Assembly: GCF_900106645.1 (NCBI RefSeq)
Contig: NZ_FNMV01000007.1
Span: forward strand, 124,001 to 188,000
Length of the DNA stretch: 64,000 bases
Reading direction: 5' to 3'
From: Flavobacterium degerlachei
Lineage (GTDB): Bacteria; Bacteroidota; Bacteroidia; Flavobacteriales; Flavobacteriaceae
Of this stretch, positions 1 through 64,000 are shown piece by piece. Each line of letters opens with the position of its first letter. The stretch's first letter is position 1. Made by a program: the position numbers and the translations under genes. The notes beneath the pieces were generated by a model. It worked only from the letters and a program-made list of their open reading frames with translations, was not told the DNA's origin and did no database searches.

Positions 1-1
1 C

Positions 2-79
2 GAATTTGCAATAGCTGATGATATTTTGCAACAAGATAGATCGGTGATTTCAAATCAAACTTTAGAAGATATGGTTTAA
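2..79 (+). CDS. 3' end of an unidentified gene (partial)
   Basis: An open frame enters from the left edge and ends at a TAA at 77-79. The visible 25 residues end in SNQTLEDMV and look like ordinary helical coding sequence. The upstream part lies outside the window, so the family cannot be named. It runs toward the ammonium transporter gene, so the two are convergent. Confidence 0.45.
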   Translation, partial: EFAIADDILQQDRSVISNQTLEDMV

Positions 80-116
80 TGAAAAAATAGTAAAACTATT
101 AATTCTTATAAAAACC

Positions 117-149
117 AAAACCCGCAACAAATAATATGTTACAGGTTTT
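117..149. terminator. weak hairpin between convergent genes
   Basis: AAAACC at 117-122 can pair with GGTTTT at 144-149, with AAC/GTT inside. It sits between the end of the left-edge gene and the end of the ammonium transporter gene, where a shared terminator would be expected. The stem is short and interrupted, so support is weak. Confidence 0.25.
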
Positions 150-185
150 AGTCCAAAAAACTAACTTGTTGAAAATTGGGTATAA

Positions 186-1385
186 TTAATTATTGTACAC
201 GTTTGTACCGTGCTCATGAATATCTAAACCATCTATTTCTTCTTCTTTGGTTACTCTCAATCCCATAGTTTTCTTTAAGATAAACAATACGATGAAAGAG
301 GTAGTGATTGCCCAAGCTCCAATTGCAAATACTCCAATTGCTTGAACTCCTAGTAAATTGAAACCTCCACCATAAAGTAAACCACCATCAGTTGCAAATA
401 CACCAACTAATAAGGTACCTAAAGCACCACATACTCCATGTACAGAAACTGCTCCAACTGGATCATCTACCTTTAATTTTTTATCAATAAACTCAATGGC
501 AAAGACAACTACTGTACCGCAAATAAGTCCAATAAAAGCGGCTCCAAACGGGCTAACTGCTGCACAACCTGCAGTTACTCCTACTAGACCTGCTAATACT
601 CCATTTAAAGTCATTGAAATATCTGGTTTTCCATATACTGCCCAAGTTACAAACATAGCAGCCAAAGCTCCTGTTGCAGCAGCAATATTTGTCGTTATAA
701 TGATACCTGCAACTGCAGTAGCATTATCTCCTGAAATTGCTAATTGAGAACCAGCATTAAATCCAAACCAACCCAACCAAAGGATGAAAACCCCTAGTGC
801 TCCTAACATAAGATTGTGACCTGGGATCGCATTTGATTTTCCGTCAGTATATTTTCCTATTCTTGGTCCAACCATGATTGCTGCTACTAATGAAGCCCAT
901 CCTCCTACAGAGTGCACAACTGTTGATCCAGCAAAGTCAATAAAACCTAAGTCAGTTAACCAACCGTCACCTTGCCAAACCCAGTGTCCTGAAATTGGGT
1001 AGATAAACACAGTCATCATCAAAGAGAAGATAAGGTATGTTGAGAATTTTGTTCTTTCAGCGATTGCACCTGATACAATTGTTGCGGCAGTTGCGGCAAA
1101 TACAGTTTGAAAAAACAAACTGTGCATGTCTTTGACACTATCAAAAAACAAGCTTGGATTCCCTATAAAAGATCCAATAGAATCACCATACATGATGGTG
1201 TACCCAATAGCCCAAAACCCGACAGTACCGATACAAAAGTCCATCAAATTCTTCATTATTATATTTCCACTGTTTTTTGCTCTTGCAAAACCAGTTTCCA
1301 CAAGTGTGAACCCAGCTTGCATGAAAAACACTAAAATTCCGCAGATTACCACCCACATTAAGTCTAATACAGCATTCGTATCCAT
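186..1385 (-). CDS. amt: Ammonium transporter (Amt family)
   Basis: This is an inner-membrane ammonium channel of 399 residues. The N-terminal Amt signature (QAGFTLVETGFARAKN, about residues 23-38) is intact. The pore twin histidines are visible as H158 (STVVHSVGG) and H316 (AVSVHGVCG), and about eleven hydrophobic segments span the protein. It starts 35 bases after the stop of the PII gene, the classic glnK-amtB arrangement in which PII plugs the channel when nitrogen is plentiful. There is no cleavable signal extension before the first membrane segment. Family assignment is secure; the exact substrate range is inferred. Confidence 0.97.
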   Translation of the reverse strand: MDTNAVLDLMWVVICGILVFFMQAGFTLVETGFARAKNSGNIIMKNLMDFCIGTVGFWAIGYTIMYGDSIGSFIGNPSLFFDSVKDMHSLFFQTVFAATAATIVSGAIAERTKFSTYLIFSLMMTVFIYPISGHWVWQGDGWLTDLGFIDFAGSTVVHSVGGWASLVAAIMVGPRIGKYTDGKSNAIPGHNLMLGALGVFILWLGWFGFNAGSQLAISGDNATAVAGIIITTNIAAATGALAAMFVTWAVYGKPDISMTLNGVLAGLVGVTAGCAAVSPFGAAFIGLICGTVVVFAIEFIDKKLKVDDPVGAVSVHGVCGALGTLLVGVFATDGGLLYGGGFNLLGVQAIGVFAIGAWAITTSFIVLFILKKTMGLRVTKEEEIDGLDIHEHGTNVYNN

Positions 1386-1420
1386 AATATATTTTTTTAT
1401 TTATTAGTTTTAAAAGTGAA

Positions 1421-1759
1421 TTAGCTAACAGCGTCCGTTCCCTTTTCTTTAGTTCTGATTCTGTAAGTTTCTTGTATGTCAGAAACAAATATTTTACCGT
1501 CTCCTACCATTCCAGTATAAGCAGACTCCAAAATGGCGTCAATAGTTTTTTCTAAAAAGGGATCTGTAACTACTACAGATATATATCTTCTTTGAATGTC
1601 TGTTGTACTATAAGTTATTCCTCTGTACACATGACCTTCTTTTTCATTTCCTACTCCGGTAACATCCCAGTAGCTAAAGAAATTCACTTCGATTTGATGT
1701 AATGCTTTTTTAACATCATCAAATTTTGATTTGCGAATAACAGCTTCGATTTTTTTCAT
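1421..1759 (-). CDS. glnK: PII nitrogen-regulatory protein (GlnB/GlnK family)
   Basis: This 112-residue protein has normal PII length. It begins MKKIEAVIRK, and the T-loop (YRGITYSTTDIQRR) keeps a tyrosine at position 50, where proteobacterial PII is uridylylated. The B-loop (TGMVGDGKIFV) and the C-terminal RIRTKE segment are also present. The T-loop differs from the usual YRGAEYxVDFLPK, which is common outside Proteobacteria and may mean another modification or none. The gene precedes amt, so a GlnK-like role in gating the transporter is the best inference. The choice between the names glnB and glnK rests on context only. Confidence 0.95.
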   Translation of the reverse strand: MKKIEAVIRKSKFDDVKKALHQIEVNFFSYWDVTGVGNEKEGHVYRGITYSTTDIQRRYISVVVTDPFLEKTIDAILESAYTGMVGDGKIFVSDIQETYRIRTKEKGTDAVS

Positions 1760-1856
1760 AATAAAATTGTTTTTTTTTACTTGATTTCAGGAGAATAGAA
1801 TGTACTCTCCTCTAATTTTTAAGGCTTAAATAAGATTTGGTTTATTTAGAGAAACC

Positions 1857-1922
1857 AAAGGGGTAATAATCCATTTAAAACTGGATAATAATGAGCGGAC
1901 TGACTTCGAAAACAGCCCCTTA
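1857..1922 (-). other. Branched inverted-repeat element between porin and PII genes
   Basis: The 176-base gap contains an outer stem (AAGGGG at 1858-1863 with CCCCTT at 1916-1921). This encloses a hairpin (1866-1873 with 1882-1889, one mismatch) and a smaller CTG/CAG hairpin near 1899-1915. On the minus-strand transcript this folds as a three-way junction. No run of T follows it, so it does not look like a plain terminator. It could set the porin:PII expression ratio or stabilise the porin message. Confidence 0.4.
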
Positions 1923-1935
1923 TATTTATGTTGGA

Positions 1936-2949
1936 TTAGAAACCGTAAACTAATGCTAAGGACATTTGTGAAGCAGATTTAGTTGGAGCTCCATTTGACT
2001 TAATAAAATTTTCCTCAGAACCATTATCTAATCTAAACTCAGGAATAAAAGTTAAACCTCCGGATTTTAAATTAGCAGAGAATGTTAATGCAGTAACTGA
2101 ATTATCTCCAGAACCTGCTTTGTAATCAAAATACTCAGCACGTAAACCTAAACCAAAGTGGTCGTTTACAGTATATGATGGGTAAACGGCAACACCTGAA
2201 TAACCTACATCACCTTCATTTGAATAGTCAGCAGCATTTAGTCCTAATAAAAATTTATCAGTTAGTTGGAATGTAGCTGTTAAGTCGATAATAGTACCAC
2301 TTACTGAACCATCCATAAAGTTGATATAAGCGCTTATGTTTTCAGTTGGAGTTAAAGACAATTGAGCTCCTACGGCATTCAGACCTTTAAATGCATCTGC
2401 AGTGTATGAATTCCAGGCATCGTTAAATGCACCTACCATTAAACCAACTTTATCAGAGATAGCATAATTTGCTTTTATACCTGCATTTTGAAATGGCCCA
2501 TTGGTAAATAAGTAAGAAGTTGAATAATGAAAATTGGCTAATGGAGAAATTACTTCATAACCTATAAATGTTCCCATAAAACCAGCTGTGAAACTTAATT
2601 TTTCAGTAGCTGCATAAGTAGCATACAAGTTTTGAATGTGGAATGAGTTAGCTCCTAATTCATCGTAAGTTCCGTCTGAATTTAAAATGGATTGAAATTG
2701 GCCTCTAGGTCCGAAAGAAATTTCACCTACAAAAGAAGTTTTTCCTGTAGTTTTTTTCAATGCAATATCAATCATTCCTAAAGAGACAGAATTTTGGTCA
2801 GAAGCAAAACTTGTTGGGATGTTTGCTGTTTTAGAAAAGTCATATTTATAATAAAGATCACCTGAACCTGAAATTTCTAGTGGAGTGTCTTGTGCAAATA
2901 CCGCAGTGGCTGTTAGCGCTAATGCTAAAGTTAATATTACTTTTTTCAT
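1936..2949 (-). CDS. Outer-membrane beta-barrel protein (porin-like)
   Basis: This is a 337-residue exported barrel protein. The start is placed at 2949 because a clean signal peptide begins there (MKKVILTLALALTATAVFAQ); the 21 codons upstream are polar and probably untranslated. The mature part alternates short beta strands (for example KLSFTAGFMGTFIGYEV) and ends in an aromatic residue (LALVYGF), as barrel proteins do. It resembles the OmpL-like barrel family often found beside amt and glnB in Bacteroidetes. It is the first gene of the operon and may supply an outer-membrane route for ammonium or small nitrogen compounds. That role is inferred from position. Confidence 0.8.
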   Translation of the reverse strand: MKKVILTLALALTATAVFAQDTPLEISGSGDLYYKYDFSKTANIPTSFASDQNSVSLGMIDIALKKTTGKTSFVGEISFGPRGQFQSILNSDGTYDELGANSFHIQNLYATYAATEKLSFTAGFMGTFIGYEVISPLANFHYSTSYLFTNGPFQNAGIKANYAISDKVGLMVGAFNDAWNSYTADAFKGLNAVGAQLSLTPTENISAYINFMDGSVSGTIIDLTATFQLTDKFLLGLNAADYSNEGDVGYSGVAVYPSYTVNDHFGLGLRAEYFDYKAGSGDNSVTALTFSANLKSGGLTFIPEFRLDNGSEENFIKSNGAPTKSASQMSLALVYGF

Positions 2950-3607
2950 GTTTAATTTAGTTTTAGTTAATTGATTGGTTTCTGTTGTTAGTTTGTTGTT
3001 GTGCTCGTTCATTTTTAGTGTTTTGTTAGTAGATTTTTAGAAAAGAATGATTTAGGGTGATAAACAAAATCTCCTTGGCTATTCTTGCATTTAAAACATG
3101 TTTTGTTGTTTATTGTGGCGAATTTATTAACTTTTATTTAAGAAAAATAAATATAATTTGACTTTTTGCTGAAAAAGATGCGGAATTATTAATAAACAAA
3201 AAATATAGAATTATAATATGGATATAATAATTTCTATTAATAAAAAACACAATATTCGTAATGGTATTTTTGAGCATACCCCCTATTTATTTATGGGGTG
3301 TAACATTTTTATTTGTACTAAGTTGTAATTTTACACGTATTTTAGTAGGGGCTGTGTGTTGTTTTTGTATTAAAAATCATGAGAATCTGCTTTTGTTGAT
3401 TTGCTGTTGGTTGAAGAAAAGGTGTGCTTTTGTGTTTTTCTAGAATTATCTGTTGTTAAAAAAAGTCATAAAAAAAAACATCACTTGGAGGTGATGGTTT
3501 AGCTCTTAAAAATTTATGATTTACTTTAAAAACGAAAATCTATAAGTTGAGGATTTCGCTATAGAAAGCTTCAACGTTTTTTTTCGAATGAAAGAAAGAT
3601 AATTCGA
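2950..3607. other. Intergenic region upstream of the porin operon
   Basis: This 658-base region is very AT-rich. It should contain the promoter of the porin-PII-amt operon on the minus strand, but no convincing TTTG/TAnnTTTG pair was found. It also holds the terminator of the next minus-strand gene near 3468-3496. A short open frame at 3261-3443 on the plus strand shows no recognisable start context and is not called. Confidence 0.5.
3468..3496 (-). terminator. Rho-independent terminator of the GYF_2 gene
   Basis: CATCAC (3479-3484) pairs with GTGATG (3491-3496) around a six-base loop. On the minus strand the hairpin is followed by a run of T. It lies about 110 bases beyond the stop of the gene ending at 3608. 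Confidence 0.7.
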
Positions 3608-4327
3608 TCAACGAATTTTTTCCAATTTTAAATAAAGGAGATTAATCTCTTGTTCTAATGTTGCAATTTCATTTTTTAAATATGAGATGTTGTTTTGTGC
3701 TAAATCGATATCTTCCATTCTTTGTTCTGGCGTTCTTAAGAATTGAAAATCGGCAGCGTTATTTAATTCAATTTTTGCGTTCTTTAACTTTGAGTAATTA
3801 ACAGAAAGTGAATTTTTAATTTCTAATATCCTATTAGTTATGTTTTGTTTTTCCTCTTTTGCTGCCCTCTCTAATTCTAGACTCTCTTGCTCAGCAATAC
3901 GTTTCTTTTGCTCCTGAATTTCTTTTTGCTGGAGTTGGTACTGCTCGTTGTTTTTCTCGGTCTGATTATTTTTTTGCTCGAAGCTATTTTTTCTGTTTTC
4001 TTGCAAATTATTGGTGATGAGTAGTACAATAACTAAAACCAATACTCCAGAAGCCAAAAAGAAGTTGCTTCTGCTTAACCCCAAGATATTATGATTCTTA
4101 ATTTTTTTTTGCACTTCTTCATTGGAAGGAAATGTCATGAAAGGTTTTATGGGCGGAGGAACTGTTGCTAAAAGACTTTTTAAATCATCTACTTCCGCAG
4201 CTGTCTTCCAGTCTTCCATGCCTGCACACCAAACGGGAGTTGTTCTAGTTATGTTCTTAGACTTTAACTCTTCAAAGGTAAAAGGACCTTTATTTTCATT
4301 TCCGTCGTGTAGGTAATAGATTTTCAT
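3608..4327 (-). CDS. GYF_2 (DUF4339) membrane protein with C-terminal coiled coil
   Basis: The 239-residue product begins with a GYF_2 domain (about residues 1-55). Typical features are YYLHDGNENKGPFTFEEL and the VWCAGMEDWKTA segment. A proline-rich linker follows, then one membrane segment (about 88-106, FFLASGVLVLVIVLLI). The rest is a charged, glutamine-rich coiled coil (about 110-239). GYF_2 domains are thought to bind proline-rich peptides. With no signal peptide, the GYF_2 domain would face the cytoplasm. It stands alone, so its partner is unknown. Confidence 0.8.
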   Translation of the reverse strand: MKIYYLHDGNENKGPFTFEELKSKNITRTTPVWCAGMEDWKTAAEVDDLKSLLATVPPPIKPFMTFPSNEEVQKKIKNHNILGLSRSNFFLASGVLVLVIVLLITNNLQENRKNSFEQKNNQTEKNNEQYQLQQKEIQEQKKRIAEQESLELERAAKEEKQNITNRILEIKNSLSVNYSKLKNAKIELNNAADFQFLRTPEQRMEDIDLAQNNISYLKNEIATLEQEINLLYLKLEKIR

Positions 4328-4550
4328 TTATAGTAGGGAGTAGTTGTTATATCTTAACTTGTTTTGAATTTTCAAAAGTACAAAAGAATTCAGTTCATTT
4401 TTATAATTTTCCTAAATGCTGGCTACTGTCAGATTAAAATAGTGAACTTTTCTGCTCGATAAATTCTATTCTTTTTCTTATAATAAAATGTAGCGAACAC
4501 TAAGATGTATGGACAATAAGATCCTGACATAATTAAGGTGTATTATCGCA

Positions 4551-5120
4551 TTATGGTTTGCTAAACATTTCTATTGTTTTTGCTATAGCTTCATCAAAAT
4601 TTTCCCAAGTAGTTTCGGATGTCAAATCAGTGGCGATAAAGGTTTTATTAAATTTTGATAGTAAGGTAAAATAAACATATCCGCCTAACTGTAGCTGAAA
4701 AGCAGCATTAAGTGTTTTATCTTTTTCTTCTATTGCAAATGTTTTTCCTACTTGTGCGTTGAAATATTTAAAAAGACTTTTCGTATCCTCATTATTTTCG
4801 ATTAGTTGCCAGCGTAGAATTTCCTGTGTCAACACATTTTCACGAAGTTCTTTAGTCCCTTCTTTGATGAAACTTTTTAAATTTTCAAGATTGTCTTTTT
4901 TCTCATCAATAGCCAAAAGAGATTTAAAAAAATCTCCTTTTTGGGCAAAAGTCAATAGCAAACCTTTCATTCCGCCAAAATAACGATAGATAAGTGCCTT
5001 TGACACGCCTGCCTCTTTAGCAATCGCATTAATTCCAACACCTTGTGGTCCTTTTTCCTTGAGGATGTCTAGAAAGGCTTTGTAAATTTTGTCCTCTGTT
5101 GCGGCTCTGTCTTTTTTCAT
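4551..5120 (-). CDS. TetR-family repressor, probable fatty-acid regulator
   Basis: This 189-residue protein has a TetR helix-turn-helix at about residues 20-50 (INAIAKEAGVSKALIYRYFG) and a divergent ligand-binding C-terminal half. Its ATG overlaps the stop of the transglutaminase-like gene by one base (TAATG), so the two are translationally coupled. The pair diverges from a beta-oxidation operon, and the shared region has palindromes suited to a dimeric TetR protein. By analogy with FadR/PsrA-type TetR regulators it probably senses acyl-CoA and represses both directions. The ligand is inferred. Confidence 0.88.
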   Translation of the reverse strand: MKKDRAATEDKIYKAFLDILKEKGPQGVGINAIAKEAGVSKALIYRYFGGMKGLLLTFAQKGDFFKSLLAIDEKKDNLENLKSFIKEGTKELRENVLTQEILRWQLIENNEDTKSLFKYFNAQVGKTFAIEEKDKTLNAAFQLQLGGYVYFTLLSKFNKTFIATDLTSETTWENFDEAIAKTIEMFSKP

Positions 5121-5776
5121 TATAAATTGGATAGATTTAAAACGCCTCCTAAGGTAATACCTGATTCATTTATTTTTGGGTAATGCTCTTTCATCAATTG
5201 AAACATAAAAGGTAAGGGTACTTCGTTAAAAGTCCCGTAATCTTGAAGATATTGCATAAATTCTTGATTACCGTTTTTATCAAATTCTTGAAATACCGAG
5301 TCGGTTTCTCCGTCAAATTCAAGAGGATGAACATTTAGAAGTTCGCATAGCTCTTTATTGAAAGCTGGAGTTGCTTTAATCCATTTGGAGTCAAGATACA
5401 TTTCTATATATCCGTGGGGAACCAATACATCGGAGCCAAACTTTTCTACAATTTGATCCACTGCGATGTGGTTTTTAACTTTTGCGAGTCCCAATCTTGC
5501 CGGAATATGGACCGCTCTCAGGATTGCTATCAAAATCACTACTTTGTCTATGCAGTGGCCTCTTTTGTGTGCTATTAATTCCGAAGCCCGCCAATCCTCA
5601 TTGATTAAACTAAATCGATAGGGATAATATGGCCAGTTATCACGTACATATAGATAGGCCTTTACGGCAAACTCTTTTTCCGTTAACGGTCCTTCGCTAT
5701 TTAGAAAAGTAACTGCATTTTGTATTTTTTCATTTGACAGATCGAAATGAAATGTTTCTTCGGTGTATTGTTTCAT
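5120..5776 (-). CDS. Transglutaminase-like (papain-fold) protein
   Basis: This 218-residue cytoplasmic protein has a transglutaminase-like core. The nucleophile is C75 (KRGHCIDKVV) and the histidine is H121 (VPHGYIEMYLDSKW). The usual third residue, an aspartate four positions after the tryptophan, is Thr136 here (WIKATPAFN), so hydrolytic chemistry may differ. There is no signal peptide. It is the first gene of a two-gene unit with the TetR regulator and diverges from the beta-oxidation genes. Its substrate is unknown; an acyl- or amide-related role in the same regulon is only a guess. Confidence 0.8.
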   Translation of the reverse strand: MKQYTEETFHFDLSNEKIQNAVTFLNSEGPLTEKEFAVKAYLYVRDNWPYYPYRFSLINEDWRASELIAHKRGHCIDKVVILIAILRAVHIPARLGLAKVKNHIAVDQIVEKFGSDVLVPHGYIEMYLDSKWIKATPAFNKELCELLNVHPLEFDGETDSVFQEFDKNGNQEFMQYLQDYGTFNEVPLPFMFQLMKEHYPKINESGITLGGVLNLSNL

Positions 5777-5790
5777 ATAGAATTAAAAAA

Positions 5791-5806
5791 GTAACCTTAA
5801 TGGTCA
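5791..5806. promoter_or_regulatory. Degenerate third operator-like site
   Basis: GTAACCTTAATGGTCA resembles the two palindromes at 5860 and 5890 but has one extra base between the half-sites. It lies just upstream of the transglutaminase start, where binding could repress the leftward genes. Confidence 0.35.
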
Positions 5807-5832
5807 TTTGCAATAGTAAGATTTTAATTTTT

Positions 5833-5840
5833 CAAAATTA
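5833..5840 (-). promoter_or_regulatory. Possible -7 box for the transglutaminase-tetR unit
   Basis: On the minus strand this reads TAATTTTG, a match to the Bacteroidetes -7 consensus TAnnTTTG. No clear -33 TTTG is visible. A start a few bases downstream would place the degenerate operator at 5791 within the leader. Confidence 0.35.
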
Positions 5841-5852
5841 AATAAATAAAAC

Positions 5853-5860
5853 TATATTTG
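5853..5860 (+). promoter_or_regulatory. -7 promoter box of the beta-oxidation operon
   Basis: TATATTTG is an exact match to the Bacteroidetes -7 consensus. Transcription would start around 5866, inside the first palindrome, so a bound repressor would block initiation. The -33 region is T-rich but lacks an exact TTTG. Confidence 0.55.
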
Positions 5861-5875
5861 TTACCGTATGGTCAC
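5860..5875. promoter_or_regulatory. Operator candidate 1 (TetR)
   Basis: GTTACCGTATGGTCAC is an imperfect palindrome with the same layout as the perfect copy exactly 30 bases downstream. It overlaps the end of the -7 box and the expected transcription start. Confidence 0.65.
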
Positions 5876-5889
5876 ATTTTTTATTTAAT

Positions 5890-5905
5890 GTTACCATTTG
5901 GTAAC
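5890..5905. promoter_or_regulatory. Operator candidate 2 (TetR), perfect palindrome
   Basis: GTTACCATTTGGTAAC has perfect 7-base arms around a two-base centre. It lies 14 bases before the thiolase ATG. The 30-base spacing to operator 1 is close to three helical turns, so two repressor dimers would bind on nearly the same face. Confidence 0.75.
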
Positions 5906-5919
5906 TTTAAATAAAAAAA

Positions 5920-7119
5920 ATGGACGCATATATTTATGATTCAGTTAGAACTCCTAGGGGCATAGGAAAAAATACAGGCTCTTTAGCGCTGCTTAGCCCA
6001 GTACAATTGCTAACGACTTTGCTTGTTGCTTTAAAGGAAAGAAACAATTTAGATACAAGCTTAGTCGAGGATTTAATTCTAGGTTGTGTGACTCAAACTG
6101 GTGAGCAAGGAGGGAATATAGCCAAAGTGGCTGCGCAATGTTCGAATTACGGAGATCACTTATCCGCTGTTACTTTAAATAGGTATTGCGCATCAGGGTT
6201 AGAAGCCGTCAATCAAGCGGCAGCCATGATAAAGTCGGGATGGTCTAATTTGATTATAGCCGGTGGCGTAGAGTCGATGTCCCGGGTTCCTATGGGAATT
6301 GATGGCTCTGCCTGGGTAATGGAACCCGAAGCTGCTTTTGGGAAATTTGTTCCTCAAGGAATCTCTGCTGATCTTATTGCTACTAAGTATGGCTATTCTA
6401 GAAATGATGTTGATCATTTTGCATTAGCTTCTCAAAAAAGGGCTGCAATGGCGCAAAAGAATGGTTTTTTTGATAAATCGTTAATTCCTGTAAAAGATAT
6501 TAATGGTTTAGTTCATTTAGCGAAGGATGAATATATTCGAGGCAATACCACACTCGAAATCTTAGCTGGTTTATCTCCAGCTTTCGAGAAAATGGGAGAA
6601 ATGTTATTTGATCAAACCGCTATAGATAAATATTTAGATGTAGAAAAAATTAATCATGTGCATCATGCAGGAAATGCATCGGGAATTGTAGATGGTGCAT
6701 CGTTAATGCTGATTGGTTCTAAAGAAATAGGAGAGAAATTAGGGTTAAAACCTCGTGCAAGAATAAAAATGGGAGCTGTAATTGGTAGCGAACCATTGAT
6801 TATGTTAGAAGGACCAATTCCAGCAACCAAAAAAGCGTTACGCAATACTAAGATGAATGTAACTGATATTGATCTTTTTGAAGTTAATGAAGCGTTTGCT
6901 GTTGTACCCATGCGATTGATGGATCATTTTAATATTGATCATTCAAAAGTGAATGTTAATGGAGGGGCGATTGCCATGGGACATCCGTTAGGAGCTACAG
7001 GTTGTATGATTTTAGGAACGGCTTTGGACGAACTGGAACGTCAGAATAAGAGTACGGCGCTGGCTACTTTATGTGTTGGAGGCGGAATGGGAATAGCAAC
7101 AATTATTGAACGTATTTAA
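5920..7119 (+). CDS. fadA: Acetyl-CoA acyltransferase (3-ketoacyl-CoA thiolase)
   Basis: The 399-residue enzyme cleaves 3-ketoacyl-CoA with CoA to give acetyl-CoA and a shortened acyl-CoA. The acylated cysteine is C90 ([11 protein letters not shown]). The C-terminal signatures [15 protein letters not shown] and CVGGGMG carry the histidine and second cysteine. The sequence matches full-length type-I thiolases. It is the first gene of the operon, 21 bases before the FadB-like gene, and sits directly behind the operator pair. Partnership with the multifunctional protein argues for degradation rather than acetoacetyl-CoA synthesis. Confidence 0.95.
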
Positions 7120-7140
7120 AAATTGATTATCTTTTAGATT

Positions 7141-9291
7141 ATGAATAATATTAAACATATAAAATATAGTATTGATAAAGACGGTATTGCAATCTTAACT
7201 TGGGATGTGGCAGATTCTCCGGTAAATATCATGAATGAGGTTGCTATGGCTGAATTCTTTTCGACTATAAATCAAGCTATAGAAGATGACGCTGTAAAAG
7301 GTATTGTTATTGCTTCCGCCAAAAAAGACTTTATTGCTGGTGGCGATTTGAAATGGTTTTTGAATTATGATAAATCCAAAGAGGAATGTTTTGAGATGCT
7401 GATGCAGACTAATACTCATTTAAGGAAAATCGAAACTTGTGGCAAACCTGTCGTAGCAGCGATAAATGGTTTAGCACTTGGAGGAGGTTGTGAAGTCGCT
7501 TTGGCATGCCATCATAGGATTATGAGTAATCATCCCAAAAGTCAGATAGGATTGGTAGAATGTTCTGTAGGTCTGTTCCCAGGGGCGGGAGGTACACAAC
7601 GTTTTTTAAGAATGCTGGGTTCACAAAAAACTATTCAATACATTACACAATCTAAAAAATTAACGGCAGAACAAGCCTTAAAAGATGGACTTGTAGATGC
7701 AGTTTGTAGTCCAGAAGACGATATTATTGCGTTGGCAAAAAATTGGATTTTAACCAAAGGAACATGCGAGCAACCTTGGGATAATAAAAGATTTAAAGTT
7801 CCTGGAACTCCATTGGGTGTAGGGCAGGTTTCAGGTGTAAGTGAGTTTTTTAGTGTTGCTAATGCCATGGCTTATAAAACAACACACGGGAATTTACCAC
7901 ATATTAAAAATGTACTGAGTGCTATTTATTACGGCGCAGCTTGCCATATTAATAAAGCATTAGAAGTTGAAGCGAGGTATTTTGTAGATACTTTATTTAG
8001 TAAAGAAACTAAAAATATAATTCGAGCTTCCTTTCTTTATATTAACGATGCGGCTAAAGGAAAGTCGAAACCCAAAGGCTATGATACTGTCATTTTCAAA
8101 AAAATTGGTGTTATAGGAGCAGGAATGATGGGAGCAGGAATAGCTTATGTAAATGCTAAGGCTGGATTAGAGGTTGTTCTAAAAGATGTGAGTTTAGAAA
8201 AAGCGGAAAACGGGAAAGACTATGTAAAAGCGCAAGAACAGAAAAAGCTGGAAAACGGATTGACGACCAGGGATAAAATAGAGGCCTTGCTTCAAAAAAT
8301 TCAACCTTCAGATTCCGATTCCGATTTAGCCATTTGTGATTTAGTTATTGAAGCTGTTTTTGAAAATGAAAAACTCAAAAATTCAGTTACAAAAGAAACA
8401 GAAAAAGTAATTCAAGAGGATGTAATTTATGCTTCAAATACATCAACAATTCCAATATCAAAACTAGCGGAAGCCTCTTCTAAACCTGATAAATTTATTG
8501 GATTGCATTTCTTTTCACCAGTAGAAAAAATGCCTTTGGTGGAGGTTATTGTAGGTAAAGAAACCAGCGATAAAACTTTGGCGGCAGCCATAGATTATGT
8601 AATTGCGATTAGAAAAGTGCCTATAATAGTAAATGATGGTCGCGGATTTTTTACATCCAGAGTATTCGGGAAATATATCAATGAGGGAATAGCCATGCTT
8701 ACAGAAGGTGTTCCGCCAGCTGTAATAGAAAATGTGGCTAAAAAAATAGGGATGCCAGTGGGACCATTAGCAGTTTCGGATGAGGTTAACTTGAAACTAA
8801 TGTTGGATATTATGAGTGAAGACCCAAATTTAACGGCTCACGAAATTCAATTGAAGAATACTTTAGCAACAATTATCGAAGTTCATGGAAGAACTGGTAA
8901 AAAAGAAGGGAAAGGATTTTATGATTATCCCAAAAACGAGAAAAAATCAATTTGGAAAGAATGGACTAAAATTTATCCTCCCCAAGCTGATTTTGAAGAA
9001 GAAGAAGTTGGTAAACGATTGTTATTTGCAATGGTTATCGATTCGTATAAATGTTTAGATTCGGGCGTAATTAGGGAACCTAAAGACGCGGATGTAGGCT
9101 CTATTTTAGGATTGGGTTTTCCCATTCATACAGGAGGAGTAATGTCGTACATTGATTATGTGGGAGCAGAGGAATTTGCTGTATACAGTGAAAAATTAGC
9201 ACTTAAGTACGGAGAGCGATTTGCTTTACCTGATAGCTTAAAGAAACGAATCGAAAAAGCAGGAACTGGTCGCGTTTTCTATAATAATTGA
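7141..9291 (+). CDS. fadB: Multifunctional enoyl-CoA hydratase / 3-hydroxyacyl-CoA dehydrogenase
   Basis: The 716-residue fusion carries out the second and third steps of beta-oxidation. The crotonase half (about residues 1-290) has the GGGCEVALACHH oxyanion segment and the ECSVGLFPGAGGTQR catalytic region. The dehydrogenase half has the NAD-binding loop IGVIGAGMMGAGIAY (about 322-336) and the family motif HFFSPVEKMPLVEV, followed by the C-terminal dehydrogenase domain. The length is normal for FadB/FadJ. It follows the thiolase and precedes the acyl-CoA dehydrogenase by 31 bases, forming one transcription unit. Confidence 0.95.
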   Translation: MNNIKHIKYSIDKDGIAILTWDVADSPVNIMNEVAMAEFFSTINQAIEDDAVKGIVIASAKKDFIAGGDLKWFLNYDKSKEECFEMLMQTNTHLRKIETCGKPVVAAINGLALGGGCEVALACHHRIMSNHPKSQIGLVECSVGLFPGAGGTQRFLRMLGSQKTIQYITQSKKLTAEQALKDGLVDAVCSPEDDIIALAKNWILTKGTCEQPWDNKRFKVPGTPLGVGQVSGVSEFFSVANAMAYKTTHGNLPHIKNVLSAIYYGAACHINKALEVEARYFVDTLFSKETKNIIRASFLYINDAAKGKSKPKGYDTVIFKKIGVIGAGMMGAGIAYVNAKAGLEVVLKDVSLEKAENGKDYVKAQEQKKLENGLTTRDKIEALLQKIQPSDSDSDLAICDLVIEAVFENEKLKNSVTKETEKVIQEDVIYASNTSTIPISKLAEASSKPDKFIGLHFFSPVEKMPLVEVIVGKETSDKTLAAAIDYVIAIRKVPIIVNDGRGFFTSRVFGKYINEGIAMLTEGVPPAVIENVAKKIGMPVGPLAVSDEVNLKLMLDIMSEDPNLTAHEIQLKNTLATIIEVHGRTGKKEGKGFYDYPKNEKKSIWKEWTKIYPPQADFEEEEVGKRLLFAMVIDSYKCLDSGVIREPKDADVGSILGLGFPIHTGGVMSYIDYVGAEEFAVYSEKLALKYGERFALPDSLKKRIEKAGTGRVFYNN

Positions 9292-9322
9292 AAGACTACA
9301 AACTATAAAAAAATAAAACAAC

Positions 9323-10495
9323 ATGCTACAGAACATATTATTAGAACGAAAAATTTATGCATCAGAAGAACATAAGATGATGCAAGCCATGATTCAAGAG
9401 TTCATTGCAAATGAAGTTTTGGATCAAGTAGATGAATGGGAGAAAAACGGTATGGTAAGTCGAGAAATATGGAAACGTGCTGGAGAATTAGGACTATTGT
9501 GTATCGATATGCCTGAAGCATACGGTGGGGGAGGATTAGATTTTACATTTAATGCTTTGTTAATTGAAGAGTTTGCAAAAAAGGGAATAAGTGGTCCTGG
9601 ATTTTCTTTGCATTCTGATATTGTTGCTCCTTATTTATTGAATTACGGAACCGAGGCACAAAAACAAAAATACTTGCCATTAATGGCCAAAGGCGATATA
9701 ATTACTGCGATAGGAATGACCGAACCTAATTGCGGAAGTGATTTGAAAGCACTTCGTACAACTGCAGTTGATAAAGGGGATCATTATTTAGTAAATGGAC
9801 AGAAAACCTTTATCACCAATGGATTTATGTGTGACATGGCAATTGTAGCGGTAAAAACCAATCCAAATACTGAAGAGGAAGGAGTTACCTTGCTTATTAT
9901 GGAATCTTCAATTGAAGGGTTTACCAAGGGGATTCCATTTAAAAAAATAGGAATGAAGTCTCAGGATACTTGTGAGTTGTTTTTTGATAATGTAAAAGTG
10001 CCGAAGGAAAACCGACTTGGTGACGAAAAAATGGGGTTTAAAATCATGATGAAGGAGTTGGCTCGAGAACGATTAACGGTTGGTATTTTTGCAGTAGCAA
10101 CTGCAGAGGGTGCCATTGAAAGTACTGTTGAATACACGACGCAACGTACCGCTTTTAATACGCCTATTGCCGGATTTCAAAATACACAGTTTAAATTGGC
10201 AGAGTGCAGCACGCAAATGCAAATACATCAGACTTTTCTAGATCGCTGCATCGAATTATTAGTAGATCATAAACTAACATCTGAAAGTGCTTCAATGATT
10301 AAATACTCGGCAACTGATATGTGCGGAAATGTAGTCGATCAATGCTTGCAACTATTTGGCGGTTACGGCTATATGTGGGATTATCCAATTGCCAGAATGT
10401 ATGCTGATAATCGTGTGGCGCGTATTTATGCGGGAACCAATGAAATCATGAAAATACTAATAGCACGTGGATTATTTAAAGACATTTTAAAATAA
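9323..10495 (+). CDS. Acyl-CoA dehydrogenase, long-chain/isovaleryl type
   Basis: This 390-residue flavoenzyme catalyses the first oxidation of beta-oxidation. FAD-binding signatures are present (GMTEPNCGSDLKALRTTA and FITNGFMCD). Near the C-terminus the usual YEGT glutamate of medium-chain enzymes is replaced (RIYAGTNEIMKIL). Long-chain and isovaleryl-CoA dehydrogenases share this pattern and place the base on an earlier helix; here that region is ARERLTVGIFAVATAEGAIE. A long-chain type is therefore favoured. The stop overlaps the thioesterase ATG (TAATG). Confidence 0.93.
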   Translation: MLQNILLERKIYASEEHKMMQAMIQEFIANEVLDQVDEWEKNGMVSREIWKRAGELGLLCIDMPEAYGGGGLDFTFNALLIEEFAKKGISGPGFSLHSDIVAPYLLNYGTEAQKQKYLPLMAKGDIITAIGMTEPNCGSDLKALRTTAVDKGDHYLVNGQKTFITNGFMCDMAIVAVKTNPNTEEEGVTLLIMESSIEGFTKGIPFKKIGMKSQDTCELFFDNVKVPKENRLGDEKMGFKIMMKELARERLTVGIFAVATAEGAIESTVEYTTQRTAFNTPIAGFQNTQFKLAECSTQMQIHQTFLDRCIELLVDHKLTSESASMIKYSATDMCGNVVDQCLQLFGGYGYMWDYPIARMYADNRVARIYAGTNEIMKILIARGLFKDILK

Positions 10496-10926
10496 TGGAA
10501 GAACTATTAAAAGAATATAAGGTGATTTCGACCATTAAAGTGCAATGGGGAGATATGGATGCGATGCAGCATGTAAATAATGTGATTTATGTCAAATGGG
10601 GTGAAACGGCGCGGATCGAATATTTTACTGCTCTAGGGGTATTTTCACCCGAACAAAAACAAATTAAATTTGCTCCCATTTTAGGTTTTCAGTCGGTTAA
10701 GTATATTGTTCCAGTTGTATATCCAGATACGATTCACATTGGCACTAAAATGGAAGAAATTAAGGATGACAGATTAGTACTAAAATCCTTTTATTACAGC
10801 GAGAATACGGGAAAGCTGGTAGCCATAAAAACACAGGAAGTAATCCCTTTTGATTATAAAACCCAAAAGAAAATTCCTGTGCCAGAAGAGCTAATTCTCG
10901 AAATAAATAAGCTGGAAGGCTTATGA
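10495..10926 (+). CDS. Acyl-CoA thioesterase, hotdog fold (4HBT family)
   Basis: This 143-residue hotdog protein hydrolyses acyl-CoA to free acid and CoA. The 4HBT motif is clear at about residues 16-40 (QWGDMDAMQHVNNVIY), with the active-site aspartate in the DMDA segment. Its start overlaps the acyl-CoA dehydrogenase stop by one base. Placement at the end of a beta-oxidation operon suggests release of CoA from stalled intermediates. The chain-length preference cannot be read from sequence. YbgC-like naming is possible but not needed. Confidence 0.88.
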   Translation: MEELLKEYKVISTIKVQWGDMDAMQHVNNVIYVKWGETARIEYFTALGVFSPEQKQIKFAPILGFQSVKYIVPVVYPDTIHIGTKMEEIKDDRLVLKSFYYSENTGKLVAIKTQEVIPFDYKTQKKIPVPEELILEINKLEGL

Positions 10927-11147
10927 TCTTTAATTATTATGTACTAAAGTCATTTCCGTTTATAAGTGCTGTTGTATTTTTAAATTAATTGGGATGGCTT
11001 TTTTTTGTGCAAAAGGGAAGGTACTTTACTTAGTTAACAAACAATTAAAGTTGCAATTTTAATTAAGTCTTTTTTAACGCTATAAAGCGAAATTGGATTA
11101 TACACAATTAATTATCGTTTGAGGTTAGAGAAGCCGATTATTGCTAT

Positions 11148-11175
11148 AAAGCCCTGTATAAAGGGCTTTTATTTA
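11148..11175 (+). terminator. Terminator of the beta-oxidation operon
   Basis: AAAGCCC (11148-11154) pairs with GGGCTTT (11163-11169) around an eight-base loop, followed by T-rich sequence. It lies 220 bases after the thioesterase stop. Confidence 0.75.
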
Positions 11176-11394
11176 TATATTTGTTGAAACTTTCTTAAAT
11201 AATGAAAATTATTTTTAATCTTATTTAAGAGTCTATTCTGTTAGTAGTTGTTAGTCAGAGTTTTATAGTATTTATTTGAGATAATCAATTGATTTTATCA
11301 TGTTAAACATTTATAAAAACGGAGTTGAAGTACCTTCAACTATGAAAATAACTTACTTTATTTATTAAAGCAAAACCTTTTAATTCGTTATTCT
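11164..11394 (+). repeat. Duplicated promoter and leader, copy 1
   Basis: This stretch matches 18795-19026 upstream of the second giant gene. Both have TATATTTG, a shared GGCTTTTATTTATATATTTG block, AAAACGGAG, an ATGAAAA 165-166 bases after the -7 box, and the 17-mer CTTTTAATTCGTTATTC. The -7 box probably drives giant gene 1 with a leader of about 240 bases. Confidence 0.7.
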
Positions 11395-11426
11395 CTAGAA
11401 CGCGATGCAATAAAGCTCCGATCCTT

Positions 11427-14400
11427 ATGGTAAAAAAATTACTATTCTTTATACTAACTTATTTAGTAACAAGTTATTCTTATTCACAAACTCCAGACTT
11501 TAAAATACAACATTTACAATTTGATGTTCCTGGTTCTGGGCTAACAATAACGGCTCCTACTAATTTTACTGGTGTTAATGATCTTAAAAAAGCATTTATT
11601 ATAGTAAGTAACAATAGACGTAATGGGGCTGGTCCATTTGGATCAAGCTCTACTATTGAAGCTCGTGGAATGTCTTGTTCTGTTTATTTTTCTAATGCAA
11701 ATACCATTGTGTTTTCTAGAGGTGCCGGTGCTGCAATTACAACGAGGGTCAATATAATGATTGTTGAATATATTGGCTCCGTTGGAGGCCCCAATGAAAT
11801 TATTGTAAGACACAGAGCTGCTGTTACTCCGGTCGCTGGAACAGCCGTTCAGTCGCTGGCAATGAGTGCAACACCAGCCAATATAAATAAATGTATTCCT
11901 TTTTATTCTGTTCAAACAACCGATACCCAAAATGGAGGGGCAGCCAATAGTCTTATGTTGTATTGCTCCGGAACGAATACACTGAATTACCATAGGGGTG
12001 GAGCTACCAATACTGTAAGTGCCAGAGTTGAAGTTGTAGAGTTTACAGGTAGTAATTGGTCTGTAGGTCATGGAGACTCTGGAACTGGCGGAAGTGATTC
12101 AGGAACAATTACTCTGAACAGCTCGGCCACAGGAACAGGGGGAAGTATATTTGACGTAGGCTCCTATAGCAATGCGTTCATTTGGCATACCTATAAAGGT
12201 GACAGTAATAGCGGTGCTAATGAAGCCATTGCTGATAACTATCCTATATATACTCCTAATGGAACCACTAAAGTAAATTGGAATTTTAATGCTAATCACG
12301 ATGGCTCCTCAGAGCGACATTTCGTACATGTACTAGTAAATTCTAGTATGAATGTGACTCGATTTTCAGACACTCAAAGCTTAGCAAATGAATCGATTAT
12401 AGATATCTCTACGGCTGGCTTGACGGATTTGGGACAATCTCTTATTTTGGGAAGTTCGTATACAAGTGGAACGGGTACTGCTTATGGTAGAGGGTGGAGG
12501 AATTATTATTTTAATTCACTAAATGAAGCAGCTCACTGGTCCCACAGAAGTGGAAATACATTGGTTCATGAAATACAAATAATTGACTTTATAGGGTTGT
12601 CGATATGCCCATATATTATTAGAACTACTCCTAGATCAAGAAATGGTGCAGGGACATTAACTCTTAATGCTAAAGCTTCTGCAGGCACCCTGAACTGGTA
12701 CGCTGCTTCAACTGGAGGAACCTCATTGGGAACGGGTACAAGTTTTATTACTCCTAGTATTTCAACAACCACAACTTATTATGTTGATGTGACAAATAAT
12801 GGGTGTACATCTGCAACCAGAACTGCCGTTCTTGCAACAATCAATTCTCCGCTAAATGTAACTCCGTCTACACTTGACTTTGGCTATGTTCCAAGTGGAA
12901 GTACTTCTTCGACAAATAACTATACTTTATCGGGGCAATACTTAAGTAGTTATCCAGGAAATATAACTGTAACAGCTCCCAGTAATTTTCAAGTGTCATT
13001 ATCTCCCAGTTCAGGTTTTAGCTCTTCGTTAATCGTTCCGTTTTCAACTGCAAATCTTTCTGAAACAATAATTTACGTTCAGTTTCTACCAACAGTAACA
13101 GGTGTTGCATATACTGGAGATATAACTAATTCGGGAGGAGGAGGGACAGCCGAAGTCACAGTTAATGGAAGTTCAATGGACCTATGCGATTCAAATGGAA
13201 ATATGGAATATAGTACTAGTATAACATCAATTAACTTTAATACGATAAGTAACACTAGTGCGAAACCATCCAGTTATAGTGATTATACTTCCCAAATAAC
13301 GGATGTTAAACCTGGTAGTTCTTATCCCTTGGTGGTTAACATAAATACAGATGGAGACTATACTGTATTCGGAAAGGCATGGATAGATTGGAATCAGGAT
13401 GGAGATTTTGAAGATGCTAATGAAACGTTTGACCTTGGTAGTGCAACTAACGTACCCAACGGGTCAACCGATGGAAGTCCTAAAAGTATAACTATTCCCT
13501 GTGGTGCAGCCATTGGTAAAACCCGTATGCGAGTTTCAGCAAAATGGCAAGTTGGTTCGAATTCTTGTGATAAAGGTTTTGATGGTGAAGTAGAGGATTA
13601 TACGTTGAATATAGTTCAGGTTACACCGACAACCACAGCCTCAGCAATTTGTATAGGATCTACTGCTTCCTTGTCTGCTGCCGGAGCTGTCTCCGGAGAA
13701 AAATACCGCTGGTATAACGCAACTGTTGGAGGTACATTGTTGAAAACAAGTCCTGACAATTCTGATAACAGCTACACAACCGAGGTGCTTGTGGAAACGG
13801 CCATTTATTGGGTTTCAATTCTTAATGCAGGGGGATGCGAAAGTACACGTACAAAAGTTACTGCCACAATAAACCCTATACCCTCTGAACCAGGGGCAAT
13901 AACCGGAACAGCAACACAATGTCCAGCATTAGCGAGTCAGACTTATAGTATTTCAGCAGTAGCGAACGCCTCAACTTATAATTGGACCGTACCCACTGGA
14001 TGGTCAATTACAGCAGGATCAGGAACAACATCTATTACAGTGACAACAGGAAGTGCGGGTCAAAATGGAAACATCACCGTAACAGCAGGCAACTCTTGCG
14101 GAACGAGTTCAGCTCAATCCTTGGCAGTAACAGTTAGTCCAGCAGCACCAGTAACACCCGGAACAATCACAGGAACAGCAACACAATGTCCATCATTAGC
14201 AGGTGAGAGTTATAGCATCTCCAACGTAAATAACGCGTCAACTTATACTTGGACGGTACCAACAGGATGGGCGATAACTGCTGGTCAAAACACAACGTCT
14301 ATTACTGTAACAACAGGAAGTGTCAGTCAAAACGGAAACATTACTGTGACTGCAGCCAACACCTGTGGAACGAGTTCAGCTCAAACCTTGGCAGTAACAG

Positions 14401-17400
14401 TTAATGCTGCAAGCGTTGGCGGTACAGCATCCGCCAACCAGAATATTTGCAGCGGAAGTACTCCAACAAATATCACTTTATCAGGTCAAACTGGTACTAT
14501 CCAATGGCAATCGTCTTCCGATAACACTACTTTTACTAATATTGCAAGCGCGACCGCATCGACTTTAACGGGATCTCAAATGGGGATACTTACTGCGACA
14601 ATGTATTATCGTGCTGTTGTAACAAGTGAAGTTTGTACTTCGGCTAATTCCAATACTATAATTGTAACAGTTAACGCAATAGCTACAATTACTGGCACGA
14701 CAGCTGGTTCAAGAACTGGAACCGGAACGGTAACTTTGGGTGCCACCGCTTCTGTTGGTGATATTAATTGGTATGCTACAGCTAGCGGAGGTGTATCTCT
14801 GGGATCAGGAGAAACTTTTAATACACCAGCTATTTCGTCTACCACCAGTTATTATGCTGAGGCAACTAACGGTGTTTGCACGGCCGTGTCTAGAAATAAA
14901 GTAGTTGCAAGTGTTACTATTGAAGTTAGTGGTCCGTTACTTGATTTGGGAATTCTTACCAACTTTGCTGCCTATACGGTTGCTGGTGCAGTTACGAATT
15001 CAGGAACGTCAACAGTGAGTGGTGATATAGGTTCAAATAATGGCGTTATTACAGGTTTTGGAGCACCTACAACAGCAGGTACAATTTACAATGCTGATGC
15101 TACAACCGCTCAAGCTAAAATTGATCTACTTAGAGTTTATATTCATCTTAGTGATGTATTTGTAACAAATACAACTCATGCCGCAGCTTTTGGAGGCGAA
15201 ACTCTAACAGCTGGTGTATATGCGATTGCAGGTGCAGGTTCCTTAACAGGGCCAATAACATTAGACGGTCAAGGAAATGCTAATGCTATATTTATTATTA
15301 AATTCGAAGGAGCTTTTACAGTAGCGGCAAATTCTAAAATTATTTTAGCTAACGGCGCTCGTGCTTGCAACGTTTTTTGGATAGCTCAAGGTGCAATTTC
15401 GGCTGGTGCTTCAAGTGATTTAAAGGGAACTCTTATTGCATACCCAGGTGCTATTACCGTTCCTACAGGTAGTAATCTCGAAGGAAGAATGCTTTCTTCA
15501 AGTGGGGCAATAAATTTTGGTCCTGGAGCACTATCGGTACCAGAAGGACCCATAGCTATTCCTATTAAATGCGATAATAGCTGTAATAATAACATCTTAG
15601 GGACAGTTGCCAATTTTGTACTCTTTACAAGTGCTGGTGCTGTTGCAAATAATGGACCTTCAGGTATAGTTGGTGACATTGGTTCAGATAGTGGAGCTAT
15701 AAGCGGATTTGAAAGTTCAACAATTGAAGGATCTTTTTATAATGTTGATGCCGTAACGGCTCAAGCTAAAATAGATTTGCAAGCGGCTTATACACAGCTT
15801 ATTGATACTCCGTCAACAAATACAACTCACACTCCTGCATTTGGGGGTGGAGAGACATTAACGGCAGGAGTTTATTCTATTGGCGGAGCGGGATCTTTAG
15901 CAGGAACACTTACCTTAGATGGCCAAGGTGACCCAGATGCATTATTCATTTTAAGATTTACTGGTGCATTTGCGACTGCTGCACAATCTAAGGTGATTTT
16001 AACAAATGGAGTACGTCGTTGTAATGTTTTTTGGATAGCGGAAGGTGCCATTTCAATGGGTGCATTTAGTTATATGAAAGGGACACTTATTGCTCACGGT
16101 GGTGCCAATACAATGGGGGCTAATGGAAATCTTGAAGGAAGAATGCTATCTACTGCTGGGGCTATAGGTTTTAGTACTGGTGTAATCTATAACAATACAC
16201 TATGCTTTAATGAACCTATAAACAAATGGAAGGGAACTATTAACACTATTTGGAATATACCAGGAAACTGGACACGAAATATTGTTCCTGCGGCCGATGA
16301 TAATATTATTTTTGATGAGGCTCCTGTGAATCATTGCTTCATGTATCAAGACCGTTCAGTAACTAATATTACTAATGCACAATCTCTATATGGAGTTGTT
16401 CTTAATGGTAATAAACTTACATTAAAAGGAGATTTCTTATTCTCTAATGGGGCTACAATATATGCTTCTGCGGTAAATTCTACAATTCAATTTTCTGGAT
16501 CGACAGTTCAAACAATTAACAGCAGTGAGTTTAAAAACAATGAAGTTTATAATCTGAATATTAATAATTCGAATAATGTAGTACTTAACGGAAACCTTCG
16601 ATTGTTAAATAAGTTAACTACTACAACAGGATTATTGGATGCATTTACAAATGCTCCTTTAATATCATATGCTGGAAGTGACGTACAAACTATTGAGAGC
16701 AATCAATTTCTAGGAGAAAAAGTATATGATCTTACAGTAGATAATACAGTAGGAGTTAAGCTAAATACTAATTTTAGCATTACGAACACTCTATTAATCA
16801 ACGCAAATAAAATAGTTTCAGTTTCCCCTTTATATCAGCTTACGGCAATGGAAACCATTAGCAATAATGCTGGTGCCTCTGGGCTTGTGTTGAAATCAGA
16901 TGCAACTGGAACCGCCTCTTTATTACATAATTCGAATAATGTACCTGCTACTGTACAGCGTTATATTAGCGGTCCTGTAGAAGGCTGGCATTTTCTTTCT
17001 TCGCCAGTATCTAATCAAGCCATTAGTGGTTCGTGGTTGCCTGTAGGTAGTTATGGAACGGGTGATCCTGCTACAGGAACAGGATATGACTTGTATTTAT
17101 GGGATGAACCATCCTTCAGTTTTAAATACAAACAAGACGCTAGTTCCATAGGTTGGAATTCAGTACATCCTGAAGTTAATTTTACTGTTGGTCGAGGCTA
17201 TCTTTATTCGGTACAAGAAACTAATCCTACAAAAGAGTTTTTGGGGAATTTAAATAATGGATCAGTAAATTATCCAATTACGAGTACTGCGACATTAGAT
17301 CCAGCACTAGTTGAGCTTAGAGGATTCAACCTAGTAGGTAATCCGTATCCTTCTTCGGTAGATTGGCAGGCAGCTTCGGGTTGGGATCGAACTTTATTAG

Positions 17401-18287
17401 AAGATAGTGCTGGTGGTACTGATATGTGGGTTTGGAATCCTACTGCGAATAACTATGGCGTTTTCAATTCCGCATCAGGAGTAGGAAGCAATTCGATTAC
17501 CAGATTTTTAGCGCCTATGCAAGGTTATTTTGTGAAAGCAGCCAATGATGGTTACTTTGCATTTGATAACAGTACACGTGTTCATACTGGTGCTGGAAAT
17601 TGGTTTAAAACTTCAAGAATCAAAAATGGTTTGATTCGTATTGCTATCCAATCTCAGGATGGCAATGGCGGCGATGAGGCCCTAATTCAGTTTGGTTATT
17701 CTGATAGTATTCAAGGGACTTCAAAACTGTTTAGTCACGTTGGTACTGCTCCAAGTTTATATATGAAATCTAGCAATAAGGACTACTCTGTGCGTTATCT
17801 GACTAATACATCTGAAAACCCTTCAGTAGCATTGGAATTTAAAGCTGGAAAGGACGGGTTTTATAATCTGAAATTCGATTTTGATTCAAAAGAATTTGAC
17901 TTTGTACAAGTAGAGGATCGTCTGTTGAAAACTTATACTTCTGTTAAACCATTAACTTCTTATGAATTTGAATCATCTAAAGCAGATGATGTTAATCGTT
18001 TCATTCTCCATTTTACAGAAGCTGACATCAAAACTGTAGTAGAAAAAGAATTAGCTGCGCTAGTTTACATGGATGGAAAACGTCTTGTTATTGACTTAAA
18101 AGCAGTAGTTGTTGAGACCGAAGTCACAGTATTTGGGATTGCAGGCAGGTTAATTTTTCGAAAAAAATTGAAGGGATCTGTCGTTCATAAATTAAATGTC
18201 AATTCAGCTACTCAAATCTTGTTGGTGCGTCTTAAAAATGAAAAAGGGACATTGAATACTAAAGTTTTTTACGACCTTCTAAAATAA
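11427..18287 (+). CDS. Giant secreted multidomain protein with tandem ice-binding domains
   Basis: The 2286-residue product starts with a signal peptide (MVKKLLFFILTYLVTSYSYS). Approximate residue positions follow. An unassigned beta-rich domain (22-390) is followed by an Ig-like domain (392-473), an ASH-like domain (474-586), a GEVED domain (587-735), an Ig-like domain (about 735-815) and two near-identical PKD-like repeats (817-996). Two more Ig-like domains (997-1163) precede two DUF3494 ice-binding domains (1170-1375 and 1385-1594). The C-terminal 690 residues are shared with the next gene and end in a T9SS type-A-like sorting segment. It is likely a cell-surface or released ice-binding adhesin. 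The domain calls are by eye; ice binding is inferred from the family. Confidence 0.88.
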   Translation: MVKKLLFFILTYLVTSYSYSQTPDFKIQHLQFDVPGSGLTITAPTNFTGVNDLKKAFIIVSNNRRNGAGPFGSSSTIEARGMSCSVYFSNANTIVFSRGAGAAITTRVNIMIVEYIGSVGGPNEIIVRHRAAVTPVAGTAVQSLAMSATPANINKCIPFYSVQTTDTQNGGAANSLMLYCSGTNTLNYHRGGATNTVSARVEVVEFTGSNWSVGHGDSGTGGSDSGTITLNSSATGTGGSIFDVGSYSNAFIWHTYKGDSNSGANEAIADNYPIYTPNGTTKVNWNFNANHDGSSERHFVHVLVNSSMNVTRFSDTQSLANESIIDISTAGLTDLGQSLILGSSYTSGTGTAYGRGWRNYYFNSLNEAAHWSHRSGNTLVHEIQIIDFIGLSICPYIIRTTPRSRNGAGTLTLNAKASAGTLNWYAASTGGTSLGTGTSFITPSISTTTTYYVDVTNNGCTSATRTAVLATINSPLNVTPSTLDFGYVPSGSTSSTNNYTLSGQYLSSYPGNITVTAPSNFQVSLSPSSGFSSSLIVPFSTANLSETIIYVQFLPTVTGVAYTGDITNSGGGGTAEVTVNGSSMDLCDSNGNMEYSTSITSINFNTISNTSAKPSSYSDYTSQITDVKPGSSYPLVVNINTDGDYTVFGKAWIDWNQDGDFEDANETFDLGSATNVPNGSTDGSPKSITIPCGAAIGKTRMRVSAKWQVGSNSCDKGFDGEVEDYTLNIVQVTPTTTASAICIGSTASLSAAGAVSGEKYRWYNATVGGTLLKTSPDNSDNSYTTEVLVETAIYWVSILNAGGCESTRTKVTATINPIPSEPGAITGTATQCPALASQTYSISAVANASTYNWTVPTGWSITAGSGTTSITVTTGSAGQNGNITVTAGNSCGTSSAQSLAVTVSPAAPVTPGTITGTATQCPSLAGESYSISNVNNASTYTWTVPTGWAITAGQNTTSITVTTGSVSQNGNITVTAANTCGTSSAQTLAVTVNAASVGGTASANQNICSGSTPTNITLSGQTGTIQWQSSSDNTTFTNIASATASTLTGSQMGILTATMYYRAVVTSEVCTSANSNTIIVTVNAIATITGTTAGSRTGTGTVTLGATASVGDINWYATASGGVSLGSGETFNTPAISSTTSYYAEATNGVCTAVSRNKVVASVTIEVSGPLLDLGILTNFAAYTVAGAVTNSGTSTVSGDIGSNNGVITGFGAPTTAGTIYNADATTAQAKIDLLRVYIHLSDVFVTNTTHAAAFGGETLTAGVYAIAGAGSLTGPITLDGQGNANAIFIIKFEGAFTVAANSKIILANGARACNVFWIAQGAISAGASSDLKGTLIAYPGAITVPTGSNLEGRMLSSSGAINFGPGALSVPEGPIAIPIKCDNSCNNNILGTVANFVLFTSAGAVANNGPSGIVGDIGSDSGAISGFESSTIEGSFYNVDAVTAQAKIDLQAAYTQLIDTPSTNTTHTPAFGGGETLTAGVYSIGGAGSLAGTLTLDGQGDPDALFILRFTGAFATAAQSKVILTNGVRRCNVFWIAEGAISMGAFSYMKGTLIAHGGANTMGANGNLEGRMLSTAGAIGFSTGVIYNNTLCFNEPINKWKGTINTIWNIPGNWTRNIVPAADDNIIFDEAPVNHCFMYQDRSVTNITNAQSLYGVVLNGNKLTLKGDFLFSNGATIYASAVNSTIQFSGSTVQTINSSEFKNNEVYNLNINNSNNVVLNGNLRLLNKLTTTTGLLDAFTNAPLISYAGSDVQTIESNQFLGEKVYDLTVDNTVGVKLNTNFSITNTLLINANKIVSVSPLYQLTAMETISNNAGASGLVLKSDATGTASLLHNSNNVPATVQRYISGPVEGWHFLSSPVSNQAISGSWLPVGSYGTGDPATGTGYDLYLWDEPSFSFKYKQDASSIGWNSVHPEVNFTVGRGYLYSVQETNPTKEFLGNLNNGSVNYPITSTATLDPALVELRGFNLVGNPYPSSVDWQAASGWDRTLLEDSAGGTDMWVWNPTANNYGVFNSASGVGSNSITRFLAPMQGYFVKAANDGYFAFDNSTRVHTGAGNWFKTSRIKNGLIRIAIQSQDGNGGDEALIQFGYSDSIQGTSKLFSHVGTAPSLYMKSSNKDYSVRYLTNTSENPSVALEFKAGKDGFYNLKFDFDSKEFDFVQVEDRLLKTYTSVKPLTSYEFESSKADDVNRFILHFTEADIKTVVEKELAALVYMDGKRLVIDLKAVVVETEVTVFGIAGRLIFRKKLKGSVVHKLNVNSATQILLVRLKNEKGTLNTKVFYDLLK
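13876..14413 (+). repeat. Two tandem PKD-like repeats in giant gene 1
   Basis: Two units of about 90 codons share GxITGTATQCP, ASTYxWTVPTGW, TTSITVTTGS, QNGNITVTA and CGTSSAQ. The DNA of the two units is also close, which suggests recent tandem duplication. Confidence 0.85.
14935..16206 (+). repeat. Tandem DUF3494 ice-binding domains
   Basis: Two units of about 205 residues share the family landmarks: SGDIGSNNG / VGDIGSDSG, TAQAKIDL, GETLTAGVY, LDGQGxxxAxFI, RxCNVFWIAxGAIS and LEGRMLSxxGAI. These match the discontinuous beta-solenoid of DUF3494 proteins such as those known from polar Flavobacterium species. Confidence 0.88.
16216..18287 (+). repeat. Shared C-terminal module, copy 1
   Basis: About 690 codons match 35862-37934 in the second giant gene. 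Both begin NxWKGxIxxxW, carry a GWHFLSSPVSNQAISGSW segment and VGNPYPSSVDWQAASGWDR, and end in a T9SS-like tail (LLVRLKNEKG, then TKV). An 80-base tract (16983-17062) is identical except for one base to 36627-36706. Confidence 0.92.
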
Positions 18288-18361
18288 CGGTTTTTAATCA
18301 ACAGGGAGATGGATTTATTGCCTTGCTATCCTGAAAATAGGCAGAATTAAAAGAAAATAAC

Positions 18362-18391
18362 AACCAGTGAATCTTCCATCATTGGTTTTTT
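18362..18391 (+). terminator. Terminator of giant gene 1
   Basis: AACCAGTGA (18362-18370) pairs with TCATTGGTT (18379-18387), with one G-U pair, and is followed by a T run. It lies 75 bases after the stop. Confidence 0.75.
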
Positions 18392-18794
18392 TATACATCG
18401 AGTTCCCGTTTTTAATTTTTTTATCCAAATTTATTAGAGTTTCGAAAAAAAGAGGGTTGCGCTAGTAATTTTTTGGAATTTGTTCTGCCACAAAGAAGCA
18501 GAATTAGAAGTAATGCATAGGAAAACAGAGTTGGAATAATTGGAATTTTACTCAAAGAGTTTATGCGAAACTAAATCATTATTAATAAAGCAACTAATTT
18601 GATGTATTTAGGTCGATGTATTGGATGGCAACGAAGTGCAAAATCAAAGACATAATTATGATTGGCTAACATTTCTTATGTCCTTTTGAAACAGTGCAAT
18701 GAAAAATTCAAAAAACGTTTAGATGGGGTAAAAAAGTATAATTAAACATATTACAATTCCTAAGTTAATTCTTAATATAATGCTCAGTGTCAAA
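18392..18794. other. Intergenic stretch between the giant genes
   Basis: About 400 AT-rich bases lie between the terminator of giant gene 1 and the duplicated leader of giant gene 2. No open frame, repeat or RNA element was recognised here. Confidence 0.5.
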
Positions 18795-19026
18795 GGCTTT
18801 TATTTATATATTTGCCTAAATTTTTTGAAATAATGAAAAATATTTTAGCCGTTATTTAGTGGTTAAATGTGTTAGTAGTTCGTTTGCAGTATGTTATGAT
18901 TTGTATTTTATTAAAATCAATAATGGGATTGTACTTACCTCTATTAAAACGGAGCTCAAATACTTTAAACTATGAAAAGAATTTTACCCTATTTCTTAAA
19001 AATAGAAACTTTTAATTCGTTATTCA
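18795..19026 (+). repeat. Duplicated promoter and leader, copy 2
   Basis: This is the counterpart of 11164-11394. The -7 box TATATTTG is at 18807-18814. The conserved ATGAAAA falls at 18972, which is the first in-frame ATG of giant gene 2, whereas in copy 1 the equivalent ATG opens only an eight-codon frame. Confidence 0.7.
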
Positions 19027-22000
19027 CAATACCTACAAAACTTATGCTTTTAATAAAGTTGTCTGTTTGCTCTATTTCTAATACTTTAAAAGGACTTAGA
19101 AAAAATAATTCAATAGTATCGAAAAACACTGATACTTCGTTTTTTAAGGTGAATAACGGAATTTCTGGATTAAATGTTACGAATTTGTTCAAAGATCAAA
19201 TTTTGAAAAAAACGGTTGTAGAAACAAAATTTTTTTTCTTTCTTTTTGCCTTATTTTCATTTAACACAACAATAGCTCAGCCAGTTATTAATGGGACTCA
19301 AAATATTGCTTGCCAGGGTCAAGTTGTTAGTTATAGTCTTTCTAATTCTTTTACTACTTATCAATGGACGATAACTGGGGGAACTCCATCTAGTGGAACG
19401 GGATCATCAATTAATGTTACTTGGGGTAGTGGTAATAGAGGACAAATTACGGTTGAAGGTTTTAATAGCGGTGTTTCTCAAGGAACTGCAACAAGAAAAA
19501 TTTATATTGACCAGAAATCGCTGTTTACACCTACGTCTAATAGCACTATTTTTAGTGGAGATGCTACTGCGCTTAACCTCGATTTTGTAAATAAATCAAT
19601 GCTTTTTAATGGCTCCACTGATTATGTGGGGATTTCTAATTCTAATTTAATTAACTTAGGAATAACGGATTATAGAACAGTTTCTTTGTGGTTTAAGGCA
19701 AATGATGTTACTACTCGACAAGTATTGTATAATGAAGGAGGCGGTACAAATGGGTTGTCGATGTATATTGAAGGTGGTAAAGTATATGTTTTAGCGTGGG
19801 AAGGCAATACTGCGTGGAATGCGCCAAATGCACCTATAAATGTTGGTCAGTGGTATAATATATCATTTGTTTTCGATAAAAATGCCACAGATGGGTTTCA
19901 TTTTAAAGGCTATTTAAATGGAGTAAATATTGGGCAGTATAACGAAGGTAGTAAAGCTGATGATGGCTTAGCAGCGCATTCGGGTTCGGTTCAAATCGGA
20001 AGTACTACAAGTAACATTGTCTTTCACGATAATACAACTTCAAATAATAAATATTTCAACGGTTATATTGACGATTTTAAATTATGGAATAGATCTTTAA
20101 CTGGAGCTGAAATTAGTATTGAAAAAGACCATTGGTTATCGAGTCCGGTTATTGATGCCGACCTAGATGTATATATCAACTTTAATAGTTCGGTTCTGGA
20201 TATTGCAGATAGTCCTTCTGCTGAAAGTGGAGCACTAAACGGAAGTCCTATTTACCATAACGACGCACCTTTACTTCCTAACATTCTGTGGAGTACAGGA
20301 GCAGCAACAGCATCAATTACAGTAAACCCTACAGCAACTACAAATTATACCTATTCGTTAACAGAAAAATTGAGTGCTGGTTGTCCTCAAAATGGGGCTA
20401 TAAATGTTACAGTTACTAATGGTATTGATACTGAAGGAGATGGAGTTAATGATCGTTACGATTTAGACGATGACAATGACGGAATTTTAGATGCCGTCGA
20501 AATGAGTTGTCTTCCAGTAGCAGGATATGATGGTTATTGGACTTTTGATAATAACACCAATGATGTTTCAGGAAATAATCACAATCTTCAGGCTGGTTCA
20601 TTATCATATTCGACAGATAGCAAAATTGGGGTAGCTTCTGCTTCCTTTAATGGAACTTCTGATTATTTACAGTATAGTGATGGAAATTATCTAAATGATG
20701 CAAAAGGCTATTTTTCTTATGCTTTTTGGGTAAAACCAGGAACATTAACGGGTATTCAAAACTTGTTGGACGAGGGGGGATCTGTAAATGGTGTTGCCAT
20801 TCGATTAAATGGTACCGTTTTAGAAAATGCCATTAGAGAAAGTAATGTTCAATACAGTACCTCCAGTTTTATTTTTCCGAGTGATAACCGTTGGCATCAC
20901 GTCGCATTAACCTATAATAATGGGGGTTTCACAATGTACTTAGATGGAGTACCTTCGAATAATCTTGCAACTGGATTTGGAGATTTAGCTGCGCATTCAA
21001 GCGATCATAATTTTGGTGCTGCGAGTGGTGGAGATGCTTTTGGAAATAGTAATTCATATTATTACAAGGGATTGATGGATGATATTCTTCATTATCCAAA
21101 AGTTCTTTCAGCAACAGAAATAACCGGTATAATCGAAAAAAAATGTGATGTTGATAACGATGGAATTGCTTCAAGTTTAGATTTAGATAGTGATGGTGAT
21201 GGTTGTAGCGATGCGAACGAAGCTTACGCTAATTCAAATGCTGATGGAGGAGATAATGGTGTATATGGTTTAGGAACTCCTACGGTAAAAAGCAACGGTT
21301 TGGTTGCCTCGGCAAGCTACTCTGCACCTGCTGTAATAACGTCAGGGCCAACTTATCTTCAAGGGCTAACGCTTGCAATCACTACAGCTCCAACAAATCA
21401 AGGGGTTTGTGTAGGCACTACAGTGACTTTTACTGCCGCTGCAATAGCGACAATTTTAACAACAAATCCAGCTACAACTGCAAGTACAGATATTAGTTTT
21501 CAGTGGAAAGTAAGTACTGATGGAGGGGGTGTTTATAATAATATATCTGGAGCAAATGGCAAAGTTGCAAGTGGAACCTTAGTTTCATTAGGTTTAGCTA
21601 ATGTGACAACAGCAATGAATGGATACAGATATAAAGTGGGATTTACTAATGAAGCAACAATTTGTCCTGTTGAGAGTTCAGCGATCTTAAACGTAAGTAC
21701 TTTACCTACTGTAACTGGGATTCCAGGTTCTAGATGTGGAACAGGTGCCGTAATCTTAGGAGCAACAACTACTGCAGGAACTGTAAATTGGTATGCTAAT
21801 GCTTCCGGTGGTACTATTTTAGGAACAGGAACAAGCTTTACAACTCCGTATCTTTCATCGAATACTTATTATTTTGCTGAGGCTATACAGAATGGTTGTG
21901 TCTCAAGTTCAAGAACAGCTGTCTTAGCATCTTTAAACAGTGGAAATATTGAAGTTGTAGCAAGCCAGGGAACAGCTTCTACATGTTATCCAACCCTTAA

Positions 22001-25000
22001 GGATGCATTTACAGCCATCAATTCTGGTACACATAAAGGAGAAATAGTCATTAATCTCGTTGGAAACACTTCTGAAACTACTACTGCTGCACTTAATGCT
22101 AGCGGTTCGGGAGCAGCTCTGTACGATAACATTTTAATTAAGCCAACAGGTGGCGTTTCACGTTCCATTAGTGGAAGTATTGCTGGAAACTTGATAGACT
22201 TAAACGGGGCAGATAATGTAACTATTGATGGTTTAAATAGCGGTGGCAATGCATTAATCATCAGTAACACAAGCAACGCAGCAACAGCCTCTACTATACG
22301 ATTTATCGCGGATGCAACAAGCAATACTATTACTAATTGTATCATTGAAGGTTCCGGAACTGGAGCTTCAACAGCTACCATTTTCTTTTCAACTGGAACA
22401 GCAATCGGAAATGATGATAATACTATTTCAACCAATACAATAAAGCAAGCTGGTACAAATTTACCCACTAATGCCATTTATTCGGGAGGTACATCAGTAC
22501 CTATCGATAATAGCGGAATATCAATTTTAAATAACAATATTCAGGATTATTTCAGTTCGGGAGCAAATGGTTCAGCAGGTCTTTTGGTTGCTTCTAATAG
22601 TTCAGCATGGAACATCGTAGGAAATCGTTTCTATCAAACGGCTTCAAGAGCCATTACAGTTGCGGGAACCCATCGTGGTATTGCAATTTTAACAACCTCT
22701 GGTGTTGATTATTCAGTTACAGATAATTTTATTGGGTACGGAGATTCGAATGGTGGCGGTATCAGTACCTATACAGGAGCATTTGCCTATCTTTTCAGAG
22801 GTATAGAATTGAGTGTGGGAACAACTTCAAATTCTAGTGTTCAAAATAATACCATAAGCGGTATAAATATAACTTCATCTACTGCAATTGTAATACCTGG
22901 CGCATTTAGTGGTATTGCAGTTTTAGCAGGAACTGTAGACATTGGTACTATAACTGGGAATACCATTGGGGCAACGAGTGGAACAAATGCTATTTCAGTT
23001 GGTTCAACCACGACATTGACCAACATTACCGGAATATACGCAACATCTACTAGTGCAGTAACTATTCAAAATAATATTATTGGAGCAATTAATACGGGAT
23101 CGGGTTCAGCTGCAATAGGCTATATTTTTAACGGAATCTATACTGCTGGAACTGGTAGTTATATAGTAAGTTCCAATATGATTGGTAGCGAAAATACAGC
23201 TAACTCAATTGCTATAGGTACTAATGGAGTTACAACAACGGGAGTTTGTACTTTTTATGGAATAAACAATGCTGCTACAGGAAATATTACAATCAATGAA
23301 AATACCGTACAAAACGGAACAGTTTATGGTACAGCAGCTTCTCTTTTTAGTGGGATTTTAAATAGCGCAGCGGGTAGTAATACTACCTTGGATATAACAA
23401 AAAACAATGTTCTTAATTTTGATAATACAGGAACGGGAGTAAGTATAGGTATTTCAGTTTCTGGAGCATCTGCGGCAACATTAAACCTAACAGAAAATAG
23501 TATTAGATCTTCGACTTTAACGGGATCTGGCTCTTTTACAGCGATTTCTAATGTTTCAGCAGTAGCAACAACTAATATTACAGATAACATAATTAGAAAT
23601 ATTACTAGAAGTGCCACAACTGGTGCTGTAACCGCAATTTCTAGTACTGGAGGCGTGACGGGATTTCTTAATATTAATGACAATCAATTCGGGAATGATG
23701 ATGGCGGTTTGGTGACTTTCTCTGCTGCTAGTTCTGGTGCACTAATTGGAATTAATGTTTCATCTGCAACAGCTGCAAGTGAATTGTCAATTCTTAGAAA
23801 TGATTTCAGAGGAATTACGCATTCAATTCAAGGTTCAAGTCCTCATACTTACATTATAAATGCTGCTACTACCAAGAGGCAAGATATTAGTAACAATACT
23901 TTTACTGATTTAGACGTGAATACTACTGGCGCAGTCACTTTTATCTCTAATTCAGTAGTGCTTCCTGCTAATGCAGTTCAGGAAGTCAAAGAGAATAAGA
24001 TTGCTACGGCTATGACAGCTGTACCGGCTGTGTTTTTTAATAAAAATGGAGCAGGTGGTACAGTAACTTTATTCACAAGTACAGCAACAACTACTGCAGC
24101 AGGCGTAAAGGTAAATCACACAGCAAACGATTTTTCAAAAATACAACTAACTGGAGCCACTATCATGGCAGGTTGGGTGCATACAGATGCAGGTCAAACC
24201 GTAAAGTCGTTTACGGCTAACACTTTTAGTAACTGGATTGGTGGATCTGGTTCTACTACGGGATTAACTGTAAGTGGTGGAGCAAACGGAAGTGGAACTA
24301 TTTCAGGAAATACTATATCAGCGATTACAAGTTCTGGTGTCATTACTGGGATTTCAACGAGTTCTGGAAATGAAAATTTTATTTCCAATAACATTAATGG
24401 ATTAAGTACAATTGGTGTTTCTGCAGTAAATGGTATTACTGTAACAGCTGGAACTTTGAAAAAGATTTCAAGAAATAAAATATACAACCTAGAAGCAAGT
24501 ATAGTTGGAGGTACAGTAAATGGTATTTTAGTTTCTGGTTCAACTGCGAACATTCAAGTTCAAATTGACAATAATATTATTGGCGATTTAAGGGCGCCTA
24601 ATGCAAATGCTGTTGATGCAATTAGGGGAATTAGCATTACAAATACAGGAGCTAATTCGACTTCGAATGTGTATTATAATAATATTTATTTGAATGCGCT
24701 TTCATCAGGAACCAACTTTGGTACATCTGGAGTTTATCATACCGTAAATGCTACAGCAACAACGGCAGTATTAACTTTACGAAACAATATTATAATCAAT
24801 CAATCCATTCCAAAAGGGACCGGAATCACGGCGGCTTATAGACGTTCAGGAACCTCTCTTAATAATTTTTCAATTACGAGCAATAACAACTTATTTCATG
24901 CAGCTGCACCATCAAGCAATAATTTAGTTTTCTATGATGGTACCAATTCTTCGCAAACATTAGATGCTTATCAGAATATAGTAGCACCAAGAGAAACAAA

Positions 25001-28000
25001 CTCTGTATATGCAGATTTAATTACTGGTGGGAAGTTCTTGACTTTAGTTGCTTCTAATTCTAATTATTTACATCTTGACGGGACAAAATCTTCCTTGGCG
25101 TTCAATGCTGCAGTAAATATTGATGGAATAACTAAGGATTTTGATGGTCAAATCCGTCAGGGTAATGATGGTTATATAGGTACTGAAATAGCGCCAGACA
25201 TGGGTGCTGATGAAATTAATACTGGAGTCCAACCGACTCCGTTGAGTGGTGTTTATTATGTAGGATCTGGGCAGACCTATAAATCATTAACAAATGCGGG
25301 TGGTTTATTTTCCTCCATTAATAGTTTAGGATTAAGTGGAGATGTTACGGTATATGTTACTTCTGACCTTACCGAAGATGGTAGTAACCCACTATATCAA
25401 TGGACTGAATCCGGTTCAGGAAACTACTCTTTAACGGTCAAACCAAGTGCAGCTAGTCCACGATTAATTAGCTTATCACTTGATAGTGGTTTTATCCGCT
25501 TAAATGGTGCTGATAGAACAACCTTTGATGGAAGCTTTAACGGAAGTGGAAGCTATTTTACTTTTGCTAACCCAAGTACTAGTAGTGCAGCATCCGTTTT
25601 TCAATTTATCAATGATGCAACAAATAACAGTGTAAAAAACTGTAACATTGAGGGTTCTGCAGTAGGAACAACCGCTGGAATAGTAGTGTTTTCAACAGGA
25701 ACAACAACAGGTAATGACGATAATATCATTTCTAATAACAATATTCGTCCTGCAGGAAGCAATTTACCGACAAATGCCATTTATTCGGCAGGATCATCTG
25801 TTAATATTGATAATAGTGGCAATACGATCAGTAATAATAATATTCAAGATTATTACAATGCAGCAACTGCTTCTAATGGTATTTTTATAGCCTCTAATAG
25901 TTCGGCTTGGACAATTAGCGGGAATAAATTATTTCAAACAGGGACCAGAACTGCTACTGTAGGTACTATTCACAGAGGAATTAATATTGTAACAGCATTA
26001 GGAGTAGGGTATAATGTAAGTAATAATATTATTGGCTACAGTAGTTCAACACAAACGGGGACTTCTGAATATACTTGCGGATCTAACATGAATAACCGTT
26101 ATTTTGGTATAGAAATGACAGTAGGACTAGCAACTGCATCAAGTATTCAAGGAAATACAGTTGCAGGGCTTAGTTTAACTAATACGAATACTGGAACAGT
26201 AAGTACGGTACCAGGAATCTTTGGAGGAATTTCAATCTTGGCTGGATCTGTGAATGTGGGGACAATAACAGGTAATACTATAGGCTCCACTATAGGAAAT
26301 GGATCAATTACTATCACTGCAACTAAAACCCTTAATATTTTTGAAGGTATTTATTCCACTTCTGTTGGAGCTGTTAATATTCAGAATAATATTATTGGTG
26401 GAATTAGTACAGCAGGTGGAAATGCCATTGGCTACCTATTTTATGGGATTTATACAGCTGGAACGGGAGCTTATACTATTTCAAACAATTTTATTGGAAG
26501 TAACAGTATTTCAAATTCAATATCGATAGGTACGATATCAACCTCTGCGGTATGTACTTTATATAATATTTATAATTTAGCAACGGGTGCTATAACCATT
26601 AGTAGCAACACCATACAAAACGTGACTTCTAATGGTACAGGTGCATCAGTTTTAACAGGGATTCTCAATAGTGCTGGTAGTGGAGATCAATTGAATATTA
26701 CTGGGAATACTATTGTTGCTATTAACAATACAGGAACAGGAATCATAACAGGAATTTCAAATACTGCAGCGATTGCATCTTCTGTCAGTATTACGGGTAA
26801 TACTATTAGAACATCCACTCATACCGGGACTGGAACATTCAATGGGATTTTAAATGGGGCGGCAGTTGCAACGGTGAACATCAGTTCTAATATAATTCGA
26901 GATATTAATAAAAACGCGGTTACTGGTGCTTTTACTGCTATATCCAGTACTGGTGCAGTGACATCAGCCTTAAATATTAATGACAACCAACTGGGAAATT
27001 CAGATGGTGGCTTAGTAACTTTTAACGCAGCTAGTGGAGGTACTTTAACAGGTATAAATACTTCAGGAGCAATTGCATCATGTGATGTTTCAGTACAACG
27101 AAATGATATTAGAGGAATTATACATTCTGTTACAGCTAGCAATACCCATAATTATATCAGCAATAGCGCAGTTTCAAAATCACAAAACATCAGCAGTAAT
27201 ACATTCACAAACTTGAATGTGAATACTACTGGTACAATTACCTTTATTACTAATAACGTCAGTTTGCTCGCTGGCGGAACACAAGATGTTAATAGTAATA
27301 GTATAGTTACTGCTTTTGCAAGATCTGCAGCAGGGGCTTTGACTCTTTTTACAAGTTCAACCACCACTTCAGCAATTGGAAGTACTATTAACAATAATAA
27401 TAATATATTTTCGAATATCACTCTTGTAGGTGCTTCAACAATAGCAGGTTGGGTAAATACGGATGCAGCATATGGAACTAAAAATATTAAAAACAATGTT
27501 TTTAGTAATTGGCAAAATGCAACTGCAACTTCTGGAGCAACTATGACTGGTATTAACGTTGCCACAATAGGTACTGAAAATGAAATTTCAGGGAATCAAA
27601 TTAATAATTTTTCTACTGGAGGGACTACTTATGGGATAACAACAGGAGTTATCGCGGCCACTGGAAATGACCGAATCTTTTCGAATATTATTCATACTTT
27701 GGTAGTATCACCTGGTAGTACTTCAAGTGTTTTAAATGGAATTGCTATTACAGGTGGATCTTACAAACAAGTGTATCAAAACACGATCTACAATTTACAA
27801 AGTAGTGGGGCAGGAATTACAACAGGAACAATTAGTGGGATAGCCGTTACGGGAGGTTTAAATAATCTTATTTTTCGAAATAAAATTTACAATATTTCTT
27901 CAAGCTCTACTAGTATTACAGGTACAGTTAATGGAATTATGGTTTCAGGTACTTTAGCTGATCAAGTTACAACCATACGTAACAATAGTATTGGGGATAT

Positions 28001-31000
28001 CAGAGTCTCCGCCGCAACTGGAACATTGGTCAATGGTATTAATGTTGTAAATACTGGTTTAAGATCAACGACCAATGTATATTATAATACTGTTTACCTA
28101 AATGCTCCTGCATCAAGTGGTGCTGTTTTTGGCTCCTCAGGTATAAATCATACGGCCAGCGCAACAGCTACAACGGGGACTTTAGAGCTTCGAAATAATA
28201 TAATCATAAATAATTCGGCCTTTAAAGGCTCAGGATTATCGGTAGCCTTCCGAAGAAGTGCGGGAACTTTAGGGGTGTTAAATAATTACAGTACTGCATC
28301 TAATAATAATTTATTTTATGCAGGAACACCTGGTGCCAATAATCTAGTATATTATGACGGTACAGGTTCTGGAAGTTTTCAGACGCTTGTTGCTTTTAAG
28401 GCAGGAACTAATGTTGCAGGAACCATTTCGCCTAGAGAGCAGGCATCTGTAACTGAAAACACTAATTTTTTAAGTACAATTGGTGCTGATGCTTCCTATT
28501 TGCATATCAATCCAAGTATAGCTACACAAATTGAAAGTAGTGCTACTAATATTCCGGGTGTTACCGTTGACTTTGATGGTGACACACGACATGCTACTTT
28601 GCCTGATATTGGTGCTGATGAGGGGAATTTTGTTCGTGATGACAAAGTAGGACCTACTATTTCTTATACTGCATTATCCAATAATAGTTGTGGTTTATCT
28701 CCTAGTTTATCGGTTACAATAACCGATGCAAGCGGCATTAATACTACTACTGCAAAACCAAGAATTTATTATAAGAAAGCAGGTTCTATCGATGCTATTA
28801 CTGGTAACACTTCTAGTGAAAATGGTTGGAAATTTACAGAAGCAACTAATTCGACTTCACCATTTAATTTCAACATAAATTATGCTCTCCTTATAGGAGA
28901 GTCTGTTAGCACTGGAGATGTCATCCAGTATTTTGTAGTAGCACAAGACTTGGCAAGTACGCCAAATGTGAGTATGAATGCTGGAGCATTTGCTACCTTG
29001 CCTATGAGTGTGGTGTTGTCTACCGCAAACCTACCAACCGTTGGTACGACTAATAGATACACTGTTCTTCAGGGTTTAAGTGGAAACGTAACCATTGGTG
29101 CAGCTGGTACCTATCCGAGCATTACTGGAGCAGGAGGACTTTTTGATGATATTAATGCCAAAGGTCTTTCAGGAAATCTTACTGCAACTATAATTGATCC
29201 AACCCTAAATGCATCTGGGGCTGTAGCGCTAAGTGCAATCAGCTATGGCTGTGGAAGTAACTATTCACTGACTATCTCGCCTAAAGCAGGTTTAGCTGTT
29301 ACAATGAGTGGTGATGTAGCTGGACCAATCATTAATTTAAACGGTGCCAAAAATGTTATAATTAATGGATTGAATACGGGAGGAAGTTCGTTGACTATAA
29401 GTAATACGAATACTTCAACTTTAGCTACGACCATTCAATTAACAAATGATGCAAGTTATAATACCATTAGTAATTGTATAATAGAGGGATCTGGAACTAA
29501 TACTGCTTTGGGAACTATCTTTTTATCAACAGGAATTACTAGTGGTAATGACAATAATACTATTAGTAACAACACAATAAAAGCAGCGGGGTCAAACCTT
29601 CCTACCAATGCTATTTATTCAGCAGGAACTTCAGTAATTGCAGATAATAGTGACAATATCGTAAGTAATAATAATATTCAAGATTATTTTAATACAGGAT
29701 TTGCTTCAAATGGTATTTTTATCGCTAGTAACGGTTCAACATGGACGATAACTGGTAATAAATTTTACCAAACAGCCACAAGAACCTCTACTGCTAGTGC
29801 AATACATAGGGCAATAAATATTGTGACCGCTTCTGGCTCTAGCTATACTATATCAAACAATAGCATTGGTTATGCAAATGCTAATTCAACTGGAACTACA
29901 ACTTATAATGGTTCTTTTGCAAATTTATATCGAGGGATTGAAATAACTACCAGTATTTTAGGTGGCACATCAGTTATTGATGGAAATACAATAGCAGGGA
30001 TTAACTTTTCAACTACAAGTGGTTCAACTACACTTCCAGGGATATTTTCCGGGATTTCAGTATTGGGGGGTAATGTGAAAATAGGAAGTATCACAGGGAA
30101 TACTATTGGAGCCTCTACAGGAACTGGTTCTATTAGTATTTCATCTAGTACTTCTCTAGGTGTGATAACAGGTATTTCTTCATCGACAATAGGAACTGTT
30201 GTTATTGCAAAAAATAAAATAGGATCAATCAATGCGGTAAGCAGTGGGAATATAGGATATACTTTCTCAGGAATCTATTCAGCGGGTACTTTTGGAAATT
30301 ATACTATTTCTGAAAATAGTATTGGAAGCACTACCGAAGTAAATTCCATTTCTATAGGGGCTGGATCAACGAGTGCTGTATCTACTTTGTATGGTGTCAT
30401 TAATCTTGCTACAGGAGCCATGGAAATAACCAATAATACGGTACAAAATATAACAACAAACGGTACGGGGGCATCTGTTTTAACAGGAATTCTTAATAGT
30501 GCGGCTAGCGGTTCTGTTTTAAATATTACAGGGAATAATGTAATTGCCATTAGTAATACAGGAACTGGAATCGTAACGGGTATTTCGAATACTTTAGCAA
30601 CGGTAGCTGTAGCCAATATCAACAACAATACAGTAAGGTCATCTTCATTGGTGGGCGCAGGAGCATTTATAGGGATTTTGAATGGCTCTGCTGTGCCAAC
30701 GGTGAACATCAATAGTAATATTATAAGAAATATAAGTAGAACTACAGCAACTGGAAATGTAACGGGAATTTCAAGTGCAGGAGTTTTAAGTGTTGCCCTC
30801 AATATTAACAATAATCAATTAGGAAATACGGATGGAGGTTTTATAACTTATGACATTCCATCATCAGGTTCCTTAGTTGGAATTAGCGTTTCAGGGGGTT
30901 CTATCTTGTCTGCCCAATCCATTCAAAATAATGATATTAGAGGAATTGTGCATTCTGCGCTAAGTACAAGTGCGCATACCTATATTATCAATGCATCTGC

Positions 31001-34000
31001 ATCCAAGTCACAGAATATAAGTGGTAATAAATTCACGAACTTGAATGTCAATACAACGGGTGCCATTACATTAATCTCTAACAATGTGAGTCTGCCCAAT
31101 GGAGGTGCACAGAATGTTAATAATAATAATATAGTTTCCGGATTTACTAGATCAAGTACGGCAGGTTCTGGAGCACTTAATCTTTTTACAAGTACAACAG
31201 CTGTATCTGCAGCTGGTAGCACTATCAACAACAATAATAATAACTTTTCGAATATTACAGTAAGTGGAGCGGCAACTATTACTGGATGGGTGAATACGGA
31301 TGCAGGATACGGAACTAAAAATATTAAAAACAATACCTTCAGTACTTGGCAAAATACAACTGCAACTTCGGCAGCATCTATGACTGGTATTTCTGTGAAT
31401 ACACTGGGTACTGGAAATGAAATTTCTGGAAATCAGATCAATACTTTTAGCGCAGGTGGAAATATATATGGTATTCTAACTGCTGCTGGAAACGACAGAA
31501 TTTTTTCAAATACAATTCATTCACTAGTGTCTTCTGCTGCGATAACAACAACCGTTGTAAATGGAATTGCTATTTCGACAACAGGAACTTCTAAACAAGT
31601 GTATCAAAATACTATATATAACATTCAGTCAAATGGAGGATTTACCACGGGTAGCGTCAGTGGAATAGCTGTAACTGGAGGTTTGAATAATCTTATTTTC
31701 AGAAATAAAATATACAATATATCATCCGCTAACTCTGCAATTACCGGTACTGTAAACGGAATTATGGTTTCTAGTACCGTTGTAGATCAAACCACTACTA
31801 TCCACAATAATATTATTGGTGATATCAAAGCTACAGCGGGAAGTGGAGTCAATCTGGTAAACGGTATTAATGTTATGAATACTGGATTAAGAGCAACTAC
31901 CAATGTGTATTTTAATACTATTTACTTGAATGCAACGGCTTCAAGTGGAACTAACTTTGGTTCTTCGGGAGTAAATCATACCGCCAGTGCAACAGCTACT
32001 ACCGGAGTCTTGGATTTGAGAAACAACATCATTATTAATCAATCCGAACGTAAAGGTACAGGTGTGACAGTTGGTTTGCGTAGAAGTAGTTCAGCATTGA
32101 ATAATTTTGCAACCACATCTAATAATAATTTATTTCATGCAGGAGCAGCTTCACCAACAAATTTAATTTATTCTGATGGTACCAATCTAATTCAAACTTT
32201 TGAAGATTATCAATCATTAGCAAGTCCAAGAGAAAGCAATTCAGTTTATGCAGATTTAATTGGTATTTCAAAATTCATCAATAGCAGTGATCCTTCTTTA
32301 GCTTCATATCTTCATTTTGTTGACGGTATAGAAACTGTGGCTGAGAGTGGTGGGACTAATATCGAAGGTATCGATGTTGATTTTGATGGTGAGATGCGTA
32401 ATGGAGAAACACCAGATATAGGTGCTGATGAATTTGAAGGAATTCCTGCCTCTGCTTTGGCTGGAACTTACAATGTGGGACTTGGTAAGCGATTTACTTC
32501 TCTAACCAATGCAGGCGGATTATTTGCTACCATCAATAGTTTGGGATTAAAAGGAAATATGATAGTCAATATAACCTCAGATTTAGCAGAGGATGGTAGT
32601 CGTTCTTTAAACCAATGGAAAGAAGAAGGGGTAGGTAATTATACATTAACGATTCAATCCATTTCAGTAGCTCAAAAAGTTATTAGTGGAAATGTTGATA
32701 CGGGGTTAATTCGTTTTACTGGTGCCGATAAAGTTAAAATTGATGGGAAATTTGGAACAAATAATAATAGTCTGACCTTTAGAAATAATAGTGCAGCTAC
32801 AAGTACTTCAACATTTTTATTTATTAATGATGCCACTAACAACCAAATTCTCAATTGTAATATTGAAGGGATGGGTACCGGAATTAATACAGGTACAATA
32901 CATTTCTCTACAGGAGCATCAGCAGGAACTGGTAATGACCTTAATATAATTTCAAATAACAATATAACACCAGTTTCTAATAATTTACCAACAAATGCAA
33001 TTTATTCATCTGGTACTTCAATTGCTATTAATAATAGTGAAGTTACAATATCCAATAATAATATCAGGGGGTATTTTAATTCTGAGACTTCATCAAATGG
33101 TATTTTCCTAGCAGCTAATAGTTCAGATTGGAGTATTACTGCTAATAAATTATATCAAACAGCTACACGAACATCCACTGTGGCAAGTAATATCAGAGCC
33201 ATAAATATTGTTACTCCATATGGAGTTAATTATACAATTAACAATAATAGTATTGGTTTTGCAAATACCTCTTCGACAGATAACACAACGTATAATGGGG
33301 ACGTAGCTTCCACATTTAGAGCAATTGAATTGAATGTAGGTGTAAATGAAGTAACTAATATTCAGGGTAATAGTATTGGAGGGATCAATTTTAGTACTTC
33401 AGCATCAAGTTCATTACCAGGATTTTTCACGGGGATATCTGTATTGGGTGGTCGTGTTAATATTGGAACAACTGCAGGAAATACTATTGGAAGTACCATA
33501 GGAAATTCGTCTATCATTTTATCGTCTTCAACGACGGCGGGAGTTATTACTGGAATTTATTCGACTTCAATTAGTGATGTTGATATTAGAAATAATAACA
33601 TTGGTGGTATCATTACTTTAGGCGATGACAGCATTGGATATACATTCAATGGAATTTATACAGTTGGTGTAGCAGGAAATTATAGTATTATTTCCAACAC
33701 CATTGGAAGTAGTACTACAGCAAACTCGATTAATATTGGAGGTGTTTCTACAACAGCAATTTGCACATTCAATGGAATTAATAATAGCGCTACTGGAACC
33801 ATTTCTATCAACAGTAATACCATTCAAAACACAACCGTTAATGGAACAGCCGCTTCTGTTTATTATGGAATTCTAAATACAGCAGCAAGTGGGACTTTGA
33901 GTATTAATAGTAACAGTATTGTTTCTGGTACAAATACAGGTACTGGGACGGCTTCGACTAGTGTCTTTACAGCCATATTGAATACTGCAGCATGTGAATT

Positions 34001-37000
34001 TGCAGCTATTAAATCGAATATTATAAGAAACCATAAGAGAACCGACTCTGGAATATTTACAGGAATTTCTTCTACTGGTGCTATTTTTGGTTCATTAGCA
34101 ATAGAGGATAATCAATTAGGTAACAATAGTGGTGGACTGATAAGTTATACAGGTACAAATAGTAGAAATCTTATAGGTATTAATGTGAGCAGTGCAACTG
34201 GTATCGCCGCTTTATCAATCAAAAATAATGACATTCGAGGGATCAATTATCAAACTACTTCCTCTGGAGCAAATACTTATATTATTAATGCTGCTGCTAC
34301 TAACCAACAAACTATTAGCAATAATACTTTTACAGATTTAAATATTAATTCAACGGGGAATATCATCTTTATTTCTAATAATGTTTTGATACCTGAGAAT
34401 GGAACACAATTGATTCAAAACAATCGTTTGGCAACAGCTACAGCAGCAAGTACTTTTTTCAGTAAATCGGCAGGTGGAGGAACTGTAACATTATTTACCA
34501 GCACCACTACAGCAACGGCCGCAGCGGGAGTAACCATTACCCATAGTGGAAATAACTTTTCGAGACTAAATGTTTTGGACGCTACCGCCATTGCAGGTTG
34601 GGTTCAAACCGATGCAGGAGTAGGTTCGCCAACATTGACAATAGAAAATAATGTTTTTGAAAACTGGATAGGTGGTACGTCTGCAATAACCGCAATAAAC
34701 GTAAATACAACGAGTAATACCAATGCAACAAAAAATAATAGTATCAAAAGTATTAGTAGCAATGGAACTATTACAGCCATTACAACGGGCCTAGGGAATG
34801 ATAATATTTTTTCTAATACTATTGATAACTTGACCTCCTCTGGTGGTACCAGTAATACTATAGTTTCAGGAATTAATATTAGTTCTGGCGCTACCCAAAA
34901 TATTTATAGTAATAAAATAACCAATCTTACTGGAAACGATTTGACTTCGGGCTCAGTAAGAGGAATTCTGATTTCTGGAGGTACCTTAATAAATGTATAT
35001 CAAAATACTCTCTCGAAAATTACAGCTAACGCAAATACGAGTGGTACCATTAACGGTATTTGGATTTCAGGGGGCTCGTCTATCAATGTTTTTCGCAATA
35101 AAATTTATGATATTTCTTCTACGAGTTCAGTGATGTCAACCGGGACTGTTCAGGGAATTCAAGTATCGGGCTCATCTGCAAATTTAAATGCAACAATTAG
35201 TAATAATATCATTGGTGACATCAGAACAGCCAATGCAAATATTGCAAATCCTCTGAGGGGAATAAGTTTGATTTCTACTGGAGCTAATTCTAACATAAAT
35301 TTATATTACAATACTATTTACCTTAATGGAACTTCTACTGGAACAGATTTTGGATCGTCAGCTATTTATCATTCTTCAAGTGCAGCAGCATCTATTGCAA
35401 ATCTTGACATGAGAAATAATATTATTTTAAACAATTCAGTAGCTCTAGGTTCTGGTAAAACAGTTGCCTACTATAGATCTTCAACAGATTTAAGTAACTA
35501 TTCAACTAATTCGAACAATAACTTGTTTTTTGGAGGAACAGCCTCAGCAAACAACTTAATTTTCTTTGATGGTATTAACCAAGAGGAAACTTTAGCTGGA
35601 TTTAAAGTAAGAATGATTAACAAGGATCAGCTTTCAGTAACTGAAGACATGATAGCCAATTTAAAGTTTTTAAGCATTAACGGGTCAGATGATACTTATT
35701 TACAAATGAACCCTCTTAAAGCTACTTTTGCCGAAAGTGGAGGTGCAAACATAAGTGGATTTACAATTGACTTTAAAGGCAGTATTCGTCAAGGAAACCC
35801 AGCTTATGTAGGTACAGGAAATAAACCTGATATTGGAGCTGATGAGTTCGAAGGAAAATTTGTAAATGTATGGAAAGGATCAATAAGTCAAAATTGGGCT
35901 ACAGTTGGTAATTGGACTAGGAATTTAATACCTGTAACAGACGAATCTATTGTTTTTGATGAGATACCATTAAATGATTTAATACTAGATGAGGATAAGT
36001 CAGTATTGAATATTACTAACTCACAATCAACTTATGGTATTGTTCTTAATGGTAAAAAACTAACTTTAAAGGGAGGGTTGTTTTTCTCTGCTGGGGGTAC
36101 AATAGACGCTTCAGCCCCAAATTCTACGATGCAGTTTTCGGGCTCGGCTGTTCAATCAATAAATACAGCCGTATTTAAAAATGATGCAGTTTATAATCTG
36201 AATATTAATAATTTGAATAATGTAGTTCTTAACGGAAACCTAAGGTTGTTAAACAATTTAACGTTGACTTCTGGAAAGTTAGATGCATTCACCAATTCGC
36301 CTCAAATAACATATGCTGGAAACGCAGTGCAAACCATAGCAATTAATCAATTTCTAGGAGAAAAAGTATACAACCTCATTGTAGACAATGCTTCAGGAGT
36401 TCTACTTAATACTAATTTTGCTGTAACCAATTCATTGGTAATTAATAATGGAAAAAAGTTGTCTGTATCTTCGTTGTATCAACTTACTGCAATGGGAACG
36501 ATTAGCAACAATGCTGGAACAGCAGGTCTTATATTGAAATCAGATGCAAGCGGAACGGCTTCTTTATTGCATAATTCGAATGATGTTCCAGCGACAGTAC
36601 AGCGTTATATAAGTGGTCCTGTCGAGGGCTGGCATTTTCTTTCTTCGCCAGTATCTAATCAAGCCATTAGTGGTTCGTGGTTACCTGTAGGTAGTTATGG
36701 AACGGGAAATGTACTTACAGGAACAGGATATGATTTATATTTATGGGATGAACCATCGTACAGTTTTAAGTACAAACAAGATGCTAGTCCGATAGGGTGG
36801 AACTCGGTACATCCAGGAAGTAACTTTTCTGTAGGACGTGGCTATCTTTATTCAGTCCAAGCATTAAATCCTACCAAAGAATTTCAAGGAAATTTGAATA
36901 ATGGCATTATAAATTATCCAATTACGATAACCACACCTCCTACACCAGTTGATCCGATTTTAGATAATCTTAAAGGGTTTAGTCTTGTAGGTAATCCGTA

Positions 37001-37934
37001 TCCTTCTTCAGTCGATTGGCAAGCAGCTTCAGGCTGGGATCGATCTAAATTAGAAGTGAGTGCTGCAGGTGGTAATGATATGTGGGTATGGAATCCTACA
37101 GCGAATAACTATGGAGTTATTAATTCCGCATCAGGACTGGGAACCAATTCCATTAGTAGGTATTTAGCGCCTATGCAAGGTTATTTTGTAAAAGCCGCAA
37201 CTGCAGGTAACTTAGGATTTGATAATACCGTCCGTGTTCATACAGGGGCTGGAAACTGGTTTAAAAATTCAGGAGTCAAAAAAGGAGTGATTCGTATCGC
37301 TGTACAATCAGAGGATGGTAGTGGTGCTGATGAAGCACTAATCCAGTTTGGATATTCTGACAGTAAGCAAGGGGCATCAAAACTTTTCAGCCATGTAGTT
37401 ACCGCTCCTAGCTTGTATATGAGCTCAAACCGTAAAGATTACTCAGTACGATATATGACTGATACAGCCGACAACAACTCAGTTCCGGTAGAATTTAAAG
37501 CGGGAAAAAATGGGTTTTATAATCTTGCATTCAGTTATGATTCAAAAGAATTCGATTTTGTACAATTAGAAGATCGTCTGTTGAAAACGTATACTTCTGT
37601 AAATCCAACAAGTTCGTATAGTTTTACAGCTACCATAAAAGATAGTGCGAATCGTTTCGTTCTTCATTTTAGCGAAGTTGAAACTTCAACTGAAAATGAA
37701 TTAGCAGCATTCGTTTACATGAGTGGAGGTCAAATGGCGATAGACTTAAAAGCGGTGGATGTTCAGACTGAAGTTAGTGTTTTTGATATTACTGGTAAGC
37801 TACTATTACAAAAAGAATTGGAGGGTGCTGCTGTTCATAAGTTAGACTTAAATATAGCGACACAAGTGTTAGTGGTTCGTCTAAAAAATGAAAAAGGTGG
37901 ATTGAAAACTAAAGTAATTTATAATCATTTATAA
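18972..37934 (+). CDS. Giant secreted beta-helix protein (6320 residues) with T9SS-like tail
   Basis: This 18.96-kb frame encodes a surface-adhesin-like protein. A signal peptide (KKTVVETKFFFFLFALFSF, ending TTIAQ) begins only near residue 78, so a TTG start at 19203 is possible; the first ATG is kept here. Approximate domains: PKD-like (105-180), LamG (207-380), acidic TSP3-like repeat (485-510), LamG (520-720), second TSP3-like repeat (725-755) and Ig-like domains (800-988). Four beta-helix modules follow (1001-2080, 2090-3221, 3369-4490, 4496-5628), each ending in (D)IGADE or MGADE. A separate domain lies at about 3222-3368. The shared C-terminal module (5631-6320) ends the protein. Its size is like that of gliding adhesin SprB, but the domains differ. 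Confidence 0.88.
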   Translation: MKRILPYFLKIETFNSLFTIPTKLMLLIKLSVCSISNTLKGLRKNNSIVSKNTDTSFFKVNNGISGLNVTNLFKDQILKKTVVETKFFFFLFALFSFNTTIAQPVINGTQNIACQGQVVSYSLSNSFTTYQWTITGGTPSSGTGSSINVTWGSGNRGQITVEGFNSGVSQGTATRKIYIDQKSLFTPTSNSTIFSGDATALNLDFVNKSMLFNGSTDYVGISNSNLINLGITDYRTVSLWFKANDVTTRQVLYNEGGGTNGLSMYIEGGKVYVLAWEGNTAWNAPNAPINVGQWYNISFVFDKNATDGFHFKGYLNGVNIGQYNEGSKADDGLAAHSGSVQIGSTTSNIVFHDNTTSNNKYFNGYIDDFKLWNRSLTGAEISIEKDHWLSSPVIDADLDVYINFNSSVLDIADSPSAESGALNGSPIYHNDAPLLPNILWSTGAATASITVNPTATTNYTYSLTEKLSAGCPQNGAINVTVTNGIDTEGDGVNDRYDLDDDNDGILDAVEMSCLPVAGYDGYWTFDNNTNDVSGNNHNLQAGSLSYSTDSKIGVASASFNGTSDYLQYSDGNYLNDAKGYFSYAFWVKPGTLTGIQNLLDEGGSVNGVAIRLNGTVLENAIRESNVQYSTSSFIFPSDNRWHHVALTYNNGGFTMYLDGVPSNNLATGFGDLAAHSSDHNFGAASGGDAFGNSNSYYYKGLMDDILHYPKVLSATEITGIIEKKCDVDNDGIASSLDLDSDGDGCSDANEAYANSNADGGDNGVYGLGTPTVKSNGLVASASYSAPAVITSGPTYLQGLTLAITTAPTNQGVCVGTTVTFTAAAIATILTTNPATTASTDISFQWKVSTDGGGVYNNISGANGKVASGTLVSLGLANVTTAMNGYRYKVGFTNEATICPVESSAILNVSTLPTVTGIPGSRCGTGAVILGATTTAGTVNWYANASGGTILGTGTSFTTPYLSSNTYYFAEAIQNGCVSSSRTAVLASLNSGNIEVVASQGTASTCYPTLKDAFTAINSGTHKGEIVINLVGNTSETTTAALNASGSGAALYDNILIKPTGGVSRSISGSIAGNLIDLNGADNVTIDGLNSGGNALIISNTSNAATASTIRFIADATSNTITNCIIEGSGTGASTATIFFSTGTAIGNDDNTISTNTIKQAGTNLPTNAIYSGGTSVPIDNSGISILNNNIQDYFSSGANGSAGLLVASNSSAWNIVGNRFYQTASRAITVAGTHRGIAILTTSGVDYSVTDNFIGYGDSNGGGISTYTGAFAYLFRGIELSVGTTSNSSVQNNTISGINITSSTAIVIPGAFSGIAVLAGTVDIGTITGNTIGATSGTNAISVGSTTTLTNITGIYATSTSAVTIQNNIIGAINTGSGSAAIGYIFNGIYTAGTGSYIVSSNMIGSENTANSIAIGTNGVTTTGVCTFYGINNAATGNITINENTVQNGTVYGTAASLFSGILNSAAGSNTTLDITKNNVLNFDNTGTGVSIGISVSGASAATLNLTENSIRSSTLTGSGSFTAISNVSAVATTNITDNIIRNITRSATTGAVTAISSTGGVTGFLNINDNQFGNDDGGLVTFSAASSGALIGINVSSATAASELSILRNDFRGITHSIQGSSPHTYIINAATTKRQDISNNTFTDLDVNTTGAVTFISNSVVLPANAVQEVKENKIATAMTAVPAVFFNKNGAGGTVTLFTSTATTTAAGVKVNHTANDFSKIQLTGATIMAGWVHTDAGQTVKSFTANTFSNWIGGSGSTTGLTVSGGANGSGTISGNTISAITSSGVITGISTSSGNENFISNNINGLSTIGVSAVNGITVTAGTLKKISRNKIYNLEASIVGGTVNGILVSGSTANIQVQIDNNIIGDLRAPNANAVDAIRGISITNTGANSTSNVYYNNIYLNALSSGTNFGTSGVYHTVNATATTAVLTLRNNIIINQSIPKGTGITAAYRRSGTSLNNFSITSNNNLFHAAAPSSNNLVFYDGTNSSQTLDAYQNIVAPRETNSVYADLITGGKFLTLVASNSNYLHLDGTKSSLAFNAAVNIDGITKDFDGQIRQGNDGYIGTEIAPDMGADEINTGVQPTPLSGVYYVGSGQTYKSLTNAGGLFSSINSLGLSGDVTVYVTSDLTEDGSNPLYQWTESGSGNYSLTVKPSAASPRLISLSLDSGFIRLNGADRTTFDGSFNGSGSYFTFANPSTSSAASVFQFINDATNNSVKNCNIEGSAVGTTAGIVVFSTGTTTGNDDNIISNNNIRPAGSNLPTNAIYSAGSSVNIDNSGNTISNNNIQDYYNAATASNGIFIASNSSAWTISGNKLFQTGTRTATVGTIHRGINIVTALGVGYNVSNNIIGYSSSTQTGTSEYTCGSNMNNRYFGIEMTVGLATASSIQGNTVAGLSLTNTNTGTVSTVPGIFGGISILAGSVNVGTITGNTIGSTIGNGSITITATKTLNIFEGIYSTSVGAVNIQNNIIGGISTAGGNAIGYLFYGIYTAGTGAYTISNNFIGSNSISNSISIGTISTSAVCTLYNIYNLATGAITISSNTIQNVTSNGTGASVLTGILNSAGSGDQLNITGNTIVAINNTGTGIITGISNTAAIASSVSITGNTIRTSTHTGTGTFNGILNGAAVATVNISSNIIRDINKNAVTGAFTAISSTGAVTSALNINDNQLGNSDGGLVTFNAASGGTLTGINTSGAIASCDVSVQRNDIRGIIHSVTASNTHNYISNSAVSKSQNISSNTFTNLNVNTTGTITFITNNVSLLAGGTQDVNSNSIVTAFARSAAGALTLFTSSTTTSAIGSTINNNNNIFSNITLVGASTIAGWVNTDAAYGTKNIKNNVFSNWQNATATSGATMTGINVATIGTENEISGNQINNFSTGGTTYGITTGVIAATGNDRIFSNIIHTLVVSPGSTSSVLNGIAITGGSYKQVYQNTIYNLQSSGAGITTGTISGIAVTGGLNNLIFRNKIYNISSSSTSITGTVNGIMVSGTLADQVTTIRNNSIGDIRVSAATGTLVNGINVVNTGLRSTTNVYYNTVYLNAPASSGAVFGSSGINHTASATATTGTLELRNNIIINNSAFKGSGLSVAFRRSAGTLGVLNNYSTASNNNLFYAGTPGANNLVYYDGTGSGSFQTLVAFKAGTNVAGTISPREQASVTENTNFLSTIGADASYLHINPSIATQIESSATNIPGVTVDFDGDTRHATLPDIGADEGNFVRDDKVGPTISYTALSNNSCGLSPSLSVTITDASGINTTTAKPRIYYKKAGSIDAITGNTSSENGWKFTEATNSTSPFNFNINYALLIGESVSTGDVIQYFVVAQDLASTPNVSMNAGAFATLPMSVVLSTANLPTVGTTNRYTVLQGLSGNVTIGAAGTYPSITGAGGLFDDINAKGLSGNLTATIIDPTLNASGAVALSAISYGCGSNYSLTISPKAGLAVTMSGDVAGPIINLNGAKNVIINGLNTGGSSLTISNTNTSTLATTIQLTNDASYNTISNCIIEGSGTNTALGTIFLSTGITSGNDNNTISNNTIKAAGSNLPTNAIYSAGTSVIADNSDNIVSNNNIQDYFNTGFASNGIFIASNGSTWTITGNKFYQTATRTSTASAIHRAINIVTASGSSYTISNNSIGYANANSTGTTTYNGSFANLYRGIEITTSILGGTSVIDGNTIAGINFSTTSGSTTLPGIFSGISVLGGNVKIGSITGNTIGASTGTGSISISSSTSLGVITGISSSTIGTVVIAKNKIGSINAVSSGNIGYTFSGIYSAGTFGNYTISENSIGSTTEVNSISIGAGSTSAVSTLYGVINLATGAMEITNNTVQNITTNGTGASVLTGILNSAASGSVLNITGNNVIAISNTGTGIVTGISNTLATVAVANINNNTVRSSSLVGAGAFIGILNGSAVPTVNINSNIIRNISRTTATGNVTGISSAGVLSVALNINNNQLGNTDGGFITYDIPSSGSLVGISVSGGSILSAQSIQNNDIRGIVHSALSTSAHTYIINASASKSQNISGNKFTNLNVNTTGAITLISNNVSLPNGGAQNVNNNNIVSGFTRSSTAGSGALNLFTSTTAVSAAGSTINNNNNNFSNITVSGAATITGWVNTDAGYGTKNIKNNTFSTWQNTTATSAASMTGISVNTLGTGNEISGNQINTFSAGGNIYGILTAAGNDRIFSNTIHSLVSSAAITTTVVNGIAISTTGTSKQVYQNTIYNIQSNGGFTTGSVSGIAVTGGLNNLIFRNKIYNISSANSAITGTVNGIMVSSTVVDQTTTIHNNIIGDIKATAGSGVNLVNGINVMNTGLRATTNVYFNTIYLNATASSGTNFGSSGVNHTASATATTGVLDLRNNIIINQSERKGTGVTVGLRRSSSALNNFATTSNNNLFHAGAASPTNLIYSDGTNLIQTFEDYQSLASPRESNSVYADLIGISKFINSSDPSLASYLHFVDGIETVAESGGTNIEGIDVDFDGEMRNGETPDIGADEFEGIPASALAGTYNVGLGKRFTSLTNAGGLFATINSLGLKGNMIVNITSDLAEDGSRSLNQWKEEGVGNYTLTIQSISVAQKVISGNVDTGLIRFTGADKVKIDGKFGTNNNSLTFRNNSAATSTSTFLFINDATNNQILNCNIEGMGTGINTGTIHFSTGASAGTGNDLNIISNNNITPVSNNLPTNAIYSSGTSIAINNSEVTISNNNIRGYFNSETSSNGIFLAANSSDWSITANKLYQTATRTSTVASNIRAINIVTPYGVNYTINNNSIGFANTSSTDNTTYNGDVASTFRAIELNVGVNEVTNIQGNSIGGINFSTSASSSLPGFFTGISVLGGRVNIGTTAGNTIGSTIGNSSIILSSSTTAGVITGIYSTSISDVDIRNNNIGGIITLGDDSIGYTFNGIYTVGVAGNYSIISNTIGSSTTANSINIGGVSTTAICTFNGINNSATGTISINSNTIQNTTVNGTAASVYYGILNTAASGTLSINSNSIVSGTNTGTGTASTSVFTAILNTAACEFAAIKSNIIRNHKRTDSGIFTGISSTGAIFGSLAIEDNQLGNNSGGLISYTGTNSRNLIGINVSSATGIAALSIKNNDIRGINYQTTSSGANTYIINAAATNQQTISNNTFTDLNINSTGNIIFISNNVLIPENGTQLIQNNRLATATAASTFFSKSAGGGTVTLFTSTTTATAAAGVTITHSGNNFSRLNVLDATAIAGWVQTDAGVGSPTLTIENNVFENWIGGTSAITAINVNTTSNTNATKNNSIKSISSNGTITAITTGLGNDNIFSNTIDNLTSSGGTSNTIVSGINISSGATQNIYSNKITNLTGNDLTSGSVRGILISGGTLINVYQNTLSKITANANTSGTINGIWISGGSSINVFRNKIYDISSTSSVMSTGTVQGIQVSGSSANLNATISNNIIGDIRTANANIANPLRGISLISTGANSNINLYYNTIYLNGTSTGTDFGSSAIYHSSSAAASIANLDMRNNIILNNSVALGSGKTVAYYRSSTDLSNYSTNSNNNLFFGGTASANNLIFFDGINQEETLAGFKVRMINKDQLSVTEDMIANLKFLSINGSDDTYLQMNPLKATFAESGGANISGFTIDFKGSIRQGNPAYVGTGNKPDIGADEFEGKFVNVWKGSISQNWATVGNWTRNLIPVTDESIVFDEIPLNDLILDEDKSVLNITNSQSTYGIVLNGKKLTLKGGLFFSAGGTIDASAPNSTMQFSGSAVQSINTAVFKNDAVYNLNINNLNNVVLNGNLRLLNNLTLTSGKLDAFTNSPQITYAGNAVQTIAINQFLGEKVYNLIVDNASGVLLNTNFAVTNSLVINNGKKLSVSSLYQLTAMGTISNNAGTAGLILKSDASGTASLLHNSNDVPATVQRYISGPVEGWHFLSSPVSNQAISGSWLPVGSYGTGNVLTGTGYDLYLWDEPSYSFKYKQDASPIGWNSVHPGSNFSVGRGYLYSVQALNPTKEFQGNLNNGIINYPITITTPPTPVDPILDNLKGFSLVGNPYPSSVDWQAASGWDRSKLEVSAAGGNDMWVWNPTANNYGVINSASGLGTNSISRYLAPMQGYFVKAATAGNLGFDNTVRVHTGAGNWFKNSGVKKGVIRIAVQSEDGSGADEALIQFGYSDSKQGASKLFSHVVTAPSLYMSSNRKDYSVRYMTDTADNNSVPVEFKAGKNGFYNLAFSYDSKEFDFVQLEDRLLKTYTSVNPTSSYSFTATIKDSANRFVLHFSEVETSTENELAAFVYMSGGQMAIDLKAVDVQTEVSVFDITGKLLLQKELEGAAVHKLDLNIATQVLVVRLKNEKGGLKTKVIYNHL
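21972..25212 (+). repeat. Beta-helix module 1 of giant gene 2
   Basis: This unit of about 1080 codons opens with a YPTLKDAFTAIN head, passes through NxxNTI-type helix turns, and ends with VYYNNIYLN, LRNNIIIN, NNNLFHA and PDMGADE. It is the most diverged of the four modules at its head. Confidence 0.85.
25240..28632 (+). repeat. Beta-helix module 2 of giant gene 2
   Basis: This unit of about 1130 codons begins YYVGSGQTYKSLTNAGGLFS and ends LPDIGADE. It includes the GLNNLIFRNKIYNIS and TNVYYNTVYLN segments shared with module 3. Confidence 0.88.
29076..32443 (+). repeat. Beta-helix module 3 of giant gene 2
   Basis: This unit of about 1120 codons begins TIGAAGTYPSITGAGGLFDD and ends TPDIGADEFEG. 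Long blocks are nearly the same as module 2 (for example GTKNIKNNxFSxWQN and GLNNLIFRNKIYNISS), pointing to tandem duplication of a 3.4-kb unit. Confidence 0.88.
32457..35857 (+). repeat. Beta-helix module 4 of giant gene 2
   Basis: This unit of about 1130 codons begins YNVGLGKRFTSLTNAGGLFA, close to the head of module 2, and ends KPDIGADEFEG just before the shared C-terminal module. Confidence 0.88.
35862..37934 (+). repeat. Shared C-terminal module, copy 2
   Basis: This is the counterpart of 16216-18287 and is the same length to within a few codons. It contains the WKGSISQNWATVGNWTRN opening and a T9SS type-A-like end (VFDITGKLLLQKELEG, then LVVRLKNEKG). Confidence 0.92.
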
Positions 37935-38026
37935 TAAAAACAATCTAGTAGCTGCTGTCTTCTAAATTGATTTTTAAAGCAGTGATTTAGTACTGTAAAA
38001 GATAATCTTTTAAAAATATAAAATTG

Positions 38027-38065
38027 ACACTTGCGTCCGAATTAATCGGAAGCAGGTGTTTTTTA
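38027..38065 (+). terminator. Terminator of giant gene 2
   Basis: ACACTTGCGTCCGA (38027-38040) pairs with TCGGAAGCAGGTGT (38046-38059), with one mismatch and one G-U pair, followed by a T run. It lies 92 bases after the stop. Confidence 0.8.
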
Positions 38066-38637
38066 TTTCTGCTGGTAGCAGCGATTCCCTAATTTTATAT
38101 TTATCAGCCAAGTTATGTTTGGAGTAATCGTTAAATATGTTTTAAAAACAGGTCCGAATAAGCATATTATTTGGGGATTTTACAATGTCTTCTTCAGCGA
38201 TTTCAATGATTTTTTAATTTATAATTATCTTTTTTGCAGGTTGTTATATAAAATTGCTGCTGTCGATTTTATCTACTACCTTAGATAAGTCATTTACCTT
38301 AACATGCATTTAGAAAACCTTCTTTTTAGTACCTTATATATAAAGTACTCCAGTCAGATCAATGGCCAGAGGCATCATTTATATTTAATTTCCATCAGTA
38401 AGCAAATCAACTATTTACTCACCTAAGAATTATCGTACAAAACAAGTTGTTGATTATGAGGGAAGTAATGATAATGATTCTTTAAAATGTAGTTTATCGG
38501 ATTTATATGTATTTAATCGGTTTTTTTGTTTAATTTTAGAATATGGAAGTTCAAAAATAATTCGTGCTATTAACAGCAACGGTAAATTTATTTAAAAACA
38601 TTCAAACCACTGAATTATCAACCTAAAGAGGGGAATC
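38066..38637. other. Intergenic region before the DUF4402 locus
   Basis: About 570 AT-rich bases without a credible open frame. The promoter of the first DUF4402 gene should be here, but no good TAnnTTTG box was found. A GAGGGG purine run lies just before the ATG at 38638, which is stronger than usual for this genome. Confidence 0.5.
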
Positions 38638-39195
38638 ATGAAAAATCTATTAACTCTTATAATGGTTACTGTGACAATAGGTTTTACAGGGAATAGTAAA
38701 GCCCAAACTTTATCAACTGTTAATGCTTCAGCAGGTGCAACGATAATAGTTCCAATGACATTAACAGAGCAAAATTCATTAAATTTTGGAAGCACAAACA
38801 AAAAAATAGGTGTTGCTGGATCAGTTGTGCTTTCTACAACAGATGCATCTCGTGATTTTAATGGAGGTGTTTCTGGATCCTCAGTTGGCGGCGCTGCTTC
38901 CAACGCTGTTTTTAATGTAACAGGAGCTCATGATAGTAGCTATGCGATAACATTACCTACCTCAATTATAGTTAGGGAGCCAGGCTCTATGTCAATGACT
39001 ATTAATGAGCTAAAGATTAGATTTAGTGGCGCTGCTCAAGACGTTGCAATTAATGAAGGTAGTAATAGTGTTAGCAAGATGCTAAATGCTAGTGGAAATG
39101 ATAGTTTTAGATTGGGAGGAAAGTTAAACATAGGGTCGGAACAACTGGCTGGGATATATTCTGGAACTTATTCGATAACTGTTGACTACAATTGA
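38638..39195 (+). CDS. DUF4402 candidate pilin subunit 1
   Basis: This 185-residue exported protein has a signal peptide (MKNLLTLIMVTVTIGF, ending SKAQ) and one DUF4402 domain. Landmarks are IIVPMTLTEQNSLNFGS near the mature N-terminus, a central FNVTGAHDSSYAITLP strand, and a C-terminal GTYSITVDYN strand. A beta sandwich that ends in such a strand is what chaperone-usher subunits show. It has its own terminator and stands 545 bases before the second DUF4402 gene, so it may be separately regulated. A structural role in a surface fibre is inferred from the chaperone and usher genes downstream. Confidence 0.85.
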   Translation: MKNLLTLIMVTVTIGFTGNSKAQTLSTVNASAGATIIVPMTLTEQNSLNFGSTNKKIGVAGSVVLSTTDASRDFNGGVSGSSVGGAASNAVFNVTGAHDSSYAITLPTSIIVREPGSMSMTINELKIRFSGAAQDVAINEGSNSVSKMLNASGNDSFRLGGKLNIGSEQLAGIYSGTYSITVDYN

Positions 39196-39227
39196 CTGAA
39201 TAGTAAAATAATCAAAACTAAATAATG

Positions 39228-39251
39228 GCTGTCCTTTGGGATGGCTTTTTT
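39228..39251 (+). terminator. Terminator after DUF4402 gene 1
   Basis: GCTGTCC (39228-39234) pairs with GGATGGC (39239-39245), with two G-U pairs, around a TTTG loop and before a six-T run. Confidence 0.75.
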
Positions 39252-39740
39252 GCTTTTAATAGGAATTAAAAGTAGTCTATCTATAGTGGGTGAGTAGATT
39301 ACTCTTTTAGGTATTCTTATTTTTATTTTGATCATCTTATTATATTTCAGTTTGGCCAAACTACTTACTTTTTTCTGTTTTTATGACACTTCTAAATCAA
39401 TAAATGTACTTCAATTGGAAAGTGATATTTGGTTCCAAATATTAAAAATAAGAAGTCCTCTATAGGTCCAAGGCTTAATATACAATTACTGACTGAGTTA
39501 TTCTCTTTTATGAGACTCTGTTATAGTCATATTTTCTTTTTTTTTATAGGCATTTTTTTCTACCTGATTACATCGAAATACCGTACGAATTTTCATAATT
39601 AATGTAATGATTGAGCAGAAGTTGCACTTTAACGGTTTTTTAGGTTAGTTACAGACTTTTTTAGGAGCGATGTGTAGTTGCATCATATGTTTGCACCAGA
39701 TTTAAAAACCGATTTACCCAAATCTACTAAAACAAAAAAC
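39252..39740. other. Intergenic region before DUF4402 gene 2
   Basis: About 490 AT-rich bases with no gene recognised. Near its end is the promoter candidate at 39686. An in-frame ATG at 39678 precedes the promoter box and is not a likely start. Confidence 0.5.
39686..39693 (+). promoter_or_regulatory. -7 promoter box of DUF4402 gene 2
   Basis: TATGTTTG fits the Bacteroidetes -7 consensus TAnnTTTG. It predicts a leader of about 40 bases to the ATG at 39741, and it falls inside the upstream in-frame extension, which supports the shorter start. Confidence 0.55.
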
Positions 39741-40286
39741 ATGAAAAAAAACCTACTTACATTAGCAACTATCCTTACAATTGGATTTTTTACAAATAAT
39801 GCTATGGCACAAACTAGTGCAGAAGTATCAACAACAACTGCTGGGGCAAAATTAATTAAACCGATGACTCTTGTTCAAGATTCTCCTTTGCATTTTGGAA
39901 CTATAAACGTTCTTGCAGGAGCAGGAGGAACTGTAGTGATGAATTCAGATAGTAACTCTCGAACTTTTAGTAGTGGTGTCGCATCTGGAATAGTTGCTCC
40001 TGCACCTACCAATGCAGCATATACTGTAACGGGTACAAAAAATGTAACTTATGCGCTTACTTTACCTACAACTATAGTAGTAGCAGAAACTCTTGTACCT
40101 GCGAATACGATGACAATTTCTGCTTTAAAAGCAAGATTTAATGGCGAAAGTGTAGATGCTGTTACTAGTACATTAAGCGCAACAGGAACTGATAGTTTTA
40201 CAGTTGGTGGGACTTTGACAGTTGCAGCATCTCAAAATGCTGGGATTTATGCTGCTACTTTTAAAGTAAGTGTTGATTATAACTAG
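39741..40286 (+). CDS. DUF4402 candidate pilin subunit 2 (probable major subunit)
   Basis: The start is set at the signal peptide (MKKNLLTLATILTIGFFTNN, ending AMAQ), giving 181 residues; 21 further codons upstream overlap the promoter box. The DUF4402 domain shows KLIKPMTLVQDSPLHFGT, a central YTVTGTKNVTYALTLP strand, TVGGTLTVAASQNAGIY and a C-terminal ATFKVSVDYN strand. It is the closest relative of subunit 1 in the window. It is followed by a terminator and then by the chaperone and usher. A promoter-proximal subunit with a leaky terminator behind it is the usual plan for an abundant shaft protein. That role is inferred. Confidence 0.86.
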   Translation: MKKNLLTLATILTIGFFTNNAMAQTSAEVSTTTAGAKLIKPMTLVQDSPLHFGTINVLAGAGGTVVMNSDSNSRTFSSGVASGIVAPAPTNAAYTVTGTKNVTYALTLPTTIVVAETLVPANTMTISALKARFNGESVDAVTSTLSATGTDSFTVGGTLTVAASQNAGIYAATFKVSVDYN

Positions 40287-40305
40287 TATTTAATTTGATA
40301 TAGGG

Positions 40306-40344
40306 AAAAGGGGAAAGATAACTTATAGTCTTTTCCCTTTTTTT
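40306..40344 (+). terminator. Terminator between DUF4402 gene 2 and the chaperone
   Basis: AAAGGGGAAAGA pairs with TCTTTTCCCTTT (40329-40340) around a loop of about ten bases and runs into Ts. It probably lowers read-through from the subunit gene into the assembly genes. Confidence 0.75.
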
Positions 40345-40398
40345 ATTGGCATAATGGTTTATTTTTGCCTAGTACGATCAAATTAAAAAAAGAATATA

Positions 40399-41220
40399 AT
40401 GAAAAAGCTGCTGTTATTTATCGCCATTATAGTTTTCACTATTAAAGCTGAAGCTCAAGGTGACTTACTAGTTACACCCAGCCGGGTTGTATTTGAAGGC
40501 AATAAGCAGAAAGAAATACTTAATCTGGTAAACATGGGAAGCGAAACGACCACCTATTCAGTATCTTTCGTTCAGAAAAGTATGAAAGAAGATGGTAGTT
40601 TTGTAGATATTATTGAAGCTGAATCGGGGCAACAATTTGCAGATCCGTATCTGCGTATCTTCCCAAGGCAGGTAACATTAGCGCCAAATGAAGCACAAAC
40701 TATTGTGGTACAATATAGACGTAAAGCAGATATGCAGTCAGGAGAGTACCGTTCGCATTTGTTCTTTAGATCCGAAAAAGATTATACAGCACTTGGAGAT
40801 AAAACTGCAGCCAAAGATGCTAAAAGTTTAAGTGTTCAGCTGATTCCTATTTTTGGGATGAGTATTCCCGTAATTATCCGAACAGGCCAAACTGACGTAT
40901 CAGCAATGCTAAGTGATTTGAAACTTGATGTACAGGATAAAGAGGTACATAATTTTAGTTTTACCATTAATAGAACGGGCAATATTTCATTGTATGGTGA
41001 TATCAAAGTAGAATTTTCCCCTGAAAAAGGCAAACGGTTTGACATTGCTGCTATTAATGGAGTGGGAGTTTACACTAGCATAGATAAACGGAGCATAAGA
41101 GTACAATTAGATGCTGCGACAATGAAGTTGTTAAAAAAGGGTACATTGAAAGTGACTTACAATAGTAATGGTGATGGTAAATCTGTAGTCTATGCTACCA
41201 GTGATTTGGTAATTGAATAG
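40399..41220 (+). CDS. PapD-like periplasmic pilus chaperone
   Basis: The 273-residue exported protein has a signal peptide (MKKLLLFIAIIVFTIKAEAQ) and a PapD-like first domain. It opens LLVTPSRVVFEGNKQKEILN, where R29 sits at the position of the subunit-anchoring arginine of PapD. The typical LRIFPRQVTLAPNEAQTIVV segment (about residues 85-104) leads to the G1 strand. A second, shorter beta domain follows and ends DLVIE. It lies between DUF4402 genes and just before the usher, as chaperones do in chaperone-usher loci. It probably holds DUF4402 subunits for delivery to the usher. The family is clear; the partner is inferred. Confidence 0.87.
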   Translation: MKKLLLFIAIIVFTIKAEAQGDLLVTPSRVVFEGNKQKEILNLVNMGSETTTYSVSFVQKSMKEDGSFVDIIEAESGQQFADPYLRIFPRQVTLAPNEAQTIVVQYRRKADMQSGEYRSHLFFRSEKDYTALGDKTAAKDAKSLSVQLIPIFGMSIPVIIRTGQTDVSAMLSDLKLDVQDKEVHNFSFTINRTGNISLYGDIKVEFSPEKGKRFDIAAINGVGVYTSIDKRSIRVQLDAATMKLLKKGTLKVTYNSNGDGKSVVYATSDLVIE

Positions 41221-41264
41221 TGAAAACAAGACAATTTTCTTATAATGAGTATTTATAAAATTGA

Positions 41265-41786
41265 TTGATATTGAAAATAATAAACTCAAAAACAGCATTC
41301 TGTAAACTAAGGTTAATCGTTAGCGCACTACTGTTTTGTGCAGGTTATTCTTATGGTCAACCGTCGTTACCGCCACGATTTATAGAGGTTAATGCAATCC
41401 AAAATCTTAACTTTGGATCTTTTGTTCTTACTGGTAGTGCGGGAGGCAGTGTCTTGTTAGGATATAATGGAATTAGAAGTAGTACGGGAAGTATTGCACT
41501 ATTGGGGAATGACTCTCAGCCTGCTATTTTTGAAGTTAAACTACTTCAAGGAAGGAATGTAAAAATAGATTTTACAGGTACTTATACGTTAACAGGTAGT
41601 AATGGAGGCTCTCTTGTGCTAACAATTGACACTACTGAAAAAGGAAATACGGGTACTTTTTTTCCCACAGATAATAATCGTGCGTTTACAACTAATTTAA
41701 GTGTTGGCGGTAAACTTGATATTCCAGGCAATTCAATTCCAGGCACTTATATCGGTACTTTTAATATTACCTTTAATCAGGAATAG
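41265..41786 (+). CDS. DUF4402-like subunit 3 (minor or terminal subunit candidate), TTG start
   Basis: The frame has no usable ATG. TTG at 41265 or 41271 is the likely start, giving 171-173 residues with a long signal peptide (LRLIVSALLFCAGYSYGQ). The mature part is DUF4402-like: NAIQNLNFGSFVLTGSAGGS, a central beta region, LSVGGKLDIPGNSIPGTY and a C-terminal GTFNITFNQE strand. It is more diverged than subunits 1 and 2 and sits between the chaperone and the usher, three bases before the usher ATG. That position and the weak start suggest a low-copy subunit such as an initiator or tip. This is inference. Confidence 0.75.
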   Translation: MILKIINSKTAFCKLRLIVSALLFCAGYSYGQPSLPPRFIEVNAIQNLNFGSFVLTGSAGGSVLLGYNGIRSSTGSIALLGNDSQPAIFEVKLLQGRNVKIDFTGTYTLTGSNGGSLVLTIDTTEKGNTGTFFPTDNNRAFTTNLSVGGKLDIPGNSIPGTYIGTFNITFNQE

Positions 41787-41789
41787 GAA

Positions 41790-44441
41790 ATGATGAAAAA
41801 TAAATTTAGTGTTGGTTATTCCGCATTTCGTAGGTTTATTATGATTATTCCGATATTTTTTGTGGTTAAAATCTTATTTATTTTTATGCTAGTAAGCTCT
41901 TTTAGTACTTATGAGGAAAAGTTTGGGAGTACTGTTATAAAAATGAAATCAATTGATCCAGATCCAGTCGCCTATGATTTGTTTCCTGTTAATGTAATTA
42001 TTGAAGGAGTGGGGAGTTTTGATTTAGACGTTTTATATACTGAAAATGACCTATTGTTTATTAATATCGAAGATTTATTCAGAGCCCTAAAAGTTCCATG
42101 TACTGATGGAGTGAAGGGAATTAGTGTTGAAGGATTTATTGGAAACGCGTACCAGCCATATTCTATTGATTTTGCAAAAGGCATCATAAAAGTAGGTGAT
42201 CGAACAATTAGAACCGATGATAAATTACTAAAGGAATCAGGGATTTTATATATGGAATCCTCACTTTTTGCAAAAGCGTTCGGGATTATATTGGATTTCA
42301 ATTACAGATCTCTTACCATAAAACTAAAAGCTGATTTTGAGTTGCCTGTAGTAAAACAGATGCGACTTGAGAAAATCCGATCAAATATTGCAGATATAAA
42401 AGGTGAAGTTGTGGTAGATACCCTCATTAGTCGGGACTATCATTTATTTAAGTTCGGTACACTAGATTGGTCTGCTTCCTCATTTCAAAACTGGAAATCT
42501 GCAGCAAATAATGCATTTGGCTTAAGTTTAGGTACAGAATTGCTCTATGGAGAAGCTAACATATCGATGAATTATTTCAGTCAATACAAATTTGATGACC
42601 GCCAATTGCAATACCGTTGGAACTGGGTAGACAATGATAAAACCCTTATAAAGCAAGCCCAAGTGGGTAAAATCAGCGTTCCACTGATTTCCTTTATAAA
42701 TGCACCGTTAGTTGGTGCCAGCATTCGAAATTCACCTACTACAGTTCGAAAAGCAAAAGGGAGCTATATTATCAACGAAATTGCGGAACCCAATTGGACG
42801 GTGGAGTTGTATATAAATAATGTTCTGGTTGATTTCACGACGGCCGATGCTTCGGGTGCTTTTAGATTTAATGTGCCTATTGTTTACGGGTTCACCACTT
42901 TAAAATTAAAGTATTATGGTCCTACTGGCGAGGAACGTACGGAGGAACGGGAGATGAATGTGCCCTATACTGTAATGGCTACTAATGAATTTGAATATGG
43001 ATTATCTGCAGGTATAGTGCAGGATGGTGATGGAAGCCGGTTTGGTAAAGGAGAATTTAACTATGGTGTCAATAGGATTTTAACTGTTGGTGGTGGTATA
43101 GAGTATCTGTCTTCGCTGCCTAGTGATGGATTTATTCCTTATGCCACTGCTACACTACAGCCTTTTAGTAGGCTGATCTTAAACGGGGAGTATGTGCATG
43201 GCGTAAGGTCTAAGGGGGTGTTGAATTACTATATTACTAAGGAAATATTGTTGGAGCTTGATTATGCTAAATATGTTGAAGGGCAAAAAGTGACCATATT
43301 TAATTCTAACGAGGAACGGAAAGCCAAGTTGTCAATTCCATTACGTTATAAAAAGATAAATGGTTTTTTTAGATTGGATTACTCTCAATTGGTTTATAGT
43401 GCATTTAGTTATAACTATGCCACTGCGATGTTTTCGGTCTATTATAAACAATTTAGTACCAATGCATCAACACAAATCAATTGGGTCAGTGAAAAAGATC
43501 CTTTTATTACAAACGACTTAGTATTGGGTTACAGGCTTAAGAATAATTATGTCATACGATCGTCAGTACGATATAATGCTAGTAGCTCTTCGTTTATTTC
43601 TTATACCACAGAGTTGGAGAAAAGAATAGCAAAAGGTTATTTATCAGCTTCTTTTCAAAAAAATATAATTTCAGATGATTATTATATTAATCTGGGCTGC
43701 AAATATGATTTTTCGTTTGCAAGAACAGCTGTCTCAGGATCACAAAGCAAATTCAATAGCGGTACTTCAATAAGTGCGCAAGGGAGCTTGGCTTTTGGAG
43801 CAGGAAACGGCTACATTCATAGTAACAATAATTCTTCTGTGGGTAAAGGTGGCATAGTACTATATCCATTTCTGGATTTAAATCATAACGGTATTTTTGA
43901 TAAAGAGGAACATTTGGTCAAATTAAGTGTGGCTCGCGCTAATGGGGCAAAAACCATTATTAGTGAAAAAGATTCCATAGTACGTATTCCGAACCTGAAT
44001 TCATTTACCGACTATGTTTTAGAGTTTAATGACAGTGATTTAAGTAATATCGCCTGGCGTTTTAAACATAATACTTACAAAGTTTTGGTAGACCCAAACC
44101 AGTTCATGCGTATTGATGTGCCTATTCTTGCCATGGGAGAAATAAGTGGGATGGCTTATATGGAAAAAGAAAATGAACTCAAAGGGATAGGCCGGATATT
44201 GATAAAAATATACGAGAAAAACAGTGATAAAGTCGTAGTAGAAACACTTTCAGAATATGATGGGTACATATACAAACTGGGGCTTAAACCGGGGGAATAT
44301 AGGGCCTGTGTAGATCCAGAACAGTTGAGTAATCTTAATTTTATTGCAGAACCTGCTTGCAGATACTTCACGATAAAGACATCTGAAGAAGGTGATATCG
44401 TTGATGGAATTGATTTTATACTGAAGAAAAATAAAGAATAG
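41790..44441 (+). CDS. Divergent outer-membrane usher (fimbrial usher-like)
   Basis: The 883-residue protein has a long hydrophobic N-terminus (about residues 17-38). A periplasmic N-domain follows (about 60-190, ending LDFNYRSLTIKLKADFELP). A beta-rich barrel carries a plug-like insert (about 336-395) with NWTVELYINNVLVDFTTADA and GFTTLKLKYYGPTGEE, which resembles the usher plug/middle domain. After the barrel come periplasmic beta domains (about 690-883), one with DLNHNGIFD and one with a carboxypeptidase-regulatory-like fold. Usher proteins form the outer-membrane pore that strings subunits together. Similarity is structural in style and low in sequence, so usher is a strong but not certain call. 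Confidence 0.78.
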   Translation: MMKNKFSVGYSAFRRFIMIIPIFFVVKILFIFMLVSSFSTYEEKFGSTVIKMKSIDPDPVAYDLFPVNVIIEGVGSFDLDVLYTENDLLFINIEDLFRALKVPCTDGVKGISVEGFIGNAYQPYSIDFAKGIIKVGDRTIRTDDKLLKESGILYMESSLFAKAFGIILDFNYRSLTIKLKADFELPVVKQMRLEKIRSNIADIKGEVVVDTLISRDYHLFKFGTLDWSASSFQNWKSAANNAFGLSLGTELLYGEANISMNYFSQYKFDDRQLQYRWNWVDNDKTLIKQAQVGKISVPLISFINAPLVGASIRNSPTTVRKAKGSYIINEIAEPNWTVELYINNVLVDFTTADASGAFRFNVPIVYGFTTLKLKYYGPTGEERTEEREMNVPYTVMATNEFEYGLSAGIVQDGDGSRFGKGEFNYGVNRILTVGGGIEYLSSLPSDGFIPYATATLQPFSRLILNGEYVHGVRSKGVLNYYITKEILLELDYAKYVEGQKVTIFNSNEERKAKLSIPLRYKKINGFFRLDYSQLVYSAFSYNYATAMFSVYYKQFSTNASTQINWVSEKDPFITNDLVLGYRLKNNYVIRSSVRYNASSSSFISYTTELEKRIAKGYLSASFQKNIISDDYYINLGCKYDFSFARTAVSGSQSKFNSGTSISAQGSLAFGAGNGYIHSNNNSSVGKGGIVLYPFLDLNHNGIFDKEEHLVKLSVARANGAKTIISEKDSIVRIPNLNSFTDYVLEFNDSDLSNIAWRFKHNTYKVLVDPNQFMRIDVPILAMGEISGMAYMEKENELKGIGRILIKIYEKNSDKVVVETLSEYDGYIYKLGLKPGEYRACVDPEQLSNLNFIAEPACRYFTIKTSEEGDIVDGIDFILKKNKE

Positions 44442-44507
44442 CTCTGAAAAAGTTGAAGGATATTTGTTAGATTCATCAGGTTCCCATTTACTTTAGTGGC
44501 ATAAAAT

Positions 44508-44546
44508 AAAACAGCCTTTAATCCACTTGGGATTAAAGACTGTTTT
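44508..44546. terminator. Bidirectional terminator between usher and porin genes
   Basis: AAAACAG-CTTTAATCC pairs with GGATTAAAG-CTGTTTT around a short loop, with one unpaired base on each side. A-rich and T-rich flanks allow use from both strands. It serves the convergent genes ending at 44441 and 44605. Confidence 0.85.
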
Positions 44547-44604
44547 GTTTTAAATAGCTTTCATAAGTAAGCCTTTATTTCTCATGAAAGTGATTTATCT
44601 GGCT

Positions 44605-45768
44605 TTAAAAATAGTATCCAATATTCATATTGAAACGTACTTCCCATTTTTCATTTGCAGGTGCGTCTGCAAGGCCATTTGTCCATTGCCCACCTAACCA
44701 AGGTTGGTTTTTACCCGCCGCTGCATCAAAGTAAGTATATACGTTTCCTGCAGAAACTAGAACTCCAGTGACGTTCATGATAGTGTCTTCAAAATCAGAA
44801 TTTACTTTTTCTAAATAACCGTAATCATTATAGAACTGTAATGAAGATACTGGTCCCCATTTTACAGGTACAGTATATGAAACCCCTAAAGTATAAGTCT
44901 GTCCTGCTGCTGCAGTAAGGTAAGGCGCTCCGTAAGCAGTCATTGCAATTACTTGTTTGTTGTCTGCTGCGGGACCTTTTGGTGATTTTTTATACTTTGT
45001 AACTTGTGCTTTAACACCAAAGCGTTTGTACTTTAATTGGTAATGAAGTGCTGCGGCATAATGGGATCCCATTTCCTCAGTGTCTAAATTGTAAAGTCCA
45101 CCAAATTGAGCTGATCCACCTATTTTATGATTGATGCTATCATTTCCTATTACATAATTCAGTTGACCATTAACTTGATTTACCTCTTTATTACGTAAAT
45201 CTAAAATTCCATCACCATCTAAATCTATCGAAGCTACATCATAGGAATATCTGCTGTTTGATACATCAGAATTATTACCAAAGTTTAATTCTTCAGCATT
45301 TTTGAAAAACGCTACGGCATAGCTCCATTTTTTGTCTGTATGGGTAAACTTAACTCCCATATCATGATCATCTTCCAAACCAACATAGTAGTTTAAACTA
45401 AAAAACCAGTTATTCGAATTATAAGTTGTGATACCAAAAGGTACTTGTGTAAGTCCTACTTGAATTTCGTTTTTAGAATCGAAATCATAGGCTAACCAAC
45501 CTTGTTTTAACATTCCTCCACCAAAACCTTCTGAATAAAGACGATATTCAGCATTCAGTTTTATTCCTTTGTATTTGGCTTTAGCATTAACACGGAATAC
45601 ATCGTAGCCAAAGTCACCTCCGCGTTTCTTTTGACCTTCTTTCCAAGAAGATAGATTGTAATTGAAACGTAAAGCTCCACCTATTTCGACTTTTGGTTTG
45701 TCTTGGGCATAAATAGCTCCGGTTGATAATAGCATTAAGCCAATTATCAAAGTAATTTTTGAAAACAT
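44605..45768 (-). CDS. Outer-membrane porin (phosphate-selective porin O/P-like)
   Basis: This 387-residue exported barrel protein has a signal peptide (MFSKITLIIGLMLLSTGAIY, then AQ). Alternating amphipathic strands follow, including IKLNAEYRLYSEGFGGG and NEIQVGLTQVPFGITTYNSN, a pattern seen in the porin O/P-like family. It ends with an aromatic residue (MNIGYYF). An extracellular-loop-like segment contains DLDGDGILDLRN, a possible calcium site. It stands alone, with its own promoter box at 45922 and a shared terminator. The substrate is unknown; phosphate or other anions are possible by family only. Confidence 0.8.
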   Translation of the reverse strand: MFSKITLIIGLMLLSTGAIYAQDKPKVEIGGALRFNYNLSSWKEGQKKRGGDFGYDVFRVNAKAKYKGIKLNAEYRLYSEGFGGGMLKQGWLAYDFDSKNEIQVGLTQVPFGITTYNSNNWFFSLNYYVGLEDDHDMGVKFTHTDKKWSYAVAFFKNAEELNFGNNSDVSNSRYSYDVASIDLDGDGILDLRNKEVNQVNGQLNYVIGNDSINHKIGGSAQFGGLYNLDTEEMGSHYAAALHYQLKYKRFGVKAQVTKYKKSPKGPAADNKQVIAMTAYGAPYLTAAAGQTYTLGVSYTVPVKWGPVSSLQFYNDYGYLEKVNSDFEDTIMNVTGVLVSAGNVYTYFDAAAGKNQPWLGGQWTNGLADAPANEKWEVRFNMNIGYYF

Positions 45769-45921
45769 AAAGTGTTTATTGTAATTAAAAAAATAATAGA
45801 ATACGAGAGAAAAACGTTTCTTTAAGATGAAATTCGCTTCTTAGTCAAGAAACTTAGTAAGGAAGAAATGTGTGTGAATTCACTTTTTAAGTGTAGTAGT
45901 ATGTTTTTTATTTGCATGCTG

Positions 45922-45929
45922 CAAAGGTA
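45922..45929 (-). promoter_or_regulatory. -7 promoter box of the porin gene
   Basis: On the minus strand this reads TACCTTTG, an exact TAnnTTTG match, and predicts a leader of about 147 bases. No exact -33 TTTG was found at the usual spacing. Confidence 0.5.
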
Positions 45930-46092
45930 CAAAATTAAACGGAAAAGCCTATGTTTTAGCGGTTAGTCTTGTTTTATGTTTTTTTATTGGTTAAAATCTG
46001 ATGTTTCAAGACCTTAAATTCCGTTAATTAGAATCACTTTTTTTAGAAAGAATTGGGGTGTATTTACATGCGTTTTTTTATTATCAAAAGTG

Positions 46093-46100
46093 TATTTTTG
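46093..46100 (+). promoter_or_regulatory. -7 promoter box of the DUF2064-TonB receptor unit
   Basis: TATTTTTG fits TAnnTTTG about 100 bases before the DUF2064 start. The -33 region is a T run without an exact TTTG. Confidence 0.4.
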
Positions 46101-46198
46101 GAAGATAAAATGGTCTTGATTCTTAAAAGGAATATATAATAGTTAAAAATAAACGGCAGCTATCGTCAGGAATAGCATTTCTATTCGTCATATAATAT

Positions 46199-46894
46199 AT
46201 GAATTTGGACTGTAAACATTCTTCCTCAACTGCAATACTCCTTTTTGCCCAAAGCAATAAGGTAGAAAGTGCTTTGAAACCAATTGCTTATCAAAAAAAG
46301 CAGAATGATTTATTGTGGCAAAAGATGAATCAAAAAGTTTTACAGACGATTCATAAAACAAATCTTCCTTATTTTATTTCAGATGAAAAGACACAAGTAG
46401 GTGATTCTTTTGGAGATAAATTAAGCCATGCCATAACAACTGTTTTTGAAAAAGGATTTGAAAAAGTTATCGTAGTAGGAAATGATAGCCCAGGACTTAC
46501 CAAAGAACATTTATTAAATGCTAGGATAGGTTTACAACAGAAGGAGTGGGTTTTTGGTCCCGACTGTAAAGGGGGAACTTATTTAATAGGAGTTTCTAAA
46601 TCGGTTTTTAATGCTGGGGAATTTGCAAATATAAGTTGGCAAACGACTCAAGTAGCGGCGCAACTGAAAGCACTTTCTGTAGAGGAATCAATACTACTTT
46701 CACCATTAGCGGATTTAAATACGCTAAATGATTTTAAAAATGTGCTCAGTGGTTTTTCATTTCACAGTACTTTTAAAAACAGTTTACTCTCTATAGTATC
46801 GTATCAACATCCCATAAACCGAGTTTTAAAGAAGCGTTATTCTTTTGATATTGTTGGATTTAATTTTAATAAAGGTTCTCCCGTTTTGGAGTAG
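46199..46894 (+). CDS. DUF2064 protein (nucleotidyl/glycosyltransferase-like fold)
   Basis: This 231-residue protein belongs to the DUF2064 group, which has a nucleotide-diphospho-sugar transferase fold. The hallmarks are VIVVGNDSPGLTKEHL at about residue 90 and VFGPDCKGGTYLIGVSK at about 120, where the family normally has a DGG(Y/F)YLIG loop. Here that aspartate is replaced (CKGG), so catalysis may be altered. No signal peptide is seen. It precedes the TonB-dependent receptor by 46 bases and probably shares its transcript. The biochemical role of the family is unsettled. Confidence 0.8.
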   Translation: MNLDCKHSSSTAILLFAQSNKVESALKPIAYQKKQNDLLWQKMNQKVLQTIHKTNLPYFISDEKTQVGDSFGDKLSHAITTVFEKGFEKVIVVGNDSPGLTKEHLLNARIGLQQKEWVFGPDCKGGTYLIGVSKSVFNAGEFANISWQTTQVAAQLKALSVEESILLSPLADLNTLNDFKNVLSGFSFHSTFKNSLLSIVSYQHPINRVLKKRYSFDIVGFNFNKGSPVLE

Positions 46895-46940
46895 TTTTTC
46901 AGCACTTTATTTTAAAATTATTCTCCAAAATTATACTTTA

Positions 46941-49916
46941 ATGAAACAATTTTTCCTGTTTTTGTTATTGAGTGTCAGTACATTTGCTGTCGCTCAAGAA
47001 GACTTATCTGTCTCAATCATAGATTTCAATACGCAACAAGCCATTGCTAATTTAGAAGTCCTATTAGTTAATAGTTCTCGTAATAGTAGTATCCAACAAA
47101 CATCTAATAGCCAAGGGAAAGTGATCTTTAGAGGCATTCCTGCCTTAGATGGTTATCAAGTGATTTTTGAAGGTACAGCTGTATATGCGGCTCAAAAATC
47201 AGATTTAATCAGTGTACGTTCGAATCAAGCGGCCAATGTGACTTTAATATTAGCTCCAAAAGATTCAAATGAATTGAATGAAGTTGTTATTACCAAAGGC
47301 GCTACTGCAAAAATTAATCGTCGGGATGCAGAAGTGTCGTTTGAAATGAAAGCAGCGGAGATCCAAGAAATTCCTGTTGAAGGTCGCGATATAACAAGAG
47401 TTTTATTTCGATTACCTAATGTGTCACAAGCTACAGGTTTTTATGCTGAAGCACCTAATGTAAGCATTAACGGGGCTAGTTCAGGATATACTTCTTACTT
47501 GATTGATGGTTTAGACAATAACGAACGCTTTTTAGGTGGACAAAAATTTGCCATTCCGTCTGGATTTGTAAAAGATATTACGGTTCTAACTAATAATTTT
47601 TCGGCGGAATATGGTTTGACAGGAAGCGGAATAATCAATATTACGCCTCGTTCTGGATCGAATGAAACTACGGGCGAAGTTTTCTTTATCACAAGACCCG
47701 GTCCGTCAATTGATGGGAAATCTAGTTTTGCTCAAAGAGATTTATCAGGAAACCAAGTAAAAAATGGTTTTGCCCGTTATCAGACAGGTGTAGGAATAGG
47801 TGGCGCTTTAGTAAAAGATAAAACGTTTTACTATTTTAACTTTGAACACACTACAGATGTTAAAGATAATTTATTAAATGTTCCTCAACTTGGAGTCACT
47901 GAAACAGTAAGAGGAACGAATACATTCAATTATTTTTCTACTAAAATTGACCAGATTTGGAATACTAATTTCAATTCGTCATTGCGTGCAAACGTGGGTG
48001 TAATTGATATTGAAAGACAAGGTGGTGGTTTAGACGGTGGCTCAACATTTGCATCAGCAGGAAATGCACAGCAACGCAATAGTATTTTATTGGCATTAAA
48101 AAACAGCTATAAATTTGGAGATTTCTCAGGGGAAACAAATGTGCAATACAGCCGTTTTAGATGGAATTATGCAAAACCGTTCAATCCCAATAGTTCTCAA
48201 GTAACCGTTTTAGGTGTTAATGATGAAATCTTAGGCGTAATTGGAAACCCGGGTTATGTTTTTGACGCGATTGAAAATACAATTCAAATTCAGCAAAAAA
48301 TAAAATATTATACGGAGAATCATACTTTTAAAGCGGGTTTAAATTTTATAAGAGGAGATCATCAATTATTTGGAGGTGGAAATCCAGTAGGGAATTATCG
48401 CGTAAAGCTAAATCAAAATCAGATTGATGTTATTAAAAATAGTGGAGTGGGAGGAGCATTGAATGTAAATGATATCCCGCTTGACGCAACAGTTTTAAAT
48501 TATAATGTAGAATTACGTCCAACATCTTTTGGAACCAATCAAGATATTTACTCGGCTTATGTTGAGGATTTATGGTCGGTTACAAATAGATTGAATCTTG
48601 TTTTAGGGCTGCGTTACGATTATGATAATTTGTCAAAAGGAGGAAGCGATAAAGGGGATTATAACAACTTAGCTCCTCGATTTAATTTCAATTATAAATT
48701 AGACAATTCTAGTAGTTTGCGCGGTGGATACGGAATTTCATACGATAAGGTAAATTATGCTTTGTACAGTGATGCTTTGCAGCAAAACACTACTTCGTCA
48801 AGCTATAAATTACAATTAGAAGAGTTAAAAAGATTGGATTTGTTACCAGCGGATACTAATATTGATCGAATTACGTACAACGGTAATTTAGCCGCTTCGG
48901 TATCTGGCGTGAACTATTTGCAAGGACCATCGGCAACTGAATTACAAGGGCAGCGAGAAAATATATTTTCTAATGAGCGCCGTATTTTGAATCCGAATGG
49001 GTATAAGAATTCGTATTCACATGAGTTTGCTTTAGGTTACCAATTGCAGTTAACGGATGAAAGATTGTTTTTTGTTGATTTGGTTCACAATAAAGGCGAG
49101 AACTTATCTAGATTACGTAACTTAAATGCTGCGGCCGAATATCCTATTGACTCCAATAATGTTGTGATAAGAACTAAGGCTGAAGCCGATGCTTCAAGAC
49201 CAATTCCAATTATTAACGGAAGCGCAACTATTAATGGGCAAACCGTAACTGGAATTGCAAGGAGTGTTATTATGAGTGAAAATGAAGGAAAATCAAGGTA
49301 TTATGCAATGAGTTTTAATTACCAAAAAACCAAAGGAACTGATAATTATACGTATCGCTTGAATTATACCTTGTCGTCGAGTAAAAATGATACAGACGGA
49401 ATTAATTTTAGACCTTCGGATGGGAATAATTATGCGAATGAATGGGGACCATCAGTAAATGATAGAACTCACAATATTAACGGAATTTACAGCTATTATC
49501 CTTTTAAAGGAACTACAGTTACGCTGGCTGGTTTGTTGCAAAGTGGGCAACCTATAAATCGTATTCCCCTTGGTTTTGGGACAACAGATTTGAATGGTGA
49601 TGGCGCCAGTTTTTCGGATGCTTACCAAGGAAATAGCGATCGTTTTCCGGGAGAAAGTAGAAACAATGATCGTTTGCCATGGAACACCACTTTTGATTTA
49701 GGAGTGCAACACCAAATTACTATTTTAGGAAATAATAAAATTGAATTGCGTGCCGATATTTTTAATTTGCTTAACGCAGAGAATCTGAGCGGTTACAGCA
49801 ATAATGCTACTCAAAGTAACCAGATTCAAGGCGGATCAAGTACTAGCGGATTGTTTACACAACGAAACGCCTCTCCACCAAGACAGTTTCAATTTGGGGT
49901 ACGTTACTTATTCTAA
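46941..49916 (+). CDS. TonB-dependent outer-membrane receptor (Oar-like)
   Basis: The start is set at 46941, where a signal peptide begins (MKQFFLFLLLSVSTFAVAQ), giving 991 residues. Next is a carboxypeptidase-regulatory-like domain (about 22-100), then a plug domain (about 110-250) with IPVEGRDITRVLFRLPNVSQ and FSAEYGLTGSGIINITPRSG. A large barrel follows and ends in aromatic RQFQFGVRYLF. The plug resembles the Oar-type receptors of Bacteroidetes. No SusD-like partner follows, so this is not a typical SusCD polysaccharide locus. With a nucleoside hydrolase and a sugar kinase nearby, nucleosides are a possible cargo, but this rests on context. Confidence 0.92.
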   Translation: MKQFFLFLLLSVSTFAVAQEDLSVSIIDFNTQQAIANLEVLLVNSSRNSSIQQTSNSQGKVIFRGIPALDGYQVIFEGTAVYAAQKSDLISVRSNQAANVTLILAPKDSNELNEVVITKGATAKINRRDAEVSFEMKAAEIQEIPVEGRDITRVLFRLPNVSQATGFYAEAPNVSINGASSGYTSYLIDGLDNNERFLGGQKFAIPSGFVKDITVLTNNFSAEYGLTGSGIINITPRSGSNETTGEVFFITRPGPSIDGKSSFAQRDLSGNQVKNGFARYQTGVGIGGALVKDKTFYYFNFEHTTDVKDNLLNVPQLGVTETVRGTNTFNYFSTKIDQIWNTNFNSSLRANVGVIDIERQGGGLDGGSTFASAGNAQQRNSILLALKNSYKFGDFSGETNVQYSRFRWNYAKPFNPNSSQVTVLGVNDEILGVIGNPGYVFDAIENTIQIQQKIKYYTENHTFKAGLNFIRGDHQLFGGGNPVGNYRVKLNQNQIDVIKNSGVGGALNVNDIPLDATVLNYNVELRPTSFGTNQDIYSAYVEDLWSVTNRLNLVLGLRYDYDNLSKGGSDKGDYNNLAPRFNFNYKLDNSSSLRGGYGISYDKVNYALYSDALQQNTTSSSYKLQLEELKRLDLLPADTNIDRITYNGNLAASVSGVNYLQGPSATELQGQRENIFSNERRILNPNGYKNSYSHEFALGYQLQLTDERLFFVDLVHNKGENLSRLRNLNAAAEYPIDSNNVVIRTKAEADASRPIPIINGSATINGQTVTGIARSVIMSENEGKSRYYAMSFNYQKTKGTDNYTYRLNYTLSSSKNDTDGINFRPSDGNNYANEWGPSVNDRTHNINGIYSYYPFKGTTVTLAGLLQSGQPINRIPLGFGTTDLNGDGASFSDAYQGNSDRFPGESRNNDRLPWNTTFDLGVQHQITILGNNKIELRADIFNLLNAENLSGYSNNATQSNQIQGGSSTSGLFTQRNASPPRQFQFGVRYLF

Positions 49917-49946
49917 ATAGCTTTTGTTGCACGAGGTTTTTAATTT

Positions 49947-50063
49947 GCGTTAGGGATAGAAGTGACATCTCCCGATTTAGAAAAACAAGGCTTTTTTAGC
50001 CGTAGTTTTTATTAATTGGGAAATAACGGATAGCCCGACCGCCTTTTTTTGGCGGGAACGCCC
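49947..50063 (+). ncRNA. Flavo-1-like structured RNA element
   Basis: The gap between the TonB receptor and the kinase holds a compact element. An outer stem GCGTT (49947-49951) / AACGC (50057-50061) closes it. Inside are a GGGA/TCCC hairpin around AGAAGTGACA (49953-49973) and a GC-rich hairpin CCGCC/GGCGG with a seven-T loop (50039-50055). The flanks GCGTTAGGGAT and AGCCCGACC..GGGAACGCCC match, from memory, a repeat common in Flavobacterium genomes that I associate with the Flavo-1 RNA motif. A covariance-model search would settle it. Confidence 0.55.
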
Positions 50064-50083
50064 AAATAAAATATAACTAAAAT

Positions 50084-51073
50084 ATGTTTATACTAAACGC
50101 AAATGAGCCAGAAGAATTGGCTACTTATTTACAGCAACAACACTGGTTGGCAGCTAACGAAGCTATTGTATCCGTGTCTAAACCGGGCGAGGGGAATATG
50201 AATTGTGTATTGCGGATCGAGACGGAAAGCCGCTCTTTTATTGTGAAGCAATCTCGTGGATATGTCGAAAAATACCCACAGGTTTTAGCACCAGCAGCTC
50301 GTGTTCTTACCGAAGGGGCTTTTTATAAAAAGATAGCCAGCTCTGAAGAAGTGCAGCGTGCAATGCCTATGCTTTTAGGTATTGACGCGGTGAATAATTT
50401 GATTGCTTTAGAAGATTTAGGGAAGACAAATGATTATACCGTTTTGTATGATTTGCAACAAAAATTACAAGAAGGAGAGTTACAGCAGTTGGTGAGGTAT
50501 TTGAATGGTTTGCACCAAAGTTTTCAGAAAACGGTTGTCGATGACGAATTGTCAAACACAGAAATGAGGACATTGAACTATGAGCATATTTTTGAATATC
50601 CATTTAGAGAAGAGAACGGTTTTAATTTAGATACGGTTCAAGAAGGGTTGCAAGCATTGGCTTTGCCTTACAAAAAGAACTCGGAATTAAAGCAAAAAAT
50701 TGAACGATTAGGTTCACTGTATTTGTCGAAAGGGAAGTATTTATTACATGGCGATTTTTATCCCGGGAGCTGGTTAAAAACAGCTGATGGAATTAAAGTT
50801 ATAGATCCGGAATTTTGTTTTTATGGTTTGCGAGAATTTGATTTAGCTGTGTTTTTAGCGCATATGTATTTGACGCAGCAAGAGGAATCGGATATAAAAT
50901 TTGTAAAGGAAAACTACTATTCTTTTGACGAATTAAACACTACAATTCTTAATGGGTTTATAGGTACTGAAATCATGCGTAGGTTAATAGGGCTGGCACA
51001 ATTGCCTTTAAAAATGGATGTAAAAACTAAAGCAAGCTTATTAAAATTTGCTGAAAATTTGATTTTAAAATAA
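50084..51073 (+). CDS. Sugar kinase of the aminoglycoside-phosphotransferase fold (MtnK-like)
   Basis: The 329-residue cytoplasmic kinase has the APH/ChoK fold. The N-lobe has a nucleotide-binding loop region (MNCVLRIETESRSFIVKQSR, about residues 43-62). The catalytic loop is LLHGDFYPGSWL, and the metal-binding segment is KVIDPEFCFYGLREFDLA. The latter is very close to the corresponding stretch of 5-methylthioribose kinase MtnK. Its neighbour is an exported nucleoside hydrolase, 10 bases downstream. It may phosphorylate methylthioribose or ribose released from nucleosides. The substrate is inferred from motif and context. Confidence 0.78.
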   Translation: MFILNANEPEELATYLQQQHWLAANEAIVSVSKPGEGNMNCVLRIETESRSFIVKQSRGYVEKYPQVLAPAARVLTEGAFYKKIASSEEVQRAMPMLLGIDAVNNLIALEDLGKTNDYTVLYDLQQKLQEGELQQLVRYLNGLHQSFQKTVVDDELSNTEMRTLNYEHIFEYPFREENGFNLDTVQEGLQALALPYKKNSELKQKIERLGSLYLSKGKYLLHGDFYPGSWLKTADGIKVIDPEFCFYGLREFDLAVFLAHMYLTQQEESDIKFVKENYYSFDELNTTILNGFIGTEIMRRLIGLAQLPLKMDVKTKASLLKFAENLILK

Positions 51074-51083
51074 ACGAAATACT

Positions 51084-52046
51084 ATGAAAATTAAAATAAT
51101 CGCATTGGCATTGCTGCTGTCGGCAGGATTGCAAGCACAAACTAAAGTATGGTTTGACACTGATATTATGATTGGGATGCCTGATAAAACGCCACGGGAG
51201 GTAGATGATGGAATTACGTTGATTATGGCTTTGAAGCAACCTCAAATAGAGATTGTAGGGATTAGCTCGATCACTTATGTTGATTATAGCTACCCAATTA
51301 TCAATAAAATTTTGGGATGGCACAATAAAGGAGCGGCAATTCCAGTGTATAAAGGTTCTCCAAAAGCGGATGATTTAGGTGTTGAAAATGATGGTACTAG
51401 AGCGTTATATAAAGCTTTAAAGAAAGATAAGCTTACGATTTTAGCTTTAGGACCCATGACTAATATTGCGACTTTGATTCAGAATCATCCTGATATTATT
51501 CCGCAAATAGAGAAGATTTCTATTTGTGCAGCAAGAACTCCAGGCTTGCCATTTAATCCAGGAAACGGAAAATTGAATGTGTTTGATTACAACTATGAAT
51601 TAGATTATAAATCAATGGATGTGGTTCTGAATTCTTCTATACCGCTAGTTTTTGCAGGTTATGAGCCAAGTTCGTACACGTTTATTGGGAATATTGATAT
51701 GGCTAGTTTAGATATGAATGAGGAAGCCGATAAGTGGCTGTTTGACGTAGTTCAACCTTGGATGGATAAGAACGAAAAGTATTTTGGTGTTAGAGGATTT
51801 ATTCCGTTTGACTGTTCTACACTAGGCGTAATTACGCATCCTGATTATTTTACGTACTACAAGGACATTCCTATAAAAGTTAATTATAAAAAGAATGATG
51901 CACTTCAAGTACAACCGAATGTTCCCTATAAAAATTTCTTAGAAGTTTCGTATAAGTATAAAACTAAAAAGAAAGTAGATTATGCAATTCGAGCCTTACA
52001 AGGTTTTGAAGAAAAGATATTGGAGACATTAAGTGTGAAAAACTAA
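51084..52046 (+). CDS. Exported nucleoside hydrolase (IunH-like)
   Basis: The 320-residue enzyme has a signal peptide (MKIKIIALALLLSAGLQAQ), so it works in the periplasm. The calcium-binding aspartate cluster is recognisable as WFDTD (D25, D27) and REVDDGITLIMAL (D41, D42). There is a longer spacer between the two parts than in cytoplasmic family members. ALGPMTNIATLI is the other family signature. It would split nucleosides into base and ribose outside the cytoplasm. It is tightly spaced behind the kinase gene, and the pair suits a nucleoside scavenging route fed by the upstream TonB receptor. Confidence 0.88.
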   Translation: MKIKIIALALLLSAGLQAQTKVWFDTDIMIGMPDKTPREVDDGITLIMALKQPQIEIVGISSITYVDYSYPIINKILGWHNKGAAIPVYKGSPKADDLGVENDGTRALYKALKKDKLTILALGPMTNIATLIQNHPDIIPQIEKISICAARTPGLPFNPGNGKLNVFDYNYELDYKSMDVVLNSSIPLVFAGYEPSSYTFIGNIDMASLDMNEEADKWLFDVVQPWMDKNEKYFGVRGFIPFDCSTLGVITHPDYFTYYKDIPIKVNYKKNDALQVQPNVPYKNFLEVSYKYKTKKKVDYAIRALQGFEEKILETLSVKN

Positions 52047-52201
52047 CAAAACTTTAGGGATTGTTTAAAAACCAAATCTAGAAATCAACCGTATATTACT
52101 ATAACATTCAACTATGAAGTGTTTAAAACATGTTGGCGGTTAAATTAGCCAAAATGGATATAAGAACCCAATAGTATTGATAAAAACTAAAATAACAACA
52201 G

Positions 52202-52840
52202 ATGAAAATTAAATTAGCAAGTTTGGTAGTAGTATTGTTTACAATATTGAGTTGTAATTCGAACGCACAGACAAAAAAGTTATCTTTAGAACCTAAAAAA
52301 GGGAAAGCTGTAGCTGTTTTTGCATCAGGTTGTTTCTGGTGCAGTGAGCACGTATTTGAAGCAGTTGTAGGTGTAGAAGAAGCGGTTTCTGGATATTCTG
52401 GAGGGAATGTAAAAAATCCTAGTTACGAATTGGTGGGGTCAAATAGAACTGGTCATGCCGAAGCAGTGGCGGTTTTTTATGATCCAAAAGTAGTCTCCTT
52501 TAAAGAATTAGTAGATGTGTTTTTTGCCTCGCAAGATCCTACAACGCCTAATCAGCAAGGTCCTGACAAAGGATCTTCCTATCGTTCTATTGCCTTTTAT
52601 AAAAATGCAGTAGAGAAAAAAATCATTGAGGACAAGATCAAGGAGCTTACCGCCAATAAAGTATTTGCTAATCCTATTGTGACAGAGGTAAAAGCAGTTT
52701 CTGACTTTTATGAAGCTGAAGCCTATCACCAAGACTATGTAAAGAATAATCCAAATCAACCTTATGTAAAAGGGGTTTCAATTCCGCGATACAACAAGTT
52801 TAAAAAAACATATAAAGGAAAACTAAAACCTAAATCTTAA
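52202..52840 (+). CDS. msrA: Peptide methionine-S-sulfoxide reductase, lipoprotein form
   Basis: The 212-residue enzyme repairs oxidised methionine (S isomer). A type-II signal with lipobox ILSCN puts a lipid on C18. The catalytic cysteine is C44 in the family motif [17 protein letters not shown], and GYSGG follows. The length beyond the signal is normal for MsrA. It is followed after four bases by msrB, also a lipoprotein, so the pair acts on the periplasmic side of a membrane. The electron donor for resolving the enzyme is not encoded nearby. Confidence 0.95.
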
Positions 52841-52844
52841 AGTC

Positions 52845-53387
52845 ATGAAATTATATAAACAACTATTAGTATTACCCGTAATCGCGTTTAGCTTTATTGC
52901 CTGTATGCAAGCGAATAAAAGCGAAAAAGTAATAACGGAAGCAAAATCAACGATGCAGCAACAACCAGTATTGTCATTGACAGATACCTCGTTGAAGAAA
53001 GTCATTAAAACGGACGCTGAATGGAAAAAGCTATTGACTGCTAATCAGTATTATGTTTTGAGAGAAAAAGGAACAGAGCGTCCCTTTCAAAATGAGTTTA
53101 ATGACAATCATAAAAAAGGACATTATTTTTGTGCTGCCTGTAAGTTGCCTTTGTTCTCCTCTGAAACAAAGTTTGAGTCGGGGACTGGATGGCCAAGTTT
53201 TTATGCTCCGATAAATAATAATAGAGTCAAAGAAGTTGTAGATAAAAGTCTGGGAATGGTGCGCGGAGAAATTGTTTGTGCGCGTTGTGATGGTCATCTT
53301 GGACATCTTTTTGATGACGGACCTAGACCAACAGGTTTGCGTTATTGTATGAATTCAGCAGCAATGTTATTTCAAGAGACTAAATAA
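52845..53387 (+). CDS. msrB: Peptide methionine-R-sulfoxide reductase, lipoprotein form
   Basis: The 180-residue partner of MsrA handles the R isomer. The lipobox ends at C20 (FSFIACMQ). Four zinc-binding cysteines are intact as C96/C99 (FCAACKLP) and C145/C148 ([10 protein letters not shown]). The catalytic cysteine is C168 in RYCMNSAAM. The msrA-msrB pair is one transcript, ended by a strong terminator at 53413. Confidence 0.95.
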
Positions 53388-53412
53388 ATATTGGTTAATT
53401 ATTTTATTCAAA

Positions 53413-53450
53413 AAAAGGGCGTTTGTTTCATTTGAAACAAACGCCCTTTT
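53413..53450. terminator. Strong bidirectional terminator after msrB
   Basis: An 18-bp perfect stem (53413-53430 with 53433-53450) has a two-base loop. Four A and four T bases flank the GGGCGTTTG core, so it can act on both strands and closes the long minus-strand train that ends at 53469. Confidence 0.92.
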
Positions 53451-53468
53451 AAGTTTTGTAATGCTTAA

Positions 53469-54158
53469 CTATTGTTTATAAGCAGCAACTAATTGCTCTG
53501 CCATGGCTAATATATCACTGGTTTCAAAATTAGGTTTACTTGACAAACTGTATTGCGATTGACCTTCGCGAGCAATAAATCCAGTTGCTAAACCGGCATG
53601 TGATGCACCTGCTAAATCCCAACCATGTGCAGCAATCATTAGCATTTCTTCAGGTTTTACATTTAGTTTATTCGCTGCCCACAAATAGGTTTCAGCTGCA
53701 GGTTTATATTTTTCGATGGTATCAATACTCAATGCTTGCTCAAAATAATCGGTTAGATTAGAGTTTTTTAATTGTTCCTTTAAAGCGCTATCAGGTGAGT
53801 TAGTCAAGGTAATTAATCGAAAACCATTTTCCTTTAAAAGTTGCAATCCTTTGATTACATCGGGATAGGTTTGCAGTGATTTAATAACTGATAAGGTCTC
53901 TTTTATTTCCTCTGAAGTAACTTTTTTATGTAATGATGTCGCAGCCATATCAAGTGTTGCGGCAGCTATAGTGGTGAAATTATGGTATTCATTGATGCTA
54001 TTAGATACTGTTGAATAATGCAATAGCATTCCAAACCAAATTCGGAATCCCTGTTCTTCATTTAGCAGTGCATTCACTGATTTTTTTAAAGGAGTCATGT
54101 CAAGTAAAGTTTCATTTACGTCGAAGACAATTACAGGTTTACTTTTTTGTATGGTCAT
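53469..54158 (-). CDS. Haloacid dehalogenase type II-like hydrolase
   Basis: The 229-residue HAD-superfamily enzyme has its nucleophile at D13 (VIVFDVNETLLDM). The second motif is LITLTNSPDSA, the lysine motif is KYKPAAETYLWAA, and the acidic motif is MIAAHGWDLAGASHAGL. These match L-2-haloacid dehalogenases (type II), although substrates of many members are unknown. It is the last gene of the minus-strand train, 14 bases after the GH113-like gene. Its link to the glycan genes is unclear. Confidence 0.85.
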   Translation of the reverse strand: MTIQKSKPVIVFDVNETLLDMTPLKKSVNALLNEEQGFRIWFGMLLHYSTVSNSINEYHNFTTIAAATLDMAATSLHKKVTSEEIKETLSVIKSLQTYPDVIKGLQLLKENGFRLITLTNSPDSALKEQLKNSNLTDYFEQALSIDTIEKYKPAAETYLWAANKLNVKPEEMLMIAAHGWDLAGASHAGLATGFIAREGQSQYSLSSKPNFETSDILAMAEQLVAAYKQ

Positions 54159-54172
54159 GTTTTAATTTTAAA

Positions 54173-55225
54173 TTATTGGTACCATCTTTTAATGGTTTCA
54201 AGAGCAGGTTTTTCCTGCGGAGTGTAATCAATATTATTTTTAGACTTTTTATGGTAATCATCAGCATACCATTTCCAAGCAAAACCTCCTACAAACCAGT
54301 CTTTTTGTGTCATAGATTGAAATAAGGACTCGTATGCATTGGCTTGAGCCAAATTATTGATTTCATTTTTTGTTTCGGTCCAAGGTTCTTCAGCGGCATG
54401 GTTGGAATTACGGTATCCAAACTCGGTAAAGAGGATTTTCTTGTTGAATTTTTTTTGAACTAAATCCATTTTATCGATGTGCTTTTTCCATGATGCATTA
54501 AGATCTTCTACCGAAGGGTCCTCGGCATTTGATAAGGGAAAATAACCATCAATACCAATGTAATCCAATTGATCCCAAAAAGGGACTTTATCAAAGTCAT
54601 CCCAGTTCGCCGCGTAAGTCAATTTTCCGGTATAGATTTTTTTAATTTTATGGATTAATTGATTCCAATATTCAGGTCGTTTTGCAACAGAATTTCCTAA
54701 TTCTGTTCCGAAACAAAATAGTTCTATTTTTTGTTCTTCAGCTAATTTTGCAAATTCTAAAATGTATTTTTCATAGTCGGCTTCCCAATGTTCCCATTCT
54801 TTTACGGTAGCAAAATCTAAATTTCCAGTATAAAAATCATGGTTTACCCAAAGATGTGGTTTTAACATCACAGTCATTTTGTACTCATGTGCCATTTTGT
54901 TGCTGGCAATTATCCCTTCTGTTTTTTCGCCCCACCATTGACGGTCATTATTGTAATTCACTGATGCATCATCAATATTTACAAAGGCATACGGAATCAA
55001 AGAAATCGCATTGACCTGATTCTCTTTTAAACTTTCGAGTGTACTATTTTTTAATTCTTTTATAGGTGCTACAAGATTCATCCCTTTGTACTCCATTGCT
55101 AAATTTCTAACAGCGGTTTTAATAGGTATTTTAGCAATATCATCTGTGTCTTTATTGCTATAAAAAGCGTATCCACTAATGATTAGGATAAAGAGGAGTA
55201 AAAGGACAAGTAGTTTTTTTTTCAT
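54173..55225 (-). CDS. GH113-like glycoside hydrolase (beta-mannanase family)
   Basis: The 350-residue protein has an N-terminal membrane anchor (about residues 4-22) and a TIM-barrel. The acid/base glutamate is E175 (FGTELGN) and the nucleophile is E268 (ILFTEFGYRNSN), the strand-4/strand-7 arrangement of clan GH-A. Motifs KPHLWVNHDF and GIDGYFPLS fit family GH113, which contains endo-beta-mannanases. It probably faces the periplasm. Its place beside a CslA-like synthase suggests trimming of a newly made mannan-like chain, as cellulases do in cellulose operons. That is inference. Confidence 0.8.
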   Translation of the reverse strand: MKKKLLVLLLLFILIISGYAFYSNKDTDDIAKIPIKTAVRNLAMEYKGMNLVAPIKELKNSTLESLKENQVNAISLIPYAFVNIDDASVNYNNDRQWWGEKTEGIIASNKMAHEYKMTVMLKPHLWVNHDFYTGNLDFATVKEWEHWEADYEKYILEFAKLAEEQKIELFCFGTELGNSVAKRPEYWNQLIHKIKKIYTGKLTYAANWDDFDKVPFWDQLDYIGIDGYFPLSNAEDPSVEDLNASWKKHIDKMDLVQKKFNKKILFTEFGYRNSNHAAEEPWTETKNEINNLAQANAYESLFQSMTQKDWFVGGFAWKWYADDYHKKSKNNIDYTPQEKPALETIKRWYQ

Positions 55226-55347
55226 AATTCTAAACTTAACCTATAAAATCTGCTAACTGAATTTCTAATATGAAAGTATTAGTTTGCAGTTATTTAGTTA
55301 TTGTATTGCGGTGGTATTTTTAATATTCACGCATTAAAAAACGCTAA

Positions 55348-55617
55348 TTATGCTTTCTTTAATTTCTCAATAATGGTCAGCTTCTTTGCTTCGGCCATTT
55401 TCATACTTCCATTTGATTTGTTTGGAGCAAACCATTGACCAATTATTTTGTCCATCAGTTTAGACTGATTTTCATAGGCATTACAAGTTTCACACATAGC
55501 TTTGTGTGCCTGTAATTGCATTTTTTCCTTTATTGTCAAAGGAGTAAGCATTTGTTTGTCTATCAGCTCTGTTGATTTTTTACAAGTCCTCAACAACATT
55601 CTCATTACTATGTGCAT
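55348..55617 (-). CDS. Small cysteine-rich protein, probable anti-sigma factor
   Basis: This 89-residue cytoplasmic protein carries a HKAMCETC motif (His-x3-Cys-x2-Cys) at about residues 38-45. This is the zinc-binding signature of ZAS-type anti-sigma factors. It lacks a membrane segment. It lies 22 bases after the ECF sigma gene, the standard position for its regulator. An alternative start at the second or third methionine (MRMLL) is possible. The function is inferred from motif and position. Confidence 0.72.
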   Translation of the reverse strand: MHIVMRMLLRTCKKSTELIDKQMLTPLTIKEKMQLQAHKAMCETCNAYENQSKLMDKIIGQWFAPNKSNGSMKMAEAKKLTIIEKLKKA

Positions 55618-55639
55618 TTTCTCTATCGTTAAAGTGTTA

Positions 55640-56221
55640 CTAAACCCATTTTAATTCTAAACATTTTCTCAATAGCAGTTTTGATCTATGTACGATCTGC
55701 CAGTAATTAGACGATGTGATTTCTAGTTCCTGACAAATTTCGGTCGTGTCTTTATCAGATAGATATTTGGATGTAACGGCTAGTTTCCATTTTTGAGGTA
55801 AATCGTCCATACATTCCTGCATCACATCATTGAATTCGGGATTGTCTAATAGCTCTTCATCCTGGTCCCAAATTGCTTTGATCTCATTGTCTTTCCAGCA
55901 TCCATAGGCGTTAAACATGCCTTCTGACAACTCAAAACCGCTGTTTTCAGTCAAACTAAATGTTTGTTTAGTCGTTTTAGCACTCTTGCGGTAATAGTCA
56001 ATTACTTTGTTATTAAGGATAGAAAATAACCAAGTTTTAGGTTGGCTTTTCCCTTGAAAAGTATCTATTTTATTAAATGCCGACAAAAAGGTTTCTTGTA
56101 CTAAGTCTTCGGCAGTCTCTTTTGAAGAGGTTTTGTAAAATGCCCAACTATAAAGTTCATCGCTAAATTGATTGACCCATTGTTCTAATATCGTTTTTGG
56201 GTTTTCGTTTATAACATCCAT
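55640..56221 (-). CDS. ECF-type sigma factor
   Basis: The 193-residue protein has sigma region 2 (about 20-85) with AEDLVQETFLSAFNKID and PKTWLFSILNNKVIDYYRK. Region 4 (about 135-190) has TTEICQELEITSSNYWQIVH as its helix-turn-helix. A longer, acidic linker separates the two. It is 28 bases behind the multi-pass glycosyltransferase and directly before the small zinc protein. It may control the surrounding glycan genes or respond to envelope stress. Target promoters are not evident from this window. Confidence 0.9.
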   Translation of the reverse strand: MDVINENPKTILEQWVNQFSDELYSWAFYKTSSKETAEDLVQETFLSAFNKIDTFQGKSQPKTWLFSILNNKVIDYYRKSAKTTKQTFSLTENSGFELSEGMFNAYGCWKDNEIKAIWDQDEELLDNPEFNDVMQECMDDLPQKWKLAVTSKYLSDKDTTEICQELEITSSNYWQIVHRSKLLLRKCLELKWV

Positions 56222-56249
56222 AAGTATATTCAGGCTTCATTATTTTTAA

Positions 56250-57593
56250 TTATGCCAAATGTACTATTTTTTTGTTGCGAAGAAAGTTAGTGTTTTCATA
56301 AATTAAATAGGAAAAAACTAGCAGATACTCGATTGCTATTAACCAATAGTTTTCTTTAAACTCTGAATTGGAGTAGGCAGCGTAGCTTAATATTACTGTT
56401 AAACTCCAAACGATTGGGTAGTTGTATTTTGTAAAAATGCCAATTAAAATTAGATTGATAACGTACCAAGGATGTACTGTTGTAGACGTAAAAAGATATA
56501 CGGTTAATACCACTAGAAAATTTTGAAACAGATCTAGTGTTGTTTTGTTCTTACCTTTGAATGCTTTGTAAACGATAAAAAGTACAATTAAAATAGGTGT
56601 AATTTTACCAGTTGTGTGAATAACGTTGTAGCCTTTAATCCAATAACCTACTTCACGTATGATATAATAGATACTGGCATTAAACTCAAAATTTGTAAAC
56701 CACAAACCTATGGTGTCGCTGTAATTTTGAATAAGTTCAGCAGAAAGAAACGGCAAGAAAAGAATGATGTTAGTCCCAATTACAATACAGTAAAACAAAA
56801 TTGCCTTTTTCCATCCTAACTTTTGTAAAAATAAAGGCAATAGTAATAACGGAAGCAACTTTGTTGAAATAGATAAGGCTAAAATCACAGCTGCCGTTTT
56901 CCATTTGTTTTCATGCAGTAAATACATGCTCCAAACAAAGAAGAACAACATCACGCCTTCAAAATGAAGGTTTGAAGTAAGTTCAATTATCACTAATGGA
57001 TTTAACAAATACCAGAAAATGCCATATTTTTCGATTCCTAATTTCGCTAATAATTTGCTTCCAAAATACAAGGTTCCCAGATCGGCAGCTATGATAATTA
57101 GTCGCATTCCTATGACTGCTCCAATTACAGAATTGGCACTAAAAAAGGCAGCAATTGCAAAAAATAATTGGTTTATAGGAGGATAGTTCGAAAAATGGCT
57201 GGCACTCAAACTGCCCATTCCGTCGAATAGCTCTTTGGCGTTAGCCAAGTTAAAATTAGCTTGATGTATTAAATCATTAGGTAAGTATAGGTATGGATTT
57301 ATTCCTTGAAGCAATAAACGACCATCCCAAATGAAACGGTAATAATCCTGTGATAGATTAGGAGAAACGACCATTAATACTAACCTAAAAAGTATCGTAG
57401 CGCCTATGAGAAAAGGGATATTGTCTTTTTGCAATTTTATAATTTGGTACAATAAAACAAATAAAAAGCTATACGCAATCACTAGATTAATAAATTCTGA
57501 GCGATTTAATACATATCCTATGTAGCCATATAATAGGGCACTTATAAGGAGATATAAATAAGATTTTACAGTATTTGAATCTAAAGAATTCAT
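56250..57593 (-). CDS. Multi-pass GT-C type glycosyltransferase (mannosyltransferase-like)
   Basis: This 447-residue inner-membrane protein has ten or more hydrophobic segments. An acidic-aromatic first loop ([19 protein letters not shown], near residue 78) is typical of GT-C enzymes that use polyprenyl-phosphate sugars. Later loops carry [10 protein letters not shown] and [11 protein letters not shown]. Similar proteins are annotated as DUF2029-like or GPI-mannosyltransferase-like. Its ATG overlaps the stop of the CslA-like gene (TAATG). It would use a lipid-linked sugar made by the DPM1-like enzyme. The exact sugar is unknown. Confidence 0.78.
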
Positions 57594-59074
57594 TAGTTAT
57601 TATCTGTAATTGATTTTATGAAAACAAAGCTAAAGCCTGTTAAAAGCATGAAGTGAAGAGCAATTATACTATAATCATTTAATATAACTGCGCTGTAAAT
57701 ACCAAATAGAAAATAAAGGATTAAGCCTCCTTCGACAAATATGTTTTTAGATATTTTTTTAGACAGGTAACTATTTTGTTTCCACTTGTCTTTTAGCCCT
57801 TCAATATTCAATTTTGGAGTTCTAATAAAGTCACTTTTTTTGCCCCATAATCCTTCAAGCACCGCTATTGTATTATGAAAGGAAAAGCCCATCACAATAG
57901 TGTAAAAAGTAAGAAACATTCGAGTGTACCTCAAGAAGTTTTTATATCCTCCGCCATGAAGGCTTTTAAAAGTAACCCAATAACTGATAAAAAACAGTAA
58001 TGAGCTAATAACAAAGAATACTAATACATCAAATATAGCATCAAACTGAAGGTATTTGTTTTTAATATATAAAACGGGTACGCTTAATATTGCCATGACA
58101 AAAATAGCTAGGAACATGCTGCTGTTTAGTAGGTGCAAAATTCCATGCACTTTTGTTTTAAAACCAGTTGATTTAGATTGTACTAAACGAATTGCATTTT
58201 TACTGAAATTCTCAGCACCGCCTTTATTCCATCTAAATTGTTGCGAACGCGCCGCACTAATGATAGCAGGCAACTCAGCTGGTGTTTCTACTTGTTCTAA
58301 ATATTTAAATTTCCAGTTTTTTAATTGTGCACGATAGCTCAAATCCAAATCCTCAGTTAGGGTATCGCTTTCCCAATTCCCAGCGTCAAGAATACATTCT
58401 TTTCTCCAAACACCAGCTGTACCGTTAAAATTGATAAAGTGGGATTTAGAATTCCTGCCTACTTGTTCTAGTGTAAAATGAGCATCTAAAGCAAAGGCTT
58501 GAATCTTTGTGAGCAGTGAATAATCCCGATTTAAATGTCCCCAACGTGTTTGTACTACGCCAATTTTTGGATCCTTAAAATAAGGAATAGTTTTATAAAG
58601 CCAGTCTTTTTGAGGAACAAAGTCAGCGTCAAAAATCGCTATAAATTCTCCCTTAGCGTGAACTAAACCTTCCTTTAGCGCGCCAGCTTTAAAACCGGAT
58701 CTGTTGGTTCTTTTTATTTGTTTAATATCGATGCCGGTAGCAGCAATTTGCTGAATCAAAGCAGCGGTTTCAGTTACACTTTCGTCAGTACTGTCATCCA
58801 ATACTTGTATTTCTAATTTATCCTTGGGATACTCAAGTTTTGCTATTGTTGTCAATAATCGTTCGATCACATATTTCTCATTATAAATAGGTAATTGTAT
58901 AGTAACATAAGGAATTTCCTCATTATTCGAAAAGTCAAATTGTATCGACTGATCCTTTGTTTTTTTACTTTTAAGGTAGTTAAGCAGCAAATTAAATTGC
59001 GCTAAACTATAAAAGAAAACTAGTAAAATGGAGATTGCGTATAGTATTACGATAATATAAGAAAGCTGTAGCAT
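57593..59074 (-). CDS. Processive family-2 glycosyltransferase, CslA-like
   Basis: The start is placed at 59074 ([20 protein letters not shown]), giving 493 residues; 19 codons upstream overlap the previous gene. One membrane segment leads to a cytoplasmic GT2 domain with the D,D,D,QxxRW set: [28 protein letters not shown] and [10 protein letters not shown]. Four or more C-terminal membrane segments follow. The catalytic stretches ([25 protein letters not shown]) are strikingly like those of plant CslA mannan synthases and their bacterial relatives. A beta-mannan or related glucan is the likely product. The sugar is inferred. Confidence 0.88.
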
Positions 59075-59099
59075 GTTATTGTTTAACCTTTTCAGGTTG

Positions 59100-59789
59100 T
59101 TATTTAAATGTATATTTGAAAATCCAGCCAATTATTTTTATTCCGGCCATGATAGAGCCTTTAACTGTTCCAGAGACCTTAGAAACCCCGATTCTATTTT
59201 TGTAACGAACAGGTATTTCGACATAGCTCATGTTTTGTTTCAAGACTTTTAACTGCATTTCCACAGTCCAACCATAGGTTTTGTCTTGCATGTTCAAAGC
59301 TAGTAGTTTTTCATACTTAATTGCTCGAAATGGACCCAGATCAGTATATTTTGCATTAAAAAATAGCCCCATCAAGAAAGTGGCCAGCCAGTTTCCGAAA
59401 ATCTGCTGTGGTGTCATAGAATGATTTTCACGCAAAGACTCGACTCTAGCACCAACGACAAAGTCCATATTGTCATTGAGTATTGGAGCAATTATTTTGT
59501 TTAATTCCTCAGGATAGTCTGAATAATCACCGTCTAGAAAAACGATAATATCTGGTTTTATTTCTTGTTTCGAAATGTATTCCATTCCTTTTAAGCAAGC
59601 ATAACCATAGCCTTTTCTGTTTTCTGAAAGTACTGTTGCGCCAGCTCCTTCTGCAGCCTTTATGGTGTTGTCAGTTGAATTGTTGCTAATAACAATTACT
59701 TCATTGACTGTATTTGGAATTTCATTAATGACATTGGCAATGGCTTGTTCTTCATTATAAGCGGGAATAATTACTTTTATTATACTCAT
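59100..59789 (-). CDS. Dolichol/polyprenyl-phosphate mannosyltransferase-like GT2
   Basis: The 229-residue GT2 enzyme has VIIPAYNEEQAIANV at the start, the metal motif FLDGDYSDYPEELN (about residue 85) and a C-terminal RIGVSKVSGTVKGS segment, all typical of DPM1-like synthases. It ends at the membrane with a short hydrophobic tail. It overlaps the MORN-like gene by four bases (ATGA) and leads into the CslA-like gene. It probably transfers a sugar from a nucleotide donor to polyprenyl phosphate for use by the GT-C enzyme. Mannose is likely but unproven. Confidence 0.88.
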   Translation of the reverse strand: MSIIKVIIPAYNEEQAIANVINEIPNTVNEVIVISNNSTDNTIKAAEGAGATVLSENRKGYGYACLKGMEYISKQEIKPDIIVFLDGDYSDYPEELNKIIAPILNDNMDFVVGARVESLRENHSMTPQQIFGNWLATFLMGLFFNAKYTDLGPFRAIKYEKLLALNMQDKTYGWTVEMQLKVLKQNMSYVEIPVRYKNRIGVSKVSGTVKGSIMAGIKIIGWIFKYTFK

Positions 59790-60187
59790 AAGAAGTTTAT
59801 ATTATTGTCTTTCTTGAACTCAGCTAATGAATTCCATTCATTTGTTTTATTACCCATAAAATATTTTTCGGCTCTAATAATTTGACTGTTTCGATAAAAC
59901 AGCGAAAAACCATTTATTAAATCGTTTTTAAACTCGCTTTTTTTGGTGATTTCCTGATTGGAATTATAAAAAATCCACCATTTGCATTTCTTGTTATTTA
60001 TAAAATGACCTTCTTCTTTTTTATTTCCGTTTTCGAAATAGTAAAACCAGTAGTCCACTCTTTGATTTTGGTTTAACCAACCTTCTGATTTTAATTTGCC
60101 GTTATCGTAATACTCCTTAGAATAGAATTTTTGGCCAGATACTTGGAAAAAAGTGAATAAAAGCAATATGTAAAACCCTTGTTTCAC
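59786..60187 (-). CDS. Exported MORN-variant repeat protein
   Basis: This 133-residue protein has a signal peptide (MKQGFYILLLFTFFQVSGQ) and three or four repeats of about 22 residues built on YYxNGKLKSEG, YFENGNKKEEG and FYNSNQEITKKSE. They resemble the MORN_2/YwqK-type repeats. Such proteins are often annotated as antitoxins by similarity, but export makes that unlikely here. It starts one base after the polyferredoxin stop and overlaps the GT2 start. A scaffold role at the envelope is possible. Confidence 0.75.
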   Translation of the reverse strand: MKQGFYILLLFTFFQVSGQKFYSKEYYDNGKLKSEGWLNQNQRVDYWFYYFENGNKKEEGHFINNKKCKWWIFYNSNQEITKKSEFKNDLINGFSLFYRNSQIIRAEKYFMGNKTNEWNSLAEFKKDNNINFL

Positions 60188-60188
60188 T

Positions 60189-61781
60189 TTATTTATTGTT
60201 AAGCAAATCCATTAAATTCACATCATTTCCTAATAGGATTTCATTTGAATTTATTCTTCCTTCTTCAGAACCATTTTCTAATTTTAAAACACCTCTTGGA
60301 CATACAGCAGCACATATCCCGCAACCTACGCAAGAGGAACGAACAATATTTTCTCCTTTTTGAGCATAGCTTCTTACGTCTATTCCCATTTCGCAATGCG
60401 TTGTACAATTTCCGCAAGATATGCATTGTCCACCATTTGTAGTAATTCTAAATTTTGAAAATAAACGTTGTTGCAATCCTAAAATAGCAGCCATTGGACA
60501 ACCAAAACGGCACCAAACACGGTTCCCTAAAAGAGGATAAAAACCTACGCCAACAACACCACTAAAAGCAGCACCTATAGCAAAACCATACCATTTTCTT
60601 AATGCGTAACTATCTACAAAAAGAATGTTTTGATTGCCAGAAAAGAAATTAATTGCGATCGCAATAATGATTATGGCAACTAAAGATAACATAGTGTACT
60701 TAGCATCTGCGTCTAAATCTTGGCGTTTAAAATAGAATAAAGTTCCAGTAAAAAGGACTAAAAAAGCCACGATTCCGTATATAAATTGGTTTCTTGTAAT
60801 AAAACTCAACTCAGGGTTATTAGATAAAAAAGTAAAAATTACTGCGATAGTAGTTATAAATGAAAACACTAAAACAGAGTGAATCATCCAACGTTCAACT
60901 TTCCAAACTTTTTCAGTAGAATTTGATAAGTGTCGAAAAGGATCTCCAGCCGTTTCTGCAAGACCACCGCAGCCACATACCCAAGAGCAGTACCATCTTT
61001 TACCGTAGAAGTAAGTAAGAATTGGAGAAATAATAAATATCATGGCAACACCAAAAATCAGCATAAACATTCCCAGATTCCCACCTTGAATCATATTAGT
61101 CAAATGCCAATCTTCAAAGAAATAGTAATTTAAGGGCCACATATTCTTTAAATCCTTTGCAAAATAGGGTAGTTCAGGATTTAATTTAGAAAGAATTTCA
61201 GGAATTAAAAAAGCAAAACCCAATTGGAAAAACATTACAGAAATAGTACGAACTAATTGATATTTATTGTGTCTGTATTTTAAAATAAATTTGTAGCCCA
61301 AACCTAAAATCGCAACTGTATAAAAGGTTCCATATACAAACCATTCACTAGCAGCATGTCCGTTTAAAAAATAGCTGAAAGGATCAAAGAAACCTACAAT
61401 TCCAGAATTGGCAGCTCCGTTTTCTCCCAATCCTAAATAAGTTGGAAACCAATATAATACAACATAAAAGGAAGTTAATAAAATACCAATCATATAGGCA
61501 AGAATCCCTCTGTTAGTAAGTGATTTATGGAAAAGTCCGTTGTTACTAATTCCTTCTGGTCTAGATAAATAAGTGCTTCTAGCATACATTACAATTCCTA
61601 TTAAAATGGAGGAAATTGAAATAGTAAACCACACTGTTTTATTTGGAAAATTGACATTAAAAAAAGCCAATGTCATAATGAAAAGCCCAATAAAACCAAG
61701 CGTTAGTCCTAGTTTTTGAATAGTATTTAACTCATTGTCCTGATGCGATGCAAGCGATATATTTTTTGCTGATTTGCTCAT
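60189..61781 (-). CDS. Membrane polyferredoxin (NapH/NosR/CcoG-like 4Fe-4S protein)
   Basis: This 530-residue inner-membrane electron carrier has about ten hydrophobic segments. Two short cysteine clusters lie in loops (WYCSWVCGCGGLAET and VWCRFGCPMAA), the pattern of NosR/NapH/CcoG proteins. A C-terminal two-cluster ferredoxin domain follows (CISCGNCTTHCEMGID and CVGCGICAAVCPRG). It starts one base after the stop of the FAD oxidoreductase, so electrons could pass from NAD(P)H through that enzyme to this protein. The acceptor is not in the window. Confidence 0.88.
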   Translation of the reverse strand: MSKSAKNISLASHQDNELNTIQKLGLTLGFIGLFIMTLAFFNVNFPNKTVWFTISISSILIGIVMYARSTYLSRPEGISNNGLFHKSLTNRGILAYMIGILLTSFYVVLYWFPTYLGLGENGAANSGIVGFFDPFSYFLNGHAASEWFVYGTFYTVAILGLGYKFILKYRHNKYQLVRTISVMFFQLGFAFLIPEILSKLNPELPYFAKDLKNMWPLNYYFFEDWHLTNMIQGGNLGMFMLIFGVAMIFIISPILTYFYGKRWYCSWVCGCGGLAETAGDPFRHLSNSTEKVWKVERWMIHSVLVFSFITTIAVIFTFLSNNPELSFITRNQFIYGIVAFLVLFTGTLFYFKRQDLDADAKYTMLSLVAIIIIAIAINFFSGNQNILFVDSYALRKWYGFAIGAAFSGVVGVGFYPLLGNRVWCRFGCPMAAILGLQQRLFSKFRITTNGGQCISCGNCTTHCEMGIDVRSYAQKGENIVRSSCVGCGICAAVCPRGVLKLENGSEEGRINSNEILLGNDVNLMDLLNNK

Positions 61782-61782
61782 T

Positions 61783-63078
61783 TTATTCTGTTTTTAATCC
61801 AATGAATTCGTTTGTAAACTGCTGTTGTATTTCTTTGTCATGATTGGTAAAAAACTCTGGATCAAAGTTGGCTTCTGCCAAATGATGCATAACATAATCA
61901 ACCGTTTTTTTATCAGTAAGTACCTTGTCAAAAAATTCATGACGCATGCGTATTCCAAAAGTATTTATACCTAGAAATACTCGACTTTCTTGATGAAATG
62001 AAATTCGAATGGCTTTTTTACCGTCCTTATGTTCCCAATAAAAATGATTTTCGTTTTCTTGAGCTTGCGCCCAAACCCATCCGTAAGTCTGGTATTCGAT
62101 ATCTAAAAATTTAGCTGAATTGAACCAATGACCTGGATTGTATTGAGTTGGTTTTCCTGTCAATGTTTGTGCCAGGGCTTCACCCATCATTCTACCAGTG
62201 TACCATACTGCTTCGATTGGTCGGCGTAAATCGATACCTTCATGCTGTTCGGCACAATCACCAATGGCATAGATACCCTTGATATTAGTCTCCAGAAAAC
62301 GGTTTACTTTCACTCCTCGACCTAGCTCAATTCCAGAATTTTTTAGAAAACTTACATTTGGCGAAACACCTGCGGTCAGACCTACAAGTTCACATTCTAT
62401 AGTTTCGTTTTTATCTGTTATAATGGCTTTTACATGTCCATTTTCATCAGACAGGATTTCGACTAAATTCGTTTCCAGACGCAGATCAATATGGTGCTCC
62501 AGTATATGTCGATTAATCATCTGGCTTTCGCCGAAAGGCAAAACACCGCTCCAGAAGCTTTTTTCCCGAACTAAAAAAGTAACGGGAATATTACGAGAGC
62601 GCAGCATTTCGGCTAATTCAATGCCAATAAGACCACCGCCTACAATGACGGCACGTTTTGTCGTAGGAGCCCATTTTTCTAGCGCCTCTAAATCTTGTTT
62701 GTCATACAAACCAGTTACTCCCTGTAAATCTTGACCTGGCCAACCAAATTTATTAGGTGTGGAACCCGTTGCAATCACCAATTTATCAAATGAAATACTT
62801 GAATTATCTCCCAATAAAAGAGATTTTTCTTTAGCTAATACTTCGGTTACACGCTTATGGATTAGATTGATGTTATTTTTTTTCCAAAAATCATTTTCAT
62901 AAGGTTGTGTATGTTCAAATTTCATATGGCCCATAAATACGTACATCAAAGCCGTTCGGGAAAAGAAAAATTCTGTTTCTGAAGAGATGATGGTAATTTT
63001 TGAATCGGATTGTTTTCGAATGTGACGTGCGAGCGTTACTCCTGAAATTCCGTTACCAATGATGACGATATGTTCCAT
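61783..63078 (-). CDS. NAD(P)/FAD-dependent oxidoreductase
   Basis: The 431-residue flavoprotein has two dinucleotide folds. FAD binds at IVIIGNGISGVTLARHI (residues 4-20), NAD(P)H at AVIVGGGLIGIELAEML (about 143-160), and the closing FAD motif is GIYAIGDCAE. It resembles the nitrite-reductase/rubredoxin-reductase group. No redox-active disulfide CxxxxC is visible. It is the first gene of the tight train and is one base from the polyferredoxin gene, so a joint electron-transfer role is likely. The final substrate is unknown. Confidence 0.88.
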   Translation of the reverse strand: MEHIVIIGNGISGVTLARHIRKQSDSKITIISSETEFFFSRTALMYVFMGHMKFEHTQPYENDFWKKNNINLIHKRVTEVLAKEKSLLLGDNSSISFDKLVIATGSTPNKFGWPGQDLQGVTGLYDKQDLEALEKWAPTTKRAVIVGGGLIGIELAEMLRSRNIPVTFLVREKSFWSGVLPFGESQMINRHILEHHIDLRLETNLVEILSDENGHVKAIITDKNETIECELVGLTAGVSPNVSFLKNSGIELGRGVKVNRFLETNIKGIYAIGDCAEQHEGIDLRRPIEAVWYTGRMMGEALAQTLTGKPTQYNPGHWFNSAKFLDIEYQTYGWVWAQAQENENHFYWEHKDGKKAIRISFHQESRVFLGINTFGIRMRHEFFDKVLTDKKTVDYVMHHLAEANFDPEFFTNHDKEIQQQFTNEFIGLKTE

Positions 63079-63161
63079 AGAAAAAGGGATTCGTTAAATA
63101 GTTTGTAGGAAATAGAAACTCATTCATAAAGTTATGACTTTAGAATGAAAAGAGACTGTTT

Positions 63162-63917
63162 TTATTTTGTTTTAAAGCTTGGATCTATTTTGAATGTATC
63201 TTTAGTAACGGTAATAAACTTAATGTTCGTTAAGCTTGCGTTTCCAATGTTATTGGTAAGTCCTTCGCCTTCTTTCCATTCCCAGAAAACCCATTTAGTA
63301 GCAATAGGGATTCCATCGACATCTTTATATTCTAAATATTGAATGGCATGTGGGTTTTTCTCCGCTTCTTCTTTATTTCCTTTTATAGTAACGATGTAAG
63401 CCGCTTTTTCGATTAAATTAGTCTTTTTGTCAGCATAGACTACGTACCAATCATCAGGAGCTTCACCTGTGCCTGACTTAAATGTTAATTTTTCAGTTAG
63501 GTACTCTTCGTGATTGGCTTCTTTGTTGTCATACGCATTCCATATCGTTCCGGGATCAGTAAGTTTATAAGGGAAAAGGAAAAAATATTCCCAAGTAAAA
63601 GCATCAAATCGTACTGTTTCTTCGCTTGGAATATTAGCAGAATAGTAAACCTTATCTTTATCAAATATTATTTTAGCACCGTTTTTATACTCAATAATTC
63701 CTTGTGTTGAATTGGTAAGAACTATGAATTTAGCGTCCATTCTTTCTTTACCTCCAAATTCTAATTTAAAGTCAAATTGAATCGCTTGCTTTGTAGCAAA
63801 CTTTTCTTTTTGATGTGCTTTTTCTGTCTTTTGTGTAAAAGTTTCTTTTTCTTCATTTGATTTACATCCTACAAATACAAGTGCGGATAACAGGATAGTG
63901 GCAACAACTTTCTTCAT
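63162..63917 (-). CDS. Conserved lipoprotein of unknown function
   Basis: This 251-residue protein has a type-II signal (MKKVVATILLSALVFVGC) with the lipidated cysteine at 18 and a charged spacer. The rest is a beta-rich domain with FDFKLEFGGKERMDAKFIV and a C-terminal VDGIPIATKWVFWEWKEGEG. It looks like the DUF6503-type lipoproteins of Flavobacteriaceae, but I am not certain of the family. It precedes the FAD oxidoreductase by 83 bases and may have its own promoter. No catalytic motif is visible. Confidence 0.75.
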   Translation of the reverse strand: MKKVVATILLSALVFVGCKSNEEKETFTQKTEKAHQKEKFATKQAIQFDFKLEFGGKERMDAKFIVLTNSTQGIIEYKNGAKIIFDKDKVYYSANIPSEETVRFDAFTWEYFFLFPYKLTDPGTIWNAYDNKEANHEEYLTEKLTFKSGTGEAPDDWYVVYADKKTNLIEKAAYIVTIKGNKEEAEKNPHAIQYLEYKDVDGIPIATKWVFWEWKEGEGLTNNIGNASLTNIKFITVTKDTFKIDPSFKTK

Positions 63918-64000
63918 CTGGGTCTGATTTTAATATTTATTATTTGAATTTTCTTTTTTTTCGGAACAGCGACTAAATTGCTTTAACCTTCTATTTTATT

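Follow-up and report, generated by a model that had tools for sequence, protein, structure and literature searches.

Three DUF4402 proteins, a PapD-like protein and an 883-residue barrel protein encoded side by side in Flavobacterium degerlachei raise the question of whether this bacterium possesses a chaperone-usher pathway, and how such a pathway would relate to those already described. The window analysed here is a 64,000-nucleotide stretch of one contig of its genome, and all five open reading frames were recovered on its positive strand where the initial annotation had placed them, with large proteins encoded upstream (Table 1). The locus can be read, with a probability of roughly 0.87, as an unrecognised variety of chaperone-usher system, a variant of the known pathway that would assemble fibres on the cell surface.

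Table 1. Features of the putative DUF4402 chaperone-usher locus and its large upstream neighbours, in window coordinates.
Feature	Position	Strand	Size	Basis or remark
Second large protein	11427..18287	+	2286 aa	C-terminal region common with 6320-aa protein, associated
Giant secreted protein	18972..37934	+	6320 aa	operon neighbour, associated
DUF4402 subunit 1	38638..39195	+	185 aa	PF14352 E 4.3e-23, AlphaFold2, Foldseek, VIA
Candidate donor strand (residues 24-40, N-terminal extension of subunit 1)	38707..38757	+		alternating hydrophobic residues
Terminator-like hairpin	39227..39246	+		31 bases 3' of subunit 1
DUF4402 subunit 2	39741..40286	+	181 aa with ATG start	polymerising class; PF14352 E 1.4e-21, N-terminal extension
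PapD-like periplasmic chaperone (putative)	40399..41220	+	273 aa	family members and hhalign
DUF4402 subunit 3	41265..41786	+	173 aa, TTG start	PF14352 E 3.3e-21
Outer-membrane usher (predicted)	41790..44441	+	883 aa	AlphaFold2, Foldseek, VIA, hhalign
Usher barrel, about residues 214-670	42429..43799	+		AlphaFold2 model and VIA
Plug-like domain in barrel region, about residues 321-395	42750..42974	+		profile alignment with E. coli ushers

The genes for subunit 2, the chaperone, subunit 3 and the usher are separated by only 112, 44 and 3 bases. The ATG at 39741 (MKKNLL...) is a more probable start for subunit 2 than the TTG at 39678 in the open reading frame list, and the analyses of this protein used 39738-40283, which includes one extra residue at the front. 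The hairpin downstream of subunit 1 would permit an excess of this subunit; its position is suggestive, however it is weak on its own because three terminator-like sites were observed in the region against 3.3 expected. A sigma-70 promoter scan of the region gave 21 matches against 29.0 expected, and the Bacteroidetes-type promoter motif had a single match there, located within a gene. The complete DUF4402, chaperone and usher set is present on one strand at 40 of 52 loci, a count that includes one locus of Flavobacterium sp. ALD4 twice (L016 and L074), and the remaining 12 loci, some of them at contig ends, are missing one or more of these parts.

All three subunits match Pfam DUF4402 (PF14352) over its cut-off and begin with signal peptides recognised by eye. 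Structure prediction of a DUF4402 protein alone, a check proposed in the initial annotation, supports a pilin-like fold: with the AlphaFold2 model of subunit 1 (pLDDT 91.5), chaperone-usher subunits account for 21 of the best 22 Foldseek rows, the best E being 1.2e-3 with no match at E <= 0.001, and for all of the top six VIA rows at Z 8.1-8.4, where a Z near 8 can by itself reflect merely a common arrangement. A family missing from the VIA list, for the subunit as for the usher, is not thereby excluded. Alignment to FimA-type pilins by hhalign covered the signal peptide only.

A part in donor-strand exchange had previously been suggested for the C-terminal strand of the subunits (GTYSITVDYN). 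This candidate was rejected because in the model the pilin-like domain ends with this strand, best read as F, and the alternating segment is N-terminal instead. The model of subunit 1 has no assigned strand ahead of residue 41, and by position and pattern the N-terminal extension is the likely donor strand. Among 36 anchored subunits, positions -4, -6 and -8 of the extension hold a hydrophobic residue or glycine in 67 of 103 cells, compared with 18 of 103 at -5, -7 and -9; this count omits positions 0 and -2, both set by the search pattern, and two of 38 rows were unmatched and several wrongly anchored. Subunit 1 is the probable major polymerising subunit. Subunit 3, which has no N-terminal extension and could therefore only be placed first, is probably the tip subunit. 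The distance from its mature start, assumed by a rule of thumb, to the FG motif is 18 residues, as in 10 of 12 relatives at the same operon position, and the median in the other DUF4402 proteins is 27. The former class numbers 13 with the window protein, 11 of which gave 18 (L053 gave 64 by script and 11 by eye, and L072 was unmeasured); the latter numbers 37 with subunits 1 and 2, of which 34 were measured, including two odd values of 15. One exception, at L068, is a subunit encoded between chaperone and usher that has an extension-like start (23) and was counted in the latter class.

The 273-aa protein has no match to the PapD models of Pfam or NCBIfam, and its assignment as a putative PapD-like periplasmic chaperone comes through its relatives. 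PapD_N (PF00345) matches nine of the 40 family members scanned (best E 1.2e-6), the window protein not being one of them, and is over cut-off in both plasmid relatives scanned; hhalign against the E. coli chaperones gave Prob 95.4 and E 1.9e-8. An alternating stretch, L144-V146-L148...I156, occupies the G1-equivalent place by eye. The PapD cleft carries a basic pair, R8 and K112, a feature defined on classical chaperones. In this family only half of the pair is kept: the arginine, R29, is present in 23 of 40 members, and 27 of 40 have proline where alignment by eye places the lysine. The best PDB sequence match of the chaperone profile (positions 33-267) is EfmWxLIP1 (9i1y/9i25), whose E of only 0.005-0.006 makes it a lead and not a sign of membership; WxL-interacting proteins are Gram-positive surface proteins and are not known as pilus chaperones.

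The usher models of Pfam and NCBIfam are likewise silent on the 883-aa protein, which is identified through its predicted structure and its relatives. With its AlphaFold2 model (pLDDT 85.8), FimD and PapC take ranks 1-18 of the Foldseek search against the PDB (best E 1.6e-26) and reach Z 20.6-24.2 in VIA, compared with 16.0 for the next barrel. These matches span the plug-like segment and the C-terminal domains and are clear of all other barrels listed. By hhalign the protein aligns over 590 columns with five E. coli K-12 ushers (E 1.3e-18, Prob 99.1), and this alignment pairs the plug-like domain with the segment that we take to be the plug of the E. coli proteins. The N-terminal domain of the window usher (about residues 61-200) is unaligned with that of FimD by profile and aligned in one VIA row only. 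An outer-membrane usher with a FimD/PapC fold and C-terminal domains is predicted, including the barrel and plug-like segment that the initial annotation had supposed. The comparison with Pfam Usher (PF00577) that it had recommended found no match over cut-off in 374 Bacteroidota genomes, the E. coli control being positive; sub-threshold matches occur in four genomes, each within a profile-found usher, and none of 47 ushers matches at E <= 0.01. No usher is among the matches of the usher profile to sequences of solved structures; these matches fall on its accessory parts, SPOR and CarboxypepD-like, while its plug-like stretch matches a biofilm-associated surface protein (E 3.2e-8).

The proposed survey of co-occurrence covered 392 Bacteroidota genomes, with the usher detected in 88, DUF4402 in 62 and the chaperone in 65. 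Usher genes are present in 60 of the 62 DUF4402 genomes (Fisher p 2.9e-46, a guide only because the genomes are related) and lie within 8 kb in 57, a test into which one or few DUF4402 places per genome were entered. Five genomes failed it (G263, G310, G351, G374 and G475); the apparent absence of an usher from two of these was ruled out by usher-like genes at L088 in G310 (A1 profile on open reading frames, E 5.5e-4) and at L087 in G475 (wider A3 profile). The best usher E is below 1e-5 in 81 of the 88 genomes and 1e-5 or weaker in seven, and the matches in G246, G467, G210 and G219 are short. Usher and chaperone counts may be low for distant systems because only four and five Flavobacterium rows went into profiles A1 and A2.

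Related operons are also found on alpha-, beta- and gammaproteobacterial plasmids, from Polaromonas, Novosphingobium, Sphingopyxis and Pseudoalteromonas, so the system extends beyond Bacteroidetes, and a restriction to that phylum was rejected. None of the six annotated plasmid records labels the usher as an usher; a further record without annotation (H16/L103) lay outside this comparison. In a chaperone tree without outgroup the window-type systems group with f32 and the proteobacterial rows, whereas a quick usher tree, also without outgroup, places them with other Bacteroidota and f32 with the proteobacterial rows, and the two trees conflict on where these systems branch. A Deferribacter plasmid carries an annotated DUF4402 protein with no chaperone annotated beside it.

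The classical type 1 (FimC/FimD) and P (PapD/PapC) pili of E. coli share with this locus a usher barrel that has a plug-like segment as well as C-terminal domains, a PapD-like chaperone, pilin-like subunits, a single operon and a similar usher length. The window system differs in having no PF00577 match over cut-off, no detectable FimA similarity in its DUF4402 subunits and no retained lysine in the chaperone basic pair. Its tip candidate is a single domain with no separate binding part, and the ushers of its family have extra domains, with SPOR matches in 12 of 47 and OmpA matches in two. Type V fimbriae (FimA/Mfa1) of Porphyromonas, which arise from lipoprotein precursors and belong to the same phylum, are also surface fibres with proposed strand donation, however PMC5789003 gives them no known chaperone or usher, states that neither has been described in P. 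gingivalis, and has the precursors needing protease processing. In contrast, the window locus encodes a putative chaperone and usher, and no lipobox, the lipoprotein-type cysteine at the signal-peptide end, was seen by eye in subunits 1 and 2.

A closer relationship might be sought with the archaic clade. The window subunits have an early FG motif and an 'AGxYxGxxxVTVxY' end, a pattern like that of spore-coat-U pilins; the predicted fold is similar to that of archaic Csu and spore-coat-U subunits (7zl4 and 6fm5 in the VIA list), and the CFA/I tip adhesin, FimG and CsuA/B appear together at VIA Z 7.8-8.4. The locus could possibly, then, be a divergent representative of the archaic (sigma) or the alternative (alpha) clade, both among the six described, with no branch of its own, however we find this unlikely given that a wide usher profile at E <= 10 detected no E. 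coli usher among the five compared, one of them the alpha-type EcpC, and given the uniform lack of PF00577 matches over cut-off. EcpC, EcpB and EcpE of E. coli were the alpha-type proteins used for comparison. The subunits belong to PF14352, and PF05229 is unmatched in this genome, as it is in every control genome. In the available portion of PMC8304980 the archaic clade is reported as the most widespread, occurring in Proteobacteria, Cyanobacteria and Deinococcus-Thermus, with Bacteroidetes not named among its phyla. A more far-reaching proposal, which we offer tentatively and hold to be doubtful, is that DUF4402 systems form a separate cross-phylum chaperone-usher branch outside the six described clades, unseen by existing models, in which many ushers would be tied to the cell wall via SPOR/OmpA-type domains and, in Bacteroidia, the fibre would work with a giant T9SS-secreted protein, making one surface structure from two secretion systems.

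The literature searched yielded no mention of DUF4402 or PF14352 and no report of a chaperone-usher pathway in Bacteroidota. The accessible part of a TCDB-based survey of outer-membrane families places fimbrial ushers in Proteobacteria, Spirochaetae, Cyanobacteria and Deinococcus-Thermus (PMC4827864). The initial annotation had called the system distinct and little studied; both descriptions hold, however it is a variant of the known pathway and no novel kind of system. It is a widespread version of that pathway, missed by standard gene models, in a group with hardly any record of the route. Its recognition would assign a function to DUF4402 and extend the chaperone-usher pathway to Bacteroidota, and one dedicated profile would allow annotation to detect it.

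Following the known pathway, the subunits would be exported to the periplasm, each as a pilin-like sandwich that ends in the F strand and presumably lacks the last one. The chaperone would donate its G1 strand to a subunit and the resulting complexes would dock on the usher, whose predicted plugged barrel would serve as the outer-membrane pore, where the chaperone strand would give way to the N-terminal extension of the subunit that follows. Subunit 3 would emerge first, at the tip, followed by subunits 1 and 2 as the shaft, giving a surface fibre that would probably function in adhesion. The product may conceivably be a non-fibrous coat comparable to capsule-like polyadhesins and not discrete pili, an outcome that we think improbable; Caf1, a capsule-like polymer, tops the Foldseek list of the DUF4402 model and the tip candidate has no separate binding part, and nothing decisive opposes this outcome, as the assembly mechanism would be identical and only the final shape would differ.

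Returning to the fibre system, its recurrent neighbour is the giant T9SS-like protein, which may share its surface role. Across 47 genomes, made up of G238 and 46 of the 61 from the genus, the C-terminal 620 aa of this protein have strong relatives in five; these are the genus members with a relative of the window usher, the giant relative adjoins the usher in each, and of 14 other operons of the window type 11 have a member of the giant family beside them. This association would suit a system in which the main task of chaperone and barrel is to display the giant protein or anchor it, with the DUF4402 proteins as linkers. Such a role is quite unlikely, since the C-terminal region is common at E <= 1e-20 (71 of 247 class genomes), L015, L052 and L053 have no match to it, no protein of this kind is listed next to the six annotated proteobacterial operons, and G238 has a divergent usher without a giant match. 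A different export route through a porin-like barrel is highly improbable: porins and LptD do occur further down the Foldseek and VIA lists and no curated usher model exceeds its cut-off, however the usher matches stand clear of the other barrels listed and cover the plug-like and C-terminal parts, the chaperone encoded nearby is PapD-like, and an usher is present in all 65 chaperone-bearing genomes. The 2286-aa protein shares 71% identity with the giant protein over 692 columns and contains an Ice_binding match (PF11999, 2.5e-52). The copy in G047 is a remnant, in which one short contig has the N-terminal part of the usher running into the giant C-terminal region, and a second contig carries C-terminal usher fragments, one of which contains a stop.

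All five genes of the locus lie at the places given in the initial annotation, and the assignment there of the three small exported proteins to DUF4402 (PF14352) is upheld by strong scores in a profile search. The chaperone and usher of the window matched nothing relevant in Pfam or NCBIfam. Elsewhere in the F. degerlachei genome there is no further DUF4402 match, and neither the usher profile nor the chaperone profile matched a second time. Fold, profile, the set of genes and the design of the subunits all mark the locus as a chaperone-usher system, and we infer that it forms fibres. It is probably an unrecognised variant of the known pathway, known here from genes, profiles and predicted folds. 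Neither "DUF4402" nor "PF14352" is named in the literature searched, whose scope excludes many subscription papers and preprints. In the available sections of PMC4827864, PMC4793230, PMC5789003, PMC8304980, PMC3796261 and PMC10716499, a chaperone-usher system of this kind in Bacteroidetes is unreported; as far as its available sections indicate, the survey in PMC4793230 left the chaperone-usher pathway out.

Features of the probable fibre locus and of the large genes upstream, in window coordinates
Feature	Position	Strand	Remarks
2286-aa protein	11427-18287	+	Ice_binding (PF11999, 2.5e-52), Ig_7, GEVED
6320-aa ORF	18972-37934	+	Long internal repeats (by eye), end resembling T9SS cargo; repeatedly found beside operons of this type
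Subunit 1	38638-39195	+	DUF4402, polymerising class
Subunit 2	39741-40286	+	DUF4402, polymerising class
Chaperone	40399-41220	+	
Subunit 3	41265-41786	+	DUF4402
Usher	41790-44441	+	883 residues

The reading of the 883-residue protein as an usher with a plug-like segment was borne out by predicted fold and by profile. A model built with the usher alignment of 47 members (mean pLDDT 85.8) retrieved exclusively FimD and PapC at ranks 1-18 of a Foldseek search against solved structures (best E 1.6e-26), and VIA-align scored FimD and PapC at Z 20.6-24.2, with the next barrel at 16.0. Independently of structure, hhalign of the same profile against five ushers of E. coli K-12 gave an alignment of 590 columns (Prob 99.1, E 1.3e-18) that takes in the plug-like segment and leaves out the N-terminal domain. 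Six of the 47 ushers match the Pfam-type model of a copper-amine-oxidase N-terminal domain, at best with 1.3e-6. CarboxypepD_reg domains occur in 25 of the 47, SPOR domains in 12 and OmpA domains in two, and a Pseudoalteromonas plasmid usher also carries a SPOR domain; this architecture suggests that the usher may be anchored to the cell wall via SPOR/OmpA-type domains. On a Pseudoalteromonas xiamenensis plasmid (L101), separate SPOR-annotated genes (4364-4849 and 9666-10304) flank the operon, which parallels the fusion of SPOR domains to ushers in other operons. Against the PDB, usher profile positions 284-356, the plug-like stretch, match a biofilm-associated surface protein (7dm0, 3.2e-8; 6m3a, 0.001), presumably through a common Ig-like domain.

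The proposal of a PapD-like chaperone holds for the family, although the window protein itself matches no PapD model. PapD_N is matched by 9 of 40 family members, the two plasmid relatives scanned both pass its 23-bit cut-off (25.3 and 23.2 bits), and hhalign of the chaperone alignment against seven E. coli chaperones gave Prob 95.4 and E 1.9e-8. The stretch SLSVQLIPIFGMSIPV has, by eye, alternate hydrophobic residues in the G1 position. As for the classical basic pair, the arginine is kept in 23/40 chaperones and the lysine position is a proline in 27/40. By sequence, the best solved relative of the chaperone profile is a Gram-positive WxL-interacting protein, a weak match (E 0.005) hinting at a possible kinship between such proteins and pilus chaperones.

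The model of subunit 1 (pLDDT 91.5) has no strand before residue 41. Chaperone-usher subunits occupy 21 of its first 22 Foldseek rows (the exception being row 17), none with E <= 0.001, and all of the top six VIA rows, with Z up to 8.4. In polymerising-class subunits the signal peptide is followed, ahead of the first strand, by a segment of alternating hydrophobic residues or glycine; such residues fill 67/103 cells at -4, -6 and -8 and 18/103 at -5, -7 and -9, a count based on the 36 of 38 sequences that were anchored. The subunit whose gene stands between those for chaperone and usher is about nine residues shorter before the FG motif: from the assumed mature start to this motif there are 18 residues in subunit 3 and in 10 of 12 relatives in the same operon position, against a median of 27 in other DUF4402 proteins (34 measured of 37). 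One between-subunit, that of L068, has an extension-like start and counts against this pattern. Subunits that lack an N-terminal extension can only come first in the known pathway, and by this analogy the between-subunit would be the tip of the fibre. A tyrosine stands at one of the last two positions in 65/87 polymerising-class DUF4402 proteins, as in all four Fim subunits compared. The subunits of three loci of family f52 (L076, L088, L091) contain cysteines, which we take to be reminiscent of spore-coat-U pilins; larger proteins of 288-393 aa adjoin the ushers there and may be two-domain tip adhesins.

Across 392 Bacteroidota genomes, all of them 90% complete or better, the usher is matched in 88 (81 below E 1e-5), DUF4402 in 62 (58 over the model cut-off) and the chaperone in 65, with all three in 48. 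The three parts co-occur: the usher is present in 60/62 DUF4402 genomes (Fisher p 2.9e-46) and 65/65 chaperone genomes (p 5.4e-55), and in 57 of the 62 the distance between it and a DUF4402 gene is no more than 8 kb. The two DUF4402 genomes outside the usher count (G310 and G475) nonetheless have an usher-like gene in their fetched loci; 28 usher genomes are without a DUF4402 match. Of 52 loci examined, 40 have the full set on one strand, three chaperone and usher only, and nine lack more. The Pfam usher model passed its cut-off in none of 374 phylum genomes, with a positive E. coli control, and its four weak matches all fall within ushers of the window's family. Four loci (L071, L077, L078, L079) have usher-like genes with giant ORFs nearby and no clear chaperone or subunits, which may reflect another organisation of the system.

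Outside the phylum, chaperone relatives were found on seven plasmid records (Polaromonas, Novosphingobium, Sphingopyxis, Pseudoalteromonas). Six annotated plasmid operons consist of one or more subunit-sized genes, annotated as DUF4402 in five of the six records, then the chaperone, then a protein of 893-1062 aa labelled "carboxypeptidase(-like) regulatory", "SdrD B-like" or hypothetical. Within a set of 22 proteins, the usher profile finds these six at 1e-83 to 1e-144 and none of the five E. coli ushers at E <= 10. The chaperone tree joins the window-type and f32-family rows with one f36 row and the proteobacterial rows, separate from 16 other Bacteroidota rows (100/100), whereas a quick usher tree places the window-type rows with other Bacteroidota and separates both from a group of f32 rows, one f36 row and the proteobacterial rows (100). 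Given this conflict and the program's warning about long branches, no history is drawn from them.

Among 100 relatives searched, the locus is sporadic within the genus (5/61 genus genomes, G047 being a remnant). Its nearest named relative is in F. frigoris PS1 (usher 80% identical), where four downstream genes are also kept (82-95%); the stretches examined in G036, G045 and G019 did not contain these neighbours, and the cassette therefore occupies other places there. The G047 copy is decayed or misassembled: the N-terminal part of its usher continues into the giant's C-terminal region (L005, contig C112), and a second contig (L006/L007, C23) carries pieces of the C-terminal part of the usher, one of them containing a stop.

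The two large upstream proteins have a common C-terminal region (71% over 692 columns). Among 14 other loci of the window type, 11 have a relative of this region next to the operon or one gene away: L011-L014, L016 (the same place as L074), L017, L019, L020 (where it is a short piece), L022, L072 and L073. There is none in L015, the L018 match is confined to repeats and L021 ends too early. Strong matches occur in only five of 47 genomes tested (G000, G036, G045, G019, G047), the same five with an usher match in the search of relatives; three weak matches (28-33% identity) lie in other places. The region is found in 71/247 class genomes at E <= 1e-20, so adjacency to the operon, not the domain, is the signal. 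In ten proteins scanned, its end gave T9SS sorting-model matches that were all sub-threshold (best 3.5e-8). Response-regulator-like or sensor-kinase-like genes lie close by (by eye) in L013, L015, L017, L019, L022 and L052, where they could possibly regulate the operon.
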